Positions 1 to 64,000 of a stretch of DNA of 64,000 nucleotides are shown here, piece by piece. The position numbers were made by a program, and so were the translations under genes. Below the pieces are notes generated by a model. The model was given only the letters and a program-made list of their open reading frames with translations, searched no databases and was not told where the DNA came from. Within the stretch, counting starts at the first letter, position 1. Each line of letters begins with the position of its first letter. This DNA comes from Caballeronia sordidicola (GTDB lineage Bacteria; Pseudomonadota; Gammaproteobacteria; Burkholderiales; Burkholderiaceae), in contig NZ_JNFG01000003.1 of assembly GCF_000729995.1 (NCBI RefSeq), forward strand, positions 62,001 through 126,000. Reading direction: 5' to 3'.

Positions 1-99
1 GATCAACGTGACAATCTCACCGGTATTCACAATCAGGCTGACACCGCGCAGCGCTTGCACGCTGCCATAGTGAGCACTTAGATCGGTAATCCTAAGCAT
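1..99 (-). CDS. livF: Branched-chain amino-acid ABC transporter ATPase LivF (5' part only)
   Basis: The gene runs off the left edge; only the first 33 codons are present. The translation starts MLRITDLSAHYGSVQALRGV and continues into GEIVTLI, the typical N-terminus of LivF just before its Walker A loop. It starts 13 bp after the livG stop on the same strand. LivF is one of the two cytoplasmic ATPases that energise the LIV-type permease. The assignment comes from the N-terminal pattern and from its place after livG; most of the protein lies outside the window. Confidence 0.85.
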   Translation of the reverse strand, partial: MLRITDLSAHYGSVQALRGVSLIVNTGEIVTLI

Positions 100-112
100 G
101 GGCTGATCTCTC

Positions 113-943
113 CTACGATGCTTCGTCGTGTAGCGACGTCTCGTCATCCTCTCCAAGGTAAGCGCTGATCACATCGGGATTCGCCTTGATCGCGCTAGGC
201 GGCCCTTCTGCGATCTTCTTTCCATGGTTGAGGACGACAATATGGTCTGACACTTTCATGACTACGCTCATATCGTGCTCGATCAACAGTATGCCAATAC
301 CCTGCTCCCTGGAGAGCGTGGTCAACAGCGCTGTCAGTTCAGACGACTCGCGCGGATTAAGGCCGGCAGCCGGTTCATCCAGGCAGAGAAAAATCGGCCC
401 CGCAGACATCGCACGCGCGATCTCTACCCGTCGCTGAACCCCGTATGGCATGTCACCAGCAGGTTTATTGGCTAACTCTCGAACGCTTAAACGCTCGAGC
501 CACGTCAAAGCGTTTTCTATTGCCTTATCGTTCGCACGCCGGTACGACTTTGAACAGAACATCCCGGCAATCGAGAACCTCGACGCTTCCTGCAAAACGT
601 TGTGTTGGGCGATCATCAGGTTTTCGAGCACCGTCATACGCGGAAACAGCCGTATGTTCTGGAACGTCCTGACGACCTGGCCAACCCGCGCAACATCCAC
701 GTTCCGCATTTCATCAAGCCGGAGTTCGCCATGCTGTGGATGAGTCAGCTTGACGCAACCTTTTGTGGGCTTATAGAAGCCCGTCAAGCAGTTAAAGAAG
801 GTCGTCTTTCCGGCTCCGTTCGGCCCAATCACTGAAGTCACCTCTGCGGATCGAGCGCTCATGGAGAGGTCTTCAATGGCGCGAAGTCCGCCGAATTGCA
901 TCGTCAGGCACTCCACGCTGAGCAGCGGTTTGCTGGCATTCAT
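113..943 (-). CDS. livG: Branched-chain amino-acid ABC transporter ATPase LivG
   Basis: 276-residue cytoplasmic ATPase. Walker A is GPNGAGKTT (residues ~40-48). The signature region reads MPYGVQRRVEIARA, the LivG-style variant of LSGGQ, followed by Walker B (LCLDEPAAGLN) and the H-loop (LIEHDM). The open frame continues upstream of codon 1 for 132 codons, but that part is the antisense-free alternate frame of livM; the ATG at 943 (MNASKPLL) gives the normal family length and overlaps the livM stop as ATGA, indicating translational coupling. With LivF it drives import through LivHM. Confidence 0.95.
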   Translation of the reverse strand: MNASKPLLSVECLTMQFGGLRAIEDLSMSARSAEVTSVIGPNGAGKTTFFNCLTGFYKPTKGCVKLTHPQHGELRLDEMRNVDVARVGQVVRTFQNIRLFPRMTVLENLMIAQHNVLQEASRFSIAGMFCSKSYRRANDKAIENALTWLERLSVRELANKPAGDMPYGVQRRVEIARAMSAGPIFLCLDEPAAGLNPRESSELTALLTTLSREQGIGILLIEHDMSVVMKVSDHIVVLNHGKKIAEGPPSAIKANPDVISAYLGEDDETSLHDEAS

Positions 944-2226
944 GGCTTCGCCTCCACGCCTGGAACGCTGACAGTGGCGCGGCGATGACTGATGAGTCCG
1001 CCGGGCCGCACTATCATGATGAAGACCATAGCGACACCGAACAGCAGCATTCTGTACTCGGAGAAATCGCGCCCCAACTCCGGCAGAATCACGAGCAGCG
1101 AAGCCGCCAGGACGACACCGAGTTGGCTGCCCATGCCGCCCAGCACCACGATCGCAAGGATGGTGGCCGACTCCGAGAATGTGAAGCTCTCCGGCGAGAT
1201 AAACCCCTGCCGTGCCGCGAAGAAAACGCCGCCGAATCCTGCCAGCATTGCACCGGTTGCGAAAGCCGACAGTTTCACATTCGTCACGTTGATGCCCATT
1301 GCCTTGCAGGCGATCTCGTCCTCGCGCACCGCTTCCCACGCGCGTCCGACAGGCAAGCGCCTGAGTCTCGAGACAAGGAGGTTTGTGAGCAGTGCAAGTA
1401 CAAGGATCAGGTAGTACAGGAAGACGACTCTCTGACCGGCCGAGTATTCAAGGCCGAACACGGAGGCAAACGTAGGCCCCTCTCCCGACGCCTGCATGGG
1501 GAGGCCGAAGAAGGTCGGTTTCGGAATGGACGAGATGCCGTTTGGTCCACCGGTGACATCCCCCCAATTGACGAGCACCAACCGTATGATCTCTCCGAAT
1601 CCCAGCGTCACGATGGCCAGATAGTCGCCCCTGAGTCTGAGCGTGGGATAGCCGAGCACCACGCCGAACGTGGCAGCAAGCCCACCGGCAATCGGCAGAC
1701 ACTGCCAGAACCCGAGACCGAAATGAGTCGATAACAGGCCGTACGTGTACGCCCCGACTGCGTAAAACGCGACGTAGCCCAGGTCGAGCAAACCCGCAAG
1801 ACCGACAACCACGTTCAGACCCCAGCCCAGCATCACGTAGATCAGTACGGTCGTCGCGGTATCGACCACATAGCGGTTTCCTGCGAACAGCGCCGGGAGC
1901 AGCACGGCGAATGCCACACATGCAGCGCCGGCCCACACGAGCGAGCCGTTGCCGGTGACCTCGGAAACGGGCCTGGCGCGCAATCGCCGCTTTGAAAACA
2001 GATGAAAGCGTTGAAGCAGCATTTGCAATGTGATGCGTCCGGCAAACGCGATGACAATGAAAGCGCCGAGCAGCGCCCATCGGGTCTGAACCTCCAGGCC
2101 ATTGGCTCCGTCTCGCGTCGTCAAACCCAGCATCGGCAAGCCGACAAGGCCGGCGACCACCGCTGCGCCGAGCGCGTCCTTGACACGAAAGTGCAGATTC
2201 ATTTCTTGCGTGGCAGTCGAACTCAT
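940..2226 (-). CDS. livM: Branched-chain amino-acid ABC permease LivM
   Basis: About 428 residues, highly hydrophobic, with a long N-terminal extension typical of proteobacterial LivM and the conserved LGWGLNVVVGLAGLLDLGYVAF and LRGDYLAIVTLGFGEIIR type segments of the BPD_transp_2 family. The ATG at 2226 is preferred over the adjacent in-frame GTG at 2229, because GGAG lies 8 nt upstream of it. It shares one base with the livH stop (TGATG). It forms the inner-membrane channel together with LivH. Confidence 0.94.
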   Translation of the reverse strand: MSSTATQEMNLHFRVKDALGAAVVAGLVGLPMLGLTTRDGANGLEVQTRWALLGAFIVIAFAGRITLQMLLQRFHLFSKRRLRARPVSEVTGNGSLVWAGAACVAFAVLLPALFAGNRYVVDTATTVLIYVMLGWGLNVVVGLAGLLDLGYVAFYAVGAYTYGLLSTHFGLGFWQCLPIAGGLAATFGVVLGYPTLRLRGDYLAIVTLGFGEIIRLVLVNWGDVTGGPNGISSIPKPTFFGLPMQASGEGPTFASVFGLEYSAGQRVVFLYYLILVLALLTNLLVSRLRRLPVGRAWEAVREDEIACKAMGINVTNVKLSAFATGAMLAGFGGVFFAARQGFISPESFTFSESATILAIVVLGGMGSQLGVVLAASLLVILPELGRDFSEYRMLLFGVAMVFIMIVRPGGLISHRRATVSVPGVEAKP

Positions 2227-3143
2227 CACACTTTCTCCACTTCGGGGCGGCCGAGAAGCCCGGATGGGCGAAACATCAAAACAACAATCAGAATCACGAA
2301 CGTAGCCACATCTTTGTATTCCGGTGAAAGATAAGCAGACCAGAATGCTTCGATCAAGCCGATGATCACACCGCCCAGCATCGCCCCGGGGATTGAGCCA
2401 ATTCCACCGAGCACCGCTGCGGTAAATGCCTTGATACCCGCCTCGAATCCGATAGAGAAGTCGATCACGCCGTAGTACAGCGTCACCATCACGCCTGCGA
2501 CGGCAGCCAGTGCAGCGCCAATCATGAAGGTAAGCGCAATAATCCGATCCACGTTGTAGCCGAGGAATTGCATCATTCTTTGATCTTGCTCACACGCTCT
2601 CTGCTGTCTGCCGAAAGCGGTTTTGTTGATAAACAACGTGAACGCGATCATCAGCAGGATCGTCACCGCCACGATCAGAAGTTGCACGTACGACACGTAG
2701 GGTCCGTGGAATCCTTCGCCCCCGAAAAGGCTCACACCTCCCGTTACCATCGGCGGAATCGATTTGACCCGTGCGCCCTGGGTCAGCTGGACCATGTTCT
2801 GCAGGAAGATGGAAATCCCGATTGACGAGATCAGCGGTGCGAGACGATTCGATCCGCGAAGCGGCCGATAGCCCACACGTTCGACAGTCCAGCCGAACAC
2901 GGACGTCAGTGCGATCGATGCGATCAACGTAATTGCAATGCTCGCCACCACGGACGAGATTCCACTGTTCGCGAGAAGCGTGAAACACGTGACGGCAATG
3001 AAAGCGCTGACCATATAGATATCGCCGTGCGCGAAATTGATCATGCCGATAATGCCGTACACCATCGTATAGCCGATCGCAATCAGCCCGTAGACGGCTC
3101 CCAGGGTCAGCCCGTTAATCAGTTGTTGCAATGCCTGGCTCAT
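2226..3143 (-). CDS. livH: Branched-chain amino-acid ABC permease LivH
   Basis: 305-residue inner-membrane permease with about eight hydrophobic segments. It begins MSQALQQLINGLTLGAVYGL and contains YTMVYGIIGMINFAHGD, both diagnostic of LivH. The C-terminal block AFTAAVLGGIGSIPGAMLGG is the coupling-loop region that contacts the ATPases. It lies 86 bp after the binding-protein gene and overlaps livM, so it is part of one minus-strand operon: binding protein, livH, livM, livG, livF. Confidence 0.95.
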   Translation of the reverse strand: MSQALQQLINGLTLGAVYGLIAIGYTMVYGIIGMINFAHGDIYMVSAFIAVTCFTLLANSGISSVVASIAITLIASIALTSVFGWTVERVGYRPLRGSNRLAPLISSIGISIFLQNMVQLTQGARVKSIPPMVTGGVSLFGGEGFHGPYVSYVQLLIVAVTILLMIAFTLFINKTAFGRQQRACEQDQRMMQFLGYNVDRIIALTFMIGAALAAVAGVMVTLYYGVIDFSIGFEAGIKAFTAAVLGGIGSIPGAMLGGVIIGLIEAFWSAYLSPEYKDVATFVILIVVLMFRPSGLLGRPEVEKV

Positions 3144-3229
3144 GTCCTCTCCGATGAATCTGCTTCAGAGGCGGCGCAGTGGACCAACGCGCCGCCTCCT
3201 TCCGTATTACGTCGACGGAAAAGGACTCG

Positions 3230-4345
3230 TCACTTCACATACTCGTAGTTGTTGCCCTTCCATCGGTAGACCACATATCCCGGGCTCTTGAGATCACCTT
3301 TCGCGTCGAAGTCCACCTGACCCACCACCGTATTGAAGGATCCGTTGTGAAGCTGCTTCACGATCGCCGCATAGTCGGTGGAGTTGGCCTTTTTGGCCGC
3401 CTCTGCAAATACCTGCATGGCAGCGTACGAGTACAGCATGTAGCCCTCCGGCTCGATCTTCTGCGCACGGAACGTGGCCACCACTTTTGCAGCGGCCGCA
3501 CTCTTGCGCGGGTCAGGCGGGAACGTGAACAGGACCTTGTTGATTTCCGGTCCTGCAGCCGTGACCAGTTCATTGTTCGTGAGCGTGTCGCCGCCCAGGA
3601 CTGTCAGATTGAGCCCGGCCTGCGCCGCTTGCCGCAAGATCAGCGCCACTTCCTGGTAATACCCGCCGTACGCGAGGATCTCAACGCCGTTCGCCTTCAG
3701 TTTGCTGATCAGACCGGAGTAGTCCTTTTCACCGGCCGTGATCGACTGGCGCAGTACCACAGCGGTCTGCTTTGCAGCCAGATCCTTGGCGATCTCGTCA
3801 GCCAGGCCGCCGCCGTATGCCGTCTTGTCGTCAATGACGGCGATTTTCTTGCCCTTGAAATTCGTGGCGATATAGTCGGCCGCAACCTCTCCCTGCTGGT
3901 CATCGCGACCGGTGATACGGAAGACTCCTTTAATGCCTCGTTCCGTGATCTTGGGGTTCGTTGACACGGTGACCTGTGGAATCTGCGCGTCGTTGTAGAC
4001 ATCGGAAGCGGGCAGCGTGGAACTGGAGCACCAGTGACCGTCGACAAACGCGACCTTCTTGTTCACGAAACTGTTTGCAACGGAAACTGCCTGCTTGGGA
4101 TCGCAGACGTCGTCGCCGACAACCAGGTCAAGTTGCTGTCCAAGCACACCGCCCGCCGCGTTGATGTCTTTCACCGCCTGCTCCGCGCCCTTGCGAAACT
4201 GGTCGCCTCCCGACGCGTACTCCCCCGTCATCGGACCCGCCACGCCTACTACAACGCCCGCGTCCGCCGCGACCGAGCCGGCCAACGCCATCCCGCCCAT
4301 GCCGAGCAGCGCGCCAAATTTAACCAATCCTTTCCGGCCGTTCAT
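3230..4345 (-). CDS. Periplasmic branched-chain amino-acid binding protein (LivJ/LivK type)
   Basis: 371 residues. Signal peptide: MNGRKGLVKF followed by a hydrophobic stretch ending at GSVAADA. The mature start VVVGVAGPMTGEYASGGDQF and the DDVCDPKQAVSVANSFV block are characteristic of LivJ/LivK (Peripla_BP_6). An in-frame TTG four codons upstream could be used, but the ATG at 4345 has a GGAG about 8 nt upstream and gives a proper signal peptide. This is the first gene of the LIV operon. Exact ligand preference among Leu/Ile/Val or another amide cannot be read from sequence. Confidence 0.93.
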   Translation of the reverse strand: MNGRKGLVKFGALLGMGGMALAGSVAADAGVVVGVAGPMTGEYASGGDQFRKGAEQAVKDINAAGGVLGQQLDLVVGDDVCDPKQAVSVANSFVNKKVAFVDGHWCSSSTLPASDVYNDAQIPQVTVSTNPKITERGIKGVFRITGRDDQQGEVAADYIATNFKGKKIAVIDDKTAYGGGLADEIAKDLAAKQTAVVLRQSITAGEKDYSGLISKLKANGVEILAYGGYYQEVALILRQAAQAGLNLTVLGGDTLTNNELVTAAGPEINKVLFTFPPDPRKSAAAAKVVATFRAQKIEPEGYMLYSYAAMQVFAEAAKKANSTDYAAIVKQLHNGSFNTVVGQVDFDAKGDLKSPGYVVYRWKGNNYEYVK

Positions 4346-5138
4346 AACGATCTCCAAGAGCCAGGCTTCGATGCAGGAACGAACAGGACTCTGCGTTTCG
4401 TCCCCGGTGTTGCCTCGTGTTCAATCGCGAGGTAGACCGAAGGTTGCCGACACAAAAAACCGGCTGGAATTCAATTGTGCGAAAGTAGGGATTAGGTTCA
4501 GCTTAAAGATGCGCAACGGCGAGGTTAGCTTGCGGGAAACCGCACAATTCAGACGCTCCGCTCTCAATGCAGCCGTGTAAACGACTATGCTTACCGGCTT
4601 GTCGGAGGGTCGATCCATTGCGGGATATGGTGCATTTTGTTCCGGATCAAACGTTAGTCAGCTTGCCGCTTACCATTCGCTCACGCTGAACGCCGGGGAA
4701 CGGTTCATCCAGTCGAAATTGGTGTTGCAGCTAAATGGCAAGGGTTCTCGATGGGCGACCTCGCGAATTGATCCCGCGCCGCCAGATCTCGTGATTATGC
4801 GTGCGCCCTGCTGATTGAGGTCCGTGCAGTTTCAGGATTTCTCAGGGATGGTCGGGTTAATTTTTTAATCATTACGTATTCCGAATTATCCCTGGTACTT
4901 GTACCGGTGCAACGGAAATAACCTTATAGGACGGGAAGAATTTCTGAGATCTCTTGCTAACCGTATGAAGACCGCCAGATTGCAGCAGTTATCCGCACGG
5001 CACAATTAAGAATATTGGAACAACGCATTGGCGCGCCGCAAATAATGGAGCAACGCGATGGTTGGTTGACCCATCACTGCCTGATGAAACCATGGTCGAA
5101 CGGCACATGAAATCGGCTGTGATCGTCGATTCATCATG
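4346..5138. other. Intergenic region upstream of the LIV operon
   Basis: 793 bp with no open frame that looks coding. The only frames are 60-100 codons long, without family resemblance, ribosome-binding site or neighbour logic. The promoter of the LIV operon should lie in the left part, but I could not pick a convincing -35/-10 pair. The GC content falls around 4850-5000, which includes AT-rich runs. Confidence 0.5.
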
Positions 5139-5540
5139 CTAGCCAAATTCGTCGTGCTGCGGCAATTGGTCGGTGATGGAATACCACGGCGCTTTGGACC
5201 CGACAAAAATGTGTGCGGTTGGGCGAATACTCGGAGTGTCGCTGAGCGTTCCTAAAGTGACGTGAACAAACTCACCTTCACCCACCACGGAAAACAAAAG
5301 ACTCCCGCAGATCCTGCAATGAACATCGTGAGCCGCGTTCTTGTCACCGAAAACCAAAAGGTCGGCGTGCCCGCGAGTAATGCTTAACTTGCTGCGCTCG
5401 ACTCCCGCGAATGGCTTGAACGCGGATCCCGTCGCGCGCCGGCAGTTTGAACAGTGGCAGTTCAATGCATAAACGAACTCGTCCTTCACTGCGTAGTGGA
5501 CTGCGCCGCAAAGGCATCTGCCTGCAAGCAATGAATTCAC
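5139..5540 (-). CDS. GFA-family (glutathione-dependent formaldehyde-activating-like) zinc protein
   Basis: 133 residues from the GTG at 5540, which has AGAGGA just upstream; a longer frame begins with TTG at 5627 but adds no domain. All Cys ligands of the fold are visible: CLCGAV (C9, C11), CHCSNC (C28, C30, C33) and HCRICGS (C75, C78). The family binds two zinc ions. Only one member was reported to accelerate S-hydroxymethylglutathione formation, so the reaction here is unknown. It is monocistronic, with its neighbours on other transcripts. Confidence 0.85.
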   Translation of the reverse strand: MNSLLAGRCLCGAVHYAVKDEFVYALNCHCSNCRRATGSAFKPFAGVERSKLSITRGHADLLVFGDKNAAHDVHCRICGSLLFSVVGEGEFVHVTLGTLSDTPSIRPTAHIFVGSKAPWYSITDQLPQHDEFG

Positions 5541-6064
5541 GTTTTCCTCTATCAAAGAAGTTACGTCGACGAACCGGTTCGTCAAGTCTTGATCGGTGGG
5601 ATCGCGCCGCCTCTCGCCGACACTCAAGAATGTTAGCGTCGGCAGACATTCTAGTGCGATTTTAGCGAGGTGTTTTGCTGACCGGTTCGATCCACGTCGC
5701 CGGGCAGCTCACGGCCGTGCCGGCACGAAAAATCCGATCAAGGCGCGCAACGCGAAGAACGCCCAGCCAGGGCAGCGGGCAATTTGGACTAGATAGGCGC
5801 CGCGGTATGAATGGAGAATGAAAGCGCCGTTCTTTGGGCGTATTCGGATCGCCGGTGATCCTCGCCGATGGCAAACAGTTACGTTCCAAGCGCATGAACT
5901 AAAGGCGTTCTGCTCAGGGCACTCTGCCTGTGCCACAATTGTTATATGCCGGTATGCGCATCGCCTTGTTACGATTGGCATTACGCGCCATGACATGTTC
6001 CAATTGAAAAACCCGAGTGCAGCGCGTCATTTACGCATTCGGCCGCCCCTCACCTCGCTGCGCC
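5541..6064. other. Intergenic region
   Basis: About 520 bp separating the divergently oriented GFA gene and small membrane-protein gene. Overlapping short frames occur in several phases, but none has a family-like composition or a convincing start. No repeat or RNA gene was recognised. Confidence 0.4.
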
Positions 6065-6355
6065 ATGCCAGAAAATCAACAGAAACCAGAATCAGACACT
6101 CCGTCGGACCCGGAGCGGATCAGCGCCGCCCCGCAAAAGCGGCGGCGCTGGCAGCCGTCCAATGCGCTGCGCAGCAGCCTGATGGTGCTCGCGGGTTTTA
6201 TCGCCTTCGTTGTTGTCTCGGGCATTGTTCTGTACAAACCGATCATGTACGGCGACATGATCGAGAACTTCGGCATCGTCATGATGCTGACGGTTCCGGT
6301 GATTGCAGCCGTCGCGTTCCGAGTAGGTCTCGATTCCTGGCTGGATGCGGAGTAA
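6065..6355 (+). CDS. Small two-helix membrane protein of unknown function
   Basis: 96 residues from the ATG at 6065. The first ~35 residues are polar, Pro/Glu/Arg-rich and likely cytoplasmic. Two hydrophobic helices follow (LMVLAGFIAFVVVSGIVLY and FGIVMMLTVPVIAAVAFRVG) with a short acidic C-terminus. An in-frame ATG lies 16 codons upstream, but the shorter start fits the hydrophilic N-terminus. It converges on a LysR gene 19 bp away. I do not recognise a named family, and nothing suggests enzymatic activity. Confidence 0.55.
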   Translation: MPENQQKPESDTPSDPERISAAPQKRRRWQPSNALRSSLMVLAGFIAFVVVSGIVLYKPIMYGDMIENFGIVMMLTVPVIAAVAFRVGLDSWLDAE

Positions 6356-6374
6356 ACCGGTAGGCCCCCCTCGC

Positions 6375-7370
6375 TCAGGCCGGTTCATCCGCCTCCAGCC
6401 CACGCAGGATCGAGCGCATGCCTGACAGTTCATGTGGTATTTCGAGTGGCAACTCATGACTCACGTGCCGCGCGTTTTCGAACAGTTCTGCGAGCCAGTT
6501 GACGAACGCACGCACGCGCGGCGGAACGAGGCGATGACGCAGATAGGCAACCGACACCGGCACGGCTGCGGGCCGGTAGCGCGGCAGCACTTCACGCAGC
6601 CGCCCGGAGTCAAGATACGGCTGCGCGAGCGTCCGCGGCGGCTGGATCAGCCCTAGCCCTCGCAGCCCGCACTCCAGATAAGCATGCTCGTCGCTGACCT
6701 GCACGAAGCCCCCAAGCGGCACGTTGACCGTGTCGCCATCGACCTGAAAACCAAAGTCCTCCGGGCGCCCGGTCTGCGCGCACATGCAATTCACCGCGAC
6801 GTGACCGCTTAGCTCCTCGAGTCGCAGCGGCATGCCCTGCCGCGCGAGATATAGCGGGCTCGCACAGGTCACATGCTCCAGCGCGCCAAGCCGGCGGACC
6901 GACAGACCCGATAGCCTTGCATCCGGCAATGTTCCCAGCAGGATGCAGCAATCGATCGCGTCACCGACCAGGTCGACCTGCCGGTTGCTGACGCCGAACG
7001 CGAGCGAGATATGCTCGTAGCGCGCGTGGAAGTCATCGAGGGCGGGAAGCACGATCGCATTGGCGACTGCCGCCGGCAGTTCAACCCGCAACCGTCCACG
7101 CGGACGGTCGTCGGTATGCTGCAGGCTTGCCTCGATGTCGTCAATGTCGGCAAGAATCTGCACACAACGCTCGTAATAGGCTGCCCCCTCGGCGGTCAGG
7201 TTGAGCCGGCGCGTAGTTCGTACGAGCAACTGGATGCCAAGCAGTTCCTCAAGGCTCTGCAGCAGCGTTGTCGCACTTGCGCGCGGAATTCCAAGCGAGC
7301 TTGCGGCACGGGTAAAACTGTTGGTGTCGACAATGCGCACGAATGTCCGCATCGCCATGATGCGGTCCAT
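6375..7370 (-). CDS. LysR-family transcriptional regulator
   Basis: 331 residues. The N-terminal winged HTH reads MDRIMAMRTFVRIVDTNSFTRAASSLGIPRASATTLLQSLEELLG, then LVRTTRR. A LysR substrate-binding domain follows (RGRLRVELPAAVANAIVLPAL). The start at 7370 is chosen because the upstream 35 codons are non-family sequence. It resembles the large CrgA/DmlR-like subgroup common in Burkholderia. It lies downstream of the DUF899 gene on the same strand with a 95-bp gap, so it may be co-transcribed or separate. The target is unknown. Confidence 0.92.
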   Translation of the reverse strand: MDRIMAMRTFVRIVDTNSFTRAASSLGIPRASATTLLQSLEELLGIQLLVRTTRRLNLTAEGAAYYERCVQILADIDDIEASLQHTDDRPRGRLRVELPAAVANAIVLPALDDFHARYEHISLAFGVSNRQVDLVGDAIDCCILLGTLPDARLSGLSVRRLGALEHVTCASPLYLARQGMPLRLEELSGHVAVNCMCAQTGRPEDFGFQVDGDTVNVPLGGFVQVSDEHAYLECGLRGLGLIQPPRTLAQPYLDSGRLREVLPRYRPAAVPVSVAYLRHRLVPPRVRAFVNWLAELFENARHVSHELPLEIPHELSGMRSILRGLEADEPA

Positions 7371-7465
7371 CACGGGCGTTTCTCCTATGGATTTAGAGGC
7401 GCCGCACGCGCTGCCGGCGCGCGGCGCCCATGACTCTTCGCAGTTTTTAAATCCACTGCGAACGG

Positions 7466-8248
7466 CTAGTGGCAACCGCGTCCGGCTTCGTTCTTCGGAG
7501 TCTCAGCTGTCCCCGTATCTGCACCGTTACGCACGTCGTCGTAACGATCGTGATGACGCAACCATTCCATCATGTTGCGCTTTTCGTCTCGTCCCTTCGG
7601 GGTGAGGTCGAGCAAGGTATAAGTGCCGATGAGCGGCTCGCCGCCGCGTCCATATACCGAGAACGTATGGAACACATCACCCGCATCGTCCTTGTAGAAC
7701 ACGCTGAGCCCGGGTAATTCGTCGCTGTCAAATCCCCCCTTCGTGACGTCGCTCGTCTCGAAGTTGTAGTACACCTGACCTTTTTCCCGCTGCTCAGGTG
7801 TGAACGACACGTGGTAGACGTAGTTGAACTCGCTGCCGAACGACGACACCCAGCGGAACTGCCAACCCATGCGTTTTTTGAACGCTTCGATTTTCTCGAG
7901 CGGCGCACGCGATACCGCGACGTACGCAACATCGCGCCGCTCGACATGCTGCAACGCACCGTCGATATGATCGGACACGAACGAGCAGCCCGGGCAGCCC
8001 TCCTCCCAGTCGGGCCCCAACATGAAGTGATAGACGATCAACTGGCTGCGTCCGTTGAACAGTTCAGCGAGCGTCTTGCAGCCTTGCGGCGTGTCGAACG
8101 TATAACCCGTGCCGACCTTCTCCCAGGGCAACGCGCGACGCTTTTCGGCGAGCGCGTCGCGCGCATGCGTCAGCGCTTTTTCCTCGGCCAGATGCGCCTT
8201 GTGCGCCGCAAGCCATTCTTCCCTTGAAACAATTCGGTGCGGTTCCAT
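7466..8248 (-). CDS. DUF899 thioredoxin-like protein
   Basis: 260 residues matching the DUF899 family: N-terminal VSREEWLAAHKAHLAEEKALTHARDAL, then a thioredoxin-fold core with YHFMLGPDWEEGCPGCSF (C85 and C88 form a CxxC pair) and the FRWVSSFGSEFNYVYHVSF block. The family is regarded as a redox or dithiol protein of uncertain role. It begins 21 bp after the SRPBCC gene stop, so it is the last gene of an arsR-SRPBCC-DUF899 operon, an arrangement frequent in proteobacteria. Function is not established. Confidence 0.88.
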   Translation of the reverse strand: MEPHRIVSREEWLAAHKAHLAEEKALTHARDALAEKRRALPWEKVGTGYTFDTPQGCKTLAELFNGRSQLIVYHFMLGPDWEEGCPGCSFVSDHIDGALQHVERRDVAYVAVSRAPLEKIEAFKKRMGWQFRWVSSFGSEFNYVYHVSFTPEQREKGQVYYNFETSDVTKGGFDSDELPGLSVFYKDDAGDVFHTFSVYGRGGEPLIGTYTLLDLTPKGRDEKRNMMEWLRHHDRYDDVRNGADTGTAETPKNEAGRGCH

Positions 8249-8269
8249 GTCTGCATCCTCCTGAAGTGA

Positions 8270-8704
8270 TCAGGCAAATTGCCGTGCAAGTTCGTCGAGT
8301 ACGTTGTTCCAGCCAACCTCGTGATTGTCTCGTGCTTCAACATCCGCGAACTGCTCATGCTTTAACGTGAGCAACGTGCGCTCGCCGTCCTCCTCGCTGC
8401 GCAGCGTGAACGTCACGAGGGACTCCCGCTCCGGTGTGCTGCGCCATGCCCACGTGTAGACGAGTTTTTCGTCCGGAACGACTTCCTGAAAGACGCCGCT
8501 CACGTCGTGCTCCTCGCCCTCGGGCGTGCGCAACAAAATGCGAAAACGCCCGCCGACCCGCACGTCCATCTCCGCGTGAATAACGTCGTTATTGTTGGGA
8601 TGCATCCACTTCACGATTTGCGACGGGACCGTCCACGCGGCGTAGATTTTGGCGGGCTTTGCGTTGATTCGGCGCTGGAGCGTGAGACTGGGTTGGGTGG
8701 GCAT
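8270..8704 (-). CDS. SRPBCC (AHSA1-like) domain protein
   Basis: 144 residues. The fold pattern RRINAKPAKIYAAWTVPSQIVKWMHP, then DVRVGGRFRI and GWNNVLDEL, is typical of AHSA1/START-like small-molecule binding proteins. Its start ATG lies inside the arsR coding region: the two genes overlap by 94 bp in different frames. The pair ArsR plus SRPBCC is a recurrent two-gene unit in which the SRPBCC protein probably senses or sequesters a hydrophobic ligand; that role is inference. Confidence 0.88.
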   Translation of the reverse strand: MPTQPSLTLQRRINAKPAKIYAAWTVPSQIVKWMHPNNNDVIHAEMDVRVGGRFRILLRTPEGEEHDVSGVFQEVVPDEKLVYTWAWRSTPERESLVTFTLRSEEDGERTLLTLKHEQFADVEARDNHEVGWNNVLDELARQFA

Positions 8705-9033
8705 GGGTCTTCCTCCACAAAGGCGGCAAGGCGATCAAGGGTATCGGTCCAGAAGCGCTGGTAGCGGGTGAGCCATTCCATTGCTTCCTCCATCGGTCCG
8801 GCGGCAAGCCGGCACGCGACGGTGCGGCCCGTCTTGGCGCGCGTGATCAGACCAGCATCCGACAAGACATCCAGATGCTTCATCACGGCCGGCAACGACA
8901 TCTCAAACGGCTGCGCGAGTTCGCTGACGGACAGGTCCGCATGCGCGGACAGACGTGCAAGGAGCGCACGCCGCGTTGGGTCAGCCAACGCGGCGAAGGT
9001 GCGATCCAATGCGTTTTCCTGAAACTTAACCAT
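8611..9033 (-). CDS. ArsR-family winged-helix repressor
   Basis: 140 residues. The HTH reads ALADPTRRALLARL, then LSVSELAQPFEMSLPAVMKHLDVL, then the wing LITRAKTGRTVACRL. It lacks the CxC metal-binding motif on the recognition helix, so it belongs to the non-metal, SRPBCC-associated subgroup. The last ~30 residues (Pro/Ser/Arg-rich) are encoded entirely within the overlap with the SRPBCC gene and are probably unstructured. It is the first gene of the operon and likely autoregulates the promoter that abuts its start codon. Confidence 0.9.
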   Translation of the reverse strand: MVKFQENALDRTFAALADPTRRALLARLSAHADLSVSELAQPFEMSLPAVMKHLDVLSDAGLITRAKTGRTVACRLAAGPMEEAMEWLTRYQRFWTDTLDRLAAFVEEDPCPPNPVSRSSAESTQSPPKSTPRGRSRRKS

Positions 9034-9040
9034 AAAGTTA

Positions 9041-9068
9041 ACTATAGAGATTCATCGCGCGATGTCAA
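9041..9068 (-). promoter_or_regulatory. Predicted sigma70 promoter of the arsR operon
   Basis: Read on the minus strand, TTGACA (9068-9063) is followed 16 bp later by TATAGT (9046-9041). The -10 box ends only 7 nt before the arsR ATG, so the transcript would start at or next to the A of the start codon, a leaderless mRNA. A GTTAAC palindrome overlaps the -10 box and is a plausible ArsR site. The evidence is sequence match only. Confidence 0.6.
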
Positions 9069-9226
9069 GCCGCTCTTTGAAGTTTTTTTGGTGAGACATT
9101 CATGAATCTCGCTCATATGAGCTTGCCGATTCCACCGTCTAGTCACATGCGGACACAGCCGGTAAATTGAGCGCTGCAGGCACACGACCGTGGCCCAGAC
9201 CCAGACCCAGAGTTGGAGATGACTTG

Positions 9227-9553
9227 ATGACTAACGAACCCACCGCTGCACGCAAGGCGTTCGGCGACCTCGCACCTGCACTCGCGGACTACTCCGACAA
9301 GGTCCTGTTCGGCGACGTCTGGGAGCGCCCCGGGCTTTCTCCGCGTGATCGCAGCCTGATCACGGTCGCCAGCCTCGTCTCGCTTTATCGCACTAACGAG
9401 CTTGCGTTTCATATCGGCAAAGCGCTGGACAACGGAGTGACTCGCGACGAACTGATCGAGCTGATCACTCACCTCGCTTTCTACTCTGGCTGGCCGACGG
9501 CAATGACGGCGCTGCCCATTGCAAGGCAAGCCTTCGATAATCGCGGAGCTTGA
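9227..9553 (+). CDS. Carboxymuconolactone decarboxylase-like (CMD fold) protein
   Basis: 108 residues. The blocks GDVWERPGLSPRDRSLITVASLVSLYRTNELAFHIGKALDNGV and ELITHLAFYSGWPTAM match the CMD family. No CxxC pair is present, so it is not an AhpD-type disulfide reductase; it is closer to gamma-carboxymuconolactone decarboxylase-like proteins of unknown substrate. The start at 9227 has GGAG upstream. It precedes an aldo/keto reductase by 64 bp on the same strand, a recurrent pairing, and is probably co-transcribed with it. Confidence 0.85.
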   Translation: MTNEPTAARKAFGDLAPALADYSDKVLFGDVWERPGLSPRDRSLITVASLVSLYRTNELAFHIGKALDNGVTRDELIELITHLAFYSGWPTAMTALPIARQAFDNRGA

Positions 9554-9617
9554 TCAGCCGGATCAAATTTTCCTGGCGCTTGCTTGCCGCGAGCGTTGCT
9601 TGAATGGAGCAAACAGA

Positions 9618-10622
9618 ATGGACTATCGGTATCTGGGCCGCAGCGCCCTCAAGGTCTCGCCCTTGTGTCTGGGCGCGATGATGTTCGGCGGCGAAACGGA
9701 TGAGGCGACGTCAAAGCGCATCGTCGACAAGGCGTTCGATCAAGGCGTTAATTTCATCGATACCGCTGACGTTTATCACGCGGGTCGTTCGGAGGAAATC
9801 GTTGGGCGAGCCATCGCTGATCACCGGGACAACTGGGTCGTCGCCACCAAGTTCGGCTATCCGACCACGCAAGGACCGAACGAACAAGGTCAGTCGCGCA
9901 AGTGGGTCATCCAGTCTGTTGAAGCGAGCCTGAAGCGTCTGGGCACGGACTACATCGACATTCTGTACTTTCACCGGGCGCTAGTTGACGCACCGCTGGA
10001 CGAAAGCGTACGCGCGATCGGTGATCTGATTCGCCAGGGCAAGATCCGTTACTTCGGCTTGTCCAATTTCCGTGGCTGGCGCATTGCGGAAATCGCGCGT
10101 CTCGCCGACCAGATGGGAATTGACCGCCCCGTCGCGAGCGAACCGCTCTACAACATTGTCGACCGTACCGCGGAAGTCGAGCAACTGCCGGCTGCGGCGC
10201 ACTACGGTCTGGGCGTGGTGCCGTACAGTCCCCTCGCGCGTGGCGTCCTCAGCGGCAAATATGCAGTGGATACGCCGCCGCCCGCCGACTCGCGCGCAGG
10301 CCGTGGCGACAAACGAATCCAGCAAACCGAGTGGCGTTCGGAATCGATCAGGATTGCAAACATTATCGCGGATCATGCAGCGAAGCGTGGAACGACTTCC
10401 ATTGCCTTCGCTCTCGCGTGGGTGCTCAAGAACCGCATTGTCAGCAGCACGATCGCAGGTCCGCGTACCGAAGCGCAGTGGGACAGCTACGTCGAAGCAC
10501 TGAAGTTGCAACTGGGACCCGAGGATGAAAAGCTTGTCGATAGCCTCGTTGCACCGGGGCATGCGTCGACACCTGGCTACACCGATCCCGGATACCCGGT
10601 CGAAGGGCGGCGAGTCGGCTGA
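9618..10622 (+). CDS. Aldo/keto reductase
   Basis: 334 residues from the ATG at 9618 (MDYRYLGRSALKVSPLCLGA). The catalytic tetrad region is visible: D48 (FIDTADVY), Y53, K78 (VATKFG) and H in YFHRALVD. The C-terminal cofactor block includes the STIAGPRTEAQWDSYVEAL segment. It is predicted to be a cytosolic NADPH-dependent carbonyl reductase of the AKR superfamily (YghZ/AKR-like, substrate unknown). It follows a CMD-fold gene and ends at a strong hairpin. Frames upstream of 9618 overlap the previous gene and are not used. Confidence 0.9.
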   Translation: MDYRYLGRSALKVSPLCLGAMMFGGETDEATSKRIVDKAFDQGVNFIDTADVYHAGRSEEIVGRAIADHRDNWVVATKFGYPTTQGPNEQGQSRKWVIQSVEASLKRLGTDYIDILYFHRALVDAPLDESVRAIGDLIRQGKIRYFGLSNFRGWRIAEIARLADQMGIDRPVASEPLYNIVDRTAEVEQLPAAAHYGLGVVPYSPLARGVLSGKYAVDTPPPADSRAGRGDKRIQQTEWRSESIRIANIIADHAAKRGTTSIAFALAWVLKNRIVSSTIAGPRTEAQWDSYVEALKLQLGPEDEKLVDSLVAPGHASTPGYTDPGYPVEGRRVG

Positions 10623-10654
10623 CCTATAGGTCGGAGATTGCCTGAGCGCCACGC

Positions 10655-10685
10655 CCCGGCTTGCATCGCGCGACTGCAAGCCGGG
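10655..10685 (+). terminator. Hairpin after the aldo/keto reductase gene
   Basis: An 11-bp perfect stem, CCCGGCTTGCA (10655-10665) and TGCAAGCCGGG (10675-10685), with a 9-nt loop lies 33 bp after the stop codon. No U-tract follows, so it may be a weak terminator or a 3'-end stabilising structure. Confidence 0.45.
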
Positions 10686-10764
10686 TGTAATGACCCCGCT
10701 CGCCTGTGTCTACAGGACGCTCGCGAAGCAACCGCCACGCCGCTAACCGTCCGCGCTGATCCGC

Positions 10765-10794
10765 TTGACAATCGCCTTATATGCCCATAATAAT
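10765..10794 (+). promoter_or_regulatory. Predicted sigma70 promoter of marR
   Basis: TTGACA (10765-10770) and AATAAT (10789-10794) are separated by 18 bp, with a predicted start near 10801, 25 nt before the marR ATG. Match to consensus only. Confidence 0.5.
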
Positions 10795-10825
10795 GGCTAC
10801 AAATATCCTCGTCGTTTGATCGAAC

Positions 10826-11287
10826 ATGACTGCGTCTCGCCTGCCAATCAATCCGGGCATCTGCAACAACACTGCGCTGCGTAAAGCCGCACGGCGCCTG
10901 ACCCGTTTCTACGATGCCTGCATGGCGGACACTGGTTTGCGCGCCACGCAATACACCATCCTGAGCCTGCTCGCGAACCGCGGCCCCACTACCATGGCCG
11001 CGCTTGCCGACCTGCTGTCGATGGATCGGGCGACGATGGGACACAACCTGCGCCCGCTCGAGCGCGACGGGCTGGTGATAATTCAGGTCGGGCGCGAGGA
11101 CCGCCGGGAGCGCGAAGTGGCGTTGTCCACTGCAGGCGCCAACATCGAGGCGCAAAGCAAGCCCTATTGGCTGAAGGCCCAAGCAAGCTTTGAAAAGGAA
11201 TTTGGCAAACAGGACGCGCTAGCAATGCGGCGAATGATGGCTCGAATCACGCAACTGGAACTCGACGCCGAGCAAGCAAATTCCTGA
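10826..11287 (+). CDS. MarR-family transcriptional regulator
   Basis: 153 residues. The MarR winged helix shows clearly: TGLRATQYTILSLLANRGPTTMAALADLLSMDRATMGHNLRPLERDGLV, then the wing GREDRREREVALSTAG. The N-terminal Cys-containing region (NPGICNN, then RFYDACMADTG) is typical of the AdhR/HypR-like MarR subgroup, whose cysteine can sense oxidants or electrophiles; that sensing is inference. It lies 107 bp upstream of an NTF2-like gene and downstream of the aldo/keto reductase, one or both of which it may control. Confidence 0.9.
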   Translation: MTASRLPINPGICNNTALRKAARRLTRFYDACMADTGLRATQYTILSLLANRGPTTMAALADLLSMDRATMGHNLRPLERDGLVIIQVGREDRREREVALSTAGANIEAQSKPYWLKAQASFEKEFGKQDALAMRRMMARITQLELDAEQANS

Positions 11288-11393
11288 TAACGCGAGCGCA
11301 ATATCCAACACGATCACCCCGTGGCATGCGGCGAAGGATACCCGTTCTCTCGCCGCAAAAAAATCCCTGATACGGGTATATGAGACTATATCC

Positions 11394-11906
11394 ATGAATA
11401 TTCAGCGCAGTCAGAAAACCCTCGCTTCGCTCATCGCCGCTGTAGTCCTGAGCGCTGCTCATCTGTCGGCCCACGCCGCAGCAACGCATGAATTCACCGA
11501 CCAGGACAGGCAAGAGGTCAAGGATGTTTTTCTCCGTCAGGCGGCTGCCGCCAGCGCCCATGACATAGTGGCGTTCGAGGGCGTATTCGCGTCGGCGCCG
11601 GCTGGTCAACCCGACCCCGTCGTGTTAGTCGCCCGTCCGTACCGTTTCTGGGGAAAGCCGGCGCTGATCGCGCACTTCAAGGAAACATTCAAAGGCGTGT
11701 GGAAGTTCGATCCGAATGTCGAGAGCATCAAAATCATTCCCCTGACTGCGGATGTTGCCCAGGTGTATGCAGAGACGCAGATCACAGGCGGACCCTTGGA
11801 CGCGCCGAGCAAGCCCGCCCCATACCTCGTCTATGAGGTTGCTGTGCGGACCGCCGAAGGCTGGCGCATTGCGGCGATCGTGCCTTTGGCTGCTCAAGCC
11901 CAGTAA
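11394..11906 (+). CDS. Secreted NTF2-like (SnoaL/DUF4440 type) protein
   Basis: 170 residues with a clear Sec signal peptide (KTLASLIAAVVLSAAHLSAHA, cleavage after AHA). The mature part has the cone-shaped NTF2-like pattern: an N-terminal helix (DQDRQEVKDVFLRQAAAASAHD), the RPYRFWGKPALIAHFKETF segment, then strands ending in GWRIAAIVPL. It is likely a periplasmic small-molecule binding or steroid-isomerase-like fold of unknown ligand. It is convergent with the beta-galactosidase gene. No catalytic motif can be asserted. Confidence 0.75.
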   Translation: MNIQRSQKTLASLIAAVVLSAAHLSAHAAATHEFTDQDRQEVKDVFLRQAAAASAHDIVAFEGVFASAPAGQPDPVVLVARPYRFWGKPALIAHFKETFKGVWKFDPNVESIKIIPLTADVAQVYAETQITGGPLDAPSKPAPYLVYEVAVRTAEGWRIAAIVPLAAQAQ

Positions 11907-11938
11907 ACACCGTTTCTTCGTTGATCTTGTTGGGGGAG

Positions 11939-11961
11939 CGGTCGGCTGCGGACGCCGACCG
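11939..11961. terminator. Hairpin between convergent genes
   Basis: An 8-bp GC-rich stem, CGGTCGGC and GCCGACCG, with a 7-nt loop lies between the NTF2-like stop (11906) and the beta-galactosidase stop (11970). It could act on both strands. No clear U-tract is present. Confidence 0.35.
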
Positions 11962-11969
11962 TTGCCACC

Positions 11970-13943
11970 TCAACTGCCATACGCGTCCCGCCATGCGCAG
12001 ACATCGCCAGTCGCAAGCTGCCGCTGCCCAAGCACGAACGTCGCATTGACCGGTGCAGGCGCTTGCACTTGCTGCGCGCCAAAGTTGAACGCGAAAGTCA
12101 GGTTGCCTCGGCGGCGAATGCGTAAGCCTTCAGCCAGCAGTTGAGTCGCAATGCCCGCCTCCTTCGCCGCCTGCTCCAGCACCGCGCGATGCAATCCGTG
12201 CGACAGCCATGCCGCCACATATCGAACCTTTCCGTGACTCAGCACGGCCGGCCATGTGTCGTCGAAATGCGCATCGACACGCGTGTCACCGTTCGCGCGG
12301 ACATGCTCGCGCCAATGCGTTGCAACACCTTGCGTGCCACCGAAAGAGATCGCGGGCGTGAGCGTCGGGCGCAGCGTTTCGACTTCCAGCACCTGCATCG
12401 GCAACACTTGCTGCAGCGCACCGGGCGGGAGGTCGGAAGGAATCGCGAACGCAGTCGTCTTCGAACCGCTCCTCGGACCGAATACCCACTGCGCAGAACT
12501 CTTTTCTATCTGGCCGACGAGCGTTTCGTCGATGACCGCAATGCTCGGTACAACCACTAACCGGTACGACGACAGATCAGCCTTGCTCGAAACAATATCG
12601 ACGTCCAGGCCGAGTTCACGCAGCGCCTCGTAGTAGTCGAACGCCAACATCTGGTAGTCGAAGGTTTTGCCATGACGCTGAATCTCGAACATCCATTGCG
12701 TCTCGTAGTCGAACACGATCGCAGTAGCGGCGCGCGTCGGGGCGCCGAGTTCCGACAGCGCTGTGGATGCCGCGATCTCCCGCGCCGCCTGCTGCACTTC
12801 AACGCCGCCCGGCGACAGTTCGTTGTTCGGCAGATTGAGCCCGGAGTGCATCTGTTCCTGGGCAAACGGACACTGACGCCAGCGGAAATACGACACCAGT
12901 TCTGCGCCGTGCGCGAACGCTTCATAAGCCCAAAGCCTGACCATGCCCTTGGCCGGGACCGGATTCCACGATGCCCAGTTCACAGGTCCCGCCTGCTGCT
13001 CCATCACCCAGAAACGACCACCTCCTACCCCCCGATAACGATCGTGATCGAATGCGGACACGTCGGGATGCGCGGTGCGTGCGTAACGCGCTTTCTGCTC
13101 TTCCGGCAGTGCGATCGATTCGGTGCGTGCGATCGGATAGCTATCCCACGCAGCCACGTCGATCGCGTTGTCTTCAGCAAAGCGGTAGTGATCGAAGGTC
13201 GTGAAAAAGCCCATGAAGTTATGCAGCAGGTCAGCGCTGGGCGCATGCTGCCGCAGTACCTCGATCTGCTCGCGATGAAAACTCGCTACTTCGTCGGACA
13301 TGAAACGGCGGAAGTCGAGCAGATGGATGGGGTTGGCATCGGTCGGCGTCAGGTTCGGTAATTCGATCGCGTCGAACGACGAATACTCCATGCTCCAGAA
13401 TACGTTGCCCCACGTTTCGTTCAGCGCACTAACGCTCTCATAGCGATGCCGCAACCACTCTTGAAAACGCTTCAACGCGGCGGGGGAGTAACTCGGTACC
13501 GTATCGTGACAGCCGAGTTCATTATCGGTCTGCCAAGCGACAATGGCGGGATTGCGCCCATAGCGCTCCGCCATCGCGGTCACAAAACGCACGCATTCAT
13601 GCCGATAGATGTCGCTGGAAATATCATAGTGACGGCGCGAACCGAAATTCCAGCGCACGCCATCCGCGCGCACCGGCAACACGTCCGGATACGCGTCGAT
13701 CAGCCATTTCGGCGGCGACGCGGTCGGTGTACCCAGCACGAGTTTCAGCCCCGCAGCAGCCAGTGTCTCGATAGCTTCGTCAAGCCATTCCCAGACGAAT
13801 TCACCGGCGCGCGGCTCCATCCTGCTCCATGCAAATTCCGCAATCCGCACATGCGTGATGCCAAGCTCGGCCATACGCTTTGCGTCGTCGGTCCACATTG
13901 AACGGGGCCATTGTTCCGGGTAATAACACACACCAAGTTGCAT
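11970..13943 (-). CDS. GH42 beta-galactosidase
   Basis: 657 residues, the normal length for glycoside hydrolase family 42. It starts MQLGVCYYPEQWPRSMW. The acid/base Glu is in WQTDNELGCH (E142) and the nucleophile Glu in FWVMEQQAGPVNW (E315), both expected for GH42. The trimerisation and C-terminal beta domains follow. There is no signal peptide, so it should be cytosolic and act on imported galactosides. It is read in the same direction as the sugar ABC genes but separated from them by a 1-kb repeat region, so it may have its own promoter. Confidence 0.93.
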   Translation of the reverse strand: MQLGVCYYPEQWPRSMWTDDAKRMAELGITHVRIAEFAWSRMEPRAGEFVWEWLDEAIETLAAAGLKLVLGTPTASPPKWLIDAYPDVLPVRADGVRWNFGSRRHYDISSDIYRHECVRFVTAMAERYGRNPAIVAWQTDNELGCHDTVPSYSPAALKRFQEWLRHRYESVSALNETWGNVFWSMEYSSFDAIELPNLTPTDANPIHLLDFRRFMSDEVASFHREQIEVLRQHAPSADLLHNFMGFFTTFDHYRFAEDNAIDVAAWDSYPIARTESIALPEEQKARYARTAHPDVSAFDHDRYRGVGGGRFWVMEQQAGPVNWASWNPVPAKGMVRLWAYEAFAHGAELVSYFRWRQCPFAQEQMHSGLNLPNNELSPGGVEVQQAAREIAASTALSELGAPTRAATAIVFDYETQWMFEIQRHGKTFDYQMLAFDYYEALRELGLDVDIVSSKADLSSYRLVVVPSIAVIDETLVGQIEKSSAQWVFGPRSGSKTTAFAIPSDLPPGALQQVLPMQVLEVETLRPTLTPAISFGGTQGVATHWREHVRANGDTRVDAHFDDTWPAVLSHGKVRYVAAWLSHGLHRAVLEQAAKEAGIATQLLAEGLRIRRRGNLTFAFNFGAQQVQAPAPVNATFVLGQRQLATGDVCAWRDAYGS

Positions 13944-14004
13944 GAGAGAGTCTCGTTAGAGGATATCGGGAGTGGGTTTCGTTCGCACTCGGGGTTGGAT
14001 GGGG

Positions 14005-14105
14005 GTGGTTTTGGGGTTAGCGGTCGGAGTCGGTGCCGGGTTGCTAGGTTCCAGGGTTAGCTGTCGGAGTCAGTGCCAGGTTGCTGCTTTCAAGGTTAGT
14101 GGTTT
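14005..14105. repeat. Degenerate tandem repeat, left flank of the inverted repeat
   Basis: Two imperfect copies of a ~45-bp unit (GGTTAGCGGTCGGAGTCGG and then TGCCGGGTTGCT) plus a partial third ending GGTTAGTGG. The reverse complement of the same unit recurs at 14838-14965. Confidence 0.65.
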
Positions 14106-14121
14106 GCTTAGGTTGGCTAAT

Positions 14122-14813
14122 TTCTTTATCACTTTTAGCCACTGCGCGTGGCGGCGCGTCATTTCTTTGTCCAAAGCGACAAAGAAACGAAGCAAAGAAA
14201 GCGCTTTCAGAACGAGGGCTCATAAGTTGACCTAGCGTGCAGTTTCCACGTTTTTGGCACCCCAAAAGCACGGTGCTCGCCAGAGCGACGGATGTGTGAA
14301 CCCCTCTTTCTCCGAACACGGATACCCACACGCTTCGCCACCAGTGACTGAACCTGCCCAAGGAACACCCCGCGCTATCCGCGAAAAACCATCCTCTGAA
14401 TTTGTCCGCATACCCGAACCACGTCGGCAACCCACCACCAAACGAGGCCGCTCGGTTACATGAGGCCCTACCAACAAAAGCGACTGCGTTGATCATGCCG
14501 ACCAAGCAGCCGACCCGCGAAGACCCGCAGCGGTAATCACGGGTGCGGCGGCGCGGGTTTCCTTGGCAAGCGTGCTTGCCCGAGAGCGTACGGGGCGAAG
14601 CGTGTGCGTGTAAGAATTCGCGAGAAGGAGGGTTTCACACATCCGTCGCTCTTGCGAGCACCGTGCTTTTGGGGTGCCAAAAACTTGCAAACTGCACGCT
14701 AGGTCAACTTACGAGCCCTCGTTCTGAAAGCGCTTTCTTTGCTTCGTTTCTTTGTCGCTTTGGACAAAGAAATGACGCGCCGCCACGCGCAGTGGCTAAC
14801 AGTGATAAAGAGA
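14122..14813. repeat. Large inverted repeat (arms ~215 bp)
   Basis: The left arm is about 14122-14339 and the right arm about 14593-14813, reverse complements with only scattered mismatches. Landmarks are TTTCTTTGTCCAAAGCGAC, AAGAAAGCGCTTTCAGAACG and GACGGATGTGTGAA, each present in inverse orientation in the other arm. About 250 bp of unique sequence separates the arms. Each arm itself contains a short hairpin (CTTTGTCCAAAGCGACAAAG). No transposase frame lies inside. It lies between the beta-galactosidase gene and the permease gene. It probably belongs to a dispersed Burkholderia intergenic repeat family; the family assignment is inference. Confidence 0.8.
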
Positions 14814-14837
14814 AAATCCGAATCACGCAGACCACTA

Positions 14838-14965
14838 ACCCTGAAAGCAGCAACCCGGCAATGACCCCGACCGCGAACGCAGAACCCCCGCAACCCAGCA
14901 CCGCCCCCGACCACTAACGCCGAAAGCACCAACCCAGCGCCGCCCCGACCACTAACCAACAACCA
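14838..14965. repeat. Degenerate tandem repeat, right flank of the inverted repeat
   Basis: About three imperfect copies of the unit seen at 14005-14105, here in reverse complement (CCGACCACTAAC, then CAACCCAGC spacing). The whole 14005-14965 block is therefore one symmetric structure: tandem repeats, arm, centre, arm, tandem repeats. Confidence 0.65.
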
Positions 14966-15000
14966 ACGCTCAAGTGCCAACCGTAACGACGCAAAATCGT

Positions 15001-15852
15001 TCAGCCCTTGCTTGCACCGAAAGTCAGACCGGCGACGAAATGCTTTTGCATCGCGAAGAACATCAGCACGGAGGGCAACGCGGCCAGCACCGAACCGGCG
15101 GCCACAAGATTCCACGCAGTCGTCCATTGCCCTTTAAGCGCAGCGACGCCCACGGTGATCGGCGCGGCCTCATCGCCTTGCGTGAGGCACAGCGCCCAGA
15201 AGTAATCGTTCCAGACAAACGTGAACACGAGGATGCCGAGCGCGGCGAGCGCGGGCCGAATCAGCGGCAGCACGATGCGCAGATAGATCGTCCATTCGCT
15301 CGCCCCTTCCACGCGTGCAGCCTCGATCAACTCGAACGGCAACTGCTTGATGAAGTTGCGCAGAAACAGCGTGCAAAAGCCGGTCTGAAACGACACATGG
15401 AAAATCACCAGCGCCCACACGGTATTGAACAGGCCCACTTTCAGCGCCATGTCGCGTACCGGGATCATCAGGATCTGGATCGGCACAAAGTTGCCGGCGA
15501 CGAACGCGAACAGCACAGCCGTATTGCCCGGGAACTTGTAGGTGGCCAAAGCAAAGCCTGCCATCGAAGCCAGCACGATCGCACCGATCACCGAGGGCAC
15601 CGTGATCAATACGCTATTGGCGAAGTAATGCAGCATCGGCGTTTGCGTGAGCGCTGTGCCGTAGTTTTCAATCAGCGCAAAATGCTTCGGCCAGCCCCAA
15701 TAGTCGCCTTGCGACAGTTCATCGGAAGAACGTATGGAGGTGACGAGCACAGCCAGCATAGGCAACAGCCATATCAGCAATGCGAGCGGCAGCGAGGCTT
15801 TGTACAACCTTCGGTTAAGCGGTTTCCAGCGTTCAACGGGAAGTGGATACAT
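15001..15852 (-). CDS. Sugar ABC transporter permease (MalG type)
   Basis: 283 residues from the ATG at 15852 (MYPLPVERWKPLNR). It has six predicted membrane helices and the EAA coupling loop FELIEAARVEGASEWTIYLRIVLPLIRPALA. The upstream 52 codons of the open frame overlap the preceding permease gene and are not used. It begins 19 bp after that gene and is the last gene of the four-gene importer operon. The CUT1-family layout (ATPase, binding protein, MalF-type, MalG-type) and the nearby GH42 enzyme point to import of a galactoside. Confidence 0.92.
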   Translation of the reverse strand: MYPLPVERWKPLNRRLYKASLPLALLIWLLPMLAVLVTSIRSSDELSQGDYWGWPKHFALIENYGTALTQTPMLHYFANSVLITVPSVIGAIVLASMAGFALATYKFPGNTAVLFAFVAGNFVPIQILMIPVRDMALKVGLFNTVWALVIFHVSFQTGFCTLFLRNFIKQLPFELIEAARVEGASEWTIYLRIVLPLIRPALAALGILVFTFVWNDYFWALCLTQGDEAAPITVGVAALKGQWTTAWNLVAAGSVLAALPSVLMFFAMQKHFVAGLTFGASKG

Positions 15853-15871
15853 GACACGTGACTCCTGGAAA

Positions 15872-16777
15872 TCAGCGTTCTTCGCGCAGCATGCGGCGCA
15901 GGTGGAACACGATATAAACGAGCATGATGGCGAACAGCACGACTGCAATCGCTGCGGAATACCCTTCGCGGTAGTACTTGATCGCCTGGTCGTACATGTA
16001 ATAGGCAAGCACGGTGGAACTGTCGAACGGCCCCCCGCCGCTCATCACGGCGATCAGGTCGAAGCTGCGCAACGCGCCGATCACAGTGAGCACTACGGCC
16101 ATGAAAGTGGCGGGCCGCAATTGCGGAAGGATCACGTGCCACAGCAGCGCCACGCCCTTCGCGCCCTCCATGCGCGCCGCCTCGACCACTTCCGGATTGA
16201 TGGCGGTCAGACCCGTGAGGTACAGCACCATGCAGAACGGCGTCTGCGGCCATAGCGCGGCGAAGATGATGCCGAGCGTCACCGTATGGGGATCGCCGAG
16301 TACAGGAATGCCGTGACCGACAATCAGCCTTAGCAAACCAAAGCCGGGGTCATAAAACCAGCTGAACACGAGCCCCACCACCACGCCCGATAGCACGAAC
16401 GGTGCGAAGAACAGCGACTTCACAATGCGCATCCCACGGACATGCTGATTCAGATACAACGCGAACAGCAAGCCAAGGGGAGGCGCAAGCAGGAACAGCG
16501 CGAGCCAGATCAGGTTGTTCTTGAGCGCCGTGTAGAACGTGTCCGAGTGAAACAATTCGATGTAGTTATCGAAGCCGGCGAAGGTCTTCGGCGTCATCCC
16601 GTCCCAGTTATAAAAGCTGAGGTTAATACTGCTGATAATCGGATACACCACGCACAGGCAAAACAACGCGCAACCCGGCAGCAGGAAGAAAAATGCGGCG
16701 CGGTGCTGATGACGGCGTGTAGTAGAGACGTGCCGGCGCCGAGCCGCGGGTAAGCGGCGCGCTGCGGAATCAGACAT
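15872..16777 (-). CDS. Sugar ABC transporter permease (MalF type)
   Basis: 301 residues. The N-terminal cytoplasmic arm is Arg/His-rich, then six membrane segments follow, with the EAA loop INPEVVEAARMEGAKGVALLWHVILPQLRP. It is the inner-membrane partner of the MalG-type permease immediately downstream (19-bp gap). The binding protein gene ends 82 bp upstream. Start at 16777. Confidence 0.92.
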   Translation of the reverse strand: MSDSAARRLPAARRRHVSTTRRHQHRAAFFFLLPGCALFCLCVVYPIISSINLSFYNWDGMTPKTFAGFDNYIELFHSDTFYTALKNNLIWLALFLLAPPLGLLFALYLNQHVRGMRIVKSLFFAPFVLSGVVVGLVFSWFYDPGFGLLRLIVGHGIPVLGDPHTVTLGIIFAALWPQTPFCMVLYLTGLTAINPEVVEAARMEGAKGVALLWHVILPQLRPATFMAVVLTVIGALRSFDLIAVMSGGGPFDSSTVLAYYMYDQAIKYYREGYSAAIAVVLFAIMLVYIVFHLRRMLREER

Positions 16778-16859
16778 GATCGGGCCTCGTCAGGAATCGA
16801 GTGCGAGCGCCAGCCGCGAATGCAACATGCGGCAACATTCAACCGCTGGCGCCGCGGGC

Positions 16860-18113
16860 TTACTTCTTGTAGATACGCTTGCGAGTCGCTTCGAGGCGAA
16901 CGAGCACGGCGTCGAGTTGCGATGGATCGCTATAAAACTGCTGCATCGCCTTCATCCCTTCGTCGGCCATTTCCTTGGTCATGTCGCGATCGTAGAACTG
17001 CGCAATGCCGCCCTTCGTATTCGCGAGCGTCTGGAAGCCGACCTTCGAAATTTCATCTTCGGGTTCAGCAGACTGACTGTTCGATGGCAATTGTCCCCAG
17101 CCCTTCGCGAGATCGGCGTTGATCTGCGGCGTCTCCATAAAGGCCAGCAGCTTGCGGGCATCGGCCTTGTTCTTCGCCTTCGCCGGAATCAGCAGGACGT
17201 TGACCGGACCGTCTTCAGCCGTCGGCACGTTCGCGTCGATCACCGGGAAGCGGAAGAAGCCGGTTTGCGGACGGATCGAGGCCGGAATGCTCGCCGAGAA
17301 GAACGTGCCCATCAACATCATCGAAGCTTTGCCGTTCGCGAGGAACGGCGCGATGGAATCGAGATCGTAGGACAGCGCGTTGTCAATGAAGTAGTGATCG
17401 TCGATCAGCGTTTTCCACGCCATATAGACCTTCTTCACGCGTGCATCGGTGTACGGAATTTCGCCTGCCATCAATTGCTGATGGAATGCGTTGCCGTTGA
17501 TACGGAGGTCGAGATAGTCGAACCATGCAGCAAGCGTCCAGCTGTCGCGAGCGGCTACCGCTATTGGCGCAACGCCGCTTGCTTTCAGCTTCGCGCAGGC
17601 ATCGAGGAATTCATCCCAGGTCTTCGGCTCGCCCTTGATGCCGGCCTTCTCGAACAGATCCTTCCGGTAGAAAAAGCCGTAAGCGTCGTAGCCAAGCGGC
17701 GCCGCGTATTGCTTGCCCTTGTAGGTGGACGCTTCCTTGACCGACGCATATTGCTGCGACCAGCCGTTCTTGCTCCAGTCCGGCGACAGGTCTTCCAGCA
17801 GGCCGCGTTGTGCGTAATACGCCATGCGTTCGCCGTCGTGCCACGAGACCACGTCAGGCGGATCGGTGGCGAGCCAGCCGCCCATCTGGACCTTGTACGC
17901 CTCTTCGGTGATATAGGTCACCTTGAGGTCGACGTCGGGGTTGGCCTTCTTGAACTTGTCGAATGCGTCTTGCCAGGTCGAGCGCTGGTTTCCGCGTGCG
18001 GACACGTTGACAGTGAGTGTGGCGGCGTCGGCCACGGTGCAGCAGAGCACGCCTGCCACCAGCGCGAGCGCCGCTGATGCATGAGCCAGACTGCGAAGGC
18101 GATGAGCAATCAT
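16860..18113 (-). CDS. Sugar ABC transporter periplasmic binding protein (CUT1)
   Basis: 417 residues. The Sec signal peptide has a hydrophobic core (ASAALALVAGVLCCTVADA, cleavage after ADA). The mature protein has the SBP_bac_1 pattern: DAFDKFKKANPDVDLKVTYI, PPDVVSWHDGERMAYYAQRG, and the QYAAPLGYDAYGFFYRKDLFEKAGI hinge block. It is the ligand-recognising component; neighbouring GH42 and LacI genes suggest a beta-galactoside. It lies 114 bp after the ATPase gene in the operon. Confidence 0.92.
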   Translation of the reverse strand: MIAHRLRSLAHASAALALVAGVLCCTVADAATLTVNVSARGNQRSTWQDAFDKFKKANPDVDLKVTYITEEAYKVQMGGWLATDPPDVVSWHDGERMAYYAQRGLLEDLSPDWSKNGWSQQYASVKEASTYKGKQYAAPLGYDAYGFFYRKDLFEKAGIKGEPKTWDEFLDACAKLKASGVAPIAVAARDSWTLAAWFDYLDLRINGNAFHQQLMAGEIPYTDARVKKVYMAWKTLIDDHYFIDNALSYDLDSIAPFLANGKASMMLMGTFFSASIPASIRPQTGFFRFPVIDANVPTAEDGPVNVLLIPAKAKNKADARKLLAFMETPQINADLAKGWGQLPSNSQSAEPEDEISKVGFQTLANTKGGIAQFYDRDMTKEMADEGMKAMQQFYSDPSQLDAVLVRLEATRKRIYKK

Positions 18114-18227
18114 CTTTGTCTCCTTGACTACCTTGTTAGCTGACAGCGATTAACTGCCAGACGATGTAACCCGCTCTGTGGCGGAATTGGGTTTTAACGC
18201 TATGCGCTTGCGCTGCACATGCCTTAC

Positions 18228-19367
18228 TTAAGCGGCGATTCGTTCGGGCTCGAGCGTGCTGCGCCGAAGCGCAAGTCCATCAGCGTCGAACAAGTGGCAC
18301 GCCGACGCCGGGACGTGAACGCGGATACGCTCTCCTGGACTGATCGACGTATCGCCGGGCGCTTTTGCGACGAGCGTGCCGGTCGAGTGATCCGCGTGAA
18401 TGTAGCTGTGCTCGCCGAGCTCCTCCGACAGCACCGCCGCGCATTGAATCGACTGCTCGCTGCCATCAAGCCGCAGATGTTCCGGACGCACGCCGAGCGT
18501 GACCGGCTGGCCGCGCTGCAAGCGCTGGCCATCAACGTGAGCAACCAGCCGTTCGCCGCTTGTCGCCAGCGTGACCGTCACACTGCCGGCACTGATCGAC
18601 TCGACAACAGCATCGATGAAATTCATTCTCGGTGAGCCGATGAAACCCGCTACGAAGCGCGACTTCGGATGGTGATACAGATCAAGCGGTGCACCGGTCT
18701 GCGCGACGCTGCCGAAGCGCTCTGCGTCCGCGCCTGCGTGCAGCAGCACGATCCTGTCGGCGAGCGTCATCGCCTCGACCTGATCGTGGGTCACGTAGAC
18801 CACGCTCGCGTTGGCAAAGCGCTGGTGCAGCCGGGCGATTTCTACACGCGTCTGGCCGCGCAGTGCGGCGTCCAGATTCGACAGCGGTTCATCGAACAGG
18901 AACACGCCTGGCTCGCGCACGATGGCTCGGCCAATTGCTACACGCTGCCGTTGGCCGCCCGAGAGCGCTTTAGGAAATCGATCAAGGTAGTCGTCCAGTT
19001 GCAGGATGCGCGCGGCATCACGCACCTTCCGGTTGATCACGTCCTTGGGCTGCTTCGCGAGTTTTAAGCCGAACGCCATGTTGTCGTACACGGTCATGTG
19101 CGGAAACAGCGCGTAGCTCTGGAATACCATTGCGACGCCGCGCGCCGCTGCGGGCACATCGTTCACAAGACGCCCGCCAATATGCAGCTCGCCTTCGCTC
19201 AAGTCTTCGAGACCGGCGATCATTCGAAGCAGGGTCGACTTGCCGCAACCCGACGGCCCCAGGAAAACGCAAAACTCGTGCTGCGCGATATCGAGGTTCA
19301 CCCGCCGGATCACCGGAGGGTGGTCACCGTATGACTTCTGTACGTTCACAAGACGAATTGCCGCCAT
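18228..19367 (-). CDS. Sugar ABC transporter ATPase (MalK/UgpC family)
   Basis: 379 residues. Walker A is LGPSGCGKSTLLRMIAGLE, the signature LSGGQRQRVAIGRAIVREP, Walker B FLFDEPLSNLDAALR, and the switch His in VYVTHDQVEAMTLADRIVLL. The C-terminal TOBE/OB regulatory domain (LGVRPEHLRLDG) is present. It energises the CUT1 permease. First gene of the minus-strand operon, its ATG 14 bp from a LacI operator, with GGGAG as ribosome-binding site. Confidence 0.94.
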   Translation of the reverse strand: MAAIRLVNVQKSYGDHPPVIRRVNLDIAQHEFCVFLGPSGCGKSTLLRMIAGLEDLSEGELHIGGRLVNDVPAAARGVAMVFQSYALFPHMTVYDNMAFGLKLAKQPKDVINRKVRDAARILQLDDYLDRFPKALSGGQRQRVAIGRAIVREPGVFLFDEPLSNLDAALRGQTRVEIARLHQRFANASVVYVTHDQVEAMTLADRIVLLHAGADAERFGSVAQTGAPLDLYHHPKSRFVAGFIGSPRMNFIDAVVESISAGSVTVTLATSGERLVAHVDGQRLQRGQPVTLGVRPEHLRLDGSEQSIQCAAVLSEELGEHSYIHADHSTGTLVAKAPGDTSISPGERIRVHVPASACHLFDADGLALRRSTLEPERIAA

Positions 19368-19380
19368 GTCTGTCTCCCGG

Positions 19381-19396
19381 ATTTAACCGCTTAAAT
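19381..19396. promoter_or_regulatory. LacI-family operator O1
   Basis: ATTTAACCGCTTAAAT, a near-perfect palindrome around a central CG, the form recognised by LacI/GalR proteins. It lies in the 5' untranslated region of the sugar importer operon, and an identical copy lies 55 bp away. Confidence 0.75.
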
Positions 19397-19411
19397 TTTT
19401 GCGTAAAATAA

Positions 19412-19431
19412 GTGGCACGTCCTTGTGCCAC
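19412..19431. promoter_or_regulatory. Inverted repeat between the two operators
   Basis: GTGGCAC, 6 nt, GTGCCAC: a perfect 7-bp inverted repeat centred almost midway between the two LacI operators. It could be a site for a second regulator or part of the promoter; nothing in the window identifies the protein. Confidence 0.4.
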
Positions 19432-19435
19432 GTGT

Positions 19436-19451
19436 ATTTAACCGCTTAAAT
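19436..19451. promoter_or_regulatory. LacI-family operator O2
   Basis: A second exact copy of ATTTAACCGCTTAAAT, 120 bp upstream of the lacI start. The two identical 16-mers flank the intergenic promoter region between the divergent importer operon and lacI. Confidence 0.75.
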
Positions 19452-19570
19452 TCGGGTACGATGCAGGAAGTCATGGTGAGCGTCTCGGTTGTGTTTTGCA
19501 GAAGTTATCAACGTCGCCCATCGCTTGCAACATTTGAATCGCATTCCCTGAATGTGGGATAACCAGAAAA

Positions 19571-20593
19571 ATGGTCACTCTGTCCGAAGTTGCGAAGCGT
19601 GCGCATGTCACTGCGGCGACCGTGTCCAACGTGCTGCGCAACCGCGAAAAAGTCCGCCCGGAAACGGCCGACCGCGTGTTGAAGGCGATTGACGAACTCG
19701 GCTATCGGCCTAACCTCAACGCGCGTGCGTTGGCTGAAGGCCGTTCGTCGACGTTAGCCTTGATGCTCTCCAATATTTCGAACCCGTTCTATCCCGAGTT
19801 CGTGCTGGCGGCCGAACGCGCGGCCCGCAAGGCAGGTCACTTCCTGATGGTGTGCAATACCGACGACGACGCGGAGATCGGCCGCGCGTATCTGAATCAG
19901 ATCGCGGGAACGCTGGCGGATGGCGTACTCGTGATGAACACGGACATTGCCATCAACGACCTGTGCGCGTCGGCCATGCATAGCGCGCCGATTTTGCTTG
20001 CCATGTGGGAGCATCCCGAGACGCCGCCCGCCCTGCCCTGCGTTGCCGTGGATTTCGCGCATGCGGGCGCGCTGGCCGCAGGACATCTGCTTGAACTCGG
20101 CCACCGTGAGATCGGTCTGCTGATCGGCGATGGCTGCGGCGGTTTGCAGGATGCCCGTTCCAACGGGTTTCGCGCCGCCATGCGCGAGGCCGGGATTGAA
20201 GCAGACGCCGCCGCGGTGCTGCAGATCCGCGATTCCATCGATGCAGGGTATGCCGCCTGCATGCAGTTGATGTCGAACCGGCCGCACCTCACCGCCATTT
20301 TCGCGACCAATGATTTGCTGGCAATTGGTGCGGCGCAGGCGTTGATCACGCTTGGCCGCAAGGTGCCCGACGACGTGTCGGTGATCGGCATCACGGACAT
20401 CCAACTCGCGCATCAGGTGCACCCGGCTTTGACGACCGTCGCAATTCAGACCGCAGCCATTGCCGAGTTATCTGTTGATCGACTGATTCAGCTCATTGAT
20501 GCACCCGCGATGCAACCAACCATGGTCATCGCCCCACCGCCGACACTGGTTGTGCGTGCATCCACCGGGCCGCGGCGATCAGGATCAACCTGA
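19571..20593 (+). CDS. LacI-family repressor of the galactoside module
   Basis: 340 residues. The N-terminal HTH is VTLSEVAKRAHVTAATVSNVLRN with the hinge helix NLNARALAEGRSS, followed by a type-1 periplasmic-binding-protein sensor domain (LALMLSNISNPFYPEFVLAAE, then FATNDLLAIGAAQAL). It is divergent from the sugar ABC operon and the twin operators lie between them, so it most likely represses that operon until a galactoside-derived inducer binds. The inducer cannot be read from sequence. Confidence 0.93.
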   Translation: MVTLSEVAKRAHVTAATVSNVLRNREKVRPETADRVLKAIDELGYRPNLNARALAEGRSSTLALMLSNISNPFYPEFVLAAERAARKAGHFLMVCNTDDDAEIGRAYLNQIAGTLADGVLVMNTDIAINDLCASAMHSAPILLAMWEHPETPPALPCVAVDFAHAGALAAGHLLELGHREIGLLIGDGCGGLQDARSNGFRAAMREAGIEADAAAVLQIRDSIDAGYAACMQLMSNRPHLTAIFATNDLLAIGAAQALITLGRKVPDDVSVIGITDIQLAHQVHPALTTVAIQTAAIAELSVDRLIQLIDAPAMQPTMVIAPPPTLVVRASTGPRRSGST

Positions 20594-21280
20594 AGTCCAG
20601 GCAAATGACATTCACAGCGCATCGCGCGACTATTTAGTTAGTAATCCACAAGCAATTTGTAATTAAACTCAAATCACCCTCGCGCATTCGCACACTGCTT
20701 GCGCACCCTAATCTTTCTTTTTGCTTTCTTAATCCTGACAACTATCGATAGCACCCCATATCGATGCTACTTGCGGTACTTTCTTAAGAAAGGCCGCCGT
20801 CGTGTTACACGGCATTACGCACGCTCCTATCGTAATGGTTCGGAATGCTTCACCGCACACGATCGTTCATCAATCAGCCTCCGGTTCGTTACACTGCGAT
20901 ACGGTCTTATCCAGTCGTTGTGGATGGCATTGCATCCGGCCCAATGAACTTGTATGCACTCGTTTGCTCACAAGGGACGCAATACTTTCGATGCCACGCC
21001 ATATCCGCTTAACGTTGAATGAGACCTGAAGAAGCAGCCACAACGCGAATCGAAGAGCACACCTACGTCGTTGCCGGATCTTGCCCAAGGGCTTCTTCGC
21101 AAACGAATAAAACCGCAGGAATGCCCGGCTGACCCAGCGAGCTATTTTGCGGACCATGACGGAGCTTCCGTCATACCCCGGCTGAGTTGGGGATCAGAGA
21201 CATGCGGCACTTGCCGGGCTGGCTTCTTCAGCGGGCCACCCGGTTATCCAGGGCAGAGATTGTTTTCGGAGGGCGTAGGT
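20594..21280. other. Intergenic region upstream of the RND efflux operon
   Basis: About 690 bp. Short frames occur in all phases, but none is family-like. The open frame of mdtA extends upstream to 21071 without a plausible start. The efflux promoter should lie here. No adjacent dedicated regulator is seen for the RND operon, only the unrelated lacI upstream. Confidence 0.45.
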
Positions 21281-22576
21281 ATGAGCGGTATGAGCGACAC
21301 CGGTTCCACGCAGGTAAAGCGCTCGACGCGCTGGCGTGTCTTGCTGTTGTTGGTGGTGCTGGTGCTGATAGGAGTCGTGGTCGTGCATTTGCTGCGGGCC
21401 AAGAAGCCGCAGCGCGCGACCCCGCCCCAAGTGGTGACGGTCGCCACCGCGACGCTTGGCTCGATGCCGGAAGTTCTGAGCGAGCTGGGCACGGTGACTC
21501 CCACCGCCACCGTGACCGTGCTGCCGCAACTGAGCGGATACCTGACTGCTGTCGGTTATCGCGAAGGCCAGGACGTGCAGAAAGGACAGTTCCTTGCTCA
21601 GATCGACCCGCGCCAATATGAAATCGACAAGCAGCAGGCCGAGGCAACGCTCGCCAAGGACCGTGCTGCACTCGCACAGGCGCGCGCCGACCTCGTCCGC
21701 TTCACGCAACTGAACGAGCGCAAGTCCATTGCTGAGCAGACCTTTGCCGACCAGCAATTCCTCGTGCAACAGGACGAGGCCGCGGTGAAGGTCGACCTGG
21801 CCAACATCGCCCAATTCGATCTTGACCTGGCTTATTGCCGCATCACAGCACCGGTGTCCGGGCGCGTCGGCCTGCGCCTCGTCGATCCGGGCAACTACGT
21901 GACCGCTTCGTCGTCGCCGGGTATCGTGGTCATCACCACCATGAAGCCCACCACCGTGCAATTCACGGTGCCGCAAGACTCGCTCGCGAGCGTGCTGCAG
22001 CGCATGCACGGGGGCGCGAGCCTGCCGGTCACCGCGTACAGCAGCGACAACTCGAAGGAGATCGCCACCGGCACGCTGTACGCAGTGAGCAATCAGATGG
22101 CAACGAGCACGGGCACGATTACTCTTCGAGCCACTTTCCCCAACGACGACGAGGCGCTGTTCCCGAGCGAGTTCGTCAACGTCAAGCTACTGGTCGATAC
22201 CTTGCAAAACGCCGTACTGGTGCCTACGCCGGCAGTGCAAACCGGCGCGCCGGGCGACTATGTCTACCTCGTGAATACGGATAACTCCGTGTCCGTGCAC
22301 AAGGTCACGCTCGGCCCGAGCGACGGCAAGAACACGGTCATTACGTCCGGGCTTGCGGCGGGCAACATTGTGGTTACCGACGGCACCGACCGCTTGAGCG
22401 ACGGCGCGAAGATTCAGGCCGCTGCGGCGAAGCCTGCATCGGGCGGCGTGGGCGCCAAGGCACCGGCGTCTGCCGCGCCGGAGTCCACCGCGGGCGCGGC
22501 CAGCGGCGCACAGGGTCAGCATAAGCACGCCCACGGCGGCGCCTCGGGCGCAGCCGCGGCCGATGCTGCCTCGTAG
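21281..22576 (+). CDS. mdtA: RND efflux membrane fusion protein MdtA
   Basis: 431 residues from the ATG at 21281, which has GGAGGG 7 nt upstream. One N-terminal membrane anchor (residues ~17-36), then the HlyD-type lipoyl/barrel-sandwich hybrid (VTVLPQLSGYLTAVGYREGQDVQKGQFLAQIDPRQY), an alpha-hairpin rich in Ala/Gln, and a beta-barrel domain. The C-terminus is an Ala/Gly/His-rich tail. It links the MdtBC inner-membrane pump to an outer membrane channel. First gene of the operon, 19 bp before mdtB. Confidence 0.93.
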   Translation: MSGMSDTGSTQVKRSTRWRVLLLLVVLVLIGVVVVHLLRAKKPQRATPPQVVTVATATLGSMPEVLSELGTVTPTATVTVLPQLSGYLTAVGYREGQDVQKGQFLAQIDPRQYEIDKQQAEATLAKDRAALAQARADLVRFTQLNERKSIAEQTFADQQFLVQQDEAAVKVDLANIAQFDLDLAYCRITAPVSGRVGLRLVDPGNYVTASSSPGIVVITTMKPTTVQFTVPQDSLASVLQRMHGGASLPVTAYSSDNSKEIATGTLYAVSNQMATSTGTITLRATFPNDDEALFPSEFVNVKLLVDTLQNAVLVPTPAVQTGAPGDYVYLVNTDNSVSVHKVTLGPSDGKNTVITSGLAAGNIVVTDGTDRLSDGAKIQAAAAKPASGGVGAKAPASAAPESTAGAASGAQGQHKHAHGGASGAAAADAAS

Positions 22577-22595
22577 AAGCTGAAGCCACGCGCCG

Positions 22596-25500
22596 ATGAA
22601 TATCTCCCGCCTGTTTATTCTTAGACCGGTAGCCACGTTGCTGCTGATGATCGCCCTCGTATTGGTGGGCCTCGTCGCGGTGCGCGTGCTACCGGTTTCC
22701 TCGCTGCCCAACGTCGACTATCCGACCATCCAGGTGCAGACCTTCTATCCAGGCGCGAGCCCGGATGTGATGGCCACCACGGTGACCGCGCCGCTCGAAG
22801 TGCAACTGGGCGAGATTCCCGGCTTGCAGCAGATGACGTCCTACAGCTCTGACGGCGCCTCGGTCATCACGTTGCAGTTCGACCTGTCGCTGAACCTCGA
22901 CATCGCCGAGCAGAATGTCCAGCAGGCCATCAACGCCGCCAACAGCTTCCTGCCGACCGGCCTGCCCGCGCCGCCGACCTATGCGAAGGTGAATCCGGCC
23001 GACCAGCCGATCCTGACGCTGGCGGTCACCTCGACGTCGATGTCGCTCACGCAACTGGAAGATGCCGCCAACAACCGCCTTGGGACGAAGATTTCGGAAG
23101 TGTCAGGCGTGGGGGTGGTGACCACCAGCGGCGGCAATGTGCCCGCTATCCGCGTTGAAGCGGACCCGCACAAGCTGGCAGCCTATGGCCTGAATATCGA
23201 CGACCTGCGCACGCTGCTCAGCTACGTCAACGTCAGCCAGCCGAAGGGCAACTTCGACGGTCCGGACCTCGATTACACGATCAACGGCAACGACCAGATC
23301 AGCGATCCGAAGGACTACCTGAACACGGTGATCGCTTATCAGAATGGCGCGCCAGTGTTCATGAAAGACGTCGCCAACGTGAGCCAGGCGCCCCAGGATG
23401 TCGAGCGCGGCGCCTGGTACAACGGCACGCCGGCCATTGTGCTGAACGTCCAGCGCCAGCCGGGCGCGAACGTGATCGCGACCGTGAACCAGATCATGAA
23501 GCAGTTGCCGCAGCTCGAATCTACGCTGCCGGCCGGCATGAAGGTCACGGTCGTCTCGGACAGCACGGGCGTGATCCGCTCGTCGGTCTCCGACGCGGCG
23601 CTCGAACTCGGGCTGGCCATCGTGCTGGTGGTGGCGGTGATCTTCGTGTTCCTGCGCAACGTGCCGGCAACCATCATCCCGAGCATCTCGGTGCCGGTAT
23701 CGCTGATCGGTACGCTGGCCGTGATGTACCAGCTGAACTACTCCATCGATAACCTCTCGCTGATGGCGTTGATCATTGCCACCGGCTTCGTGGTCGATGA
23801 TTCGATCGTGATGATCGAGAACGTCGTGCGTTATCTGGAGGAAGGCAAGACACCGCTCGAGGCGGCACTCGAAGGCGCCGGGCAGATCGGCTTCACGATT
23901 CTATCGCTGACCATCTCCCTGATTGCCGTGCTGATCCCGCTGCTCTTCATGGGCGGCGTGATCGGGCGTCTCTTCAGCGAATTCGCGGTGACGCTCGCGG
24001 TCACCATCGTGTTGTCGGCAGTGGTCTCGCTGACCGTGGTGCCCATGCTTTGCGCACGCCTGTTGAAGGCCCAGGCCGAACGCCATCCGAGCCGCTTCGA
24101 GCGCATCAGTGAAGGCCTCTTCGACAAAACCCTCGCCGCTTACGAACGCGGCTTGCGCTGGGTGCTGGATCACCAGGTCCTGACGCTGATGGTAGCCATC
24201 GGCACCGTCGTGCTGACGGCTGTGCTGTATATCGTGATCCCGAAGGGCTTGTTTCCGGTGCAGGACGTCGGTGTGATCGAGGGGATCAGCGTGGCCGACA
24301 ACTCGATCTCATACAAGGCGATGGTGACGCGCCAGCGTGCACTCGCCGATGCGATCCTGAAAGATCCCGATGTCGTCTCGCTCACCTCCTACGTGGGGAT
24401 CGACGGCACCAACTCGACGCTGAACAACGGCCGCTTCCTGATCAACCTGCGCGATCGCGACAAGCGTTCGGACACGGCGCAAGAGATCGCGCGGCGCCTG
24501 CAGGATGAAGTCGCCAATGTGTCCGGGATCAAGCTCTACATGCAGCCGGAGCAGGACCTGACGCTCGACACCACGGTCTCGCCTAACCAGTACAGCTTCG
24601 TGCTGCGCGGACCAAATCAGCAGGCGTTCCAGAAGTACGTGCCGGAACTGGTTGCACGCCTGAAGGCGATTCCATCGATTGCCGATGTGCAAAGCGATAT
24701 GAACACCGACGGCCTGAGCCTGAACGTTGAAGTCAACCGGCAACTCGCCGCGCGTTTCGGCATCACCCCGGCCACCGTCGACAACGCACTCTACGACACG
24801 CTCGGCCAGCGGATTGTCTCGACCATCTTCCAGCAGTCGGACCAGTACCGGGTCATCCTCGTCGCCAAGCCCGAATCGCTGCCCACCGTGCAATCGATCG
24901 GCGATATTTATCTGCCGAGCCAGACGAGCAGCACCGGGCAGGTGCCGCTCTCCGGGATCGCCAAGATCCAGATCGTCAAGTCGCCACTCGTGATCAGCCA
25001 CCTGGCGCAGTTCCCGGCCGTCACCATCTCGTTCAACCTCGCGAAGGATGCGTCGCTGAGCACGGCGGTCAAGGACGTCCACGCAGCCGAACAGGCGGTC
25101 AATCTGCCGCCGTCGATAACGTCCTCGCTGCAGGGCGCGGCGCAAGCGTTCCAGGACTCGCTCTCGAGCGAGGTGTACCTGCTGGTCGCTGCGCTGGTCG
25201 CGGTGTATATCGTGCTGGGCGTGCTGTATGAGAGCTTCATCCATCCGGTGACGATCCTCTCCACGTTGCCCTCGGCGGGGATCGGCGCCCTGCTCGCGCT
25301 GATGATCGCCGGCAGCGACCTCGACGTGATCGGCATCATCGGCATCGTGCTGCTGATTGGTATTGTCAAGAAGAACGCCATCATGATGGTGGACTTCGCG
25401 CTCGACGCCGAACGCAACCATGGCAAGCCCGCGCGCGAGGCGATCTTCGAAGCGTCGCTGCTGCGCTTCCGGCCGATCCTGATGACGACGCTCGCGGCCA

Positions 25501-25736
25501 TGCTCGGCGCCCTGCCCATGCTGCTTGGCAGCGGCACGGGTTCGGAGTTGCGTCGTCCGCTGGGTCTGGCGATCATCGGCGGGCTGACCTTGAGCCAGGT
25601 GCTCACGCTCTTTACCACGCCCGTCATCTATCTGTTCTTCGACCGGATGGCGGAGCGCACGAGGCGCTGGCGCAAGCGCCGGGGTGGTGACAGCACGCCG
25701 GACACGCCATCTGTTCCGGAGGAGGGTACGCCGTGA
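22596..25736 (+). CDS. mdtB: RND efflux pump subunit MdtB
   Basis: 1046 residues, the normal RND length, with twelve membrane helices and two large periplasmic loops. It begins MNISRLFILRPVATLLLMIA. The proton-relay acidic pair is in TM4 (GFVVDDSIVMIENVVRYLEEGKTP). The C-terminal region RFRPILMTTLAAMLGALPMLLG is typical. MdtB forms a heteromultimer with MdtC, exporting hydrophobic drugs or bile-salt-like compounds using the proton gradient. The stop overlaps the mdtC start (GTGA). Confidence 0.95.
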   Translation: MNISRLFILRPVATLLLMIALVLVGLVAVRVLPVSSLPNVDYPTIQVQTFYPGASPDVMATTVTAPLEVQLGEIPGLQQMTSYSSDGASVITLQFDLSLNLDIAEQNVQQAINAANSFLPTGLPAPPTYAKVNPADQPILTLAVTSTSMSLTQLEDAANNRLGTKISEVSGVGVVTTSGGNVPAIRVEADPHKLAAYGLNIDDLRTLLSYVNVSQPKGNFDGPDLDYTINGNDQISDPKDYLNTVIAYQNGAPVFMKDVANVSQAPQDVERGAWYNGTPAIVLNVQRQPGANVIATVNQIMKQLPQLESTLPAGMKVTVVSDSTGVIRSSVSDAALELGLAIVLVVAVIFVFLRNVPATIIPSISVPVSLIGTLAVMYQLNYSIDNLSLMALIIATGFVVDDSIVMIENVVRYLEEGKTPLEAALEGAGQIGFTILSLTISLIAVLIPLLFMGGVIGRLFSEFAVTLAVTIVLSAVVSLTVVPMLCARLLKAQAERHPSRFERISEGLFDKTLAAYERGLRWVLDHQVLTLMVAIGTVVLTAVLYIVIPKGLFPVQDVGVIEGISVADNSISYKAMVTRQRALADAILKDPDVVSLTSYVGIDGTNSTLNNGRFLINLRDRDKRSDTAQEIARRLQDEVANVSGIKLYMQPEQDLTLDTTVSPNQYSFVLRGPNQQAFQKYVPELVARLKAIPSIADVQSDMNTDGLSLNVEVNRQLAARFGITPATVDNALYDTLGQRIVSTIFQQSDQYRVILVAKPESLPTVQSIGDIYLPSQTSSTGQVPLSGIAKIQIVKSPLVISHLAQFPAVTISFNLAKDASLSTAVKDVHAAEQAVNLPPSITSSLQGAAQAFQDSLSSEVYLLVAALVAVYIVLGVLYESFIHPVTILSTLPSAGIGALLALMIAGSDLDVIGIIGIVLLIGIVKKNAIMMVDFALDAERNHGKPAREAIFEASLLRFRPILMTTLAAMLGALPMLLGSGTGSELRRPLGLAIIGGLTLSQVLTLFTTPVIYLFFDRMAERTRRWRKRRGGDSTPDTPSVPEEGTP

Positions 25737-28700
25737 ACATATCGGCGTTATTCATCCGGCGCCCGGTCGCGACCACGCTTCTGGCGATCGCTATCCTGAT
25801 GTCCGGCGCGCTCGCCTATTTCCAGCTGCCGGTCGCGCCGCTGCCCAACATCGCCTTCCCGGTGATCGTGGTGCAGGCCAACATGGCCGGCGCGAGCCCG
25901 AGCATCATGGCGGCCACCGTGGCTGAACCGCTCGAACGGCGGCTCGGCACGATTGCCAACGTGGAGGAGCTGACATCGATCAGTTATGTAGGGTCGTCGA
26001 TGATCGTGGTCGAGTTCGGCTTGAACCGCGATATCAACGGCGCCGCCCGCGACGTCGAGGCGGCCATCCAGGCAGCGCGCGCAGACTTGCCGACCACGCT
26101 GCGCAGCAACCCGAGCTATCGCCAGTACAACCCGGCGGACTCGCCCATCATGGTGCTCTCGCTGACGTCGGACACGCTCACGAAGGCGCAGCTCTACGAC
26201 TCCGCGGATTCCGTGATCCAGCAGCAACTCTCGCAGGTCAACGGCGTGGGTCAAATTACGCTGGGCGGCGGTGCCCTGCCCTCGGTGCGCGTCGAATTGC
26301 AGCCGGGCAAGCTGAACAGTTATGGCCTGGGCCTTGAGGACGTGCGCGCGGCCATCAGCGCGGCGAACGCCAACAGCGCGAAGGGCCATCTCGAACAGGG
26401 CGACCAGCGCTACGTGATCTTGTCCAACGACCAGATCAACAAGGCGGCGCCTTACCGCGACCTGGTCGTCGCCTACCGGAACGGCGCGCCCGTGCTATTG
26501 CGCGATGTCGCCCAGGTCAGGGACTCCAACGAAAACATCCGCAACGCCGGGCTCTATAACGGCAAGTCGGCCGTGCTGGTGATCGTCTATCCGATGCCCG
26601 GCAGTAATATCGTCAATACGGTCAGGCAGATCAGGAACGTGCTGCCGGCCATCGAGGCGACGCTGCCGAGCAGCGTCCACGTGGGCGTGGCCATCGATCG
26701 CTCGGAGTCGGTCCGGGCGTCGGTGGCGGACACCGAGCGCACGCTGTTCATCGCCGTGCTGCTGGTGGTCGGCGTGGTGTTCATCTTTCTGCAGTCGCCG
26801 CGTGCCACGCTGGTGCCGGCGGTGGCGTTGCCGCTGTCCATCGTGGGCACCTTCGGCCCGATGTACCTGCTCGGCTATAGCATCGACAACCTCTCGCTGA
26901 TGGCGCTGACTATTGGCACCGGCTTCGTGGTCGACGATGCCGTGGTGGTGCTGGAAAACATCACGCGCCACCTCGAACTAGGTCTGAGTCCTAAGGAAGC
27001 TGCGCTGAAAGGCAGTGGTGAAGTCGGCTTCACGGTGATCTCGATGAGCCTCTCGCTGATCGCGGTGTTCCTGCCCATCCTGCTGATGCCGGGCATTGTC
27101 GGCCTGCTGTTCCACGAGTTCGCAGTGACGCTGTCGATAGCCATCCTGATCTCGCTCGTGATCTCGCTGACCGTCACGCCGGCCATGTGCGCGTATGTGC
27201 TGAGCCGCGAGCACGCCGGCCATTCCAGGGCTCGCTGGGCAACCTGGGTCGAGGCGCAATTCGATCGTTTCAAAAACGCCTACGCGCGCTCGCTCACCGC
27301 CGTGCTGGACCATTCGCTGCTGGTGATCCTGTTGCTGATCGGCTTGCTGGTCGCGAACTTCTTCCTGTTCAAGCTGCTGCCCGCTACCTTCTTCCCGGAG
27401 CAGGACACCGGCATCCTGGGCGGGCAGATCATTGCCGACCAGAGCATCTCCTTCCCGGCGATGGAAAAGAAACTCGCCCAGTTGCAGGCGATCGTGCAGA
27501 AGGATCCGGCAGTTGAATCGGTGGCGGGTTTTACCGGTGGCCGTGCGCTGAACACCGCGAACGTGTTTATTGAACTCAAGCCGCTGGCCCAGCGCCATGC
27601 GAGCGCGACAGAAGTGGTCAACCGTCTGCGGCCCAAGCTGAACGCGGTCTCCGGTGCGCGGCTTTTCCTGCAGGCGCAGCAGGATCTGCGTATTGGTGGA
27701 CGGCAGTCAGCCGCCGAATACCAGTACACGCTGACAAGCGATGATTCCGCGGCACTGTTCGCGTGGACGCCCAAGCTCGTGACCGCGCTCAACAAGGACC
27801 ACGATCAGTTGCTCGACGTCAACTCGGACCTGCAGCAAAATGGTCTGCAAACCTACGTCAATTTCAATCGCGCCACGGCGGCTCGTTATGGCTTCGCGCC
27901 GAACCAGATCGACAACGTGCTGTATGACGCGTTCGGCCAGCGGACAGTATCGACCATCTACAACGCGCTGAACCAGTACTTCGTGGTGATGGAAGTGGCG
28001 CCGCAGTATTGGCAGTATCCGCAGACGCTCAACCAGATTTTCATGAGCACGGCGGCGGGCAATCCGACCGGTTCGCAGCAGACGCAAATGCCGGGCGCAA
28101 CAGTCAAGGGCGTAACGGCCGCGAGCGCGGTGAGCACCGCGTCGAGTTCGTCGAGCACCAATTCGCTGAACTCGAACGCGCAAGCCAACGCGACCAACAA
28201 CAGCATCTCCAACAGCAAGGGCGGTAGTTCGAGCGGCAGCGCGGACAGCACCTCGGCCGAGACAATGGTGCCGTTGCCGGTGCTCACCAGCTATGTCAAC
28301 AACCATACGTCGACCCAGGTGAACCATCAGAGCGGGCTCGTGGCCGCAACGATCTCCTTCAACCTCCCCGCCGGCGGGTCGCTCAGCAAGGCCCAGGTGG
28401 CGCTTCAAGACGCGGAGCGCGAAATCGGCATGCCGGCCAGCATCCACGGCGCGTTCGCCGGCGCCGCGCAAGCCTACGCGGCGTCGATGGGCACTATCCC
28501 GCTGCTGATCATCGCGGCGCTCGGTGTGGTGTACATCGTGCTGGGGGTACTCTATGAGAGTTCGATTCACCCGCTCACGATCTTGTCGACGCTGCCCTCG
28601 GCCGGTATAGGCGCCACCCTCGCGCTGCTGATTTTCGGCACACCGTTTTCCGTGATCGCGTTGATCGGCATGATCTTGCTGATCGGTATTGTCAAGAAGA

Positions 28701-29077
28701 ACGGGATCATGATGGTCGACGTGGCGATCCAGTTACAGCGCAACGAAGGCATGCCGGCCAAGGAGGCGATTCATGCCGCCGCCGTCGTGCGTCTGCGGCC
28801 GATCATGATGACCACGTTCGCTGCCGTGCTCGGTGCGGTGCCGCTTGCGATCGGTATTGGCCAGGGCGCGTCGCTGCGCCAGCCGCTGGGTATTACCGTG
28901 ATGGGCGGCCTGATCCTGAGCCAGGTCTTTACGCTGTACACCACACCGGTGATCTACCTGTACCTGGACCGGCTGCGCTTCAAGCTCGTCAAGTGGTCTT
29001 CCGGATTGCCGTGGAACCGGCAAGCGGATCAAATAGGGCCGCCGGAGCAATCGGGGCAAACGGACACGAAGGCTTGA
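25733..29077 (+). CDS. mdtC: RND efflux pump subunit MdtC, with a Ser/Asn-rich insertion
   Basis: 1114 residues from a GTG overlapping the mdtB stop. RND landmarks are [20 protein letters not shown] and [24 protein letters not shown] in TM4. The protein is about 80 residues longer than usual MdtC because of a low-complexity Ser/Asn/Thr/Ala insertion at residues ~777-842 in the second periplasmic loop. The TGA stop lies in the terminal TTGAC of the IS element that follows, so the original C-terminus may have been different. Both RND subunits seem intact. Confidence 0.93.
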   Translation: [1114 protein letters not shown]

Positions 29078-29190
29078 CATGCTCCCCGACCTGAAGGACG
29101 GAGATTCCCACTTCAAAGAATGCAACCCGACATCATCTCAAAGAGACATGGGACTTACGCTTTCTCCATGGGCTGACACCGCCAGCCCGG
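29058..29190 (-). ncRNA. Predicted omega RNA (reRNA) at the tnpB 3' end
   Basis: In IS200/IS605 elements the TnpB guide RNA is made from the tnpB 3' end and right end and runs into flanking DNA. Here the minus strand past the tnpB stop has the typical right-end hairpin (CTCCGTCC, TTCA, then GGTCGGGGAG) and ends ATGTCAA. The predicted guide is the next ~16 nt, which are the last codons of mdtC read antisense. The boundaries are estimates; the 5' end overlaps tnpB. Confidence 0.4.
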
Positions 29191-30304
29191 CGGCCAAAAC
29201 ATTGCGCGCAGCGTTGATGTCGCGATCGTGGATTGCCCCGCATTCCGGGCATGTCCACGCACGGACCTTTAACGACATTTTGGCGACCGTATGCGCGCAG
29301 TCACTGCATCGCTTGCTGGATGGATACCAGCGATCGATACCGATCAGCGTGCGCCCATACCACTGCGCTTTGTACTCTAATTGCCGCCTAAACTCGGACC
29401 AGCCTGCATCGCTGATCGACTTGGACAGGCAGCGGTTCTTCTGCATGTTCTTGACGGATAGGTTTTCGATGGCGATTACTTGGTTTTCGTTGATCAACCT
29501 GGTCGAAAGTTTGTGCAGGAAGTCCCTACGGGAGTCTGCCGTCCTGGCATGCATGCGTGCGACTTTGAACTTTGCCTTCTTGCGATTGGCCGAGCCCTTT
29601 TGCTTCTTCGCGAGGCGCCGCGACAACTTTGCGAGCTTCGCCTCGTTCTTGCGGAATACATTTGGCGCGGCAATCTTCTCGCCATTCGAAAGAATCGCGA
29701 AATGGGTAAGCCCTAGGTCAATACCAATCTTTCCAGTGGCGACCGGGCGCGTGCTCACCACGTCGTCGCACAGCATTGAGACGTGGTGCCGGCCCGCCGT
29801 GTCCTTCGACACGGTGACTGTCGTTACCCTGGCGCCTTTGGGGATCGCGCGTGACCAGCGGATCGCGAGTGGCTCATCCATCTTCGCGAGCTTGAGCACC
29901 GCACCGTCCCACCTGAAAGCGCTCGCGGTATATTCAGCCGACTGCGTGCCATCCTTGCGCCTGAATTTTGGATACTTCGCCCGCTTGGCGAAAAAATTGG
30001 TGAACGCAATTTGCAAATGCCGAAGCGCCTGCTGTACGGGGACCGAACTCACTTCGTTGAGCCAAATGTGCTCCTCAGTCTTTTTAAGCGCAGTCAACGC
30101 TGCGGAGGTCTCGTGATAACCCATGCGTTCCCCCCGCTCATTCCAAGCATCTGTGCGTTGCCGGAGCATGTGGTTATAGGCGAAGCGCGCACATCCAAAC
30201 GTTCGCGCAAGAATCGCTTCCTGCTCGGGTGTAGGGTAAAACCGGAATCGGTATGTGCGCTTAGCTTCCATTCATCAGAACATACCACTGAGATGTTTGA
30301 GGCT
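29074..30304 (-). mobile_element. IS200/IS605-family element carrying tnpB only (IS1341 group)
   Basis: About 1.23 kb. It contains a full-length tnpB and no tnpA. The right end (minus strand, low coordinates) has the conserved hairpin followed by GTCAA at 29078-29074. The left end has a subterminal hairpin, AACAT (30279-30283) paired with ATGTT (30293-30297), and is flanked by GTCAA (30305-30309 on the plus strand, TTGAC on the minus), a typical target and TAM sequence. It is inserted between mdtC and its outer membrane gene, in the opposite orientation to the operon. Ends are inferred from family rules. Confidence 0.75.
29138..30271 (-). CDS. tnpB: TnpB, RNA-guided endonuclease of an IS200/IS605 element
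   Basis: 377 residues. The RuvC-like catalytic triad looks intact: D185 (IGIDLGL), E269 (IAIENLSV) and D351 (HDRDINAARN). A four-Cys zinc finger is present (C322, C325, C341, C344, in CSDC and CPEC). The N-terminal block RTYRFRFYPTPEQEAILART and the helix-turn-helix region are typical. TnpB proteins cut DNA at sites matching the element's guide RNA next to a TAM, which helps keep the element in place. No mutation suggests inactivation. No partner TnpA lies nearby, so the element would need one in trans. Confidence 0.92.
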   Translation of the reverse strand: MEAKRTYRFRFYPTPEQEAILARTFGCARFAYNHMLRQRTDAWNERGERMGYHETSAALTALKKTEEHIWLNEVSSVPVQQALRHLQIAFTNFFAKRAKYPKFRRKDGTQSAEYTASAFRWDGAVLKLAKMDEPLAIRWSRAIPKGARVTTVTVSKDTAGRHHVSMLCDDVVSTRPVATGKIGIDLGLTHFAILSNGEKIAAPNVFRKNEAKLAKLSRRLAKKQKGSANRKKAKFKVARMHARTADSRRDFLHKLSTRLINENQVIAIENLSVKNMQKNRCLSKSISDAGWSEFRRQLEYKAQWYGRTLIGIDRWYPSSKRCSDCAHTVAKMSLKVRAWTCPECGAIHDRDINAARNVLAAGLAVSAHGESVSPMSL

Positions 30305-30381
30305 GTCAAGTGGAGAACGGAAGCAGCGTCAAGACCGTCTCCTTTCCTGCACCTTAAGGCCGAGGCTTCTCGGAGACACTG

Positions 30382-31890
30382 ATGAAGATTTCCTCCAAAC
30401 CCCTGGCCGCCGCGGCGGCCCTGCTGCTCGGCGGCTGCATGGTCGGTCCGGACTACCACCGGCCGCAGGTCAGCGTTCCTGCGACCTTCCGCGAGCTACC
30501 CGGCTGGACCCAGGCCGAGCCAAATGCGAGCGGGCCGAAAGGCGCATGGTGGACCGGTTTCAACGATCCGCTGCTTGACGAGCTTGAACCGCAGGTCGAG
30601 GTGTCCAACCAGACCGTGGCGCAGGACTATGCCAAATACCAGGAGGCAATCGCCGAGGTGAAGGTCGCACGCTCCGGCCTGTTTCCGGTCATTGGCGTCA
30701 CCGGCTCGGGCACCCGGCAGCGCAGCGCAACCGGCACGTCGAGCACCAGCGCGAGCCGGAGTTTAAGCGGCATCCAGACGGTGAACAATTCGGGCTCACT
30801 CGAGGGCAATGTCAGTTGGGCGCCCGACCTGTGGGGTTCGGTGCGCCGCACGATTGAAGAGAATGCCGCGACCGCGCAGGCCAGCGAAGCGACGCTCGCC
30901 AATGCGACGCTCTCCGAACAGATTGCGCTCGCGACCGCGGTGATCCAGTTGCGTACCAGCGACGCCGATATCGACTTGCTGCAGCAAACGGTCAAGGCGT
31001 ACCAGCACTTCCTGAGCGTGGTGTCTGACCAGGACAAGTTCGGCACCGTCGCGCCTTCGGACGTGATCACCGCGCGCACCCAGCTCGAAACCGCGCAGTC
31101 GAACCTGATTGCGCTCGGTGTGGCACGCGCCCAAAACGAACATGCGATAGCGGTGCTGGTCGGCAAGAACCCTGAGGACCTGGTCATCCCGCACAGCACC
31201 ACGATGCCCACGTTGCCGGCCATTCCGGTTGGCGTTCCTTCGACCCTGCTGCAGCGCCGGCCCGATATCGCGACGGCCGAACGCCAGATGGCGTCCCAGA
31301 ATGCAGCGATCGGGGTCGCGGTCGCGGCGTATTACCCGACGGTGTCGTTGTCCGCACTGGACGGCTTTACGCAGTCGCCATTGGGCGGATTGCTGCGGGT
31401 TGCCAACTACGTCTGGTCACTCGGCGGCAGCGCCACTGAAACGCTGTTCGACGGCGGCGAGCGAAGCGGCGAAGTCGCTGCGGCCAAGGCGGCTTATCAG
31501 GCGGCTGTCGCGAATTACCGCGGCACCGTGCTGACCGCGTTTGAAGATGTCGAGAATGATTTGTCCGGCTTGCGGATCCTGGCCGAGCAGTCCGACGCGC
31601 TCGATGCCGCCGTGCGCGATGCAAACCGCGGCGCCGAAATTGCCTTCAACGAGTATCAGGCCGGCACCGTGGACTACACCACCGTGGCGACCGCCCAAGC
31701 GACCCAGTTGAACAATCAGCAAACCGCGTTGAACGTGCAGCAGTCGAGATTGCTCGATGCCGCTACGCTGATTGGCGACCTGGGCGGCGGATGGTCGGAC
31801 AGCACGTTGCACGATCCGCGGCATCCGGTGGAAGCGGCTAGTGCTGCGAGTCAGGTGAGTGGGGCGCTGGCGAATCCTGTAAGTCAGTGA
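30382..31890 (+). CDS. Outer membrane efflux lipoprotein (OprM/NodT family) of the mdtABC system
   Basis: 502 residues. Lipoprotein signal with lipobox LLGGC (C19) followed by MVGPDYHRPQ, the standard start of OprM/NodT proteins. Two OEP repeats follow (first near VAQDYAKYQEAIAEVKVARS, second near GVPSTLLQRRPDIATAERQM). It should form the trimeric TolC-like channel for MdtABC. It lies 1.3 kb after mdtC only because of the inserted IS element; without it the gap would be about 70 bp. Transcription from the mdt promoter must now cross the element. Confidence 0.93.
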   Translation: MKISSKPLAAAAALLLGGCMVGPDYHRPQVSVPATFRELPGWTQAEPNASGPKGAWWTGFNDPLLDELEPQVEVSNQTVAQDYAKYQEAIAEVKVARSGLFPVIGVTGSGTRQRSATGTSSTSASRSLSGIQTVNNSGSLEGNVSWAPDLWGSVRRTIEENAATAQASEATLANATLSEQIALATAVIQLRTSDADIDLLQQTVKAYQHFLSVVSDQDKFGTVAPSDVITARTQLETAQSNLIALGVARAQNEHAIAVLVGKNPEDLVIPHSTTMPTLPAIPVGVPSTLLQRRPDIATAERQMASQNAAIGVAVAAYYPTVSLSALDGFTQSPLGGLLRVANYVWSLGGSATETLFDGGERSGEVAAAKAAYQAAVANYRGTVLTAFEDVENDLSGLRILAEQSDALDAAVRDANRGAEIAFNEYQAGTVDYTTVATAQATQLNNQQTALNVQQSRLLDAATLIGDLGGGWSDSTLHDPRHPVEAASAASQVSGALANPVSQ

Positions 31891-32215
31891 AACGGGGGTG
31901 TTCACACGGAATGAAACTGGACGCGCCTCCGGACACGAAGGTGCGAATTCTGCATTCGTGCGTACTCGACGAATCGTGTAGTCAACGCCGGCACTTTGTG
32001 TCCGAGACGCTTTTTGGCGGGCCGGAAGGGAGCATTCTTACGTCCGTGCGCCGCTGCTAGAGACCGATGATCGAGTTCCGGTGTTTGTTCGGGCGCGGGC
32101 AAAAATTCAGAACGAGCCCACATACCCGAGAATATCCAACGGTCAAGCGGAGTAGTCTGCGCGCTCGCCGACACGCTCCCCTATACCGATGTCCGCGATT
32201 ACCGCCATGCCCCTG
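31891..32215. other. Intergenic region between convergent genes
   Basis: About 325 bp between the OprM-type gene and the peroxiredoxin-like gene. It contains one 90-codon minus-strand frame without family resemblance. I see no terminator hairpin with a U-tract. Confidence 0.4.
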
Positions 32216-32812
32216 CTAATCCTGTTCACCGATCGTTTGAGCGTACGTCCTTCCGTACGGGTAGAAGAGTTCCTTTCGGCCTTGCTGCCATGCCGCCTTG
32301 AGTTCGGGCGCCGTGATGTCCCAGTCCGGACGGCATTTCTTCGTCACAGCACGTAGGTCCTGGCGCAGCTCTTCCATAGTGGGACGGCCGAAGAACCAGT
32401 AGCCGTTGTAGATCTGATAGATGACGAGACCTGGTTCGAGGACGATCGTGTAGGGAATCATCGGATTGTGGCCCGGGTCGGTGTATTCCGCGATGTCGAG
32501 GTCCTTCTGTACGGTACGCCGCGGGTCCGACAGGAAGGGCCAGTGGGCGCCCAGTCCGCTGCGGAATTCATTGGTCTCGGTGATGTTGTCGGTACTGATC
32601 GTGACCAGCCGGCAATAGCCGACCTCGAGCTCACGATGCAATTGAACAAGCCCTTCGTGCTGGCGGCGGTCCTTGGGGCAGAAACCTCCGCGGCTCAGGA
32701 CCAGAACCATGGGGTTCTGCCCTTGCAGGTCTGAGAGCCTCCGGTGTTTGCCGGTGTGATCGGACAGATCATAGTCGGGAAAAGTGGCCCCTGGAATCAT
32801 GTCGGGTCGCAT
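32216..32812 (-). CDS. Peroxiredoxin-like (AhpC/TSA, redoxin fold) protein
   Basis: 198 residues. The thioredoxin-like core starts at IPGATFPDYDLSDHTGKHRRLSDLQG, then VLVLSRGGFCPKDRRQ with a single Cys (C45) in the peroxidatic position, although the classical PxxxTxxC context is not conserved. The C-terminal region has aromatic residues (YQIYNGYWFFGRPT). It may reduce peroxides or be a thiol reductase of unknown substrate. It is divergent from the second lacI gene with a 238-bp gap, and no link to the sugar operon is evident. Confidence 0.82.
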   Translation of the reverse strand: MRPDMIPGATFPDYDLSDHTGKHRRLSDLQGQNPMVLVLSRGGFCPKDRRQHEGLVQLHRELEVGYCRLVTISTDNITETNEFRSGLGAHWPFLSDPRRTVQKDLDIAEYTDPGHNPMIPYTIVLEPGLVIYQIYNGYWFFGRPTMEELRQDLRAVTKKCRPDWDITAPELKAAWQQGRKELFYPYGRTYAQTIGEQD

Positions 32813-33050
32813 ATGAAGGTATCCTCCTCAATTGTTCCGTGATCGGCTGCCCGTAAATCATACCGCCGTTGTGCAGTGGAATTGCGCAGCAAAAAAACGC
32901 AATCTTCAGTCAACTACCGGATGTAGCTAACCGGTGCAGTAACCCTTCGACGTTGTTCACTCGGTTTCCCGACACTCGATCAAGCTCCCTGCCCCCTTCA
33001 ACAAAATCCCCCGCGTTACACTACGCTCCACTCCAGCGGGGACTCCTCAA

Positions 33051-34070
33051 GTGGCAAAAGTACCCACGATTCGCGATGTCGCCGAACTGGCGGATGTGTC
33101 GAAGGCAACCGTTTCGCGCTACCTGAACGGTAGCCTCGCGCTGCCGCCCGAGACGGCCAAGCGCGTGGACGACGCCGTCGTCGCGCTCAACTATCGCCAG
33201 AACAGTCTGGCCCGGCGCCTGAGCATCGGTAGCAGCGAAACCATTGGCCTGGCCATGCCCGAAGTCGCTAACCCGTTCTTCGCGGAGCTCGCGGATGCCG
33301 TGGAGGAAGCCGCCTCCGAAAGCGGCTATGGCCTCGCGCTCTGCATCACGCGCAACAAGCTCGAGCGTGAGGCGCTTTATCTGCGCTGGCTCGATACCCG
33401 CCACCTCGACGGCCTGATCTTCGCGACCAATCGCCCGGACGACGGCTCGCTGCGCAGCCTGATTGGCGAGCGCGCCAATATCGTGCTGGTCGACGAGGAC
33501 GTGCCGGGTACCGACGTGCCCAAGGTGTTCGTCGACAATGTGGAAGGGAGCTATCTGGCGACTCGCCATTTGCTTGACGCGGGGCATCGGCGGATCGCGC
33601 ACGTGACCGGTCCCGAAACGCTGTTCACCGTGCAGGAACGGCTGGAAGGCTACCGCCGGGCGCTGGCCGAAGCACAAGTCCCCTTCGATACCAACCTTGT
33701 ACGTTACGGCGCCTACGACCGCCGCTTCGGGCGCGCCGCGGGTGCCGACCTGATCGCGTGCGCGCAACCGCCCACCGCGCTGTTCGCCACCAGCGACTAC
33801 ATCGCGGTCGGCGTGCTCGACGCCTTGCGCGAACGCGCGCTGGACGTGCCCGGCTACATGTCGATCGTCGGCTTCGATGACATGGAATTCGCCAGCCTCC
33901 TGATGCCGCCGATCACCACGGTGCGCCAGTCGGCCGCCGAGCTGGGCCGGACCGGCGTCGCCCTGCTGGTCGCGATGCTCACCGGCAAAGCCACGTCGTC
34001 GCCCACCGTGCGCCGCCTGCCGGTCGAGTTGATCGAACGCGCATCAGTCGGTCCGCCGCGCGCCGATTAG
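33051..34070 (+). CDS. LacI-family repressor of the BtpA/PfkB sugar operon
   Basis: 339 residues beginning with GTG. The HTH is VPTIRDVAELADVSKATVSRYLNG with the hinge NSLARRLSIGSSETIG. The sensor domain shows LAMPEVANPFFAELADAVEEA and LFATSDYIAVGVLDAL. It lies 201 bp upstream of the ABC binding protein and in the same direction; a palindromic operator and a sigma70-like promoter lie between them. It is therefore the likely local repressor of the eight-gene operon. The effector is unknown. Confidence 0.92.
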   Translation: MAKVPTIRDVAELADVSKATVSRYLNGSLALPPETAKRVDDAVVALNYRQNSLARRLSIGSSETIGLAMPEVANPFFAELADAVEEAASESGYGLALCITRNKLEREALYLRWLDTRHLDGLIFATNRPDDGSLRSLIGERANIVLVDEDVPGTDVPKVFVDNVEGSYLATRHLLDAGHRRIAHVTGPETLFTVQERLEGYRRALAEAQVPFDTNLVRYGAYDRRFGRAAGADLIACAQPPTALFATSDYIAVGVLDALRERALDVPGYMSIVGFDDMEFASLLMPPITTVRQSAAELGRTGVALLVAMLTGKATSSPTVRRLPVELIERASVGPPRAD

Positions 34071-34114
34071 CCTTCGCCTATCTCCGTACTTACCCTTATC
34101 TTTTTTTGAAACAG

Positions 34115-34143
34115 TTGACAGTCCAATACTCGCGGATTAATTT
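34115..34143 (+). promoter_or_regulatory. Predicted sigma70 promoter of the sugar operon
   Basis: TTGACA (34115-34120), 17-bp spacer, TAATTT (34138-34143). The -35 box is perfect and the -10 box weak. It leaves a ~120-nt leader before the binding-protein ATG and abuts the LacI operator. Confidence 0.55.
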
Positions 34144-34146
34144 TTA

Positions 34147-34158
34147 TAAACCGGTTTA
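34147..34158. promoter_or_regulatory. LacI-family operator of the sugar operon
   Basis: TAAACCGGTTTA, a 12-bp perfect palindrome with central CG, placed right after the -10 box over the expected transcription start. This is the classical repressor position. It is the only such palindrome I saw between the lacI gene and the operon. Confidence 0.7.
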
Positions 34159-34271
34159 CAAGCGAACGGCGCAATGTCGGTTGCGCCCATGAAGTCCTTC
34201 TTTAACCACCGGCCGCGGGGCGCTCATGGAGCGCGCGAGCCACGTCCGGATCAACCAGGAAAGGGATTCCA

Positions 34272-35216
34272 ATGAGCGCAGCAGTGAATTTCCGCCGTAT
34301 GACCGCCGTCTTGTTGAGCGCTACGTTGCTTTCCATTGCGGGCAGTGCGGTGGCGGCAGGCAAAAAGATCGCCATGGTGCAGATCAACCAGGAGGCGCTG
34401 TTTTTCACGCAGATGGACCAGGGAGCCCAGGCAGCTGCAAAAGCCGCGGGCGTCGAGCTTGCCATCTTCAACTCGAACAACGACCCGAGCGCGCAGAACA
34501 ACGCGATCGAAACCTATATCCAGCAAAAGGTCGATGCCATTCTCGTGGTCGCCATCGATGTGAACGGCATCAAGCCCGCCATCACGGAAGCCAAGAAAGC
34601 CGGCATTCCGGTGGTGACCATCGACGCTATCGTCGACGGTGACAACTCAGTGCAAGTCGGCGTGGACAACAAGAAAGTCGGCGAAGACATCGGCAAGTAC
34701 ACGGCGAATTACATCAAGACAAATCTTGGCGGTAACGCGAACATTGGCGTGGTCGGTGCGCTGAATTCGTTCATCCAGAACGTGCGCCTCGATGGCTTCA
34801 AGGCGGGCATCGCGACGGTGCCGGGCGCAAAGATAGTCTCTACCGTCGATGGGCAAAACGTTCAGGATCAAGCGCAAACCGCCGCCGAAAACCTGATTTC
34901 CGCCAATCCGAATTTGCAGATTGTCTATGCAACCGGTGAGCCTGCATTGATCGGTCTCGTTGCGGCAACATCGGCACAGGACGCCACCGGCCGCGTGAAG
35001 ATTGTCGGTTGGGACTTGAGCGCCCAGGCCATCAAGGGCATTGATGCCGGCTTCGTGACAGCAGTGGTTCAGCAGGACCCGGAAGGCGAAGGCCACGCCG
35101 CCCTGAATGCCGCGATGAAGCTCATCAACAAGCAGCCGGTCCAGAAAAACATCTCGGTACCGGTGACGATCGTGACCAAGGCGAACGTCGGTAAATACCG
35201 GGCCATCTTCAAGTAA
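34272..35216 (+). CDS. Periplasmic sugar-binding protein (RbsB type)
   Basis: 314 residues. Signal peptide with a hydrophobic core and cleavage after SAVA (MTAVLLSATLLSIAGSAVA). The mature domain shows the type-1 pattern of ribose/galactose binding proteins: IAMVQINQEALFFTQMDQGAQAAAKAAG, AILVVAIDVNGIKPAI and VVQQDPEGEGHAALNAAM. A D-ribose-like pentose or other small sugar is expected, not more specific. First gene of the CUT2-type operon. Confidence 0.93.
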   Translation: MSAAVNFRRMTAVLLSATLLSIAGSAVAAGKKIAMVQINQEALFFTQMDQGAQAAAKAAGVELAIFNSNNDPSAQNNAIETYIQQKVDAILVVAIDVNGIKPAITEAKKAGIPVVTIDAIVDGDNSVQVGVDNKKVGEDIGKYTANYIKTNLGGNANIGVVGALNSFIQNVRLDGFKAGIATVPGAKIVSTVDGQNVQDQAQTAAENLISANPNLQIVYATGEPALIGLVAATSAQDATGRVKIVGWDLSAQAIKGIDAGFVTAVVQQDPEGEGHAALNAAMKLINKQPVQKNISVPVTIVTKANVGKYRAIFK

Positions 35217-35271
35217 GCCCGTCAAGTAAGCCCTTCAACCAGGTCCGCTTCGGCTTCCTCGGAGGATCAAT

Positions 35272-36060
35272 ATGCAAACCGATGCGGCAACGCCGCGCGT
35301 TCGCATGCAGAACATCGCCAAGAGTTATGGCGCCGTGCAGTCGTTGCGCGGCGTTGACCTGCACGTGATGCCCGGTGAAGTGCTCGGGCTCGTTGGCGAC
35401 AACGGCGCGGGCAAGTCGACCGTCTCGAAGGTGCTGTCGGGTGCGGTGATACCGGACAGCGGCAGCATCGAAATAGACGGCAAGCGGGTCAGTTTCTCCG
35501 ACCCGGGCGATGCTCGCGCGCATCACATCGAAATGGTTTATCAGGATTTGTCGCTGTGCAATACGGTCGATGTCGCCGGCAACCTGTTCCTCGGCCGCGA
35601 GCCCATGCGCCGCATCTGCGGTGTGCAGGTGCTCGATCATCGCAAGATGCATCACGACGCGCGCGACATGCTGAACAACCTCGGTATCCGCATCCCGAGC
35701 ACGAAGCTGGATGTGGAAAACCTGTCGGGCGGCCAGCGTCAGGCCATCGCGATTTCGCGGGCCGTATCGTTCGATCCGAAAGTGTTGATCATGGATGAAC
35801 CCACGGCCGCGCTGGCCGTGGCCGAAGTCGAAGCGGTGCTGGAACTCGTGCGCACGATCAGCGAGCGCGGTGTCAGCGTGATCCTGATCAGCCACCGCCT
35901 GCAGGACCTGTTCCTGGTGTGCGATCGCATCAGCGTGATGTACGAAGGGCAGAACGTCGCGGACCGGAAGATCGGCGAGACGAATCTGGAGGAGATCGTC
36001 GATCTGATCGTGGGTCACAAGTTCAGCGCTCGCTCGGCACGCGCGCTTGCGGAGGATTGA
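35272..36060 (+). CDS. Sugar ABC transporter ATPase (single-domain, CUT2)
   Basis: 262 residues. Walker A is GDNGAGKSTVSKVLSG, the signature LSGGQRQAIAISRAVSFDP, Walker B LIMDEPTAALAVAEVEAV, and the switch His in ILISHRLQDLF. It is a single nucleotide-binding domain, about half the length of RbsA, so two copies would pair. It ends one base before the permease start, indicating coupling. GGAGG-type Shine-Dalgarno before the ATG. Confidence 0.93.
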   Translation: MQTDAATPRVRMQNIAKSYGAVQSLRGVDLHVMPGEVLGLVGDNGAGKSTVSKVLSGAVIPDSGSIEIDGKRVSFSDPGDARAHHIEMVYQDLSLCNTVDVAGNLFLGREPMRRICGVQVLDHRKMHHDARDMLNNLGIRIPSTKLDVENLSGGQRQAIAISRAVSFDPKVLIMDEPTAALAVAEVEAVLELVRTISERGVSVILISHRLQDLFLVCDRISVMYEGQNVADRKIGETNLEEIVDLIVGHKFSARSARALAED

Positions 36061-36061
36061 C

Positions 36062-37066
36062 ATGGAACTCGCCATGCACGACAACAAGTCCAAGGCGCCG
36101 CGCCTGTCGCTCAGGCACTTGCTCGGCCGCAATGCAGGCGTAGCGAGCATCGCAGCATTCTTCATTGTCTGCGCCCTCGCCTTTACGCTCACGACGCACA
36201 CATTTCTCACCGCCGGCAACCTGCTCAACGTGCTCCGTCAAAGCGCGCCGCTGCTGATCGTCGCCACGACCATGACGCTCGTCATCACGACGGGCGGTAT
36301 CGACTTGTCGATCGGCTCCACGCTCGCACTGGTGGGCGCGCTCTCGGCCATCGCGTTGCGCGCCGGCGCGCCGGGCATCGTGGTGCTGCTCGGTGGCCTC
36401 TCGCTGGGTGCGCTGATCGGCGCCATCAACGGCTACTTCATCGCGTTTGCGGGAATGCCTGCGTTCATCGTGACATTGGGGACACTGTCGGTCGTGCGCG
36501 GTATCGCGTTGCTGATCACACAGGGATTTTCAGTGCCGATCGAAAACGACGGCTGGTTCGTCGAACTCGGCCGCGGCCGTTTGCTCGGCGTGCCAACGCC
36601 CGCGGTCATCGCGATCGTCACGCTGCTCGCGGGATGGGTCACGCTGCGGCATACGCGGTTCGGGCGCTATGTCACCGGCATAGGTACGAACTCGGAAGGC
36701 GTGCGGCGCGCGGGTGTCAACGTGCGCGCCGTCACCCTGAAAGTCTATGTCCTCAGCGGCGCAGCAGCGGGTCTCGCCGGACTTATCACAACGGCGCGGC
36801 TCGGCAGCGGGTCGTCGAATCAGGGTGTAGGTTTTGAACTTGCCGTGATCGCTGCGGTTGTGCTCGGCAGTACCGATCTCTTTGGCGGCAGGGGCACCAT
36901 TCTCGGCACCTTGCTGGGAGCGCTGACCATCGCAGTGCTCGGCAACGGGCTGATCCTGATCAACGTCTCGCCGTTCTATACGCAGATCATCCAGGGCGCG
37001 ATCATGCTGCTTGCGATATGGCTCAATACGCGCATCTTCTCGGCGCAACGGCGCAAGAAAGGCTAA
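36062..37066 (+). CDS. Sugar ABC transporter permease (RbsC type)
   Basis: 334 residues from the ATG at 36062; a frame starting 15 bp upstream overlaps the ATPase and is not used. It has about eight to ten membrane segments, and the RbsC-like motifs LVITTGGIDLSIGSTLALVGAL, GMPAFIVTLGTLSVVRGIAL and GRYVTGIGTNSEGVRRAGVNV. It forms the inner-membrane channel with the ATPase. The next gene starts 3 bp after its stop. Confidence 0.94.
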   Translation: MELAMHDNKSKAPRLSLRHLLGRNAGVASIAAFFIVCALAFTLTTHTFLTAGNLLNVLRQSAPLLIVATTMTLVITTGGIDLSIGSTLALVGALSAIALRAGAPGIVVLLGGLSLGALIGAINGYFIAFAGMPAFIVTLGTLSVVRGIALLITQGFSVPIENDGWFVELGRGRLLGVPTPAVIAIVTLLAGWVTLRHTRFGRYVTGIGTNSEGVRRAGVNVRAVTLKVYVLSGAAAGLAGLITTARLGSGSSNQGVGFELAVIAAVVLGSTDLFGGRGTILGTLLGALTIAVLGNGLILINVSPFYTQIIQGAIMLLAIWLNTRIFSAQRRKKG

Positions 37067-37069
37067 GCG

Positions 37070-38149
37070 ATGAGTTCGATCTTCCGCCGCGACGCGCCGT
37101 TGCCAATCGGCATCGGCAGCGGCCACGTAATGACCGTGCTAGGGCCACTCCCCATCGCGCAGATGGGGGTCACGCTGATGCATGAACACATCCTGCTGGA
37201 TGCATCGGGGAAATGGGTGCCGCCCAGTTGCTGCAGCGACCGGTTCATCGGTGAGCAGAAGGTTCATATCGGCATTCTGGGTGCGCTGCGGATGAATCCG
37301 CTGATGAACCGCGACAACTGCCAGCTGTTCGACGCCGACGTAGCCGTTGAAGAACTGATGCGCTTTCGCGAACTGGGCGGCAATACGGTGATCGATCCGA
37401 CCAATCTCGGCATTGGACGAGACCCCGCCGCGCTGCAACGGATCTCACGCCGCACCGGCCTGAACATTGTGATGTCGACGGGTTTTTATCTCGAACCCTC
37501 GCATCCGGATTACGTGAAACACAAGTCTGTCGATGAACTGGCCGCTCAACTGATTGCCGATGTTGGCGGCGCTGCTGAAAAGCCCGACGTGGTCGCCGGA
37601 ATGATCGGCGAGATCGGCGTCTCGGCAGCGTTCACGGCCAACGAGGAAAAGTCGCTGCGCGCGGCCGCGCGAGCGAGTGCGGCAACGCATGTGCCTTTGT
37701 CCGTGCATCTGCCCGGCTGGGTCCGGCACGGGCATCGCGTGCTCGATATCGTGGCGCAAGAAGGCGCCGACCTGAACCACACCGTGCTGTGCCACATGAA
37801 CCCGAGTCACATGGACGTGGAGTACCAGCATTCACTCGCCGAACGCGGCGCCTGGCTCGAGTACGACATGATCGGCATGGAGTATTTTTACGCCGACGAG
37901 AACGCGCAATCGCCCTCTGATGAAGAGAATGCCCGGGCGATCAAGGCGTTGATCGATGCCGGATTTATTGACAGGATCCTCATGTCGCAGGACGTGTTCA
38001 TGAAGATCATGCTGACGCGTTTTGGCGGCCACGGTTACGGCTACATCCTCAAGTATTTCGTGCCTCGTCTGCGACGTCATGGCGTGACGAACGAACAGAT
38101 TGAAACAATGATGATTGCGAACCCGGCGAGAGTTTTCTCGGGCAGATAA
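37070..38149 (+). CDS. Phosphotriesterase-family metal-dependent hydrolase
   Basis: 359 residues, TIM-barrel amidohydrolase fold. Metal ligands are visible: HxH in VTLMHEHILLD (H38, H40), the bridging position in GMIGEIGVSAAF (Glu, where classical phosphotriesterase has a carboxylated Lys), His in VPLSVHLPGW, His in VLCHMNPSH, and Asp in ILMSQDVF. Glu at the bridge is known in the PHP-type branch. The substrate is likely a lactone or phosphorylated sugar lactone, given the operon; it is not a proven paraoxonase. It follows the permease by 3 bp. Confidence 0.88.
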   Translation: MSSIFRRDAPLPIGIGSGHVMTVLGPLPIAQMGVTLMHEHILLDASGKWVPPSCCSDRFIGEQKVHIGILGALRMNPLMNRDNCQLFDADVAVEELMRFRELGGNTVIDPTNLGIGRDPAALQRISRRTGLNIVMSTGFYLEPSHPDYVKHKSVDELAAQLIADVGGAAEKPDVVAGMIGEIGVSAAFTANEEKSLRAAARASAATHVPLSVHLPGWVRHGHRVLDIVAQEGADLNHTVLCHMNPSHMDVEYQHSLAERGAWLEYDMIGMEYFYADENAQSPSDEENARAIKALIDAGFIDRILMSQDVFMKIMLTRFGGHGYGYILKYFVPRLRRHGVTNEQIETMMIANPARVFSGR

Positions 38150-38237
38150 CGGCAGTTCGCACCACACTATGTGAACCGGTTCCACCTTGCGCCGCGTGCC
38201 GCCGACACGGTCCGCCGCGCGCTTAAGGAGCACATGC

Positions 38238-38996
38238 ATGACCAAATCTGTTTTGCTCGCCGGAGAGAGCTGGACGAGCATGTCGACGCACATCAAGGGC
38301 TTCGACCAGTTTCCAACCGTGACCTATCAAAACGGCGCCACGATCTTCCTGGATATCTTCAAGGACAGTGACTATGCGATCACGCACATGCCGAGCCACG
38401 AAGCGCAGGAAGCCTTCCCCTCCACGCTCGACGGATTGCTTGCTTATGACGCGATCATTCTCTCGGACATCGGCGCGAATACGTTGCTGCTGCATCCTGA
38501 TACGTGGGTCAGGAGCCAGCGCACACCGAACCGTCTCAAGCTGCTGCGAGAGTACGTCGAGGCCGGACGCGGGCTGATGATGATCGGCGGGTATCTGAGC
38601 TTCCAGGGCATCAACGGCAGTGCGCGGTTCCGCAACACGCCGGTCGAGGATGTGTTGCCGGTCACCTGCCTGCCTTACGACGATCGTGTTGAGGTCCCGG
38701 AAGGATTCACCGCGAGCGTGGTTGCTTCGCACCCGGTAGTCGAGGGGCTTGGAACGCAGTGGCCTCACTTGCTGGGTTATAACGAAGTGCAGTTGAAAGC
38801 GGGGGCGACACTGATCGCGACGGTGCCCGAAACGGGCCACCCTTTGTTAGTCGCCGGGACACACGGCCGCGGACGCACGCTTGCGTGGACCAGCGATATG
38901 TCAAGTCACTGGTTGCCACCGGAGTTCTCCGCCTGGGAAGGCAACGCGCGGCTATGGACGAACTGTCTCGACTGGTTGACCTCGGATGAAAAATGA
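38238..38996 (+). CDS. Glutamine-amidotransferase-like (GATase1-like) protein without catalytic Cys
   Basis: 252 residues from the ATG at 38238 (AAGGAG 7 nt upstream). It has the class I amidotransferase-like flavodoxin fold: MTKSVLLAGESWTSMSTHIKGFDQF, LLAYDAIILSDIGANTLLLHP, EAGRGLMMIGGYLSFQG and GRTLAWTSDMSSHW. The nucleophile elbow that in true GATases is GxCxG reads GGYLSFQG, so the usual Cys is absent. The family is therefore probably not an amidotransferase but a ThuA-like sugar-related protein. It overlaps the following kinase gene by ATGA. Confidence 0.85.
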   Translation: MTKSVLLAGESWTSMSTHIKGFDQFPTVTYQNGATIFLDIFKDSDYAITHMPSHEAQEAFPSTLDGLLAYDAIILSDIGANTLLLHPDTWVRSQRTPNRLKLLREYVEAGRGLMMIGGYLSFQGINGSARFRNTPVEDVLPVTCLPYDDRVEVPEGFTASVVASHPVVEGLGTQWPHLLGYNEVQLKAGATLIATVPETGHPLLVAGTHGRGRTLAWTSDMSSHWLPPEFSAWEGNARLWTNCLDWLTSDEK

Positions 38997-39904
38997 ACGC
39001 GAATGAAGCGCGCGTTTGCGTTATCGGCAATGCGGCAATCGACCAGGTGTTTCGGGTCGATCACTTGCCGCTTGCCGGTGAGACTTCGCTTGCTATCGAT
39101 ACGTTGCACGACTTCGGCGGCAAGGGTGCGAATCAGGCGGTGATGGCACAACGCGCGGGCGCCCAGGTGCAGTTGTTTGCTGCGCTCGGTGACGACGCCG
39201 ATGGCGATCGTTTCCTGGCCCGGCTCGTGGAAGAAGGTATCGATGCCCGTCATGTCAAGCGCTTGCCGTGCATGACGGATATCTCAATCGTGACGGTCGA
39301 CCAGCGAGGCGAGAATACGATCGTGACTCGCAACGATGCAGCGGCTCGCTATGTGCCCTCGCCGGGCGCGGTACTCGATGCAACCCGCAGCGGCGACTGG
39401 ATAGCCATGCAGGGCAACCTGGGCGAAGCCATCACAGCCGAGATCTTGCGTCACGCGCATGTGGGCGAACGTCGTGCCTTGCTCAACCCCGGACCCGTTT
39501 GCTTCGATTGCCGCCCGTTGCTGAACCACGTCGACGTTCTCGTGGTCAATCGCGTAGAGGCCGCGACGCTGACCCGGCTGGAGAACCCCGAGGACGCTGC
39601 ACGTTCGCTGCGGGCATCGGGCGCAGGCGATGTCATCGTCACGCTGGGTTCCGAGGGTGTCCTCTGGTGCAGCCACGAGCACTTGGTGCTGATACCGGCA
39701 AAGACGGCCAACGCCATCGACACCGTGGGTGCCGGCGACGCTTTCTGCGGTGCCCTCCTCGCGGCACTTGCGCAGGGCATAGCCATGACGTCTGCGTTGC
39801 AGCGTGCGCAAACCGCCGCCGCGTTCGCTGTCGCAAGGAAGGGTACGCAGGCCGCTTTCCCCAGCCGCGCAGAATTGTTCGCGCTATTCCACTCTCTAAC
39901 CTGA
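38993..39904 (+). CDS. PfkB-family carbohydrate kinase
   Basis: 303 residues. N-terminal pattern VIGNAAIDQVFRVDHLPLAGETS and GGKGANQAVMAQRAGAQV; C-terminal signature DTVGAGDAFCGALLAAL with the catalytic Asp near residue 249. Ribokinase-like fold, predicted to phosphorylate a pentose or other small sugar in the cytosol with ATP. It overlaps the GATase-like gene by 4 bp and precedes the BtpA gene by 11 bp, indicating translational coupling in one pathway. Confidence 0.92.
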   Translation: MNANEARVCVIGNAAIDQVFRVDHLPLAGETSLAIDTLHDFGGKGANQAVMAQRAGAQVQLFAALGDDADGDRFLARLVEEGIDARHVKRLPCMTDISIVTVDQRGENTIVTRNDAAARYVPSPGAVLDATRSGDWIAMQGNLGEAITAEILRHAHVGERRALLNPGPVCFDCRPLLNHVDVLVVNRVEAATLTRLENPEDAARSLRASGAGDVIVTLGSEGVLWCSHEHLVLIPAKTANAIDTVGAGDAFCGALLAALAQGIAMTSALQRAQTAAAFAVARKGTQAAFPSRAELFALFHSLT

Positions 39905-39915
39905 ATTCAATCGAT

Positions 39916-40755
39916 ATGAACACTTCTTCTGGCGTTGGGCGCGGACGCACCGATTGCGTCGAACAGATTTTTGGACGTCCGCGCGGCGTGGTGATCGGTG
40001 TGATCCACTGCCCGGCGTTTCCCGGTTCGCCACGGTATCAAGGCGCATCGAGCGAGGCGATGTATAGCGCCGCACTCGCCGATGCCGTGGCCTATGCGAA
40101 AGGCGGCGTCGACGGACTGATCGTCGAGAATCACGGCGACGTGCCGTTTTCGAAGCCGGACGATATCGGTCCGGAGACATCGGCGTTCATGTCTGTTGCC
40201 GCCGATAGAATTGCCCGGGAAACCGGCTTGCCGATTGGCATCAACGTACTTGCAAACGCGGCGCTTCCCGCGCTTGCAATCGCGGCCGCAAGCGGCGCGG
40301 CGTTCGTGCGCGTGAATCAGTGGGCTAATGCGTATGTCGCGAACGAAGGTCTGATAGAAGGCGCGGCGGCGCTTGCGTTGCGCTACCGGGCAAAGCTGCG
40401 CGCCGACGGCATCCGCGTTTTCGCCGATGCCCACGTCAAGCATGGCGCGCATGCAATCGTATCGGACCGGTCGCTGGAAGAGCTGGTACGCGACGTCGAG
40501 TTCTTCGATGCCGATGCGATCATCGCGACGGGCCAACGCACGGGCGATGCGGCCAGTAGCGACTATTTGCGGCAGATCAGGAATGCGACCACGTTGCCGC
40601 TGCTCGTCGGCAGCGGTTGCACGGAGCGCAACATCGCGGAAATCCTGTCGGTGGTTGACGGTGTGATTGTCGCCAGTTCATTGAAGGTCGGGGGCGTATG
40701 GTGGAATCCCGTCGACGAAAACAAGGTCCGCAGTTTTATGCAGGCAGCGCGGTAG
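39916..40755 (+). CDS. BtpA/SgcQ-family protein
   Basis: 279 residues from the ATG at 39916. TIM-barrel family with the blocks GVIHCPAFPGSPRYQGAS, YAKGGVDGLIVENHGDVPF, INVLANAALPALAIAAASGAAFVRVNQWANAYV, VFADAHVKHGAHAI and IVASSLKVGGVWWNPVD. The family includes BtpA, named for photosystem I biogenesis in cyanobacteria, and SgcQ of an uncharacterised E. coli sugar operon. In a heterotrophic proteobacterium with a PfkB kinase beside it, a role in sugar-phosphate metabolism is more likely. The reaction is not established. The open frame upstream of 39916 is a shadow of the kinase. Confidence 0.9.
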   Translation: MNTSSGVGRGRTDCVEQIFGRPRGVVIGVIHCPAFPGSPRYQGASSEAMYSAALADAVAYAKGGVDGLIVENHGDVPFSKPDDIGPETSAFMSVAADRIARETGLPIGINVLANAALPALAIAAASGAAFVRVNQWANAYVANEGLIEGAAALALRYRAKLRADGIRVFADAHVKHGAHAIVSDRSLEELVRDVEFFDADAIIATGQRTGDAASSDYLRQIRNATTLPLLVGSGCTERNIAEILSVVDGVIVASSLKVGGVWWNPVDENKVRSFMQAAR

Positions 40756-41002
40756 GGGATTGGTTTTCGCTCGCACTGGTGGATCCGTCGAGTCGACTCT
40801 TGGGTGGCTGCTGATCCATGGCTTCGTCCGAGGTTATCTTCGCGAATTAGTCTATGTCATCGGCATATGAGCGCGCAGTTCAACGAACCGCTGGATGAGA
40901 CTAGTCGATGGCCGCACCCGTTCACCCATTGATGCCGCCTTTTGTTCGATGGCATTATTCGTCATGGTCGTCCCCATCCGAAACGCTTCAGCGAGCCCGC
41001 GA
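40756..41002. other. Intergenic gap before the LysE gene
   Basis: 247 bp with no gene. The open frame of the LysE gene extends upstream to 40895, but that part does not match the family. Confidence 0.35.
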
Positions 41003-41635
41003 ATGTCCTTTCACACCTGGTTTCTTTTCGCCATAGCGTATCTGGTCACCACCATTTCGCCAGGACCCAACGTGCTGCTCGTCATCCGCAACACGGTTCG
41101 ATTCGGCTGCCACGGCACCGCTGCGACCATCGCCGGGAATCTGCTGGCTCAGTTGGTCGTGGTGATGCTGGTGGCGCTGGGCGTGGGCGCGGTGCTTGCA
41201 GCCATGCCGCCATTGTTTCTCGCCATGAAGATCCTGGGAGCGGTTTATCTCATGGTCCTGGGCGTAAAGCAGTTGAGAAGCGGGAAGCCTAAAGCGGCCG
41301 CATCGGTCAACGCAACGCCCACCCACGCTCTCGACAAGCGCAAAATTTTTCGGGAAGCGTTATTGGTGTCGGGAAGCAACCCCAAGACGTTGATCTTCCT
41401 TTCTGCGTTCATGCCGCAATTCATCGTGCATGACCAACCGCTGCCCACGCAGTTCATCGTGATGTACCTGACCATCGCTTGCACCGTAGCGCTGGTTCAC
41501 ACCGTCTACTCGTTCGGGGTGCGCCGTATCCATGACGGGCTTGGCACAAGCCGGTGGATTGAAGCCCTCAAGCGTTGCAGCGGTTTGGTTTTTTTCGGCC
41601 TGGGCATCAAGCTTTTAACGGCAAGGCAGGCTTGA
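41003..41635 (+). CDS. LysE/RhtB-family amino-acid exporter
   Basis: 210 residues from the ATG at 41003. It starts MSFHTWFLFAIAYLVTTISPGPNVLLVIRNTVRFG, the diagnostic LysE/RhtB N-terminus with SPGPN, followed by five further hydrophobic segments and SGSNPKTLIFLSAFMPQFI. This is a secondary exporter of amino acids or homoserine-like compounds in the inner membrane. It stands alone after the sugar operon with a 247-bp gap. Confidence 0.92.
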   Translation: MSFHTWFLFAIAYLVTTISPGPNVLLVIRNTVRFGCHGTAATIAGNLLAQLVVVMLVALGVGAVLAAMPPLFLAMKILGAVYLMVLGVKQLRSGKPKAAASVNATPTHALDKRKIFREALLVSGSNPKTLIFLSAFMPQFIVHDQPLPTQFIVMYLTIACTVALVHTVYSFGVRRIHDGLGTSRWIEALKRCSGLVFFGLGIKLLTARQA

Positions 41636-41750
41636 GGAGCTGCCGTGCGCGGCTCGCGGACAACCCCTAGTTAAGAACCTGTTTTTGAGCGTCGAGACAT
41701 TCGTGAAGGACACGGGGCCCGGCAACAACGCCGAGGCAGCCTGGCGGCAT

Positions 41751-42029
41751 TCAATTCGGTGAGACGTTGGCGGGTGCTCGCGAAATCAGTTTGGTGTTGT
41801 TCGATTTGAGCGGGTGCGTAGTGTGCGTCTGCACCGCCTCCGTTTTTGGAAACGCAAGCGTATTGCTCGCCAGAAGCTGGCGCCCCGTCGGAATGATTTG
41901 AGTCCCGATAACTATCCCCAGCAATCCCACCAGAGCAACCATGGGCGGTGCCGGCGAGCGAACACGAATAAGACTGTATATCGCCCCGGCGAGAATGCCG
42001 CCAAGGAGCGAAAGAATATAAGGCTTCAT
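41751..42029 (-). CDS. XapX-domain (DUF1427) small membrane protein
   Basis: 92 residues from the ATG at 42029 (GAGGAA upstream). The XapX core MKPYILSLLGGILAGAIYSLIRVRSPAPPMVALVGLLGIVIG consists of two short hydrophobic helices with the conserved RSPAPP turn. The C-terminus is polar. Family function is unknown; members are frequently next to amidohydrolase, isochorismatase or DoxX genes. This copy lies downstream of the isochorismatase-family gene on the same strand, beyond a hairpin. Confidence 0.82.
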   Translation of the reverse strand: MKPYILSLLGGILAGAIYSLIRVRSPAPPMVALVGLLGIVIGTQIIPTGRQLLASNTLAFPKTEAVQTHTTHPLKSNNTKLISRAPANVSPN

Positions 42030-42088
42030 CGGTAGAAATTCCTCGGACTCGCGTATCAGCGTGCTTGATGATTTTGACATTGGGCGAA

Positions 42089-42124
42089 AGGCCCGCACCA
42101 GAATGATTATTCTGGTGCGGGCCT
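42089..42124 (-). terminator. Strong hairpin after the isochorismatase-family gene
   Basis: A perfect 16-bp stem, AGGCCCGCACCAGAAT (42089-42104) and its complement (42109-42124), with a 4-nt loop lies 33 bp after the stop at 42157. On the minus strand it is followed by TTTCG, a short U-tract. It probably terminates the isochorismatase transcript before the XapX gene. Confidence 0.65.
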
Positions 42125-42156
42125 CGCATCTCAACTGCTCAGCGTGCGTAGTTACG

Positions 42157-42846
42157 TCAGGTCTTCGCCGGGACTGGAGCGAGCGATTCGTGCTTTGTCT
42201 CGGTACGCTGGGGGGCGTTATGAACCCTCGTGTAGGCGTAGTCGACGCCCATTCCGTATGCACCCGAATGCTCCCTCACGATTTCCATCACCGCGTCGTA
42301 CGTTTCTCTGCGCGCCCAGTCGCGCTGCCACTCGAGCAGGACCTGTTGCCACGTGACCGGGACGGCGCCGGCCTGGACCATTCGCTGCATTGCGAAGTCA
42401 TGAGCGTCTTTCGACGTGCCGCCAGATGCATCGGCGACCATGTAGATCTCGTAGCCGCCTTCGAGCATCGCGCAGAGCGCGAAGGTGGTGTTGCAGACCT
42501 CCGTCCACAGGCCGGACACGACGACCTTGTTCCGACCGTTCTTCTTGAGTGCGTCACGAACCTTCTGGTCGTCCCACGAGTTCATCGAGGTTCGCTCGAG
42601 AGTGGGCTGGTCGGGGAACACGTCGAGCAGTTCCGGGTACGTGAAGCCGGAGAAGCTTTCGCTTTCGACCGTCGTTATAGTCGTCGGGATGTTGAAAGCC
42701 TTCGCCGCCTTCGCCAGTCCGACGACGTTGTTCTTCAGTACTTGCCGGTCGATTGACTGGACGCCAAAAGCCATCTGAGGCTGCTGGTCGATGAAAATGA
42801 TCTGGCTGTTGGTGGGAGTAAGTACCTCCAGTTTCTCTTGGCTCAT
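42157..42846 (-). CDS. YcaC-like isochorismatase-family cysteine hydrolase
   Basis: 229 residues. The catalytic triad region is visible: Asp20 in IIFIDQQPQMAFGV, a Lys, and Cys118 in SGLWTEVCNTTF with the preceding cis-peptide motif. The C-terminal segment MVQAGAVPVTWQQVLLEWQRDWAR is the YcaC-type extension. Members hydrolyse amides such as N-carbamoyl compounds or are of unknown substrate. It is divergent from the XapX-amidohydrolase operon and probably functionally linked. Confidence 0.9.
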   Translation of the reverse strand: MSQEKLEVLTPTNSQIIFIDQQPQMAFGVQSIDRQVLKNNVVGLAKAAKAFNIPTTITTVESESFSGFTYPELLDVFPDQPTLERTSMNSWDDQKVRDALKKNGRNKVVVSGLWTEVCNTTFALCAMLEGGYEIYMVADASGGTSKDAHDFAMQRMVQAGAVPVTWQQVLLEWQRDWARRETYDAVMEIVREHSGAYGMGVDYAYTRVHNAPQRTETKHESLAPVPAKT

Positions 42847-43324
42847 GATGTCCTCTCTTCGTATGAGGTTTCGACAAAACGTCGCTCCAGACTTGAGCGC
42901 CAGGCGCGCTCTCGCGTTGCTCTAGTGACTCCACGAACGACGTGTTTCTCGCTGGAAAAACAGGACATGAGCAATGGCGTCTCGTGGTCTAAAATTAGCA
43001 TAGCCCACATTGCCCGGATGTGAAGTTGTCGATAGTGATATCAGGGTTTTTTGTATGGGGTCGATGCCAACAAGACCCTTTTCTTTGGAGATTGAAAGTC
43101 CTAAGCTGCTAGGATACCGAAATAGTTTCGGTCCGCAGGTCGCCGGGTTCTGCTTACATTTTTCGGTCGGTGTGTGTATTTCCCGGAGAGTTGCATGCGC
43201 TATCCGGGCGGGCGTCCTTTGACGCCCGGTCATCGGTCGTCGCATCAGTGCAGGTACTTCTTTTTTCGGCTTGTCATCGTCGTCGCGAGTGGTTGCTTTC
43301 GGTGTACCAGAGGAGGGTTGGTCG
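42847..43324. other. Divergent intergenic region
   Basis: 478 bp between the YcaC-like gene (minus) and the XapX operon (plus). Promoters for both should lie here. I note only a small hairpin (CCGAAA, 3 nt, TTTCGG) near 43118; no convincing -35/-10 pairs or gene. Confidence 0.4.
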
Positions 43325-43615
43325 ATGAAAGCTTATGTGCTTTCGCTTCTGGCTGGAATCCTTGTAGGCGTGGTCTATAGCTTGATTGGCGTGACGTCGC
43401 CAGCCCCTCCTGTTGTCGCCTTGGTGGGCCTTCTAGGCATACTCGCGGGCGAGCAAATTTTCCCGGTTGCAAAAAAGATGCTTTCCGGTGCCAACTTTCG
43501 TTTGGCCTGGAAGGAGGAGCATTGCGACCAACACCTGTTTGGGTCTTTGCCTGGCCGGAACTCCGGAAGTCCTCGGCCCATGGCGGAGGTAACGTCCGAG
43601 GAGAAGCGTTCATGA
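43325..43615 (+). CDS. XapX-domain (DUF1427) small membrane protein
   Basis: 96 residues from the ATG at 43325 (GAGGAGGG upstream). The XapX core MKAYVLSLLAGILVGVVYSLIGVTSPAPPVVALVGLLGILAGEQ is intact, followed by a polar tail with FGSLPGRNSG. The stop overlaps the amidohydrolase start as ATGA, so the two are translationally coupled. A decayed copy of this protein occurs at 55743. The family has no proven biochemical role. Confidence 0.85.
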   Translation: MKAYVLSLLAGILVGVVYSLIGVTSPAPPVVALVGLLGILAGEQIFPVAKKMLSGANFRLAWKEEHCDQHLFGSLPGRNSGSPRPMAEVTSEEKRS

Positions 43616-45501
43616 GCTCTCATCAAGATGCGCCGGACCTGATTCTTTTTAATGGCCGGTTTACGACACTAGATAAATCGAAGCCAGCTGCCACTGCGGT
43701 TGCTACGAGGGACGGCAAATTCATTGCCGTCGGCGGCGACAGCGAGATAAGTCAGCTCAAGTCCGTTAGCACGCGCACGGTCGACCTGAAGGGACGCTCA
43801 GCGCTTCCAGGGCTAATCGACAACCATCTCCACATCATCCGTGGCGGGCTGAACTTCAACATGGAACTGCGGTGGGATGGTGTGCGCTCACTGGCGAGCG
43901 CCATGGAGATGCTCAAGGCGCAGGTTGCCATCACGCCGCCACCTCAATGGGTACGTGTCGTCGGTGGATTCACGGAGCACCAGTTCGACGAACGTCGCTT
44001 GCCGACCATTGAGGAGTTGAACGCTGCAGCACCAGACACGCCGGTTTTCATGCTGCACCTCTACGACCGCGCGCTGCTGAACGCTGCGGCGCTGCGGGTG
44101 GTCGGCTACACGAAAGACACTCCTGAGCCTCCCGGGGGTGAGATTGTGCGCGATAGTGCGGGCAATCCGACAGGGTTGCTCCTGGCGAAGCCCAACGCGG
44201 CCATCCTCTATGCGACGTTGGCGAAGGGCCCCAAGCTTCCGCCCGAATATCAACTGAACTCGACGCGGCATTTCATGCGCGAGCTTAATAGATTGGGCGT
44301 CACCGGAGCCATTGACGCGGGTGGCGGTTTCCAGAACTTCCCGGACGACTATGAGGTCATTCAGAAGCTTGAGGCTGAGGGACTGCTGACCATCAGGCTC
44401 GCCTACAATCTGTTTACGCAAAAGCCCAAGGGTGAGAAGGATGACTTCCTCAACTGGACGAAGACCTCGAAGTATAAGGACGGGAGCGACTACTTCCGGC
44501 ACAACGGCGCAGGCGAGATGCTCGCGTTCTCTGCGGCAGACTTCGAGGACTTCAGGGTGGCGCGCCCGGACATGCCTCCGGAAATGGAGGGCGACCTCGA
44601 AGGGGTCATCCGCGTGCTCGTGGAGAATCGCTGGCCGTGGCGCATGCATGCGACGTACGACGAGACCATCAGTCGTGCGCTCGATGTGTTCGAAAAGGTA
44701 AACCGCGATACACCCCTTGCCGGGCTGAACTGGTTCTTCGACCACGCGGAAACGATTACAGAAAAGTCGATGGACCGCATCGCTGCTCTCGGTGGAGGCA
44801 TTGCGGTCCAGCATCGAATGGCGTACCAGGGCGAGTATTTTGTTGAGCGATACGGTGAGAAGGCAGCTGAGGGAACGCCACCTGTTGCGCGAATGCTCGA
44901 GAGAGGGATTCATACGTCAGCAGGGACCGACGCAACTCGTGTGGCGTCCTACAACCCGTGGGTCTCCCTCTCGTGGTTGGTGACCGGCAAGACGGTCGGC
45001 GGCATGCGCATTTATCCCCGGCGCAACTGTCTTGACCGTGAGACGGCCCTGCGCATGTGGACCGAGAACGTCACCTGGTTCTCGAATGAAGTCGGCAAGA
45101 AAGGGCAGATTGCAGTGGGTCAGCTCGCGGACCTTATCGTCCCTGACCGCGACTTCTTTGCCTGCGCCGAGGACGACATCGCTGGCGCTTCGTCTTTGCT
45201 CACGGTGGTAGGCGGCAAGGTGGTGTATGCGACCGGTGAATTCGCCGCCCTGGACGACAGTCCGCCGCCTCCCGCGATGCCAGACTGGTCGCCGGTGCGA
45301 AGGTATGGCGGGTTTGCCGCCTGGAAGCAGGACGACGCCTCCGGTGCTCCACTGCAGCAGGTTGCGTCCACTGCATGTGACTGCGCGCGCGCTTGTGGGG
45401 TACACGGACACGACCATGTACGCGCTTGGCTCGGCAATGCGCCGACATCTGACTACAAGGCCTTTTGGGGAGCGCTGGGATGCGCGTGCTGGGCTGTCTA
45501 G
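43612..45501 (+). CDS. YtcJ-type amidohydrolase
   Basis: 629 residues from the ATG at 43612. The amidohydrolase metal motif HxH lies in GLIDNHLHIIRGG (H72, H74); later ligands appear in WRMHATYDETISRAL, WFFDHAETIT and SAGTDATRVA. The C-terminus contains a Cys/His-rich stretch (STACDCARACGVHGHDH) common in this subgroup. YtcJ-family enzymes hydrolyse amide or formyl groups, often with zinc. The upstream part of the open frame (43522-43611) belongs to the XapX gene region. It is followed 10 bp later by a DoxX gene. Confidence 0.9.
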   Translation: MSSHQDAPDLILFNGRFTTLDKSKPAATAVATRDGKFIAVGGDSEISQLKSVSTRTVDLKGRSALPGLIDNHLHIIRGGLNFNMELRWDGVRSLASAMEMLKAQVAITPPPQWVRVVGGFTEHQFDERRLPTIEELNAAAPDTPVFMLHLYDRALLNAAALRVVGYTKDTPEPPGGEIVRDSAGNPTGLLLAKPNAAILYATLAKGPKLPPEYQLNSTRHFMRELNRLGVTGAIDAGGGFQNFPDDYEVIQKLEAEGLLTIRLAYNLFTQKPKGEKDDFLNWTKTSKYKDGSDYFRHNGAGEMLAFSAADFEDFRVARPDMPPEMEGDLEGVIRVLVENRWPWRMHATYDETISRALDVFEKVNRDTPLAGLNWFFDHAETITEKSMDRIAALGGGIAVQHRMAYQGEYFVERYGEKAAEGTPPVARMLERGIHTSAGTDATRVASYNPWVSLSWLVTGKTVGGMRIYPRRNCLDRETALRMWTENVTWFSNEVGKKGQIAVGQLADLIVPDRDFFACAEDDIAGASSLLTVVGGKVVYATGEFAALDDSPPPPAMPDWSPVRRYGGFAAWKQDDASGAPLQQVASTACDCARACGVHGHDHVRAWLGNAPTSDYKAFWGALGCACWAV

Positions 45502-45511
45502 AGAGGGGGCC

Positions 45512-45952
45512 ATGATGGACAGTCCATCCTGGGTCGCGACGCTACTGCGTCAACCGTGGTTAATGCCACTGCTGCCACTGCTGCCACTGCTCCGCATCTG
45601 TCTCGTCTCAGCGTACCTCGTTGGCGGCGTCACCAAGTTGTTGCATTTCGATGCTGCGGTCGCTGAGCAGGTGCACGTCGGCCTCCACCCGGGATGGCTC
45701 TGGGCTGCCTTCGCAATTCTCGTGGAAATAGCCGGCTCCCTGTGCGTTATCTTCAACAGGTTCACGTGGCTCGGAGCGGGAGGGCTGGCTGCGTTGACGG
45801 TGGTGGCGATGCTGGTGGCGAACAACTTCTGGCGTCTGGAAGGTGTGGCGCGCTTCATGGCGTTGAACAGCTTCTTCGAGCACCTCGGGCTGATTGCCGC
45901 CTTCGTAATGGTCACCTATCTGGCCAGCGGTGAGCGACGCCCTCGCGTCTAG
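45512..45952 (+). CDS. DoxX-family membrane protein
   Basis: 146 residues from the ATG at 45512 (GAGAGGGGG upstream). Four hydrophobic helices in DoxX order: LRICLVSAYLVGGVTKLLHFD with the conserved Lys, LWAAFAILVEIAGSLCVIF, GAGGLAALTVVAMLVANNFW and ALNSFFEHLGLIAAFVMVTYL. DoxX proteins are integral membrane proteins of unclear role, some tied to thiosulfate oxidation or redox homeostasis. It lies directly after the amidohydrolase and 24 bp before the VOC gene. Confidence 0.88.
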   Translation: MMDSPSWVATLLRQPWLMPLLPLLPLLRICLVSAYLVGGVTKLLHFDAAVAEQVHVGLHPGWLWAAFAILVEIAGSLCVIFNRFTWLGAGGLAALTVVAMLVANNFWRLEGVARFMALNSFFEHLGLIAAFVMVTYLASGERRPRV

Positions 45953-45976
45953 AAAAACAGAACAGGAAACTCACTC

Positions 45977-46894
45977 ATGCGTACCGTTCAATCTCTCGGT
46001 GTCGCCGTTGCCCTTGCTTTCAGCCTCGTTGCAACTGCCCCGTCGGTTTCTTTCGCAAAGGCAAACCTCGGCACTCCGCAGTCGGCGTCCTTCTCTGTTG
46101 GGACGCAATACGACACCACTCACGTGTACGTGGCACCGGAGGACTTCGACAAGTTCACGGACAGCTTCGTCGCCACGTTCGGCGGCCACAAATCGCCGCA
46201 GGGCGTCTTTCAGGTGACACCGACGCCTAGCCAGACGATGTCTCAACTGGTCTTCACGCCGGTAGGCACTATTTCGGTGTTCGGCTTCAAGACGCCGATT
46301 CCGTATCCTTTTGGTGACGAGCGTACCGGCTACCTCGTCACGGACATGGACGGTGCAATGAAGTCGGCGAAGGCTCACGGCGCCGATGTCGTGGTCGATA
46401 CGTTCCCGGACCCAATCGGGCGCGATGCAGTCATCTCGTGGCCGGGCGGCGTGCACATGCAGCTCTACTGGCACACGCAGGCTCCGAACTACGGGCCGCT
46501 CGAGACCGTTCCGGAGAACAGAGTGTACGTTTCGCCGGGACGCGCTAATGCACTCATCAAGAACTGGGTCGCGTTCTCGAACGGGAAGGTCCTCTCCGAT
46601 AACCGCCGCGCGCCGGGCGTCGAAATCGGGCGGCCGAACGATACCTTCCGGCTCGTTCGGCTGACATCGGGCTTCGGGAACATGACCGTCTTCGTGACCG
46701 ACGGCCATCTGCCGTACCCCTACGGGCACGAGATGACCGGGTATGAAGTGAAGGATTTCGATGACACCATGAAAAAGGCGCAAGCCGCTGGTGTTTCGAT
46801 TCTCGTGCAGCCTTTCACGGCGGACCAGAGAGAATCTGCCATCGTCCAGTTCCCCGGGGGATACATCGCGGAAATTCACGCGACCGCGAAGTAG
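45977..46894 (+). CDS. Exported VOC (glyoxalase-like) protein
   Basis: 305 residues with a Sec signal peptide (VALAFSLVATAPSVSFA, cleavage after SFA). Two VOC-type beta-alpha-beta modules can be traced: the first from TTHVYVAPEDFDKFTDSFVATFG to MQLYWHTQ, the second from NRVYVSPGRANALIKNWVAFS to YIAEIHATAK. Each has a GYLVTDMDGAMKSAKAHGADV or GYEVKDFDDTMKKAQAAGVSI block. It is probably periplasmic. Substrate unknown; it ends the XapX-amidohydrolase-DoxX-VOC operon. Confidence 0.85.
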   Translation: MRTVQSLGVAVALAFSLVATAPSVSFAKANLGTPQSASFSVGTQYDTTHVYVAPEDFDKFTDSFVATFGGHKSPQGVFQVTPTPSQTMSQLVFTPVGTISVFGFKTPIPYPFGDERTGYLVTDMDGAMKSAKAHGADVVVDTFPDPIGRDAVISWPGGVHMQLYWHTQAPNYGPLETVPENRVYVSPGRANALIKNWVAFSNGKVLSDNRRAPGVEIGRPNDTFRLVRLTSGFGNMTVFVTDGHLPYPYGHEMTGYEVKDFDDTMKKAQAAGVSILVQPFTADQRESAIVQFPGGYIAEIHATAK

Positions 46895-47060
46895 CACAGC
46901 GTCACGACGAAGATAAAGCACCGATATTTGAGAGGCCAATTCTCGCTAACGCTTCTCCACAGAGTGCGCAATGAATGACGACAATTTGCTCTCACACCGA
47001 CTGAAACGTGTGACGCCAAGCGGCCGGTCGGCGCAGGAGCCGCACCGGCATGCCTCGCGA

Positions 47061-48128
47061 TCAAAAGAAGTGAATCATCCCGGCAACGACGGAGCGCTGG
47101 TTGATGCCGGCGCTAGCTGGCGAAGTGCTTGAGATACCAAGCGTACCTTGAGCGTTGTTTCTGGACAGTCCCGCTTCCGTGTACAGATCCGTAGACTTCG
47201 ACAGCAGGTAGTGAACACCCAGTTTGAAGAAAGCGCCGTTGCGCTCGCTGTTCACCCTGTCGGACAAGTATGTGTAGTCCGAAACAAGCCTGAATGACGG
47301 AGTGATGTCGTAGCGGCCACCGACCGAATAGTAGTCCTGGCTGCTTCCGGTTGCGGGATCCCTGAAGTTCTGGAAGTTCAGACTGGCCTTGAACACGCTG
47401 CCCGTATAAGCGAGGAATACGGTATAGGCCCGCGCCACCGTTTGATCGGTCAACCCGGTCGGGTCGTTGGCGGAGATATAACCGGCGCTCGCGGATACGG
47501 GACCCAGCGCGTAGTACAGCGCAGCCGACACCTCCCGTTGGTTCTGAAAATCACCCGCGGTCCCGCCAAAGCTGTTTAACACGCTGGCACTAAGACCGTA
47601 GATCGTCGGCGTCTGATACTTGACCGAGCTATTGGCCCATGTATATTGAAAACCGTTGAAGCCGGTGCGGGTTTGAAAGACCGTGTTTGCCACTGAGCCG
47701 AAGTTCTCAAAGCCACTGGCATCCGTGCGATAGAGTACTTCGATGAATGGGGTGTAGTGGCGCCCAAACGAGATTGTCCCGAAGTCATCCTTTCTCAATC
47801 CCACCCATGCGCCACGGTCGAACAGGAAACTGCCCGCCGTGGTCGGCTGGCCCGAGTTGGTACTCTTCCCGGAACCCGACAGAAAACCCGACTCAAGTCT
47901 GAACAGTGTCGCCATCCCGCCGCCCAGATCCTCCACCCCGGAGAAGATCAGCCGGCTGACGATCAGATTCGCCTGACCGTATGCCCACTGATTCTTGTCA
48001 TTTGCACCCACGCCATTGGTGAAACTGATGCCGCCATCGATGATCCCGCTCAAGGTGACACTCGATTGCGCGTGCGCTTCGCCCATCACGAGAGAAACGG
48101 CTAAGACAGCAATAATCTTCTTGTACAT
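47061..48128 (-). CDS. Gram-negative porin (Burkholderia OmpC type)
   Basis: 355 residues. Signal peptide ends ...VMGEAHA, then QSSVTLSGIIDGGISFTNGVG, the typical start of beta-proteobacterial trimeric porins. Repeated amphipathic strands with alternating aromatic residues follow, with a constriction loop near FGRHYTPFIEVLY. It ends with the C-terminal Phe (MIHFF) needed for outer-membrane assembly. A general or substrate-induced pore; it closes the catabolic gene cluster on the minus strand. Confidence 0.94.
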   Translation of the reverse strand: MYKKIIAVLAVSLVMGEAHAQSSVTLSGIIDGGISFTNGVGANDKNQWAYGQANLIVSRLIFSGVEDLGGGMATLFRLESGFLSGSGKSTNSGQPTTAGSFLFDRGAWVGLRKDDFGTISFGRHYTPFIEVLYRTDASGFENFGSVANTVFQTRTGFNGFQYTWANSSVKYQTPTIYGLSASVLNSFGGTAGDFQNQREVSAALYYALGPVSASAGYISANDPTGLTDQTVARAYTVFLAYTGSVFKASLNFQNFRDPATGSSQDYYSVGGRYDITPSFRLVSDYTYLSDRVNSERNGAFFKLGVHYLLSKSTDLYTEAGLSRNNAQGTLGISSTSPASAGINQRSVVAGMIHFF

Positions 48129-48188
48129 TCCTGGTCTCCATTATTTCGCCAATCGCACGGTCTCACGACCTATTCGATTCGCAATACT

Positions 48189-48201
48189 AATCATAATGAT
48201 T
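48189..48201. promoter_or_regulatory. Palindrome upstream of the porin gene
   Basis: AATCATAATGATT, a 13-bp perfect palindrome, lies 60 bp upstream of the porin ATG in an AT-rich block containing a possible -10 box (TATGAT on the minus strand). It could be an operator. It does not match the full Fur box; the binding protein is unknown. Confidence 0.35.
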
Positions 48202-48402
48202 CGATAAGCAACGGTCGCAAGTTCTTCGCTGGGTCGCCCGAATCCCTATTCCACGCGTGCCGGGTACGTTAATACGAGCCTTCGCCGTGCCGCCGACACG
48301 CACGGTTCCGACGTCAGACCAGTCCTTCGTGTGTCTATCGTGGACCTAAGACATGCCTTGAGTCCGCGCCTGCGGACTCTGCAGCCGCACTGGGAGACGC
48401 CA

Positions 48403-49194
48403 CTAACGCGCGTAGCGCATCAGGAAATCCCGCAGCGCTGGATTGACCAACTCGGCGTGAGTCAGGTTTGGGGTATGCCCCGCTTTGTCGACGAGGACGA
48501 AGCCTTTGCAGTTCGGCAATCCGGCGGCGATCGATTCGCCGCAGAGCGGGTTGATGGCAATATCATCGCTGCCGTGAAAAACAAGGGTCGAGTGCGTGAT
48601 TTCGTGAAGGCGTGACGTAATGTCATCCCTCGAAATCAGTGCATTCACTGGATGTTCGAAGTGCTCGGCGCCAAGCCGCATCCATTTTTCGATCCATGCG
48701 GGCGACGCCTTGCAATCAACACCGAGCAGGAACACTGATAGATCCTGAGCCAAGTGAGTGGCGCCGTTTCGGGCCCACTCTGCCTTGATATCTTCGAACG
48801 ATTTTTGAACCTCCTCGCCGTCGATATCACTTCGTGTCGATATCAGTACGAGCGCCCGGAATCGATCGGGTTCGAGCAGCGCGGCCCGCATCGACAGGAA
48901 GCCGCCCTGTGACATGCCAACAAGCGATGCCGAAGCGATTTCCAGATGGTCGAGCAGCGCAATCAGGTCCCTTGCCGAGTCCCAATAGCTAAACGCCCTG
49001 GTGGTCGGACCGGTTGCACCAAACCCCCGTTGATCCCAGACAATGCACCGGAACGCATCGCTGAGTTCCGCGATGTTCGGCTGAAACATCTCCCCGTCCA
49101 TCAAGAAACCGTGGCTGAAAACCACCACTGGCGCACCCGCTGGACCCGATTCTTCGTAAGCGAAACGGATTCCTTCGCGTTCAAAATAGCGCAT
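48403..49194 (-). CDS. Alpha/beta hydrolase
   Basis: 263 residues from the ATG at 49194, preceded by AGGAGG. The oxyanion region FSHGFLMDGEMF, nucleophile elbow VGMSQGGFL (S95), acid in FHGSDDIAINP and His in VDKAGHTPNL give a complete catalytic triad. Resembles 3-oxoadipate enol-lactonase or haloperoxidase-like esterases. It lies in the same direction as and downstream of cytochrome c and the FAH-family gene, so it may act on a ring-cleavage or ester intermediate; that is inference. Confidence 0.92.
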   Translation of the reverse strand: MRYFEREGIRFAYEESGPAGAPVVVFSHGFLMDGEMFQPNIAELSDAFRCIVWDQRGFGATGPTTRAFSYWDSARDLIALLDHLEIASASLVGMSQGGFLSMRAALLEPDRFRALVLISTRSDIDGEEVQKSFEDIKAEWARNGATHLAQDLSVFLLGVDCKASPAWIEKWMRLGAEHFEHPVNALISRDDITSRLHEITHSTLVFHGSDDIAINPLCGESIAAGLPNCKGFVLVDKAGHTPNLTHAELVNPALRDFLMRYAR

Positions 49195-49476
49195 GCCTCT
49201 CCTCCTGATGTAACTGACTGGTTGCCGCATGGCCGTCGCCGATTCCGGGCGCGACCCGCTGGTCTATTCCGTGCAGTTGGGTCATCTCCCCCAACAAGCC
49301 GTTCTGTCGTGATCAAAGCATCGAACCCTGACGAGATGCAAAAGAGTCGCGGTGGTCCGTAGGCATTCTCTGACTACCCATTCAGCACGTGTGCTTATCG
49401 TTAGACTTACTATACGGCCAACACTGAAAGGACACCTGATCAAAAGGAGCAGGGGCTTGCCAGATCGTCCATATAT
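49195..49476. other. Intergenic gap
   Basis: 282 bp between the alpha/beta hydrolase and cytochrome c genes. No gene, repeat or strong hairpin recognised. Confidence 0.35.
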
Positions 49477-50139
49477 TCACTGCTTCAGCGCTGCCACATA
49501 CGCGGAAACAGCGACAATCTCGTCGTCGCTCAACAGCGGAACGATCAGGCTCATCAGCTTTCCCTTGCCGCCGCGCTCGCCGCTCTTCCAGGCGTGGAGT
49601 TGCGTTTTGACGTACTCCTCATGCTGACCCGTGATGCGCGGGAAGTCAGGCTCGATACCGCCTCCCGCTGCACGGTGACATGAAATACACGCTGGTGCAC
49701 CGTTCGCGCCACCGTGTGTATAGACCAGCTTGCCAGCATCGACGAGTGCTGCGTCTGCAGCGGAACCCTGCGCAGGCTTCTGCGCCGCATAGAAGGCCGC
49801 GAGCGCTTTCATCTCGTCCGTCGAGAGGTCTTTCACCATTGCCTGCATGATTTCGCTGTGCCGCAACGGCGGCATACCAGGGCCGCCCTTGAACTGCGTG
49901 AGCTGCTTGTAAAGATACTCCGGATACTGGCCGGCAAGGCGCGGATAGGTGCCGACCGTGCTGTTTCCGTCGACACCGTGACAGGCCGCGCAGCGTTGCG
50001 TCGTTAGTTCTCCGACACGTGCTTTCAGATCAGCGGCGCGTGCACCCACCGCAGCGCACAGCAGGACCCCGGCGACCAGCGCGGCCCATGCTGCCGGGCC
50101 CGCCACGCCTCGTTCGGAAGCTGTTCCAGTCATTGGCAT
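49477..50139 (-). CDS. Diheme cytochrome c (c4-like)
   Basis: 220 residues from the ATG at 50139 (GAGGAG upstream). Signal peptide with the hydrophobic core WAALVAGVLLCAAVGARAA. Two heme-binding CxxCH motifs: C50-A-A-C-H54 and C151-I-S-C-H155; distal Met ligands are likely in MPPLRHSEIM and LMSLIVPL. This fits the periplasmic cytochrome c4 type that passes electrons between dehydrogenases and oxidases. It lies downstream of the FAH gene on the same strand. Confidence 0.9.
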   Translation of the reverse strand: MPMTGTASERGVAGPAAWAALVAGVLLCAAVGARAADLKARVGELTTQRCAACHGVDGNSTVGTYPRLAGQYPEYLYKQLTQFKGGPGMPPLRHSEIMQAMVKDLSTDEMKALAAFYAAQKPAQGSAADAALVDAGKLVYTHGGANGAPACISCHRAAGGGIEPDFPRITGQHEEYVKTQLHAWKSGERGGKGKLMSLIVPLLSDDEIVAVSAYVAALKQ

Positions 50140-50210
50140 GTCTCCTCGCGTCGGGTTATGTAAAGCCTGTTTGGGCCGCACGTTCGCGTCCTTGCCGTCG
50201 CACCGCTAGA

Positions 50211-50244
50211 CGCGGCGACACGCGGCGACACGCGGCGACACGCG
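50211..50244. repeat. 10-bp tandem repeat
   Basis: CGCGGCGACA occurs three times back to back, followed by a partial CGCG. It lies in the short gap between the cytochrome c and FAH-family genes; possible slippage site. Confidence 0.7.
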
Positions 50245-50280
50245 GGCTTCAACAGCAACGGCGCCATGTTGCTACGGCGG

Positions 50281-51210
50281 TCACGCCGTGTAGGACGTAT
50301 CGGCGGTCACCGTGTTGCGTAGCACGCCGAGTCCTTCGATCTCGACCTCGACACAGTCGCCAGGTCGCATGTGAACGAGGCCGGGCGTCGGAAATGGCCC
50401 ATATTGACGGCTGAGATCCTGGCCTTCCTGGTCAGCGGGTTGCGGTTTCAGCGCGCCGGGCGTGCCCATCGCGATGAAATCCCCTGGCCGCAAGCGGTAA
50501 CCCTGGCTCAGATAGCTGACCACCTTTGCCACATCCAGCAGCATGTCATCCAGCGGCGCACGTTGGCGCACGACACCGTTGACGCGCGTGAGGACCGAGT
50601 GCGTCGCGGGCTCGCCAAACTCATCTCCCGTCATCAGCCATGGCCCATAGGAGCCGGATGCTTCGAAGTTCTTGCCGAGACCGAACTGGCGATTGTGCAT
50701 CTGATACTCGCGCACCGACCCTTCGTTGATGCACGTGTAACCCACTACGTGCTCCATCGCCCGCTCCACCGGGATGAAGCGGCCAGGCTTGCCGATCACG
50801 ACGCCCAGTTCGCCTTCATAGTCGAAGGCACGCGCGATCGCTTCCGGCGGGGCGACGATCGCTTCGTCCGCGCCCACATACGACGCAGCCGTACGCATGA
50901 ACAGGTGCGGGAACTCCATCGAGGTTTGCAGTCCAGTCTCCGCAATATGGCTTTTGAAGTTCAGCGCGAGTGCCCACATTGCATTCGGCCGGTCGAGGAA
51001 CGGCTTGAGTGTGACGTCGGCTAGCACCCGGTCGCCCTGGCGGCCCTGGACTGCCTGCTGGAGTCGGGCCAGGCCATCCTCCTGCTCGAGAATCGCAATC
51101 AGGCTGGCGGGCAGATGCGGCGCGATGTCGGCAACGGCCAGGAAGTGCGTCGGGCTGGTGACAACGCCGAGCGCGATACGGCCGGCTTCGGCGTAAGCGA
51201 TGATTTTCAT
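50281..51210 (-). CDS. Fumarylacetoacetate hydrolase family protein
   Basis: 309 residues. FAH-family catalytic core: YVGADEAIVAPP, FDYEGELGVVIGKPGRFIP (metal-binding Glu residues), GYTCINEGSVREYQ, and GDFIAMGTPGALKP. Such enzymes hydrolyse or hydrate acylpyruvates, fumarylacetoacetate or 2-oxo-hept-4-ene-dioate in aromatic degradation. It is flanked by an aromatic-acid-type MFS transporter and cytochrome c, consistent with degradation of an aromatic or cyclic compound. Precise substrate unknown. Confidence 0.92.
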   Translation of the reverse strand: MKIIAYAEAGRIALGVVTSPTHFLAVADIAPHLPASLIAILEQEDGLARLQQAVQGRQGDRVLADVTLKPFLDRPNAMWALALNFKSHIAETGLQTSMEFPHLFMRTAASYVGADEAIVAPPEAIARAFDYEGELGVVIGKPGRFIPVERAMEHVVGYTCINEGSVREYQMHNRQFGLGKNFEASGSYGPWLMTGDEFGEPATHSVLTRVNGVVRQRAPLDDMLLDVAKVVSYLSQGYRLRPGDFIAMGTPGALKPQPADQEGQDLSRQYGPFPTPGLVHMRPGDCVEVEIEGLGVLRNTVTADTSYTA

Positions 51211-51360
51211 GATCGAGGTCTATCCGTGAAGTAACAGCGAGAATTTGAAGCTTGAATTGGCGAGCCTGCATGCTGCTGGGCGTAACAAGGCCCAGCAGAC
51301 AGTGACTGCCCCTGCTGCCGCTGGCAACGGGCCAGCGGGCGCTGAATGGCGGCAGATGGC

Positions 51361-52650
51361 TTAGCGCTCTGCCACCGCGGTACTGCCGAAACCTCGGGCC
51401 GTTCTGCGACCGGCCAACGCCAGCGCACCGAGTACAAGGATCGCAGCCGCTGCGGGCAGTACGGCAGTGAGGACGATCTCGCGTGCGGGCCACCCTAACG
51501 ACAGCAATGCACCGCCAATCGCAGGGCCGACGAAGGAACCGACGCGCCCGACCGCATGCCCCCACCCCACGCCGGTCGCGCGTATTTCAGGGGGGTAGAA
51601 GGAAACCGCCAGCGCGGTCTGGCCCATGATGCCGTTGACGAGACCCGCCCCGATCACAGCGATGAGCAGCAGCGTCGTGCCCGGCGTTACAGCAATCTGG
51701 CTAAGCACGCCGAGGCTCAGGATCATGAGCACACCGCCGAGCACCAGCGCCGACTTCAATCGGAGCGTGCCGGCGATCGTCATCATCGCAACGGCGACCG
51801 TCATCAGGATGTTGCCGGCCAATCCACCGACGCTAAAAGCCGCCATGCCAACCGATGCATGGTCCGGTGCAAAGCCGAAAGCGGGCATCAGCGTAGGCAG
51901 CCAGAAAAGCAGCGCATAGACATCGGTAAAAATCAGGAAGGAAAATGCCCACAGCAGGCACGTATAAACGCCGAGCCCTTCTTTGAACAGCACCTTGAAG
52001 GGGTTGGTCGTCTGCTGGGCTGCGCCGCTGACGTTCGCATGACGCTCGTCCGGCAAAATCCTGAAAAACACCGGCACCAGGCCGAACGGCAACACACCGC
52101 CCACGACGAAGATGGACTGCCAGCCGAACTCGCTCATCAGCGGGCCACCCGTCACCCCGCCGATCACCGCACCCACCGACATGCCGGTCGTCACCAGGAG
52201 AGACGCCGCCACCTTGTGTTTCGGCCCGATGATGCCGGCCGACGCGGTAATGGCGATCGGCAGTGCGCCGCCCAGGCCAATCGCTGCGACAAGCCGCAGC
52301 GCGGACAGGCCGGCGATGTCAGCCGCGAACATCGTCGCGAGGGTGCTTCCGCCGAACAGCACGACACTCGCCAGCCCGATGAGCCGGTTTCCGAATCTTG
52401 CGCCAAGCGGCCCGCTAATCATGAAGCCGATGGCCGCGCCAATGTTGGTCGCCACGAAGACCGGCGTAAAGCGGGCCGGCGCGAACCCCCAATCATGCGA
52501 TAACTTTGGTACAACGAACGAAATCGAGGTGGTGTTGAAACCGTCAAGAACGATCACCAGAAAACACACGAGCAGAGCCCACAACCAGCCCGAGCCTTGC
52601 GCCTGCCGAGGGTCCCCGCCGCTCACGGCTTGCTTGTCTTTCGCATTCAT
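51361..52650 (-). CDS. MFS transporter, aromatic-acid:H+ symporter (AAHS) type
   Basis: 429 residues from the ATG at 52650, which has GGAG 8 nt upstream; an in-frame TTG just before is less likely. Twelve hydrophobic segments. The AAHS signature DGFNTTSISFVVPKLSHDWG in TM1 and GPLGARFGNRLIGLASVVLFG in the TM2-3 loop are typical of PcaK/BenK-like permeases. Predicted to import an aromatic or related organic acid. It sits between the FAH-family gene and the exported amidase. Confidence 0.92.
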   Translation of the reverse strand: MNAKDKQAVSGGDPRQAQGSGWLWALLVCFLVIVLDGFNTTSISFVVPKLSHDWGFAPARFTPVFVATNIGAAIGFMISGPLGARFGNRLIGLASVVLFGGSTLATMFAADIAGLSALRLVAAIGLGGALPIAITASAGIIGPKHKVAASLLVTTGMSVGAVIGGVTGGPLMSEFGWQSIFVVGGVLPFGLVPVFFRILPDERHANVSGAAQQTTNPFKVLFKEGLGVYTCLLWAFSFLIFTDVYALLFWLPTLMPAFGFAPDHASVGMAAFSVGGLAGNILMTVAVAMMTIAGTLRLKSALVLGGVLMILSLGVLSQIAVTPGTTLLLIAVIGAGLVNGIMGQTALAVSFYPPEIRATGVGWGHAVGRVGSFVGPAIGGALLSLGWPAREIVLTAVLPAAAAILVLGALALAGRRTARGFGSTAVAER

Positions 52651-52749
52651 CAAATCATCTCCTTGCAGCTCACGCGCACAGCGCGCGAGCCGCGCTGGAC
52701 CGTCGGCGGCGTGCCAGCATCGGCCGCCTCCAGTCCTGAATCAACCCGA

Positions 52750-53955
52750 TCAGGTTCGCGTGAACGTCGAGATACGCTGTTGCAGGGCCGCCGAAAAAAT
52801 GTTCTTCGGCAGCATGCAATGGATGCCCTTCGGGGGAATCGTCGCGTACACCGTCCCGGTCTGGTTTGCGTATTGCGTGACGCGAAAACTCCCCGCCACA
52901 CTGAAAATGCCGTAGCAGTCCTCGGGCGCAATGCCGGTCGCCACGGAGAGCCAGCCGATCATCTGCCGCAGACACGCCACTAACGAGTTGTCGAGCGAGT
53001 CCGCAAAGCCGAAGCCGATCCAGTGGTCCGGCGTTTCCGCCATCGGAACGCTCAGTGCCGCGCGCTTGTGCAGCACGTATTGAATGCGCATTTCTTCGAA
53101 GGCCGTCTCGATCGAGGTCTGATCCACGTTGCCTTCGCCCGACGCGCCCATCGAGCCGCCCGTCCAGACGCGGCCGCCCGCCATCTGGACAGGCAGAAAG
53201 ATCGATGTGCCGACACCGAGCACAGCACAATCGAGATTGCCGCCGTATTTGCCGGCGAAGTTCGCGCTCACCGGCTTGTCGCCCGGCGGCTGCGTGCCGA
53301 TATACGCCTGAAATGGCTTCAACGGAATGTTGACGCCGGGCACATACGCGGCCGATGTGCGCTCCTTGTCGAACTTCAGGTAGCGCAGGTAGGGCTTGAA
53401 ATCGTGCGGCAGCGCGCCAACGCCTGGAGGCGCGGAATTCCAGCCCCAATCGATCGGGCGCATGCTCAGCATCCGGCATTCGATCAGGTCGCCCGCTTCG
53501 GCGCCCTCCACCACGACCGGGCCAATCAACGAGAACGCGCCATTCGGATACTTCTTGCGGATCGGCTCGCGCTCCTTGAACGTCATGCCGTACTTCGCTT
53601 CATTGCCCCAGTTGGTCCACGTACCGTCGTACCACACGGTGTCGCCTGATTTGACGGCAGCGGCGACCGGCGTGTCCGGCTCCATCTGGCCCACCCGTAC
53701 CGTCTCCTCCGAAGGCACGAGCCTGACGAGCGCGCCGTCCGGCGATACCAGTCCACCGGCCTGCCCCGGCGTAGCCGCGCTTTGCGCACGGACGGCGCGC
53801 GGCAATCCGAACGTGCCTGCGGCCAACGCGCCGAAGCCGAGCTTGAGCATCGTGCGACGGCAGCGGGCCGTTGCATCCAGCGTCGTCGCGCCACACTGCT
53901 GCGCCCCGCCTTCTGTGACGAGTGATTCGATATCCTGCTGCGTCTCTATTTTCAT
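52750..53955 (-). CDS. Tat-exported acetamidase/formamidase (FmdA/AmdA family)
   Basis: 401 residues from the second of two nearby ATGs (53955), which has AGGA 6 nt upstream. It has a twin-arginine signal: RR at residues 33-34 in CRRTMLKLGFGALAAGTFG. The FmdA_AmdA domain follows (GDLIECRMLSMRP, AYIGTQPPGDKPVSANFAGKYGGNLDCAVLGVGTSIFLPVQMAGGRVWTGG in pieces; VDQTSIETAFEE). Most family members are cytosolic, so Tat export to the periplasm is unusual. Predicted to release ammonia from an amide; substrate unknown. Confidence 0.88.
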   Translation of the reverse strand: MKIETQQDIESLVTEGGAQQCGATTLDATARCRRTMLKLGFGALAAGTFGLPRAVRAQSAATPGQAGGLVSPDGALVRLVPSEETVRVGQMEPDTPVAAAVKSGDTVWYDGTWTNWGNEAKYGMTFKEREPIRKKYPNGAFSLIGPVVVEGAEAGDLIECRMLSMRPIDWGWNSAPPGVGALPHDFKPYLRYLKFDKERTSAAYVPGVNIPLKPFQAYIGTQPPGDKPVSANFAGKYGGNLDCAVLGVGTSIFLPVQMAGGRVWTGGSMGASGEGNVDQTSIETAFEEMRIQYVLHKRAALSVPMAETPDHWIGFGFADSLDNSLVACLRQMIGWLSVATGIAPEDCYGIFSVAGSFRVTQYANQTGTVYATIPPKGIHCMLPKNIFSAALQQRISTFTRT

Positions 53956-53992
53956 TTGCATTCCTGATCTATTTTAGATGTACTGGCCCGAT

Positions 53993-54556
53993 TCATCGCG
54001 TGGTCGACGCACCAATCGATTCGATCGCGCTCTTGACGACCCGTTCGTCTATGTCAGAAGGCGCCCCGCCAGCGCCCAGCGCGCCGAGCAGGTGTCCGCC
54101 GGAAAAGATCGGCTGCACGCCCCGTCCAGGCAGGAACGGCGCGTAATAACCGGCGCTGGACACGTTGCTGTACTCCGACGGATCATCCCTGAAACGTTGC
54201 TCCAGTGTTGTCCCTGACTGTCCGCCAAGCGCGACAGAGGCGAAGGCTTTGCCGCGCGCGAAGTCGAGACTCGCAAAAGGCGCGCCGTCCATGCGCACAG
54301 CCGCGATCAGATGGCCGCCCGGATCCACCACGGCGAAGCTCAGCGCAAGATGATGCGCACGAGCCTCAGCGGTGCCGGATTCGATCAGCTTCATCGCCTG
54401 AGCCAGGCTCACCGAATACGTCTCGACTGGCACGACCGCCTCCGGCACGGATGCCGGGTCGGCCGCGTTGGCGCTCCGTACACCGGCGAAGCACAGCGAG
54501 CAAAGCGATGCAATCGCGGCCTTCCTCATCAATCGAAACGGAATATCCAATTTCAC
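53993..54556 (-). CDS. Exported GlcG/HbpS-like protein
   Basis: 187 residues from GTG at 54556 (GGAG 8 nt upstream). Signal peptide core IASLCSLCFAGVRSANA. The GlcG/HbpS domain shows LAQAMKLIESGTAEARAHHLALSFAVVDPGGHLIAAVRMDGAPFASLDFARGKA in sections, and the typical PIFSGGHLLGALGAGGA loop. Family members include heme-binding HbpS and GlcG of glycolate gene clusters. It is 31 bp upstream of the Tat amidase gene on the same strand and is likely the first gene of the catabolic operon. Confidence 0.85.
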   Translation of the reverse strand: MKLDIPFRLMRKAAIASLCSLCFAGVRSANAADPASVPEAVVPVETYSVSLAQAMKLIESGTAEARAHHLALSFAVVDPGGHLIAAVRMDGAPFASLDFARGKAFASVALGGQSGTTLEQRFRDDPSEYSNVSSAGYYAPFLPGRGVQPIFSGGHLLGALGAGGAPSDIDERVVKSAIESIGASTTR

Positions 54557-54715
54557 ACTTGTCTCCTCTTTGTTGTCGCGTGGCCTTACTGCGCGACTCG
54601 TCTCAAGCTAAAGCCTACGTGCCTGTCGTCCGCACGCCATAACCAGAAAGCCCACACATTTACCGCTGAGTCCGATTAATTCGAAAGACTCACCGCGCTC
54701 GAACGTGCCACCCGT

Positions 54716-54994
54716 TCAGCCCACCTTGCGATGAAAGCGGTGAATTCTGATTTCGCCCCAGAGCTGAGCCGCGAAGAGCGGGTCATTTCGATTGAAAGTC
54801 TCGACTTCCTCGCGTGTCTGCGCTTCCACCAGAAAGAAGCTGCCGATCTTGTTCTCGCCGGCGTCGTCCATCAATGGACCGGATGTGACAAGCGTGATCG
54901 GCCCGCTCTGCAGATACGCGCGATGCTTCGGGGTGTTGGCTTCGCGAATGGCCAAGGCACCAGGCTTATCGGTGCAGAAAACAATCCAATGCAT
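54716..54994 (-). CDS. YciI-family protein
   Basis: 92 residues, ferredoxin-like alpha+beta fold of the YciI/YCII family: MHWIVFCTDKPGALAIREANTPKHRAYLQSG in sections, then GSFFLVEAQTREEVETFNRNDPLFAAQLW with the conserved His/Asp (KHRAYL, NDPLF). Function is uncertain; some members act in chlorinated aromatic degradation. It lies 160 bp upstream of the GlcG-like gene, in the same direction, so it may lead the operon. Confidence 0.87.
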   Translation of the reverse strand: MHWIVFCTDKPGALAIREANTPKHRAYLQSGPITLVTSGPLMDDAGENKIGSFFLVEAQTREEVETFNRNDPLFAAQLWGEIRIHRFHRKVG

Positions 54995-55742
54995 GATTTA
55001 CAGTTCCTATCAAAGTCCGACAGGATGGGTATGCACCTTCCGGGCAGCACCTGGAATCCCGTCGGGTTAATCGTTTCATTGCCCTGCAGCGGGCGAGGTA
55101 TTGGCCGGATTACCTGACGCCGGCGCGAAAGCAGCGGCCGCATCAAGCCGGGCAAACGTGAGGCACGGGGTTGCGATGACCTTTCGCGACGCAATGCGGC
55201 GTTGAACCAACGGTGAATCTCCCGAATTACGTGGATGCAGAAATAGCCTCCAGGGCCGGGCCTCTGCGGCCGGAAAACGGATGCAGTATCAGTCCATTGC
55301 GGCCTAACCGGATGGGCTGCACGTCCTGTGGTTTACCGAATGATCCGATTTTTCTACGCCGCGCCCCGACCGGTTCAGAATGATTCAGATCTTTTAGCCA
55401 GCCGAATGAGAGAATTTCGAGCATGCGATACCGTCATTCGCATCCGAATTCAACGTCTCAGAACATTTAAGTTGTCTGGAAATCGAACTGCTGGCAATGT
55501 GGTTCGAAACTATCTACGTTATTTCTTAGCGGCCACGTTCCATAGTTTCTACTTTTCGTTCATGCTTGAACCACGTACTCCGGACTGGCGGTCATGCGCA
55601 GCGCGTTCGTTGCCCCCTCTCCGGTGGCCGCTGATTCTGCTGACTCGTTCAACTCGCTGTCGGGGTGGCGCCTCATACGCCGTCCCGTTCAATCGTGTTC
55701 GCCCACTGACGGTCGCGGACGCAACATCATGGAGTCAAGCCG
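54995..55742. other. Intergenic region between divergent genes
   Basis: About 750 bp without a convincing gene. Frames on both strands lack family likeness. Upstream of 55743 the sequence does not resemble the region preceding the intact XapX copy at 43325, so any shared duplication began at the XapX gene or the flank has diverged. Confidence 0.4.
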
Positions 55743-55949
55743 ATGAAAGCCTATGTCTTTTCCCTGCTCGGCATTCTCGCTGGAGAGCAGATCATCCCGG
55801 TGGCCAAGCAGATGCTTGCGGGAAGCGGCTTTCACACCGCCTGGCAACAATCGAAATGTACCCAGCACATGTTCGGCTCGCTGCCTGGCCGCAATGCAGG
55901 CGATACGGCACGCGTCGCCTCGGCGAACTTGCCGGACAAGCGCTCATGA
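55743..55949 (+). pseudogene. XapX protein with internal deletion
   Basis: 68 residues: MKAYVFSLLGILAGEQIIPV, then QMLAGSG and MFGSLPGRNAG. Aligned to the intact copy at 43325 it lacks 28 residues in one block (from the first SLLAGIL to the second GLLGIL), an in-frame loss of the two-helix RSPAPP-type hairpin, flanked by similar SLL-GIL and GLLGIL coding repeats. The remaining tail still matches. It probably cannot fold as XapX, though translation remains open. The ATGA stop overlap with an amidohydrolase start is retained. Confidence 0.7.
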
Positions 55950-56016
55950 GCAATCACGCGCCGAACGTCCCCGATCGGGTCTTGCAAGCAGGGCAACGAC
56001 TACTTCGGGCATAACG
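55946..56016 (+). pseudogene. Remnant of an amidohydrolase start
   Basis: ATGAGCAATCACGCG overlaps the XapX stop exactly as in the intact pair at 43612, and the first codons resemble the amidohydrolase N-terminus. A few codons later the DNA jumps to sequence that, in another frame, reads NDYFGHNG, close to the internal DYFRHNG of the intact enzyme (near 44490). The interior is missing and the frame stops after 22 codons. The remnant runs to the start of the MFS gene. Confidence 0.5.
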
Positions 56017-57594
56017 GTGACGCCTCCGCCCGCAGCCCCGATCACGCTCCCGCCCGCGCATACGCGCCTGCTGCTAATCGGCCTTGGCCTCGCCACCGGC
56101 ATGGAGTTCTATACGTTCGACAGCATGAACCTGGTGTTGGCGGATCTGACCGGCACGTTGGGCGTGTCGGCAGACGAGGCGAGCTGGCTGCTGACGGTCT
56201 ATAGCTGCTCGCTGTTTCTCGGCGTACCCATTTCGATCTGGATGGCCGGACACTATGGCTACAAGCGCTTCCTGCTCGCGACAATTGGCGTGTTCGCGCT
56301 CGCATCGATGGGATGTGCGATATCCCCGAATCTCGATTCGATGCTGATCTGGCGCGCCGTCCAGGGGTTGGCCGGGGCCGGTCTGGTCGTATGGTGGCGC
56401 GCCAGCATCTACGTGCTGATGCCCAAACCCCAGCGCAGCCCGTCGCTGATGAAGGCTTCCACGCTCCTCTATCTGTCGAGCGCAGCCGGGCTTCTGGTCA
56501 GCGGCTATATCACGGATCATTTCAACTGGCGCCTGATCTTCCTCCCCAATCTGTTGTATGCGTTCGCCGCCATATGGCTGCTGGCCCGCTACTTCCCGAC
56601 GCTCCCGCCTCCCGCCTCCGAACGCGTAGTCAGCTCTGACTGGCTCGGCATTGTCCTCCTCGCCACCGCGCTGATTTCGCTTCAGATCATCCTCAATCGC
56701 GGTGAAATCGACGACTGGTTCGGATCCCTTCATATTCGCGTACTAGCCTGGACAGGCGGTGCGGCTCTGCTTCTGTTCATCGTCTGGCAGGCGAGTCCAG
56801 CGAATCGAACGCCGCTCCTTTGGCTCGGTCTGCTGCGTGACCGTTACGTGTTGTCATCCGCGTTGATTGGTGTCTTCACGGGTATGATCCTGTCGGGCAG
56901 CCTGTTTGTTCTGCCCGAGTTTCTGCGCAATCTTTCAACCCATACCTATAGCGCGACTCAGGCCGGGCAGATCATATGCGTCTACGCGTTGACCGCAGCC
57001 GCCATCCGGCCGCTCATGGTCGGTGTGATCGCAAGAATCGGCCAGCGCAAGACCATCGTGATCGCCCTGCTCATGCTGATCGCGTCGATGATCCTCTTCA
57101 ATCGCCTGCTGACGACGGACACACCTGGCTACTACTATGTCGTTCCGCTCATCCTTTACGCGTGCTGCCTGTCCCCGCTGTTGCCGGCAGTCGGCAGTGG
57201 CACCGTGGCGAGGATCGAGCAAAACAAGCTCCTCGACGGCGTCTCCCTTTACATGACCTTCCGGCAGTTCGGCGCTTCGCTCGGGGTCGCACTGCTGACC
57301 ATTCTGATCGGGCATCGCGAGACGCTTCATTCATCACGGCTGTTTGAACACCTTCGGCACAACAATCCGCTAACGCAAGATTTGCTCGCGTCGGTAAGCG
57401 CAACGCTGGTCGCGCGCGGCGGCTATTCTCCGGTCGAGAGCCAACGCGCAGCAGTACGCGTTCTCGCCGAAGCAGGCGCACACCAGGCTGCCACACTGAG
57501 CTACGCGGACGCTTTCGCGTTCATGGCGGTCGTCGGCGTCGTCGCGCTGTGCCTCGTCCCAATCATTCCGCCCACCCCGGTGGTCAAAAAATAA
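56017..57594 (+). CDS. MFS drug exporter (EmrB/QacA, DHA2 family)
   Basis: About 525 residues from GTG at 56017 (start uncertain; no strong ribosome-binding site). Fourteen predicted membrane helices. Motifs: FYTFDSMNLVLADLTGTLG at TM1, ASWLLTVYSCSLFLGVPISIWMAGHYGYKRFLL (motif A region). The open frame continues upstream into the XapX/amidohydrolase remnant, but those residues are out of family. It pumps substrates with the EmrA-like and OMF partners encoded next. Its start lies at the edge of the decayed amidohydrolase, suggesting the native 5' region was rearranged. Confidence 0.88.
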   Translation: MTPPPAAPITLPPAHTRLLLIGLGLATGMEFYTFDSMNLVLADLTGTLGVSADEASWLLTVYSCSLFLGVPISIWMAGHYGYKRFLLATIGVFALASMGCAISPNLDSMLIWRAVQGLAGAGLVVWWRASIYVLMPKPQRSPSLMKASTLLYLSSAAGLLVSGYITDHFNWRLIFLPNLLYAFAAIWLLARYFPTLPPPASERVVSSDWLGIVLLATALISLQIILNRGEIDDWFGSLHIRVLAWTGGAALLLFIVWQASPANRTPLLWLGLLRDRYVLSSALIGVFTGMILSGSLFVLPEFLRNLSTHTYSATQAGQIICVYALTAAAIRPLMVGVIARIGQRKTIVIALLMLIASMILFNRLLTTDTPGYYYVVPLILYACCLSPLLPAVGSGTVARIEQNKLLDGVSLYMTFRQFGASLGVALLTILIGHRETLHSSRLFEHLRHNNPLTQDLLASVSATLVARGGYSPVESQRAAVRVLAEAGAHQAATLSYADAFAFMAVVGVVALCLVPIIPPTPVVKK

Positions 57595-57605
57595 GGAACG
57601 CGGCC

Positions 57606-57662
57606 ATGCAAACAATGTCAGTTCCAACGCCCATTGATCCGCGCGACCGGGGGCTGCGATGA
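57606..57662 (+). CDS. Possible 18-codon leader ORF before emrA-type gene
   Basis: ATG at 57606 with AAGGA upstream, 18 codons (MQTMSVPTPIDPRDRGLR), and a TGA that overlaps the emrA-type start as ATGA. It may serve for translational coupling between the pump and adaptor genes. No peptide function can be claimed. Confidence 0.3.
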   Translation: MQTMSVPTPIDPRDRGLR

Positions 57663-58780
57663 GCGAAGCGCCGCCGGTTCAAAAACCAGCAGCCACACCG
57701 CCGCCCGTGATTACACCTCCGGCTCCTCCGCAGCCTGACAATCGACGGTGGATGATCCTCGGCATTCTCGTGCTGATCGTCCTATTGGCAATCGCCGCGT
57801 ATTTCCTGGTGCCGAATCTGTACGAGAAGCAGACGGACGACGCCTATGTCGACGCGCATCTGGTTTCGGTCATCCCCAAGGTCCCGGCTTATGTGCAGAC
57901 CCTTCATGTCAACGACAACAGCAAGGTGGCTAGTGGCGATCTCCTCGTCGAACTCGACCCGCGCGACTACGTCACTCAGGTAGATTTGGCGCGCGCTAAC
58001 GTCGCGGCGGCCATTGGCAAGCTGGAGGAGGCGCGCAATCAGGTCGCGGTGGCCGATGCCAACATCGGCCAGCAAAAGGCAGAACTTGACGTCGCCCGCG
58101 CCAATGCGAAACTTGCCGTCGCCAATCTGGCGCGGCTGCAATCCGTCTCCGATGTGCGCGCCGTGTCATCGGAGCGCGTCGATGAGGGCAAAGCGGCCGC
58201 TGACGGGACGCGGGCTTCCGTGACTGCGGCCCAGGTCAAGGTCGATGCATTACAGGCGCAGGCGACGCTTGCACGCGCCCAGGTGAAAACCGCCGAGGCT
58301 TCGGTCGCTCAGGCTCAAGCCATGCTCGCGCAAGCGACGCTCAACCTCTCGTACACCAGGATCTACGCAACCGAGTCCGGCAGCGTCGCGAACAAGAGCG
58401 TCGAGCAGGGTAACTTTGTGCAGCCTGGGCAAACGCTCTTGTCGATCGTGCCGGACAAGCTCTTTGTGATTGCTAACTACAAGGAGACCGAACTCACCCA
58501 CGTAAGACCGGGCCAGTCAGTCGCGATATTCGTCGACGCGTTTCCGGACTTGCGGCTTCGCGGCCACGTCGACAGCATCCAGCGCGGGACCGGCTCGCGC
58601 TTCGCGCTTCTGCCGCCAGAGAACGCAACGGGCAATTTTGTGAAGGTGGTGCAGCGGGTGCCGGTGAAAATCGAACTCGACAACCCCGGGGAAGCACTTG
58701 AATGGATCTCGCCAGGGATGTCGGTCGAAACAGAAATCTTCATCAGGGAGCGCCCGGCGTGGCTCGGCTTTCGAAACTAG
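57659..58780 (+). CDS. Membrane fusion protein (EmrA/HlyD family)
   Basis: 373 residues. The N-terminal Pro-rich cytoplasmic segment (VQKPAATPPPVITPPAPPQ) is followed by one membrane helix (MILGILVLIVLLAIAAYFLV), a lipoyl half-motif (DAYVDAHLVSVIPKVPAYVQ), a long Ala/Gln-rich coiled-coil (residues ~110-215), the second lipoyl half and a beta-barrel (FVIANYKETELTHVRPGQSV). This is the periplasmic adaptor between the MFS pump and the outer membrane channel. It lies between the two with overlaps at both ends. Confidence 0.92.
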   Translation: MSEAPPVQKPAATPPPVITPPAPPQPDNRRWMILGILVLIVLLAIAAYFLVPNLYEKQTDDAYVDAHLVSVIPKVPAYVQTLHVNDNSKVASGDLLVELDPRDYVTQVDLARANVAAAIGKLEEARNQVAVADANIGQQKAELDVARANAKLAVANLARLQSVSDVRAVSSERVDEGKAAADGTRASVTAAQVKVDALQAQATLARAQVKTAEASVAQAQAMLAQATLNLSYTRIYATESGSVANKSVEQGNFVQPGQTLLSIVPDKLFVIANYKETELTHVRPGQSVAIFVDAFPDLRLRGHVDSIQRGTGSRFALLPPENATGNFVKVVQRVPVKIELDNPGEALEWISPGMSVETEIFIRERPAWLGFRN

Positions 58781-60294
58781 CGTCGCGGCCGGCTAGCGTT
58801 CATCCTGGCCGTCTACGGCGTATCGCCAGTCTCACCGCTAGCATCGCTGCATCGGCGGGACTCCTCACGGCTTGCACCGTGGGGCCCGACTACGTGTCGC
58901 AGAAGCCGGTCATGCCGGCGAGTTTTACAGAACATATCGGCTCGGCAACGAGTGAGGCGACAAGACCACAAACGTCGAATACGTCGAATGACACCTGGTG
59001 GGAAGGGTTCGATGACGCTACGCTCAACGCGCTCATGGCAGACGCGCTGCGTTCAGCACCCGACGTGGCCATTGCCGAAGCGCGTGTACGCGAAGCGCGG
59101 GCTTTGCGGGGCATTGCCGGCGCCGATCAATACCCAAGCGCCGAAGCCGGCGCCGAATATGACCGGACCCACGGCAGCGCCAATGTGCCGATCGGCGTAC
59201 CGCCCGGCGGTCTCGGTCCGGGCGCCACCGGCAATCTCTGGCAGGCCGGATTCGACGCATCGTGGGAGATCGACGTGTTCGGCGGCACGCGGCGCGGCGT
59301 AGAAGCGGCCGAGGCGTCCTATCAGGCCACGGTGGCAGACCTCGGGGACGTCGAGTTGACACTGCTCGCGGAGGTCGCACGCAACTACATCGAATTGCGC
59401 GGCGTGCAGCGACAACTCGCGGTCGCGCGCAGCAATCTTGCCATCCAGAAGGATTCGCTGTCGCTGACCCGGTCGCAATTCGACGCTGGGCTCGCCTCGC
59501 GTCTCGACGTGCTGCGTGCGCAAGCGCAAGTCTCCGATACCGAGGCTGCCATCCCAACGTTCGAGGCGAATGAGCGCGCGTCCATTTATCGAATCGGCGC
59601 GCTGACCGGTCATCCGCCGGAGCAATTGCTTGCCCAGCTGGATACCCCGCAAGCGATTCCTTTGGCAGTCGCGGACGTGCCCGTGGGCCTTCCGTCCGAT
59701 CTCCTGCGACGCCGGCCGGATATTCGCGCGGCAGAACGCCGGATTGCCGCCGCGAACGCCCGTATCGGCGTCGCTCAGGCAGATCTTTATCCTCACTTCT
59801 CGCTAACCGGCGCTGCGGGTCTGGAGAGCCTGAACGCCTCGACATTTCTCACTGCGCCGAGCCGCTATTTCTCGATCGGCCCGAGCATCAACTGGCTGAT
59901 ATTCGATGCCGGCAAGGTTCGCTTCGCGATGCGCGCGGAACAGGCGCGGACCGATCAAGCCGCCGCTGCGTACCAGCGGACGGTTCTCGGTGCGCTCCGG
60001 GATGTCGAGACGGCACTTGTGTCTTATGCGCAATCCCAGGTGCGCCATGAGCGACTTGCCGCGGAGGTAACAGCCGACCGGGAAGCCGTGAGCATCGCAA
60101 CACGGCTCTATCGGCAAGGTCTCAATGACTTCCTCTCCGTGCTCGACGCCGAACGCTCGCTGTATGCTGCCGACGATAAATTGGCGCAGATCGATCGGGA
60201 TACCGCGCTTGCGCTCGTCGCGCTCTACAAGGCGCTCGGCGGCGGCTGGCAGGCCCAGGACAATACCCCTAACGTCTCCACCCTGCAGCAATGA
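58759..60294 (+). CDS. Outer membrane efflux lipoprotein (NodT/OprM family)
   Basis: 511 residues from GTG at 58759 (GGGAG 8 nt upstream), overlapping the adaptor gene by 22 bp. Lipobox LLTAC (C39) followed by TVGPDYVSQKPVMP. Two OEP repeats: ALRSAPDVAIAEARVREARA and SDLLRRRPDIRAAERRIAAA. It should form the TolC-like channel for the EmrAB-type pump. An earlier in-frame ATG at 58702 lies deep inside the adaptor gene and is not used. Confidence 0.9.
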   Translation: MARLSKLASRPASVHPGRLRRIASLTASIAASAGLLTACTVGPDYVSQKPVMPASFTEHIGSATSEATRPQTSNTSNDTWWEGFDDATLNALMADALRSAPDVAIAEARVREARALRGIAGADQYPSAEAGAEYDRTHGSANVPIGVPPGGLGPGATGNLWQAGFDASWEIDVFGGTRRGVEAAEASYQATVADLGDVELTLLAEVARNYIELRGVQRQLAVARSNLAIQKDSLSLTRSQFDAGLASRLDVLRAQAQVSDTEAAIPTFEANERASIYRIGALTGHPPEQLLAQLDTPQAIPLAVADVPVGLPSDLLRRRPDIRAAERRIAAANARIGVAQADLYPHFSLTGAAGLESLNASTFLTAPSRYFSIGPSINWLIFDAGKVRFAMRAEQARTDQAAAAYQRTVLGALRDVETALVSYAQSQVRHERLAAEVTADREAVSIATRLYRQGLNDFLSVLDAERSLYAADDKLAQIDRDTALALVALYKALGGGWQAQDNTPNVSTLQQ

Positions 60295-60497
60295 AAAAAA
60301 GATCCCGACTTCCTCTCCCGCCTGGAAATTGTTGTCAATAAAACAAATTATTCAAAGTCGATTTTTTCTAAATGCAGCCATTCCGGAGGCTTTCACTGCC
60401 CCTCCCTAAGACAAGAATAGGCGCTCGGTCAAACGGCATGCCCGAACGTGTTTCTACCGATTGACGACACTTAGCACATTTGATTAATGTAACGAGC
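60295..60497. other. Gap before the AraC gene
   Basis: About 200 bp, AT-rich, with a TGAAAAAAAGATC run right after the OMF stop but no clear terminator stem. The AraC promoter probably lies here. Confidence 0.35.
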
Positions 60498-61364
60498 ATG
60501 ACAACAGTACCAATTGATGGCGAAAAGCCTGTGTGGATTCTGCAAGGAAGCTTCGGGCGAGCAACCGTAAACTTCATAAGCCGTCCGCTTGTTGCTCACG
60601 CTCACTCCCAGTACCAGTTTCTTTTCAAGCTTGGCGGAAGCAACTGCAATTTCCGCATCGGCGCGGACGAATGCGCGCTTACAACCGAACGGGCAATTTG
60701 CCTGAATCCCTGGCTCGAACACTCGAAAAGCAGCAGTGATGGCGAGCCATCCCTGATCCTTTCTCTCGTCATTGAAGCGCCCTGGCTGCGCCAGCAATTG
60801 AAACTTGCTGAAGGCGGGACGGCGAGCATCTTCCCGAAGGCTGCGGTGGTCGTCACGCCGGACGTTCGGCACCACGTGGATCGCATCGCTGCCGCGATCA
60901 CCAACCACCTGGTCGCCCAGGACGACGGTTGCATGCACATTCTTGAAGATCTGGTGACGGCGCTCGGTCGGGACTTTGCCGATCCTGCGCTGACGGCCGG
61001 GATCATATCGTCAGGCAGACCCATCGACTTTCGCATCCGAAAAGCGCTGGATTTCATCAAGCACGCCTCGGTAACCAATCCCACCGTCGCACAGGTGGCC
61101 GCTCAGGTCGGGCTATCCAGGTCGAGATTTTTTCAGCAATTCCGCCTATGCATGGGCATTTCACCGCAACACTATATCGATTGGGTCCGTATGTCACATG
61201 CGATCCAGTTGCTTGGGGCAAGCGACAAACCGCTATCCGACGTGGCAGAAGAGTTGGGGTTCGAAGAACACAGCCACTTCACCCGTTTTTTCGCCCAACA
61301 CATGGGTGTGCCGCCCAGTGAATTTCGCAGGCGTTCGGTTACGCTGGATAGGCAGAAAAGTTGA
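60498..61364 (+). CDS. AraC-family transcriptional regulator
   Basis: 288 residues from the ATG at 60498; a TTG six codons upstream is possible. The N-terminal cupin-like sensor shows VAHAHSQYQFLFKLGGSNCNF. The C-terminal double HTH reads VAQVAAQVGLSRSRFFQQFRLCMGISPQHYIDWVRMSHA and LSDVAEELGFEEHSHFTRFFAQHMGVPPSEFRRR in sections. It follows the efflux operon on the same strand and may regulate it. Directly after its stop an IS3 transposase fragment begins on the opposite strand. Confidence 0.9.
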   Translation: MTTVPIDGEKPVWILQGSFGRATVNFISRPLVAHAHSQYQFLFKLGGSNCNFRIGADECALTTERAICLNPWLEHSKSSSDGEPSLILSLVIEAPWLRQQLKLAEGGTASIFPKAAVVVTPDVRHHVDRIAAAITNHLVAQDDGCMHILEDLVTALGRDFADPALTAGIISSGRPIDFRIRKALDFIKHASVTNPTVAQVAAQVGLSRSRFFQQFRLCMGISPQHYIDWVRMSHAIQLLGASDKPLSDVAEELGFEEHSHFTRFFAQHMGVPPSEFRRRSVTLDRQKS

Positions 61365-61475
61365 GCGTGCCAATAGCTCACATTCGCGCGTGGCGAAAAA
61401 ATTTTCACACATAGCGTTGTCAAAGCAGTCACCCACCGAGCCCATCGAGGGGCGCGCGCCGGTCACCTACAACGA
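61365..61475 (-). pseudogene. IS3-family transposase OrfB fragment
   Basis: On the minus strand the translation includes PSMGSVGDCFDNAMCENFFA, then TRECELLAR, the highly conserved C-terminal part of IS3-family OrfB (normal form GDCYDNAMCESFFATLECEL). Only about 37 codons remain; the rest of the IS is gone and no terminal repeats are visible. The matching frame runs on into AraC coding sequence antisense, where similarity ends. Confidence 0.65.
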
Positions 61476-61532
61476 GGATCGTTGGGGAATCAAGCAACGA
61501 TCCTATTGAGGCTTCGGCCAGGGACGACCTGC

Positions 61533-62795
61533 TCACCTCACCGGCTTAACGCTCGCCCACCGATTTAACCCGGCACATACGAGCAGCAACGACGACGTCA
61601 CAAAAAACACCGCGCGCAAGCCGACATGCGCGCCGATCAGCCCACCGATTAACGGGCCTATCACCTGCCCGCTGAACTGGGCGGACTGCAAATAGCCGAG
61701 CGTCTTGCCGGAGTTGTGATCGGCGACCGCGTGCCGGATCTCCTTGGCTATCGATGGAAGCAGTCCCGCGAGCGTCATGCCCATCAAGCCGCGCAGAATG
61801 GCCAACTGCCACCAGTCGGTGACGAACGCCTGCGGCACCAGCACCACGCCGGTCGCGATCAAACACCCGATGATGACCTTCGAGCTGCCAATGCGATCGG
61901 CCAGCGCGCCAAACCGCGCGGCCGTCAACATGCTGCCGAACGCCGATGCCGCCATCACGATCCCGGCCATGCGCGCGACATGGTCATGCGGCACGCCGAG
62001 TTGCCCGATATAAACCGTGATGATCGGCTCGATCGACATGTTGGCGAGCAACACCATCATGGCTGTCACCAGCAGCGCGAGGATCACCCGCCGGTTCATG
62101 ACCGGAGGCAAAGCCGCGCCAGTATCGACACGCTTCTTCACGTCGGTCGCACGATCGAAGTCTTCGCGCACAAGCACGATGGTCAGCAGCGCAGCCACGG
62201 CGATGATCGCACCGCCTACGAAGAAGGTGCCGCGAATACCGACGTAGGTCGGCAGGAAACCGCCCACCAGCGGTCCCACGAGATTGCCTGCGAGCGCACC
62301 CGTCGACAGCACGCCCAGTGCCCATCCGGCGCGCTCGCGAGGCGCTTGCGTGCCGACCATGACGATCGATGCCGAGGCGTATCCGCCGATTAACCCCGCG
62401 ATCAGCCGCAATACGACAAGCTCGGTCAGGTTATGCGCGAGGCCGATCATCGACATCACGATGGCCATGCCGAGCGCCGCGCGGATCAACATGGGCTTGC
62501 GGCCATAACGGTCCGCCAGGCGTCCCCAAAGCGGCGCTGTAATCGCGGTGCCAAAGAACGTGGCGCCGAATGCGACACCCGACCACTGCACGACCGCCGC
62601 CGGAGAACTCACGCCCAACTGCTGTACATACAGCGGCAGGAACGGCAGCAACATGCTGAGACTAAGCAGCGTCGTAAAAGACCCGAATACGCAGACAAAA
62701 AGATTGCGCCGCCAATATGGCGCGTTGCGTTCGGCATAACTGAGCCTCTGGACATGGCCGTCCGGCGGCATAAATGAACTGGTTGCTTGATTCAT
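61533..62795 (-). CDS. MFS drug exporter (DHA1 family)
   Basis: 420 residues from the ATG at 62795 (GAGG upstream); the preceding 23 codons of open frame are unlike the family. Twelve helices, with the MFS motif A GRLADRYGRKPMLIRAALGMAI after TM2 and the drug-exporter-type LGVLSTGALAGNLVGPLVGGF (motif C-like). Predicted proton-driven exporter of drugs or metabolites (MdtG-like). It is divergent from the lysR gene at 62943 with a LysR-type site between, so it is its likely target. Confidence 0.92.
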   Translation of the reverse strand: MNQATSSFMPPDGHVQRLSYAERNAPYWRRNLFVCVFGSFTTLLSLSMLLPFLPLYVQQLGVSSPAAVVQWSGVAFGATFFGTAITAPLWGRLADRYGRKPMLIRAALGMAIVMSMIGLAHNLTELVVLRLIAGLIGGYASASIVMVGTQAPRERAGWALGVLSTGALAGNLVGPLVGGFLPTYVGIRGTFFVGGAIIAVAALLTIVLVREDFDRATDVKKRVDTGAALPPVMNRRVILALLVTAMMVLLANMSIEPIITVYIGQLGVPHDHVARMAGIVMAASAFGSMLTAARFGALADRIGSSKVIIGCLIATGVVLVPQAFVTDWWQLAILRGLMGMTLAGLLPSIAKEIRHAVADHNSGKTLGYLQSAQFSGQVIGPLIGGLIGAHVGLRAVFFVTSSLLLVCAGLNRWASVKPVR

Positions 62796-62883
62796 GAGGG
62801 CCTCGATCGTTCTATCTGGCGTTGGGCGATGGCCGGGCGCATGGGCGTCGATCCGGGTCACCATCGCAAAAGGAGTAGACCGC

Positions 62884-62938
62884 TTGCATATTATCTCAAT
62901 TTAGGAATATGATGTTTATATCGTTCTCAAATTGAGAT
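62884..62938. promoter_or_regulatory. LysR-type control region and promoter
   Basis: ATCTCAATTT (62893-62902) and AAATTGAGAT (62929-62938) form a perfect 10-bp inverted repeat around a 26-bp spacer. The right half is itself a 13-bp palindrome TCTCAAATTGAGA (62926-62938). A sigma70-like pair TTGCAT (62884-62889), 18 bp, TATGAT (62908-62913) would start transcription near 62920, within the repeat, on the lysR strand. Such repeats fit LysR autoregulation and control of the divergent MFS gene. Confidence 0.6.
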
Positions 62939-62942
62939 TTTT

Positions 62943-63851
62943 ATGGACCACACCAGTCTCGACATTTTTCGCGTCGTCGCCGCCGAACTCAGCGTGACCC
63001 GGGCGGCCAAGCGGCTCGGCCGCGTGCAGTCGAACGTGACCACGCGAATCCAGCAGCTCGAGGAGGAACTGGGGGTGGCACTGTTTCGGCGCGACGGCAA
63101 TCGCCTTACGTTGAGCACGGAAGGCGAACGTTTTCTCGGCTACGCCAACCGCATGCTCGCGCTGGCCGACGAAGCACGGCAAGCGCTAAGCCCGCAAGCG
63201 CCCTCGGGCACGCTGCGAATTGGCAGCATGGAAAGCACGGCTGCGGCGCGTCTTCCGGGACCGCTTTCAGCCCTGCACGTCCAGTACCCCGACGTCCAGC
63301 TCAGGATAACGACTGCGCCCTCGCGGCAACTGATCGAACAGGTTCGCAACGGTCTGGTCGATTGCGCGTTCGCGGCGCTGCCGCCGTGCGGCGAGATGGC
63401 GTCGGCATCGGATCTCGAGGCAGTTGGACTTCACGCTGAACCCGTGTTTCGCGAGGAAATCCTGCTCGTGCTGCCGCCGGGACATGCCGCCGTCCGCCGG
63501 GGCGCGGACATCACCGTGCGTTCGCTTGCTGCGTTCGCAGACGGCTGCAGCTACCGCGTGCTCGCTGAAGAATGGCTTGGTCAGGACAGGTCGCCGCTCG
63601 ACATCCAGGAAGTCGGGTCGTATCACACCATGCTGGCGTGCGTCGCGGCGGGCGGCTGCGTATCGCTCGTGCCGCGCAGCGTGCTCGAGTTGCTGCGCGA
63701 ACCGCCGGCGTTGCGCACGCATGTCGTGGCGAAGGTGGATACGTGCCTCATCCATCGAAACGGATACGAGACGGCGGCTTTCAACGCGCTGCGCGAAGCG
63801 CTTGCGCCATTTATGTCGAAGAATCGCGCAGCAAGGAGAAAATCATCATGA
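62943..63851 (+). CDS. LysR-family regulator, divergent from the MFS exporter
   Basis: 302 residues. N-terminal HTH: SLDIFRVVAAELSVTRAAKRLGRVQSNVTTRIQQLEEELG with FRRDGNRLTLSTEGE; effector domain from GTLRIGSMESTAAARLPGPL. No Shine-Dalgarno is visible before the ATG, consistent with a short leader. The stop overlaps the next gene, a YbfB-type MFS gene, as ATGA, so the regulator is also co-transcribed with it. Resembles PtxR/CysB-like activators; effector unknown. Confidence 0.92.
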   Translation: MDHTSLDIFRVVAAELSVTRAAKRLGRVQSNVTTRIQQLEEELGVALFRRDGNRLTLSTEGERFLGYANRMLALADEARQALSPQAPSGTLRIGSMESTAAARLPGPLSALHVQYPDVQLRITTAPSRQLIEQVRNGLVDCAFAALPPCGEMASASDLEAVGLHAEPVFREEILLVLPPGHAAVRRGADITVRSLAAFADGCSYRVLAEEWLGQDRSPLDIQEVGSYHTMLACVAAGGCVSLVPRSVLELLREPPALRTHVVAKVDTCLIHRNGYETAAFNALREALAPFMSKNRAARRKSS

Positions 63852-64000
63852 GCACGATTCGCCAGGTTTCATCGACTGCAGGCCAAGGCATGGCGGCGCT
63901 GGTTGCCGCTCTCGTCATGGCAGTCGGAATGGGCTTCGGACGTTTTGCGTTCACGGGCATCTACCCCGTCATGGTCAGCGATGCCGTGCTGACCGTGCAC
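63848..64000 (+). CDS. YbfB/YjiJ-family MFS transporter (5' part only)
   Basis: The first 51 codons read MSTIRQVSSTAGQGMAALVA and then GMGFGRFAFTGIYPVMV, the conserved N-terminus of YbfB/YjiJ-type MFS proteins. It overlaps the lysR stop by ATGA. The gene runs off the right edge, so substrate and length cannot be judged. Confidence 0.85.
   Translation, partial: MSTIRQVSSTAGQGMAALVAALVMAVGMGFGRFAFTGIYPVMVSDAVLTVH

Follow-up and report, generated by a model that had tools for sequence, protein, structure and literature searches.

A LacI-associated operon joins a BtpA/SgcQ-family protein to an RbsB-type importer, a PfkB kinase and hydrolase families in Caballeronia sordidicola

Organization of the operon

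The window analysed here is a 64,000-nucleotide stretch of the Caballeronia sordidicola genome, in which positions 33051–40755 carry eight genes, all on the (+) strand and headed by that of a LacI-family repressor (Table 1). The gene calls, strand and outer coordinates of the preliminary description proved to be right, and each of the eight products scores above the curated cut-off of its Pfam family. The junctions had been said to span a few bases, which the measured gaps bear out at only four of the seven: ATPase to permease (1 bp), permease to PTE (3 bp), GATase1-like gene to PfkB (a 4-bp overlap) and PfkB to BtpA (11 bp), whereas 201, 55 and 88 bp, respectively, separate the repressor from the binding protein gene, the latter from the ATPase gene, and the PTE gene from the GATase1-like gene.

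Table 1. Genes and regulatory features of the locus, numbered by position in the window
Feature	Position	Strand	Family or basis
LacI-family repressor, GTG start	33051..34070	+	PF00356/PF13377 (LacI + Peripla_BP_3)
TTGACA, possible -35	34115..34120	+	read by eye; no good -10
Operator TAAACCGGTTTA	34147..34158		exact 12-mer
RbsB-type periplasmic binding protein	34272..35216	+	PF13407 (Peripla_BP_4), 185 bits
Single-domain ABC ATPase	35272..36060	+	PF00005 (ABC_tran)
Permease, RbsC-like	36062..37066	+	PF02653 (BPD_transp_2), 137 bits
PTE-family metallohydrolase, 3k2g/PTER branch	37070..38149	+	PF02126, 226 bits
Second operator-like site TGAACCGGTTCC	38172..38183		one-mismatch scan
GATase1-like protein	38238..38996	+	PF07090 (GATase1_like), 410 bits
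PfkB/ribokinase-like sugar kinase	38993..39904	+	PF00294, 186 bits
BtpA/SgcQ-family TIM-barrel-like protein	39916..40755	+	PF03437, 236 bits

The importer had been called RbsB-type, and this holds for the binding protein, the closest solved chain to which is 5hsg (316 bits, listed with no ligand), and for the RbsC-like permease; the ATPase, however, is a single-domain protein of 262 residues and not a two-domain RbsA, its matches to AlsA/RbsA-type models being confined to the first half of these. With its RbsB/RbsC-like importer and ribokinase-like kinase, the operon resembles rbs, but it differs in this ATPase and in its extra hydrolases, and we reject a ribose operon on the scores against the corresponding models: 98 of 337 bits for the RbsB equivalog, 238 of 398 for RbsC, 223.8 of 299.65 for ribokinase (TIGR02152) and 225 of 382 for RbsR. 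The repressor falls below all of the NCBIfam cut-offs listed, RbsR being one example, and MQLE of E. coli ribokinase corresponds to MQGN in the kinase.

Operator and promoter

The perfect operator described previously was confirmed as an exact match, and it is the sole exact copy of this 12-mer in the genome; the wider pattern, with one mismatch, occurs there at 85 places, as against 37 for a reversed-pattern control. Within the window, allowing one mismatch gives two sites, where the chance mean is 0.18 and two or more were seen in 1 of 100 shuffles. The second of these, which had been missed, lies upstream of the GATase1-like gene and recurs in six of the eight congeneric clusters with a linked BtpA (it is missing from L148 and L151); it was not found in L094, L095 or L149. 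In relatives, the same operator lies upstream of the binding protein or ATPase gene. Pantoea L145 and the enterobacterial-looking L115–L117 carry it, as GTAAACCGGTTTAC, in two copies 170–172 bp apart and before the transporter genes, and L124 carries one copy. The repressor itself is 91–96% identical in five congeners (L096–L100), and L115–L117 and L124 encode a LacI protein of 49–56% identity at the corresponding place. The promoter that had been proposed was not confirmed, because the -10 region, 17 bp downstream of the perfect TTGACA, matches TATAAT at just three of six positions; a consensus scan of the region returned 0 sites, where shuffled sequences gave a mean of 2.5.

Conservation of the gene set

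The gene set is real and widely shared among bacteria, rather than specific to this strain. Among the best 80 of 535 loci, picked by BtpA similarity and, hence, close kin by selection, the PTE, GATase1-like, PfkB and BtpA genes occur together in all 80. In a phylum sample of 398 genomes, BtpA is above the cut-off in 19 and full-length PF07090 (E < 1e-60) is present in 16, with both in 13; two of these 13 (G182 and G376) have BtpA of the SgcQ type only, and PF07090 is found without BtpA in G252, G410 and G115. Moreover, all 11 genomes with a window-type BtpA (at least 45% identity) have PF07090 (hypergeometric 5e-18, relatedness ignored), and in a sample of 58 genomes of the genus, our own included, all 11 with PF07090 have BtpA, three of them with the pair apart. 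In these three congeners (L094/L091, L095/L092 and L149/L150), an importer–PTE–GATase1-like module is separated from a PfkB–BtpA module, and the BtpA part has its own LacI, importer and TenA genes. The former module is also seen in G410, whereas the two are together in rhizobia, Paracoccus, Roseivivax and Pantoea. A near-identical cluster was not found in E. coli genomes, using the L115 DNA as query at megablast sensitivity.

Thus, the neighbourhood search that had been suggested finds PTE, PfkB and BtpA together well beyond the strain, and the idea of one LacI-controlled uptake-and-catabolism pathway gains support from the conserved gene content and the conserved operator. Our searches of the open-access literature returned no paper that links the cluster to a defined substrate, or that assigns a reaction to the operon or to a catabolic BtpA.

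Amide hydrolases in related clusters

The enzyme set described previously is correct for the window, but it missed further amide hydrolases in the relatives, namely, M20 enzymes, TenA and amidase or penicillin amidase. In 88 core loci (a set without L096–L100 and loci under 12 kb), an M20 protein of the carbamoylase type lies downstream of BtpA in 65, and TenA is present in six; they never share a locus, where 4.4 would be expected, and neither is nearby in 17 of these loci or in the window. The M20 protein of L011 passes TIGR01879 (386 bits; cut-off 204). In Rhizobium leguminosarum (L133), TenA directly follows BtpA, and in A. vitis (L144), M20 takes that place; the two BtpAs are sisters (SH-aLRT 90, under the tool's mark of 95). 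Between two sister lineages, M20 carbamoylase and TenA are exchanged for one another, although each shows four changes on the BtpA tree, so that their exclusivity rests on few lineages. (The tree leaves out L096, L098–L100 and short loci, and L042 and L056 are labelled 'none' on it, though their contigs end just after BtpA.) Among other clusters, L114 encodes an amidase, L094, L095 and L149 encode a penicillin amidase, and L115–L117, L124, L134, L145 and L148 encode an ArgE-type M20 protein; Pfam was run on L094, L114 and L115.

The TenA proteins of L091 and L093 match PF03070, and score 33 and 40 bits against a thiaminase II cut-off of 130. Nine of ten cluster sequences were retained in an alignment (L128 fell out), which has no canonical TenA as a position reference; it shows no invariant Cys, and an invariant Glu within AEWMY. 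The strain's own genome contains one strong TenA match (157 bits) and three weak ones, all on other contigs.

A precedent exists for such an exchange of two unrelated folds within one pathway. YlmB is an M20 enzyme. Plant TenA_E is described as an amidohydrolase that fills the role of YlmB (PMC5635689), and both are reported to act on formylaminopyrimidine (PMC5635689, PMC10470507). The same pair of folds is exchanged directly after BtpA between L133 and L144; the difference is that the L091 and L093 TenAs are far under the thiaminase II cut-off and that no thiamin genes were recognised in the clusters.

Enzymes of the operon

The PTE-family protein scores 416 bits to 3k2g, 229 to 3rhg and 194 to 9efa, and has the two-metal pattern HxH-E-H-H-D of the PTER-like branch: His38, His40, Glu181, His213, His242 and Asp308, which we take to be the metal ligands of the family, align with and are conserved in all three structures. 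The mammalian member of this branch, PTER, is described in PMC11374699 as an amidase that hydrolyses N-acetyltaurine, with two His and one Glu being named. At 194 bits, PTER is only distantly related, but it belongs to the same branch and retains the metal-ligand positions, and the window enzyme is, on sequence grounds, probably an amidohydrolase of the 3k2g/PTER type. Against the phospho-furanose lactonase model it reaches 71 of 630 bits.

The next product does belong to the GATase1-like family, as had been noted, which in Pfam is PF07090; 'GATase1-like' should not, however, be read as amidotransferase, because no Cys is conserved across a 20-row alignment, and we reject glutamine amidotransferase activity on this basis. 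Its solved relatives, 3soz and 2gk3 (209 bits), are named merely as cytoplasmic proteins.

Membership of the last product in the BtpA/SgcQ family is clear (PF03437, 236 bits, cut-off 30; TIGR00259, 217 bits, cut-off 153), but SgcQ itself, with which it had been paired, falls in another subfamily, 24–33% identical to the window type; in addition, the window protein reaches 202 of 400 bits for the Photosystem I biogenesis BtpA equivalog (NF045918). Among 14 control genomes, five, ranging from E. coli to Methanocaldococcus, gave family matches, three of them above the cut-off; the open-access literature searched yielded no reaction for the family. The predicted model (pLDDT 85.6) has alternating strands and helices, and a match to TrpA covers a C-terminal stretch of the protein (best E 9e-7), whereas the matches to TrpF, HisF and ThiE are not significant (E 0.07–0.22). 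In TrpA-like barrels, the C-terminal end is the phosphate-binding end.

Proposed function

The E. coli sgc operon, like that described here, combines a BtpA-family protein with a sugar-type operon and a hydrolase (SgcX). According to PMC13343008, it is up 16–25-fold on nitrogen-containing compounds from which ammonium is predicted to be set free, its induction includes purine-linked conditions (inosine and hypoxanthine), and a pentitol link is suggested; the same source has sgc mutants growing normally, which counts against the reading that we favour below, and in 2026 still calls the substrate unknown, which PMC5797941 terms an unknown sugar. Differences go beyond the subfamily of BtpA: neither PTE nor PF07090 occurs in any of the eight SgcQ-type loci (5.7–19 kb each), among which an M42 peptidase was confirmed by Pfam only in L105 and further ones were picked out by eye, and Pfam finds no PTS, SgcE epimerase or SgcX-type hydrolase among the ten genes of 32.2–41.6 kb in the window.

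Another parallel may lie with the Amadori operons frl (fructoselysine) and fra (fructose-asparagine), which combine a PfkB kinase, an importer and an amide hydrolase with a step freeing a sugar phosphate from nitrogen. The first three have counterparts here. On a Ti plasmid, moreover, a PF07090 gene lies near genes annotated as fructoselysine 6-kinase, SIS protein and hydantoinase/oxoprolinase. That last step is the work of an SIS deglycase in frl and fra; Pfam finds none among the eight genes, and by analogy BtpA would instead free the sugar phosphate from a phosphorylated glycosyl-amine.

From these features we infer, tentatively, a LacI-repressed catabolic operon for an amide-bearing sugar–nitrogen conjugate. 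The conjugate would enter via the RbsB-type ABC importer, and the incoming compound would release the repressor from its AACCGGTT operators. Working as a two-metal amidohydrolase of the PTER type, the PTE-family enzyme would take off an acyl or amide part, a further amide step falling in many relatives to an M20 enzyme or to a TenA without an invariant Cys; the ribokinase-like PfkB would then phosphorylate the sugar. Finally, the phosphorylated intermediate would be the substrate of BtpA, whose simplest reaction would be to cleave or rearrange the C–N bond and so yield a sugar phosphate of central metabolism. The order of hydrolysis, phosphorylation and BtpA reaction is plausible.

An unlikely special case of this scheme is that the ligand is a ribosylated N-heterocycle, such as a modified or damaged nucleoside, from which PfkB would make the 5'-phosphate and BtpA would split the N-glycosidic bond to give ribose 5-phosphate, with PTE, M20 and TenA dismantling the base. 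The kinase/glycosidase pair for pseudouridine is a known analogue, and the ribokinase-like kinase, the RbsB-like importer and the purine-linked induction of sgc are all consistent with it, as are one BtpA locus (L118, 52%) with an IU-nucleoside hydrolase gene about 8 kb off and PF07090 genes beside annotated nitrilase and ABC importer genes in L142 and L146 (the latter also with a 'Zn-dependent hydrolase'). The core set, however, has no base-specific enzyme, L118 shows neither PTE nor PF07090, and the importer family is presumably of the sugar type rather than the nucleoside (Bmp) type. Catabolism of a plain sugar, pentitol or sugar lactone, by a PTE lactonase, PfkB and a BtpA isomerase or aldolase, appears similarly improbable: lactonases do exist in the PTE family, L137 has PF07090 in an allose-type operon, and sgc has its pentitol link, but amide hydrolases would then be incidental neighbours, whereas they recur in these clusters, and the PTE is closest to the 3k2g/PTER branch, not to the lactonase model.

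That the two modules serve different substrates is suggested by their separation in the three congeners and by the BtpA-less module of G410; retention of BtpA in every PF07090 genome of the genus sample, the joint occurrence from rhizobia to Pantoea and the second operator inside the operon make this very unlikely. The case for salvage of thiamin breakdown products, in which TenA and M20 would act as on formylaminopyrimidine and PfkB as an HMP-kinase-like enzyme, is weak, and we regard it as highly improbable: the shared TenA_E/YlmB substrate speaks for it, but the TenA scores, the lack of recognised thiamin genes and the sugar-type importer do not, and Rfam matched nothing in the window, hence no TPP riboswitch there, and only two tRNAs in 13 other loci.

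The operon gives one subfamily of the long-mysterious BtpA/SgcQ proteins a defined setting of kinase, importer and amide hydrolases, in which the ligand, the kinase product and the BtpA reaction can be tested in turn. It is conceivable, if rather doubtful, that the BtpA/SgcQ proteins form a novel class of enzymes, cleaving or rearranging the C–N bond of phosphorylated sugar–nitrogen conjugates, and that the operon represents a third kinase-plus-deglycase route, next to the SIS-based frl and fra, for an amide-bearing compound, spread among plant- and soil-associated bacteria through shuffling of its modules.

Operon structure and operators

The window contains a sugar-type catabolic operon of a known kind; one of its enzyme families, BtpA, has no assigned reaction in the open-access papers searched. 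The layout of eight genes on one strand given in the preliminary description is confirmed. The close spacing also described there holds for ABC-permease-PTE and GATase-PfkB-BtpA and fails elsewhere: from LacI to BtpA, the junctions are 201, 55, 1, 3, 88, -4 and 11 bp, which confines tight coupling to these two groups. The proposed promoter was not recovered, as no site passed the consensus scan; the operator is indeed a perfect palindrome, with its sole exact copy in the genome at this position. The fastest-changing gene is pfkB, with identities to the clusters of five congeners (L096-L100) of 81-86% versus 91-98% for the others, and of 35-47% versus 53-80% in 80 loci from relatives.

Features of the window and of related loci
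Feature	Coordinates	Strand	Remarks
Eight-gene operon	33051-40755	+	
pfkB	38993-39904		
Operator	34147-34158		TAAACCGGTTTA
Second operator-like site	38172-38183		TGAACCGGTTCC; 88-bp gap 5' of GATase1-like gene
RND efflux/outer-membrane-factor genes	23281-31815		left of operon
345-aa ORF	29079-30116		between RND pump and outer-membrane-factor genes
AhpC/TSA-type redoxin gene	32216-32812	-	between efflux and LacI genes
LysE-like gene	about 40917-41638		
Apparent insertion	41639-61551		~20 kb, relative to L097, L098
Sequence matched after LysE-like gene in L097, L098	61519/61552 onward		
PF07090 neighbourhood, pTiA47a	L143 9004-18762		
PF07090 gene of G236	L117 2105-2840		match in two pieces
Related operator	L122 9510; L123 9221		TTGAACCGGTTCAT

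The operator lies 5' of the binding-protein gene in the window, L096-L100, L094, L095, L149, L148, L151 and L124, and the inner site recurs in six of the eight congeneric clusters with a linked BtpA. In L115-L117 and L145, two copies stand 170-172 bp apart, 5' of the ABC gene, a spacing that would fit looping; a GCGC-centred form is found 5' of LacI in L093 and L144. An XRE-cupin regulator is present in 76 of the 80 loci; the one tested is PuuR-like, although under cut-off. A related operator occurs in a LacI-PF07090-importer operon (L122, L123), followed by a gene that is M20-like by eye, without PTE, PfkB or BtpA.

Protein families

All eight proteins score above Pfam cut-offs, and among the NCBIfam matches listed (25 of 189 for the ATPase), only that of the BtpA/SgcQ subfamily passed its cut-off. 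The importer ATPase is single-domain. The PTE is nearest to 3k2g (416 bits), followed by Pmi1525 and PTER, and alignment with these three shows all six metal positions to be retained; the PTER paper describes PTER as an N-acetyltaurine hydrolase and 3K2G as the top solved match to its model (PMC11374699). No conserved Cys was found in the PF07090 protein across 20 aligned rows. PfkB is ribokinase-like but under the ribokinase cut-off, with MQGN versus MQLE at the corresponding place in Escherichia coli ribokinase.

The BtpA model alternates strands and helices (pLDDT 85.6), and TrpA matches its C-terminal third (E down to 9e-7); TrpF, HisF and ThiE gave no significant match. Invariant across 27 BtpAs, including those of the SgcQ type, are H31, N72, G108, N110, F130, R185, G210, G234 and K257.

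Co-inheritance

In the best 80 of at least 535 relatives, picked by BtpA similarity, PTE, GATase1-like protein, PfkB and BtpA are encoded together in all 80 loci, and with all three importer genes in 77; L064 and L075 have their GATase1-like gene in a divergent unit. Judged by title, these loci belong to Hyphomicrobiales genera, except for one Azospirillaceae MAG (L077). A less biased sample, 398 Pseudomonadota genomes, holds BtpA over cut-off in 19 (G111 weakly), full-length PF07090 (E<1e-60) in 16 and both in 13, the two being within 10 kb in nine of the latter; G182 and G376, also among the 13, have solely SgcQ-type BtpA. Every genome with window-type BtpA (45% identity or more; 11/11) has PF07090, including G255 and G386 with BtpA at 52-54% (hypergeometric 5e-18, kinship ignored). 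Within the genus (58 genomes, that of the window included), 11 genomes have PF07090 and 12 have full BtpA, and each of the 11 has both. The PF07090 gene of G236 may be broken, since it matches in two pieces.

Modules and exchange of amide hydrolases

Eight genomes of the genus have a single cluster including a linked BtpA, and three (G013, G019, G461) have two: importer-PTE-GATase1-like with a penicillin amidase, and, elsewhere, LacI-importer-TenA-BtpA-PfkB, which in G016 stands alone. Both sets are united in L115 and L116, taken as enterobacterial, and in Pantoea L145 (TenA-BtpA, PfkB, binding protein, LacI, ABC, permease, PTE, GATase1-like and ArgE-type M20). Rhizobium leguminosarum L133 has one run, LacI-SBP-ABC-permease-PTE-GATase1-like-BtpA-TenA-ribokinase; Paracoccus and Roseivivax share this gene set but with PfkB reversed.

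Once five near copies are set aside, 88 loci longer than 12 kb have the four-gene core: 65 have an M20 carbamoylase-type gene, six TenA, none both and 17 neither; an ArgE-type M20 is present in one of the last group. L114 has an amidase, and further loci a penicillin amidase. On a tree of 103 BtpAs, each label requires four changes, so the exclusivity reflects few events; the BtpAs of L133 (TenA) and L144 (M20) are sisters (SH-aLRT 90). For thiamin salvage, TenA_E has been described as filling the role of YlmB (PMC5635689); by this analogy, an N-formyl or N-acyl amide would be a natural common substrate type.

Proposed function

Searches of open-access literature found no function for this gene set. 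Co-inheritance, operators, families and hydrolase swap are established here, and we favour catabolism of an amide-bearing sugar-nitrogen conjugate under LacI repression: the PTE and its partners would open amides, PfkB would then phosphorylate the sugar and BtpA would take the phosphorylated product. The frl/fra operons, for Amadori compounds, comprise a kinase, a deglycase and an amide hydrolase; on this analogy, BtpA would be a C-N bond enzyme. A PF07090 homologue, just 39-40% identical and separated by an intervening LysR gene, is found on Ti plasmid pTiA47a near hydantoinase/oxoprolinase, SIS, fructoselysine 6-kinase and ABC importer genes, possibly an opine set; the neighbourhood hints at a frl/fra-like route.

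A nucleoside version of the pathway is the main special case of this reading, and plain sugar or lactone catabolism the main contrary one. Independent support for the nitrogen theme comes from the E. coli sgc operon, which includes SgcQ and, in a 2026 atlas, is up 16-25-fold on compounds that contain nitrogen and are predicted to yield ammonium (PMC13343008). Its authors suggest pentitol chemistry, leaving the substrate open, and report that sgc mutants show no growth defect (PMC13343008).

Flanking sequences

The efflux genes left of the operon have 82-85% DNA identity to genes in L091, L092 and L150 that abut a LacI-importer-TenA-BtpA-PfkB cluster; these shared neighbours indicate that one chromosomal site holds different BtpA clusters, by strain. 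Matches to the pump and outer-membrane-factor genes are nearly adjacent in those three loci. To the right, some 20 kb of the window looks like an insertion, since in L097 and L098 no more than about 0.15-0.4 kb separates the LysE-like gene from sequence that matches the far side.
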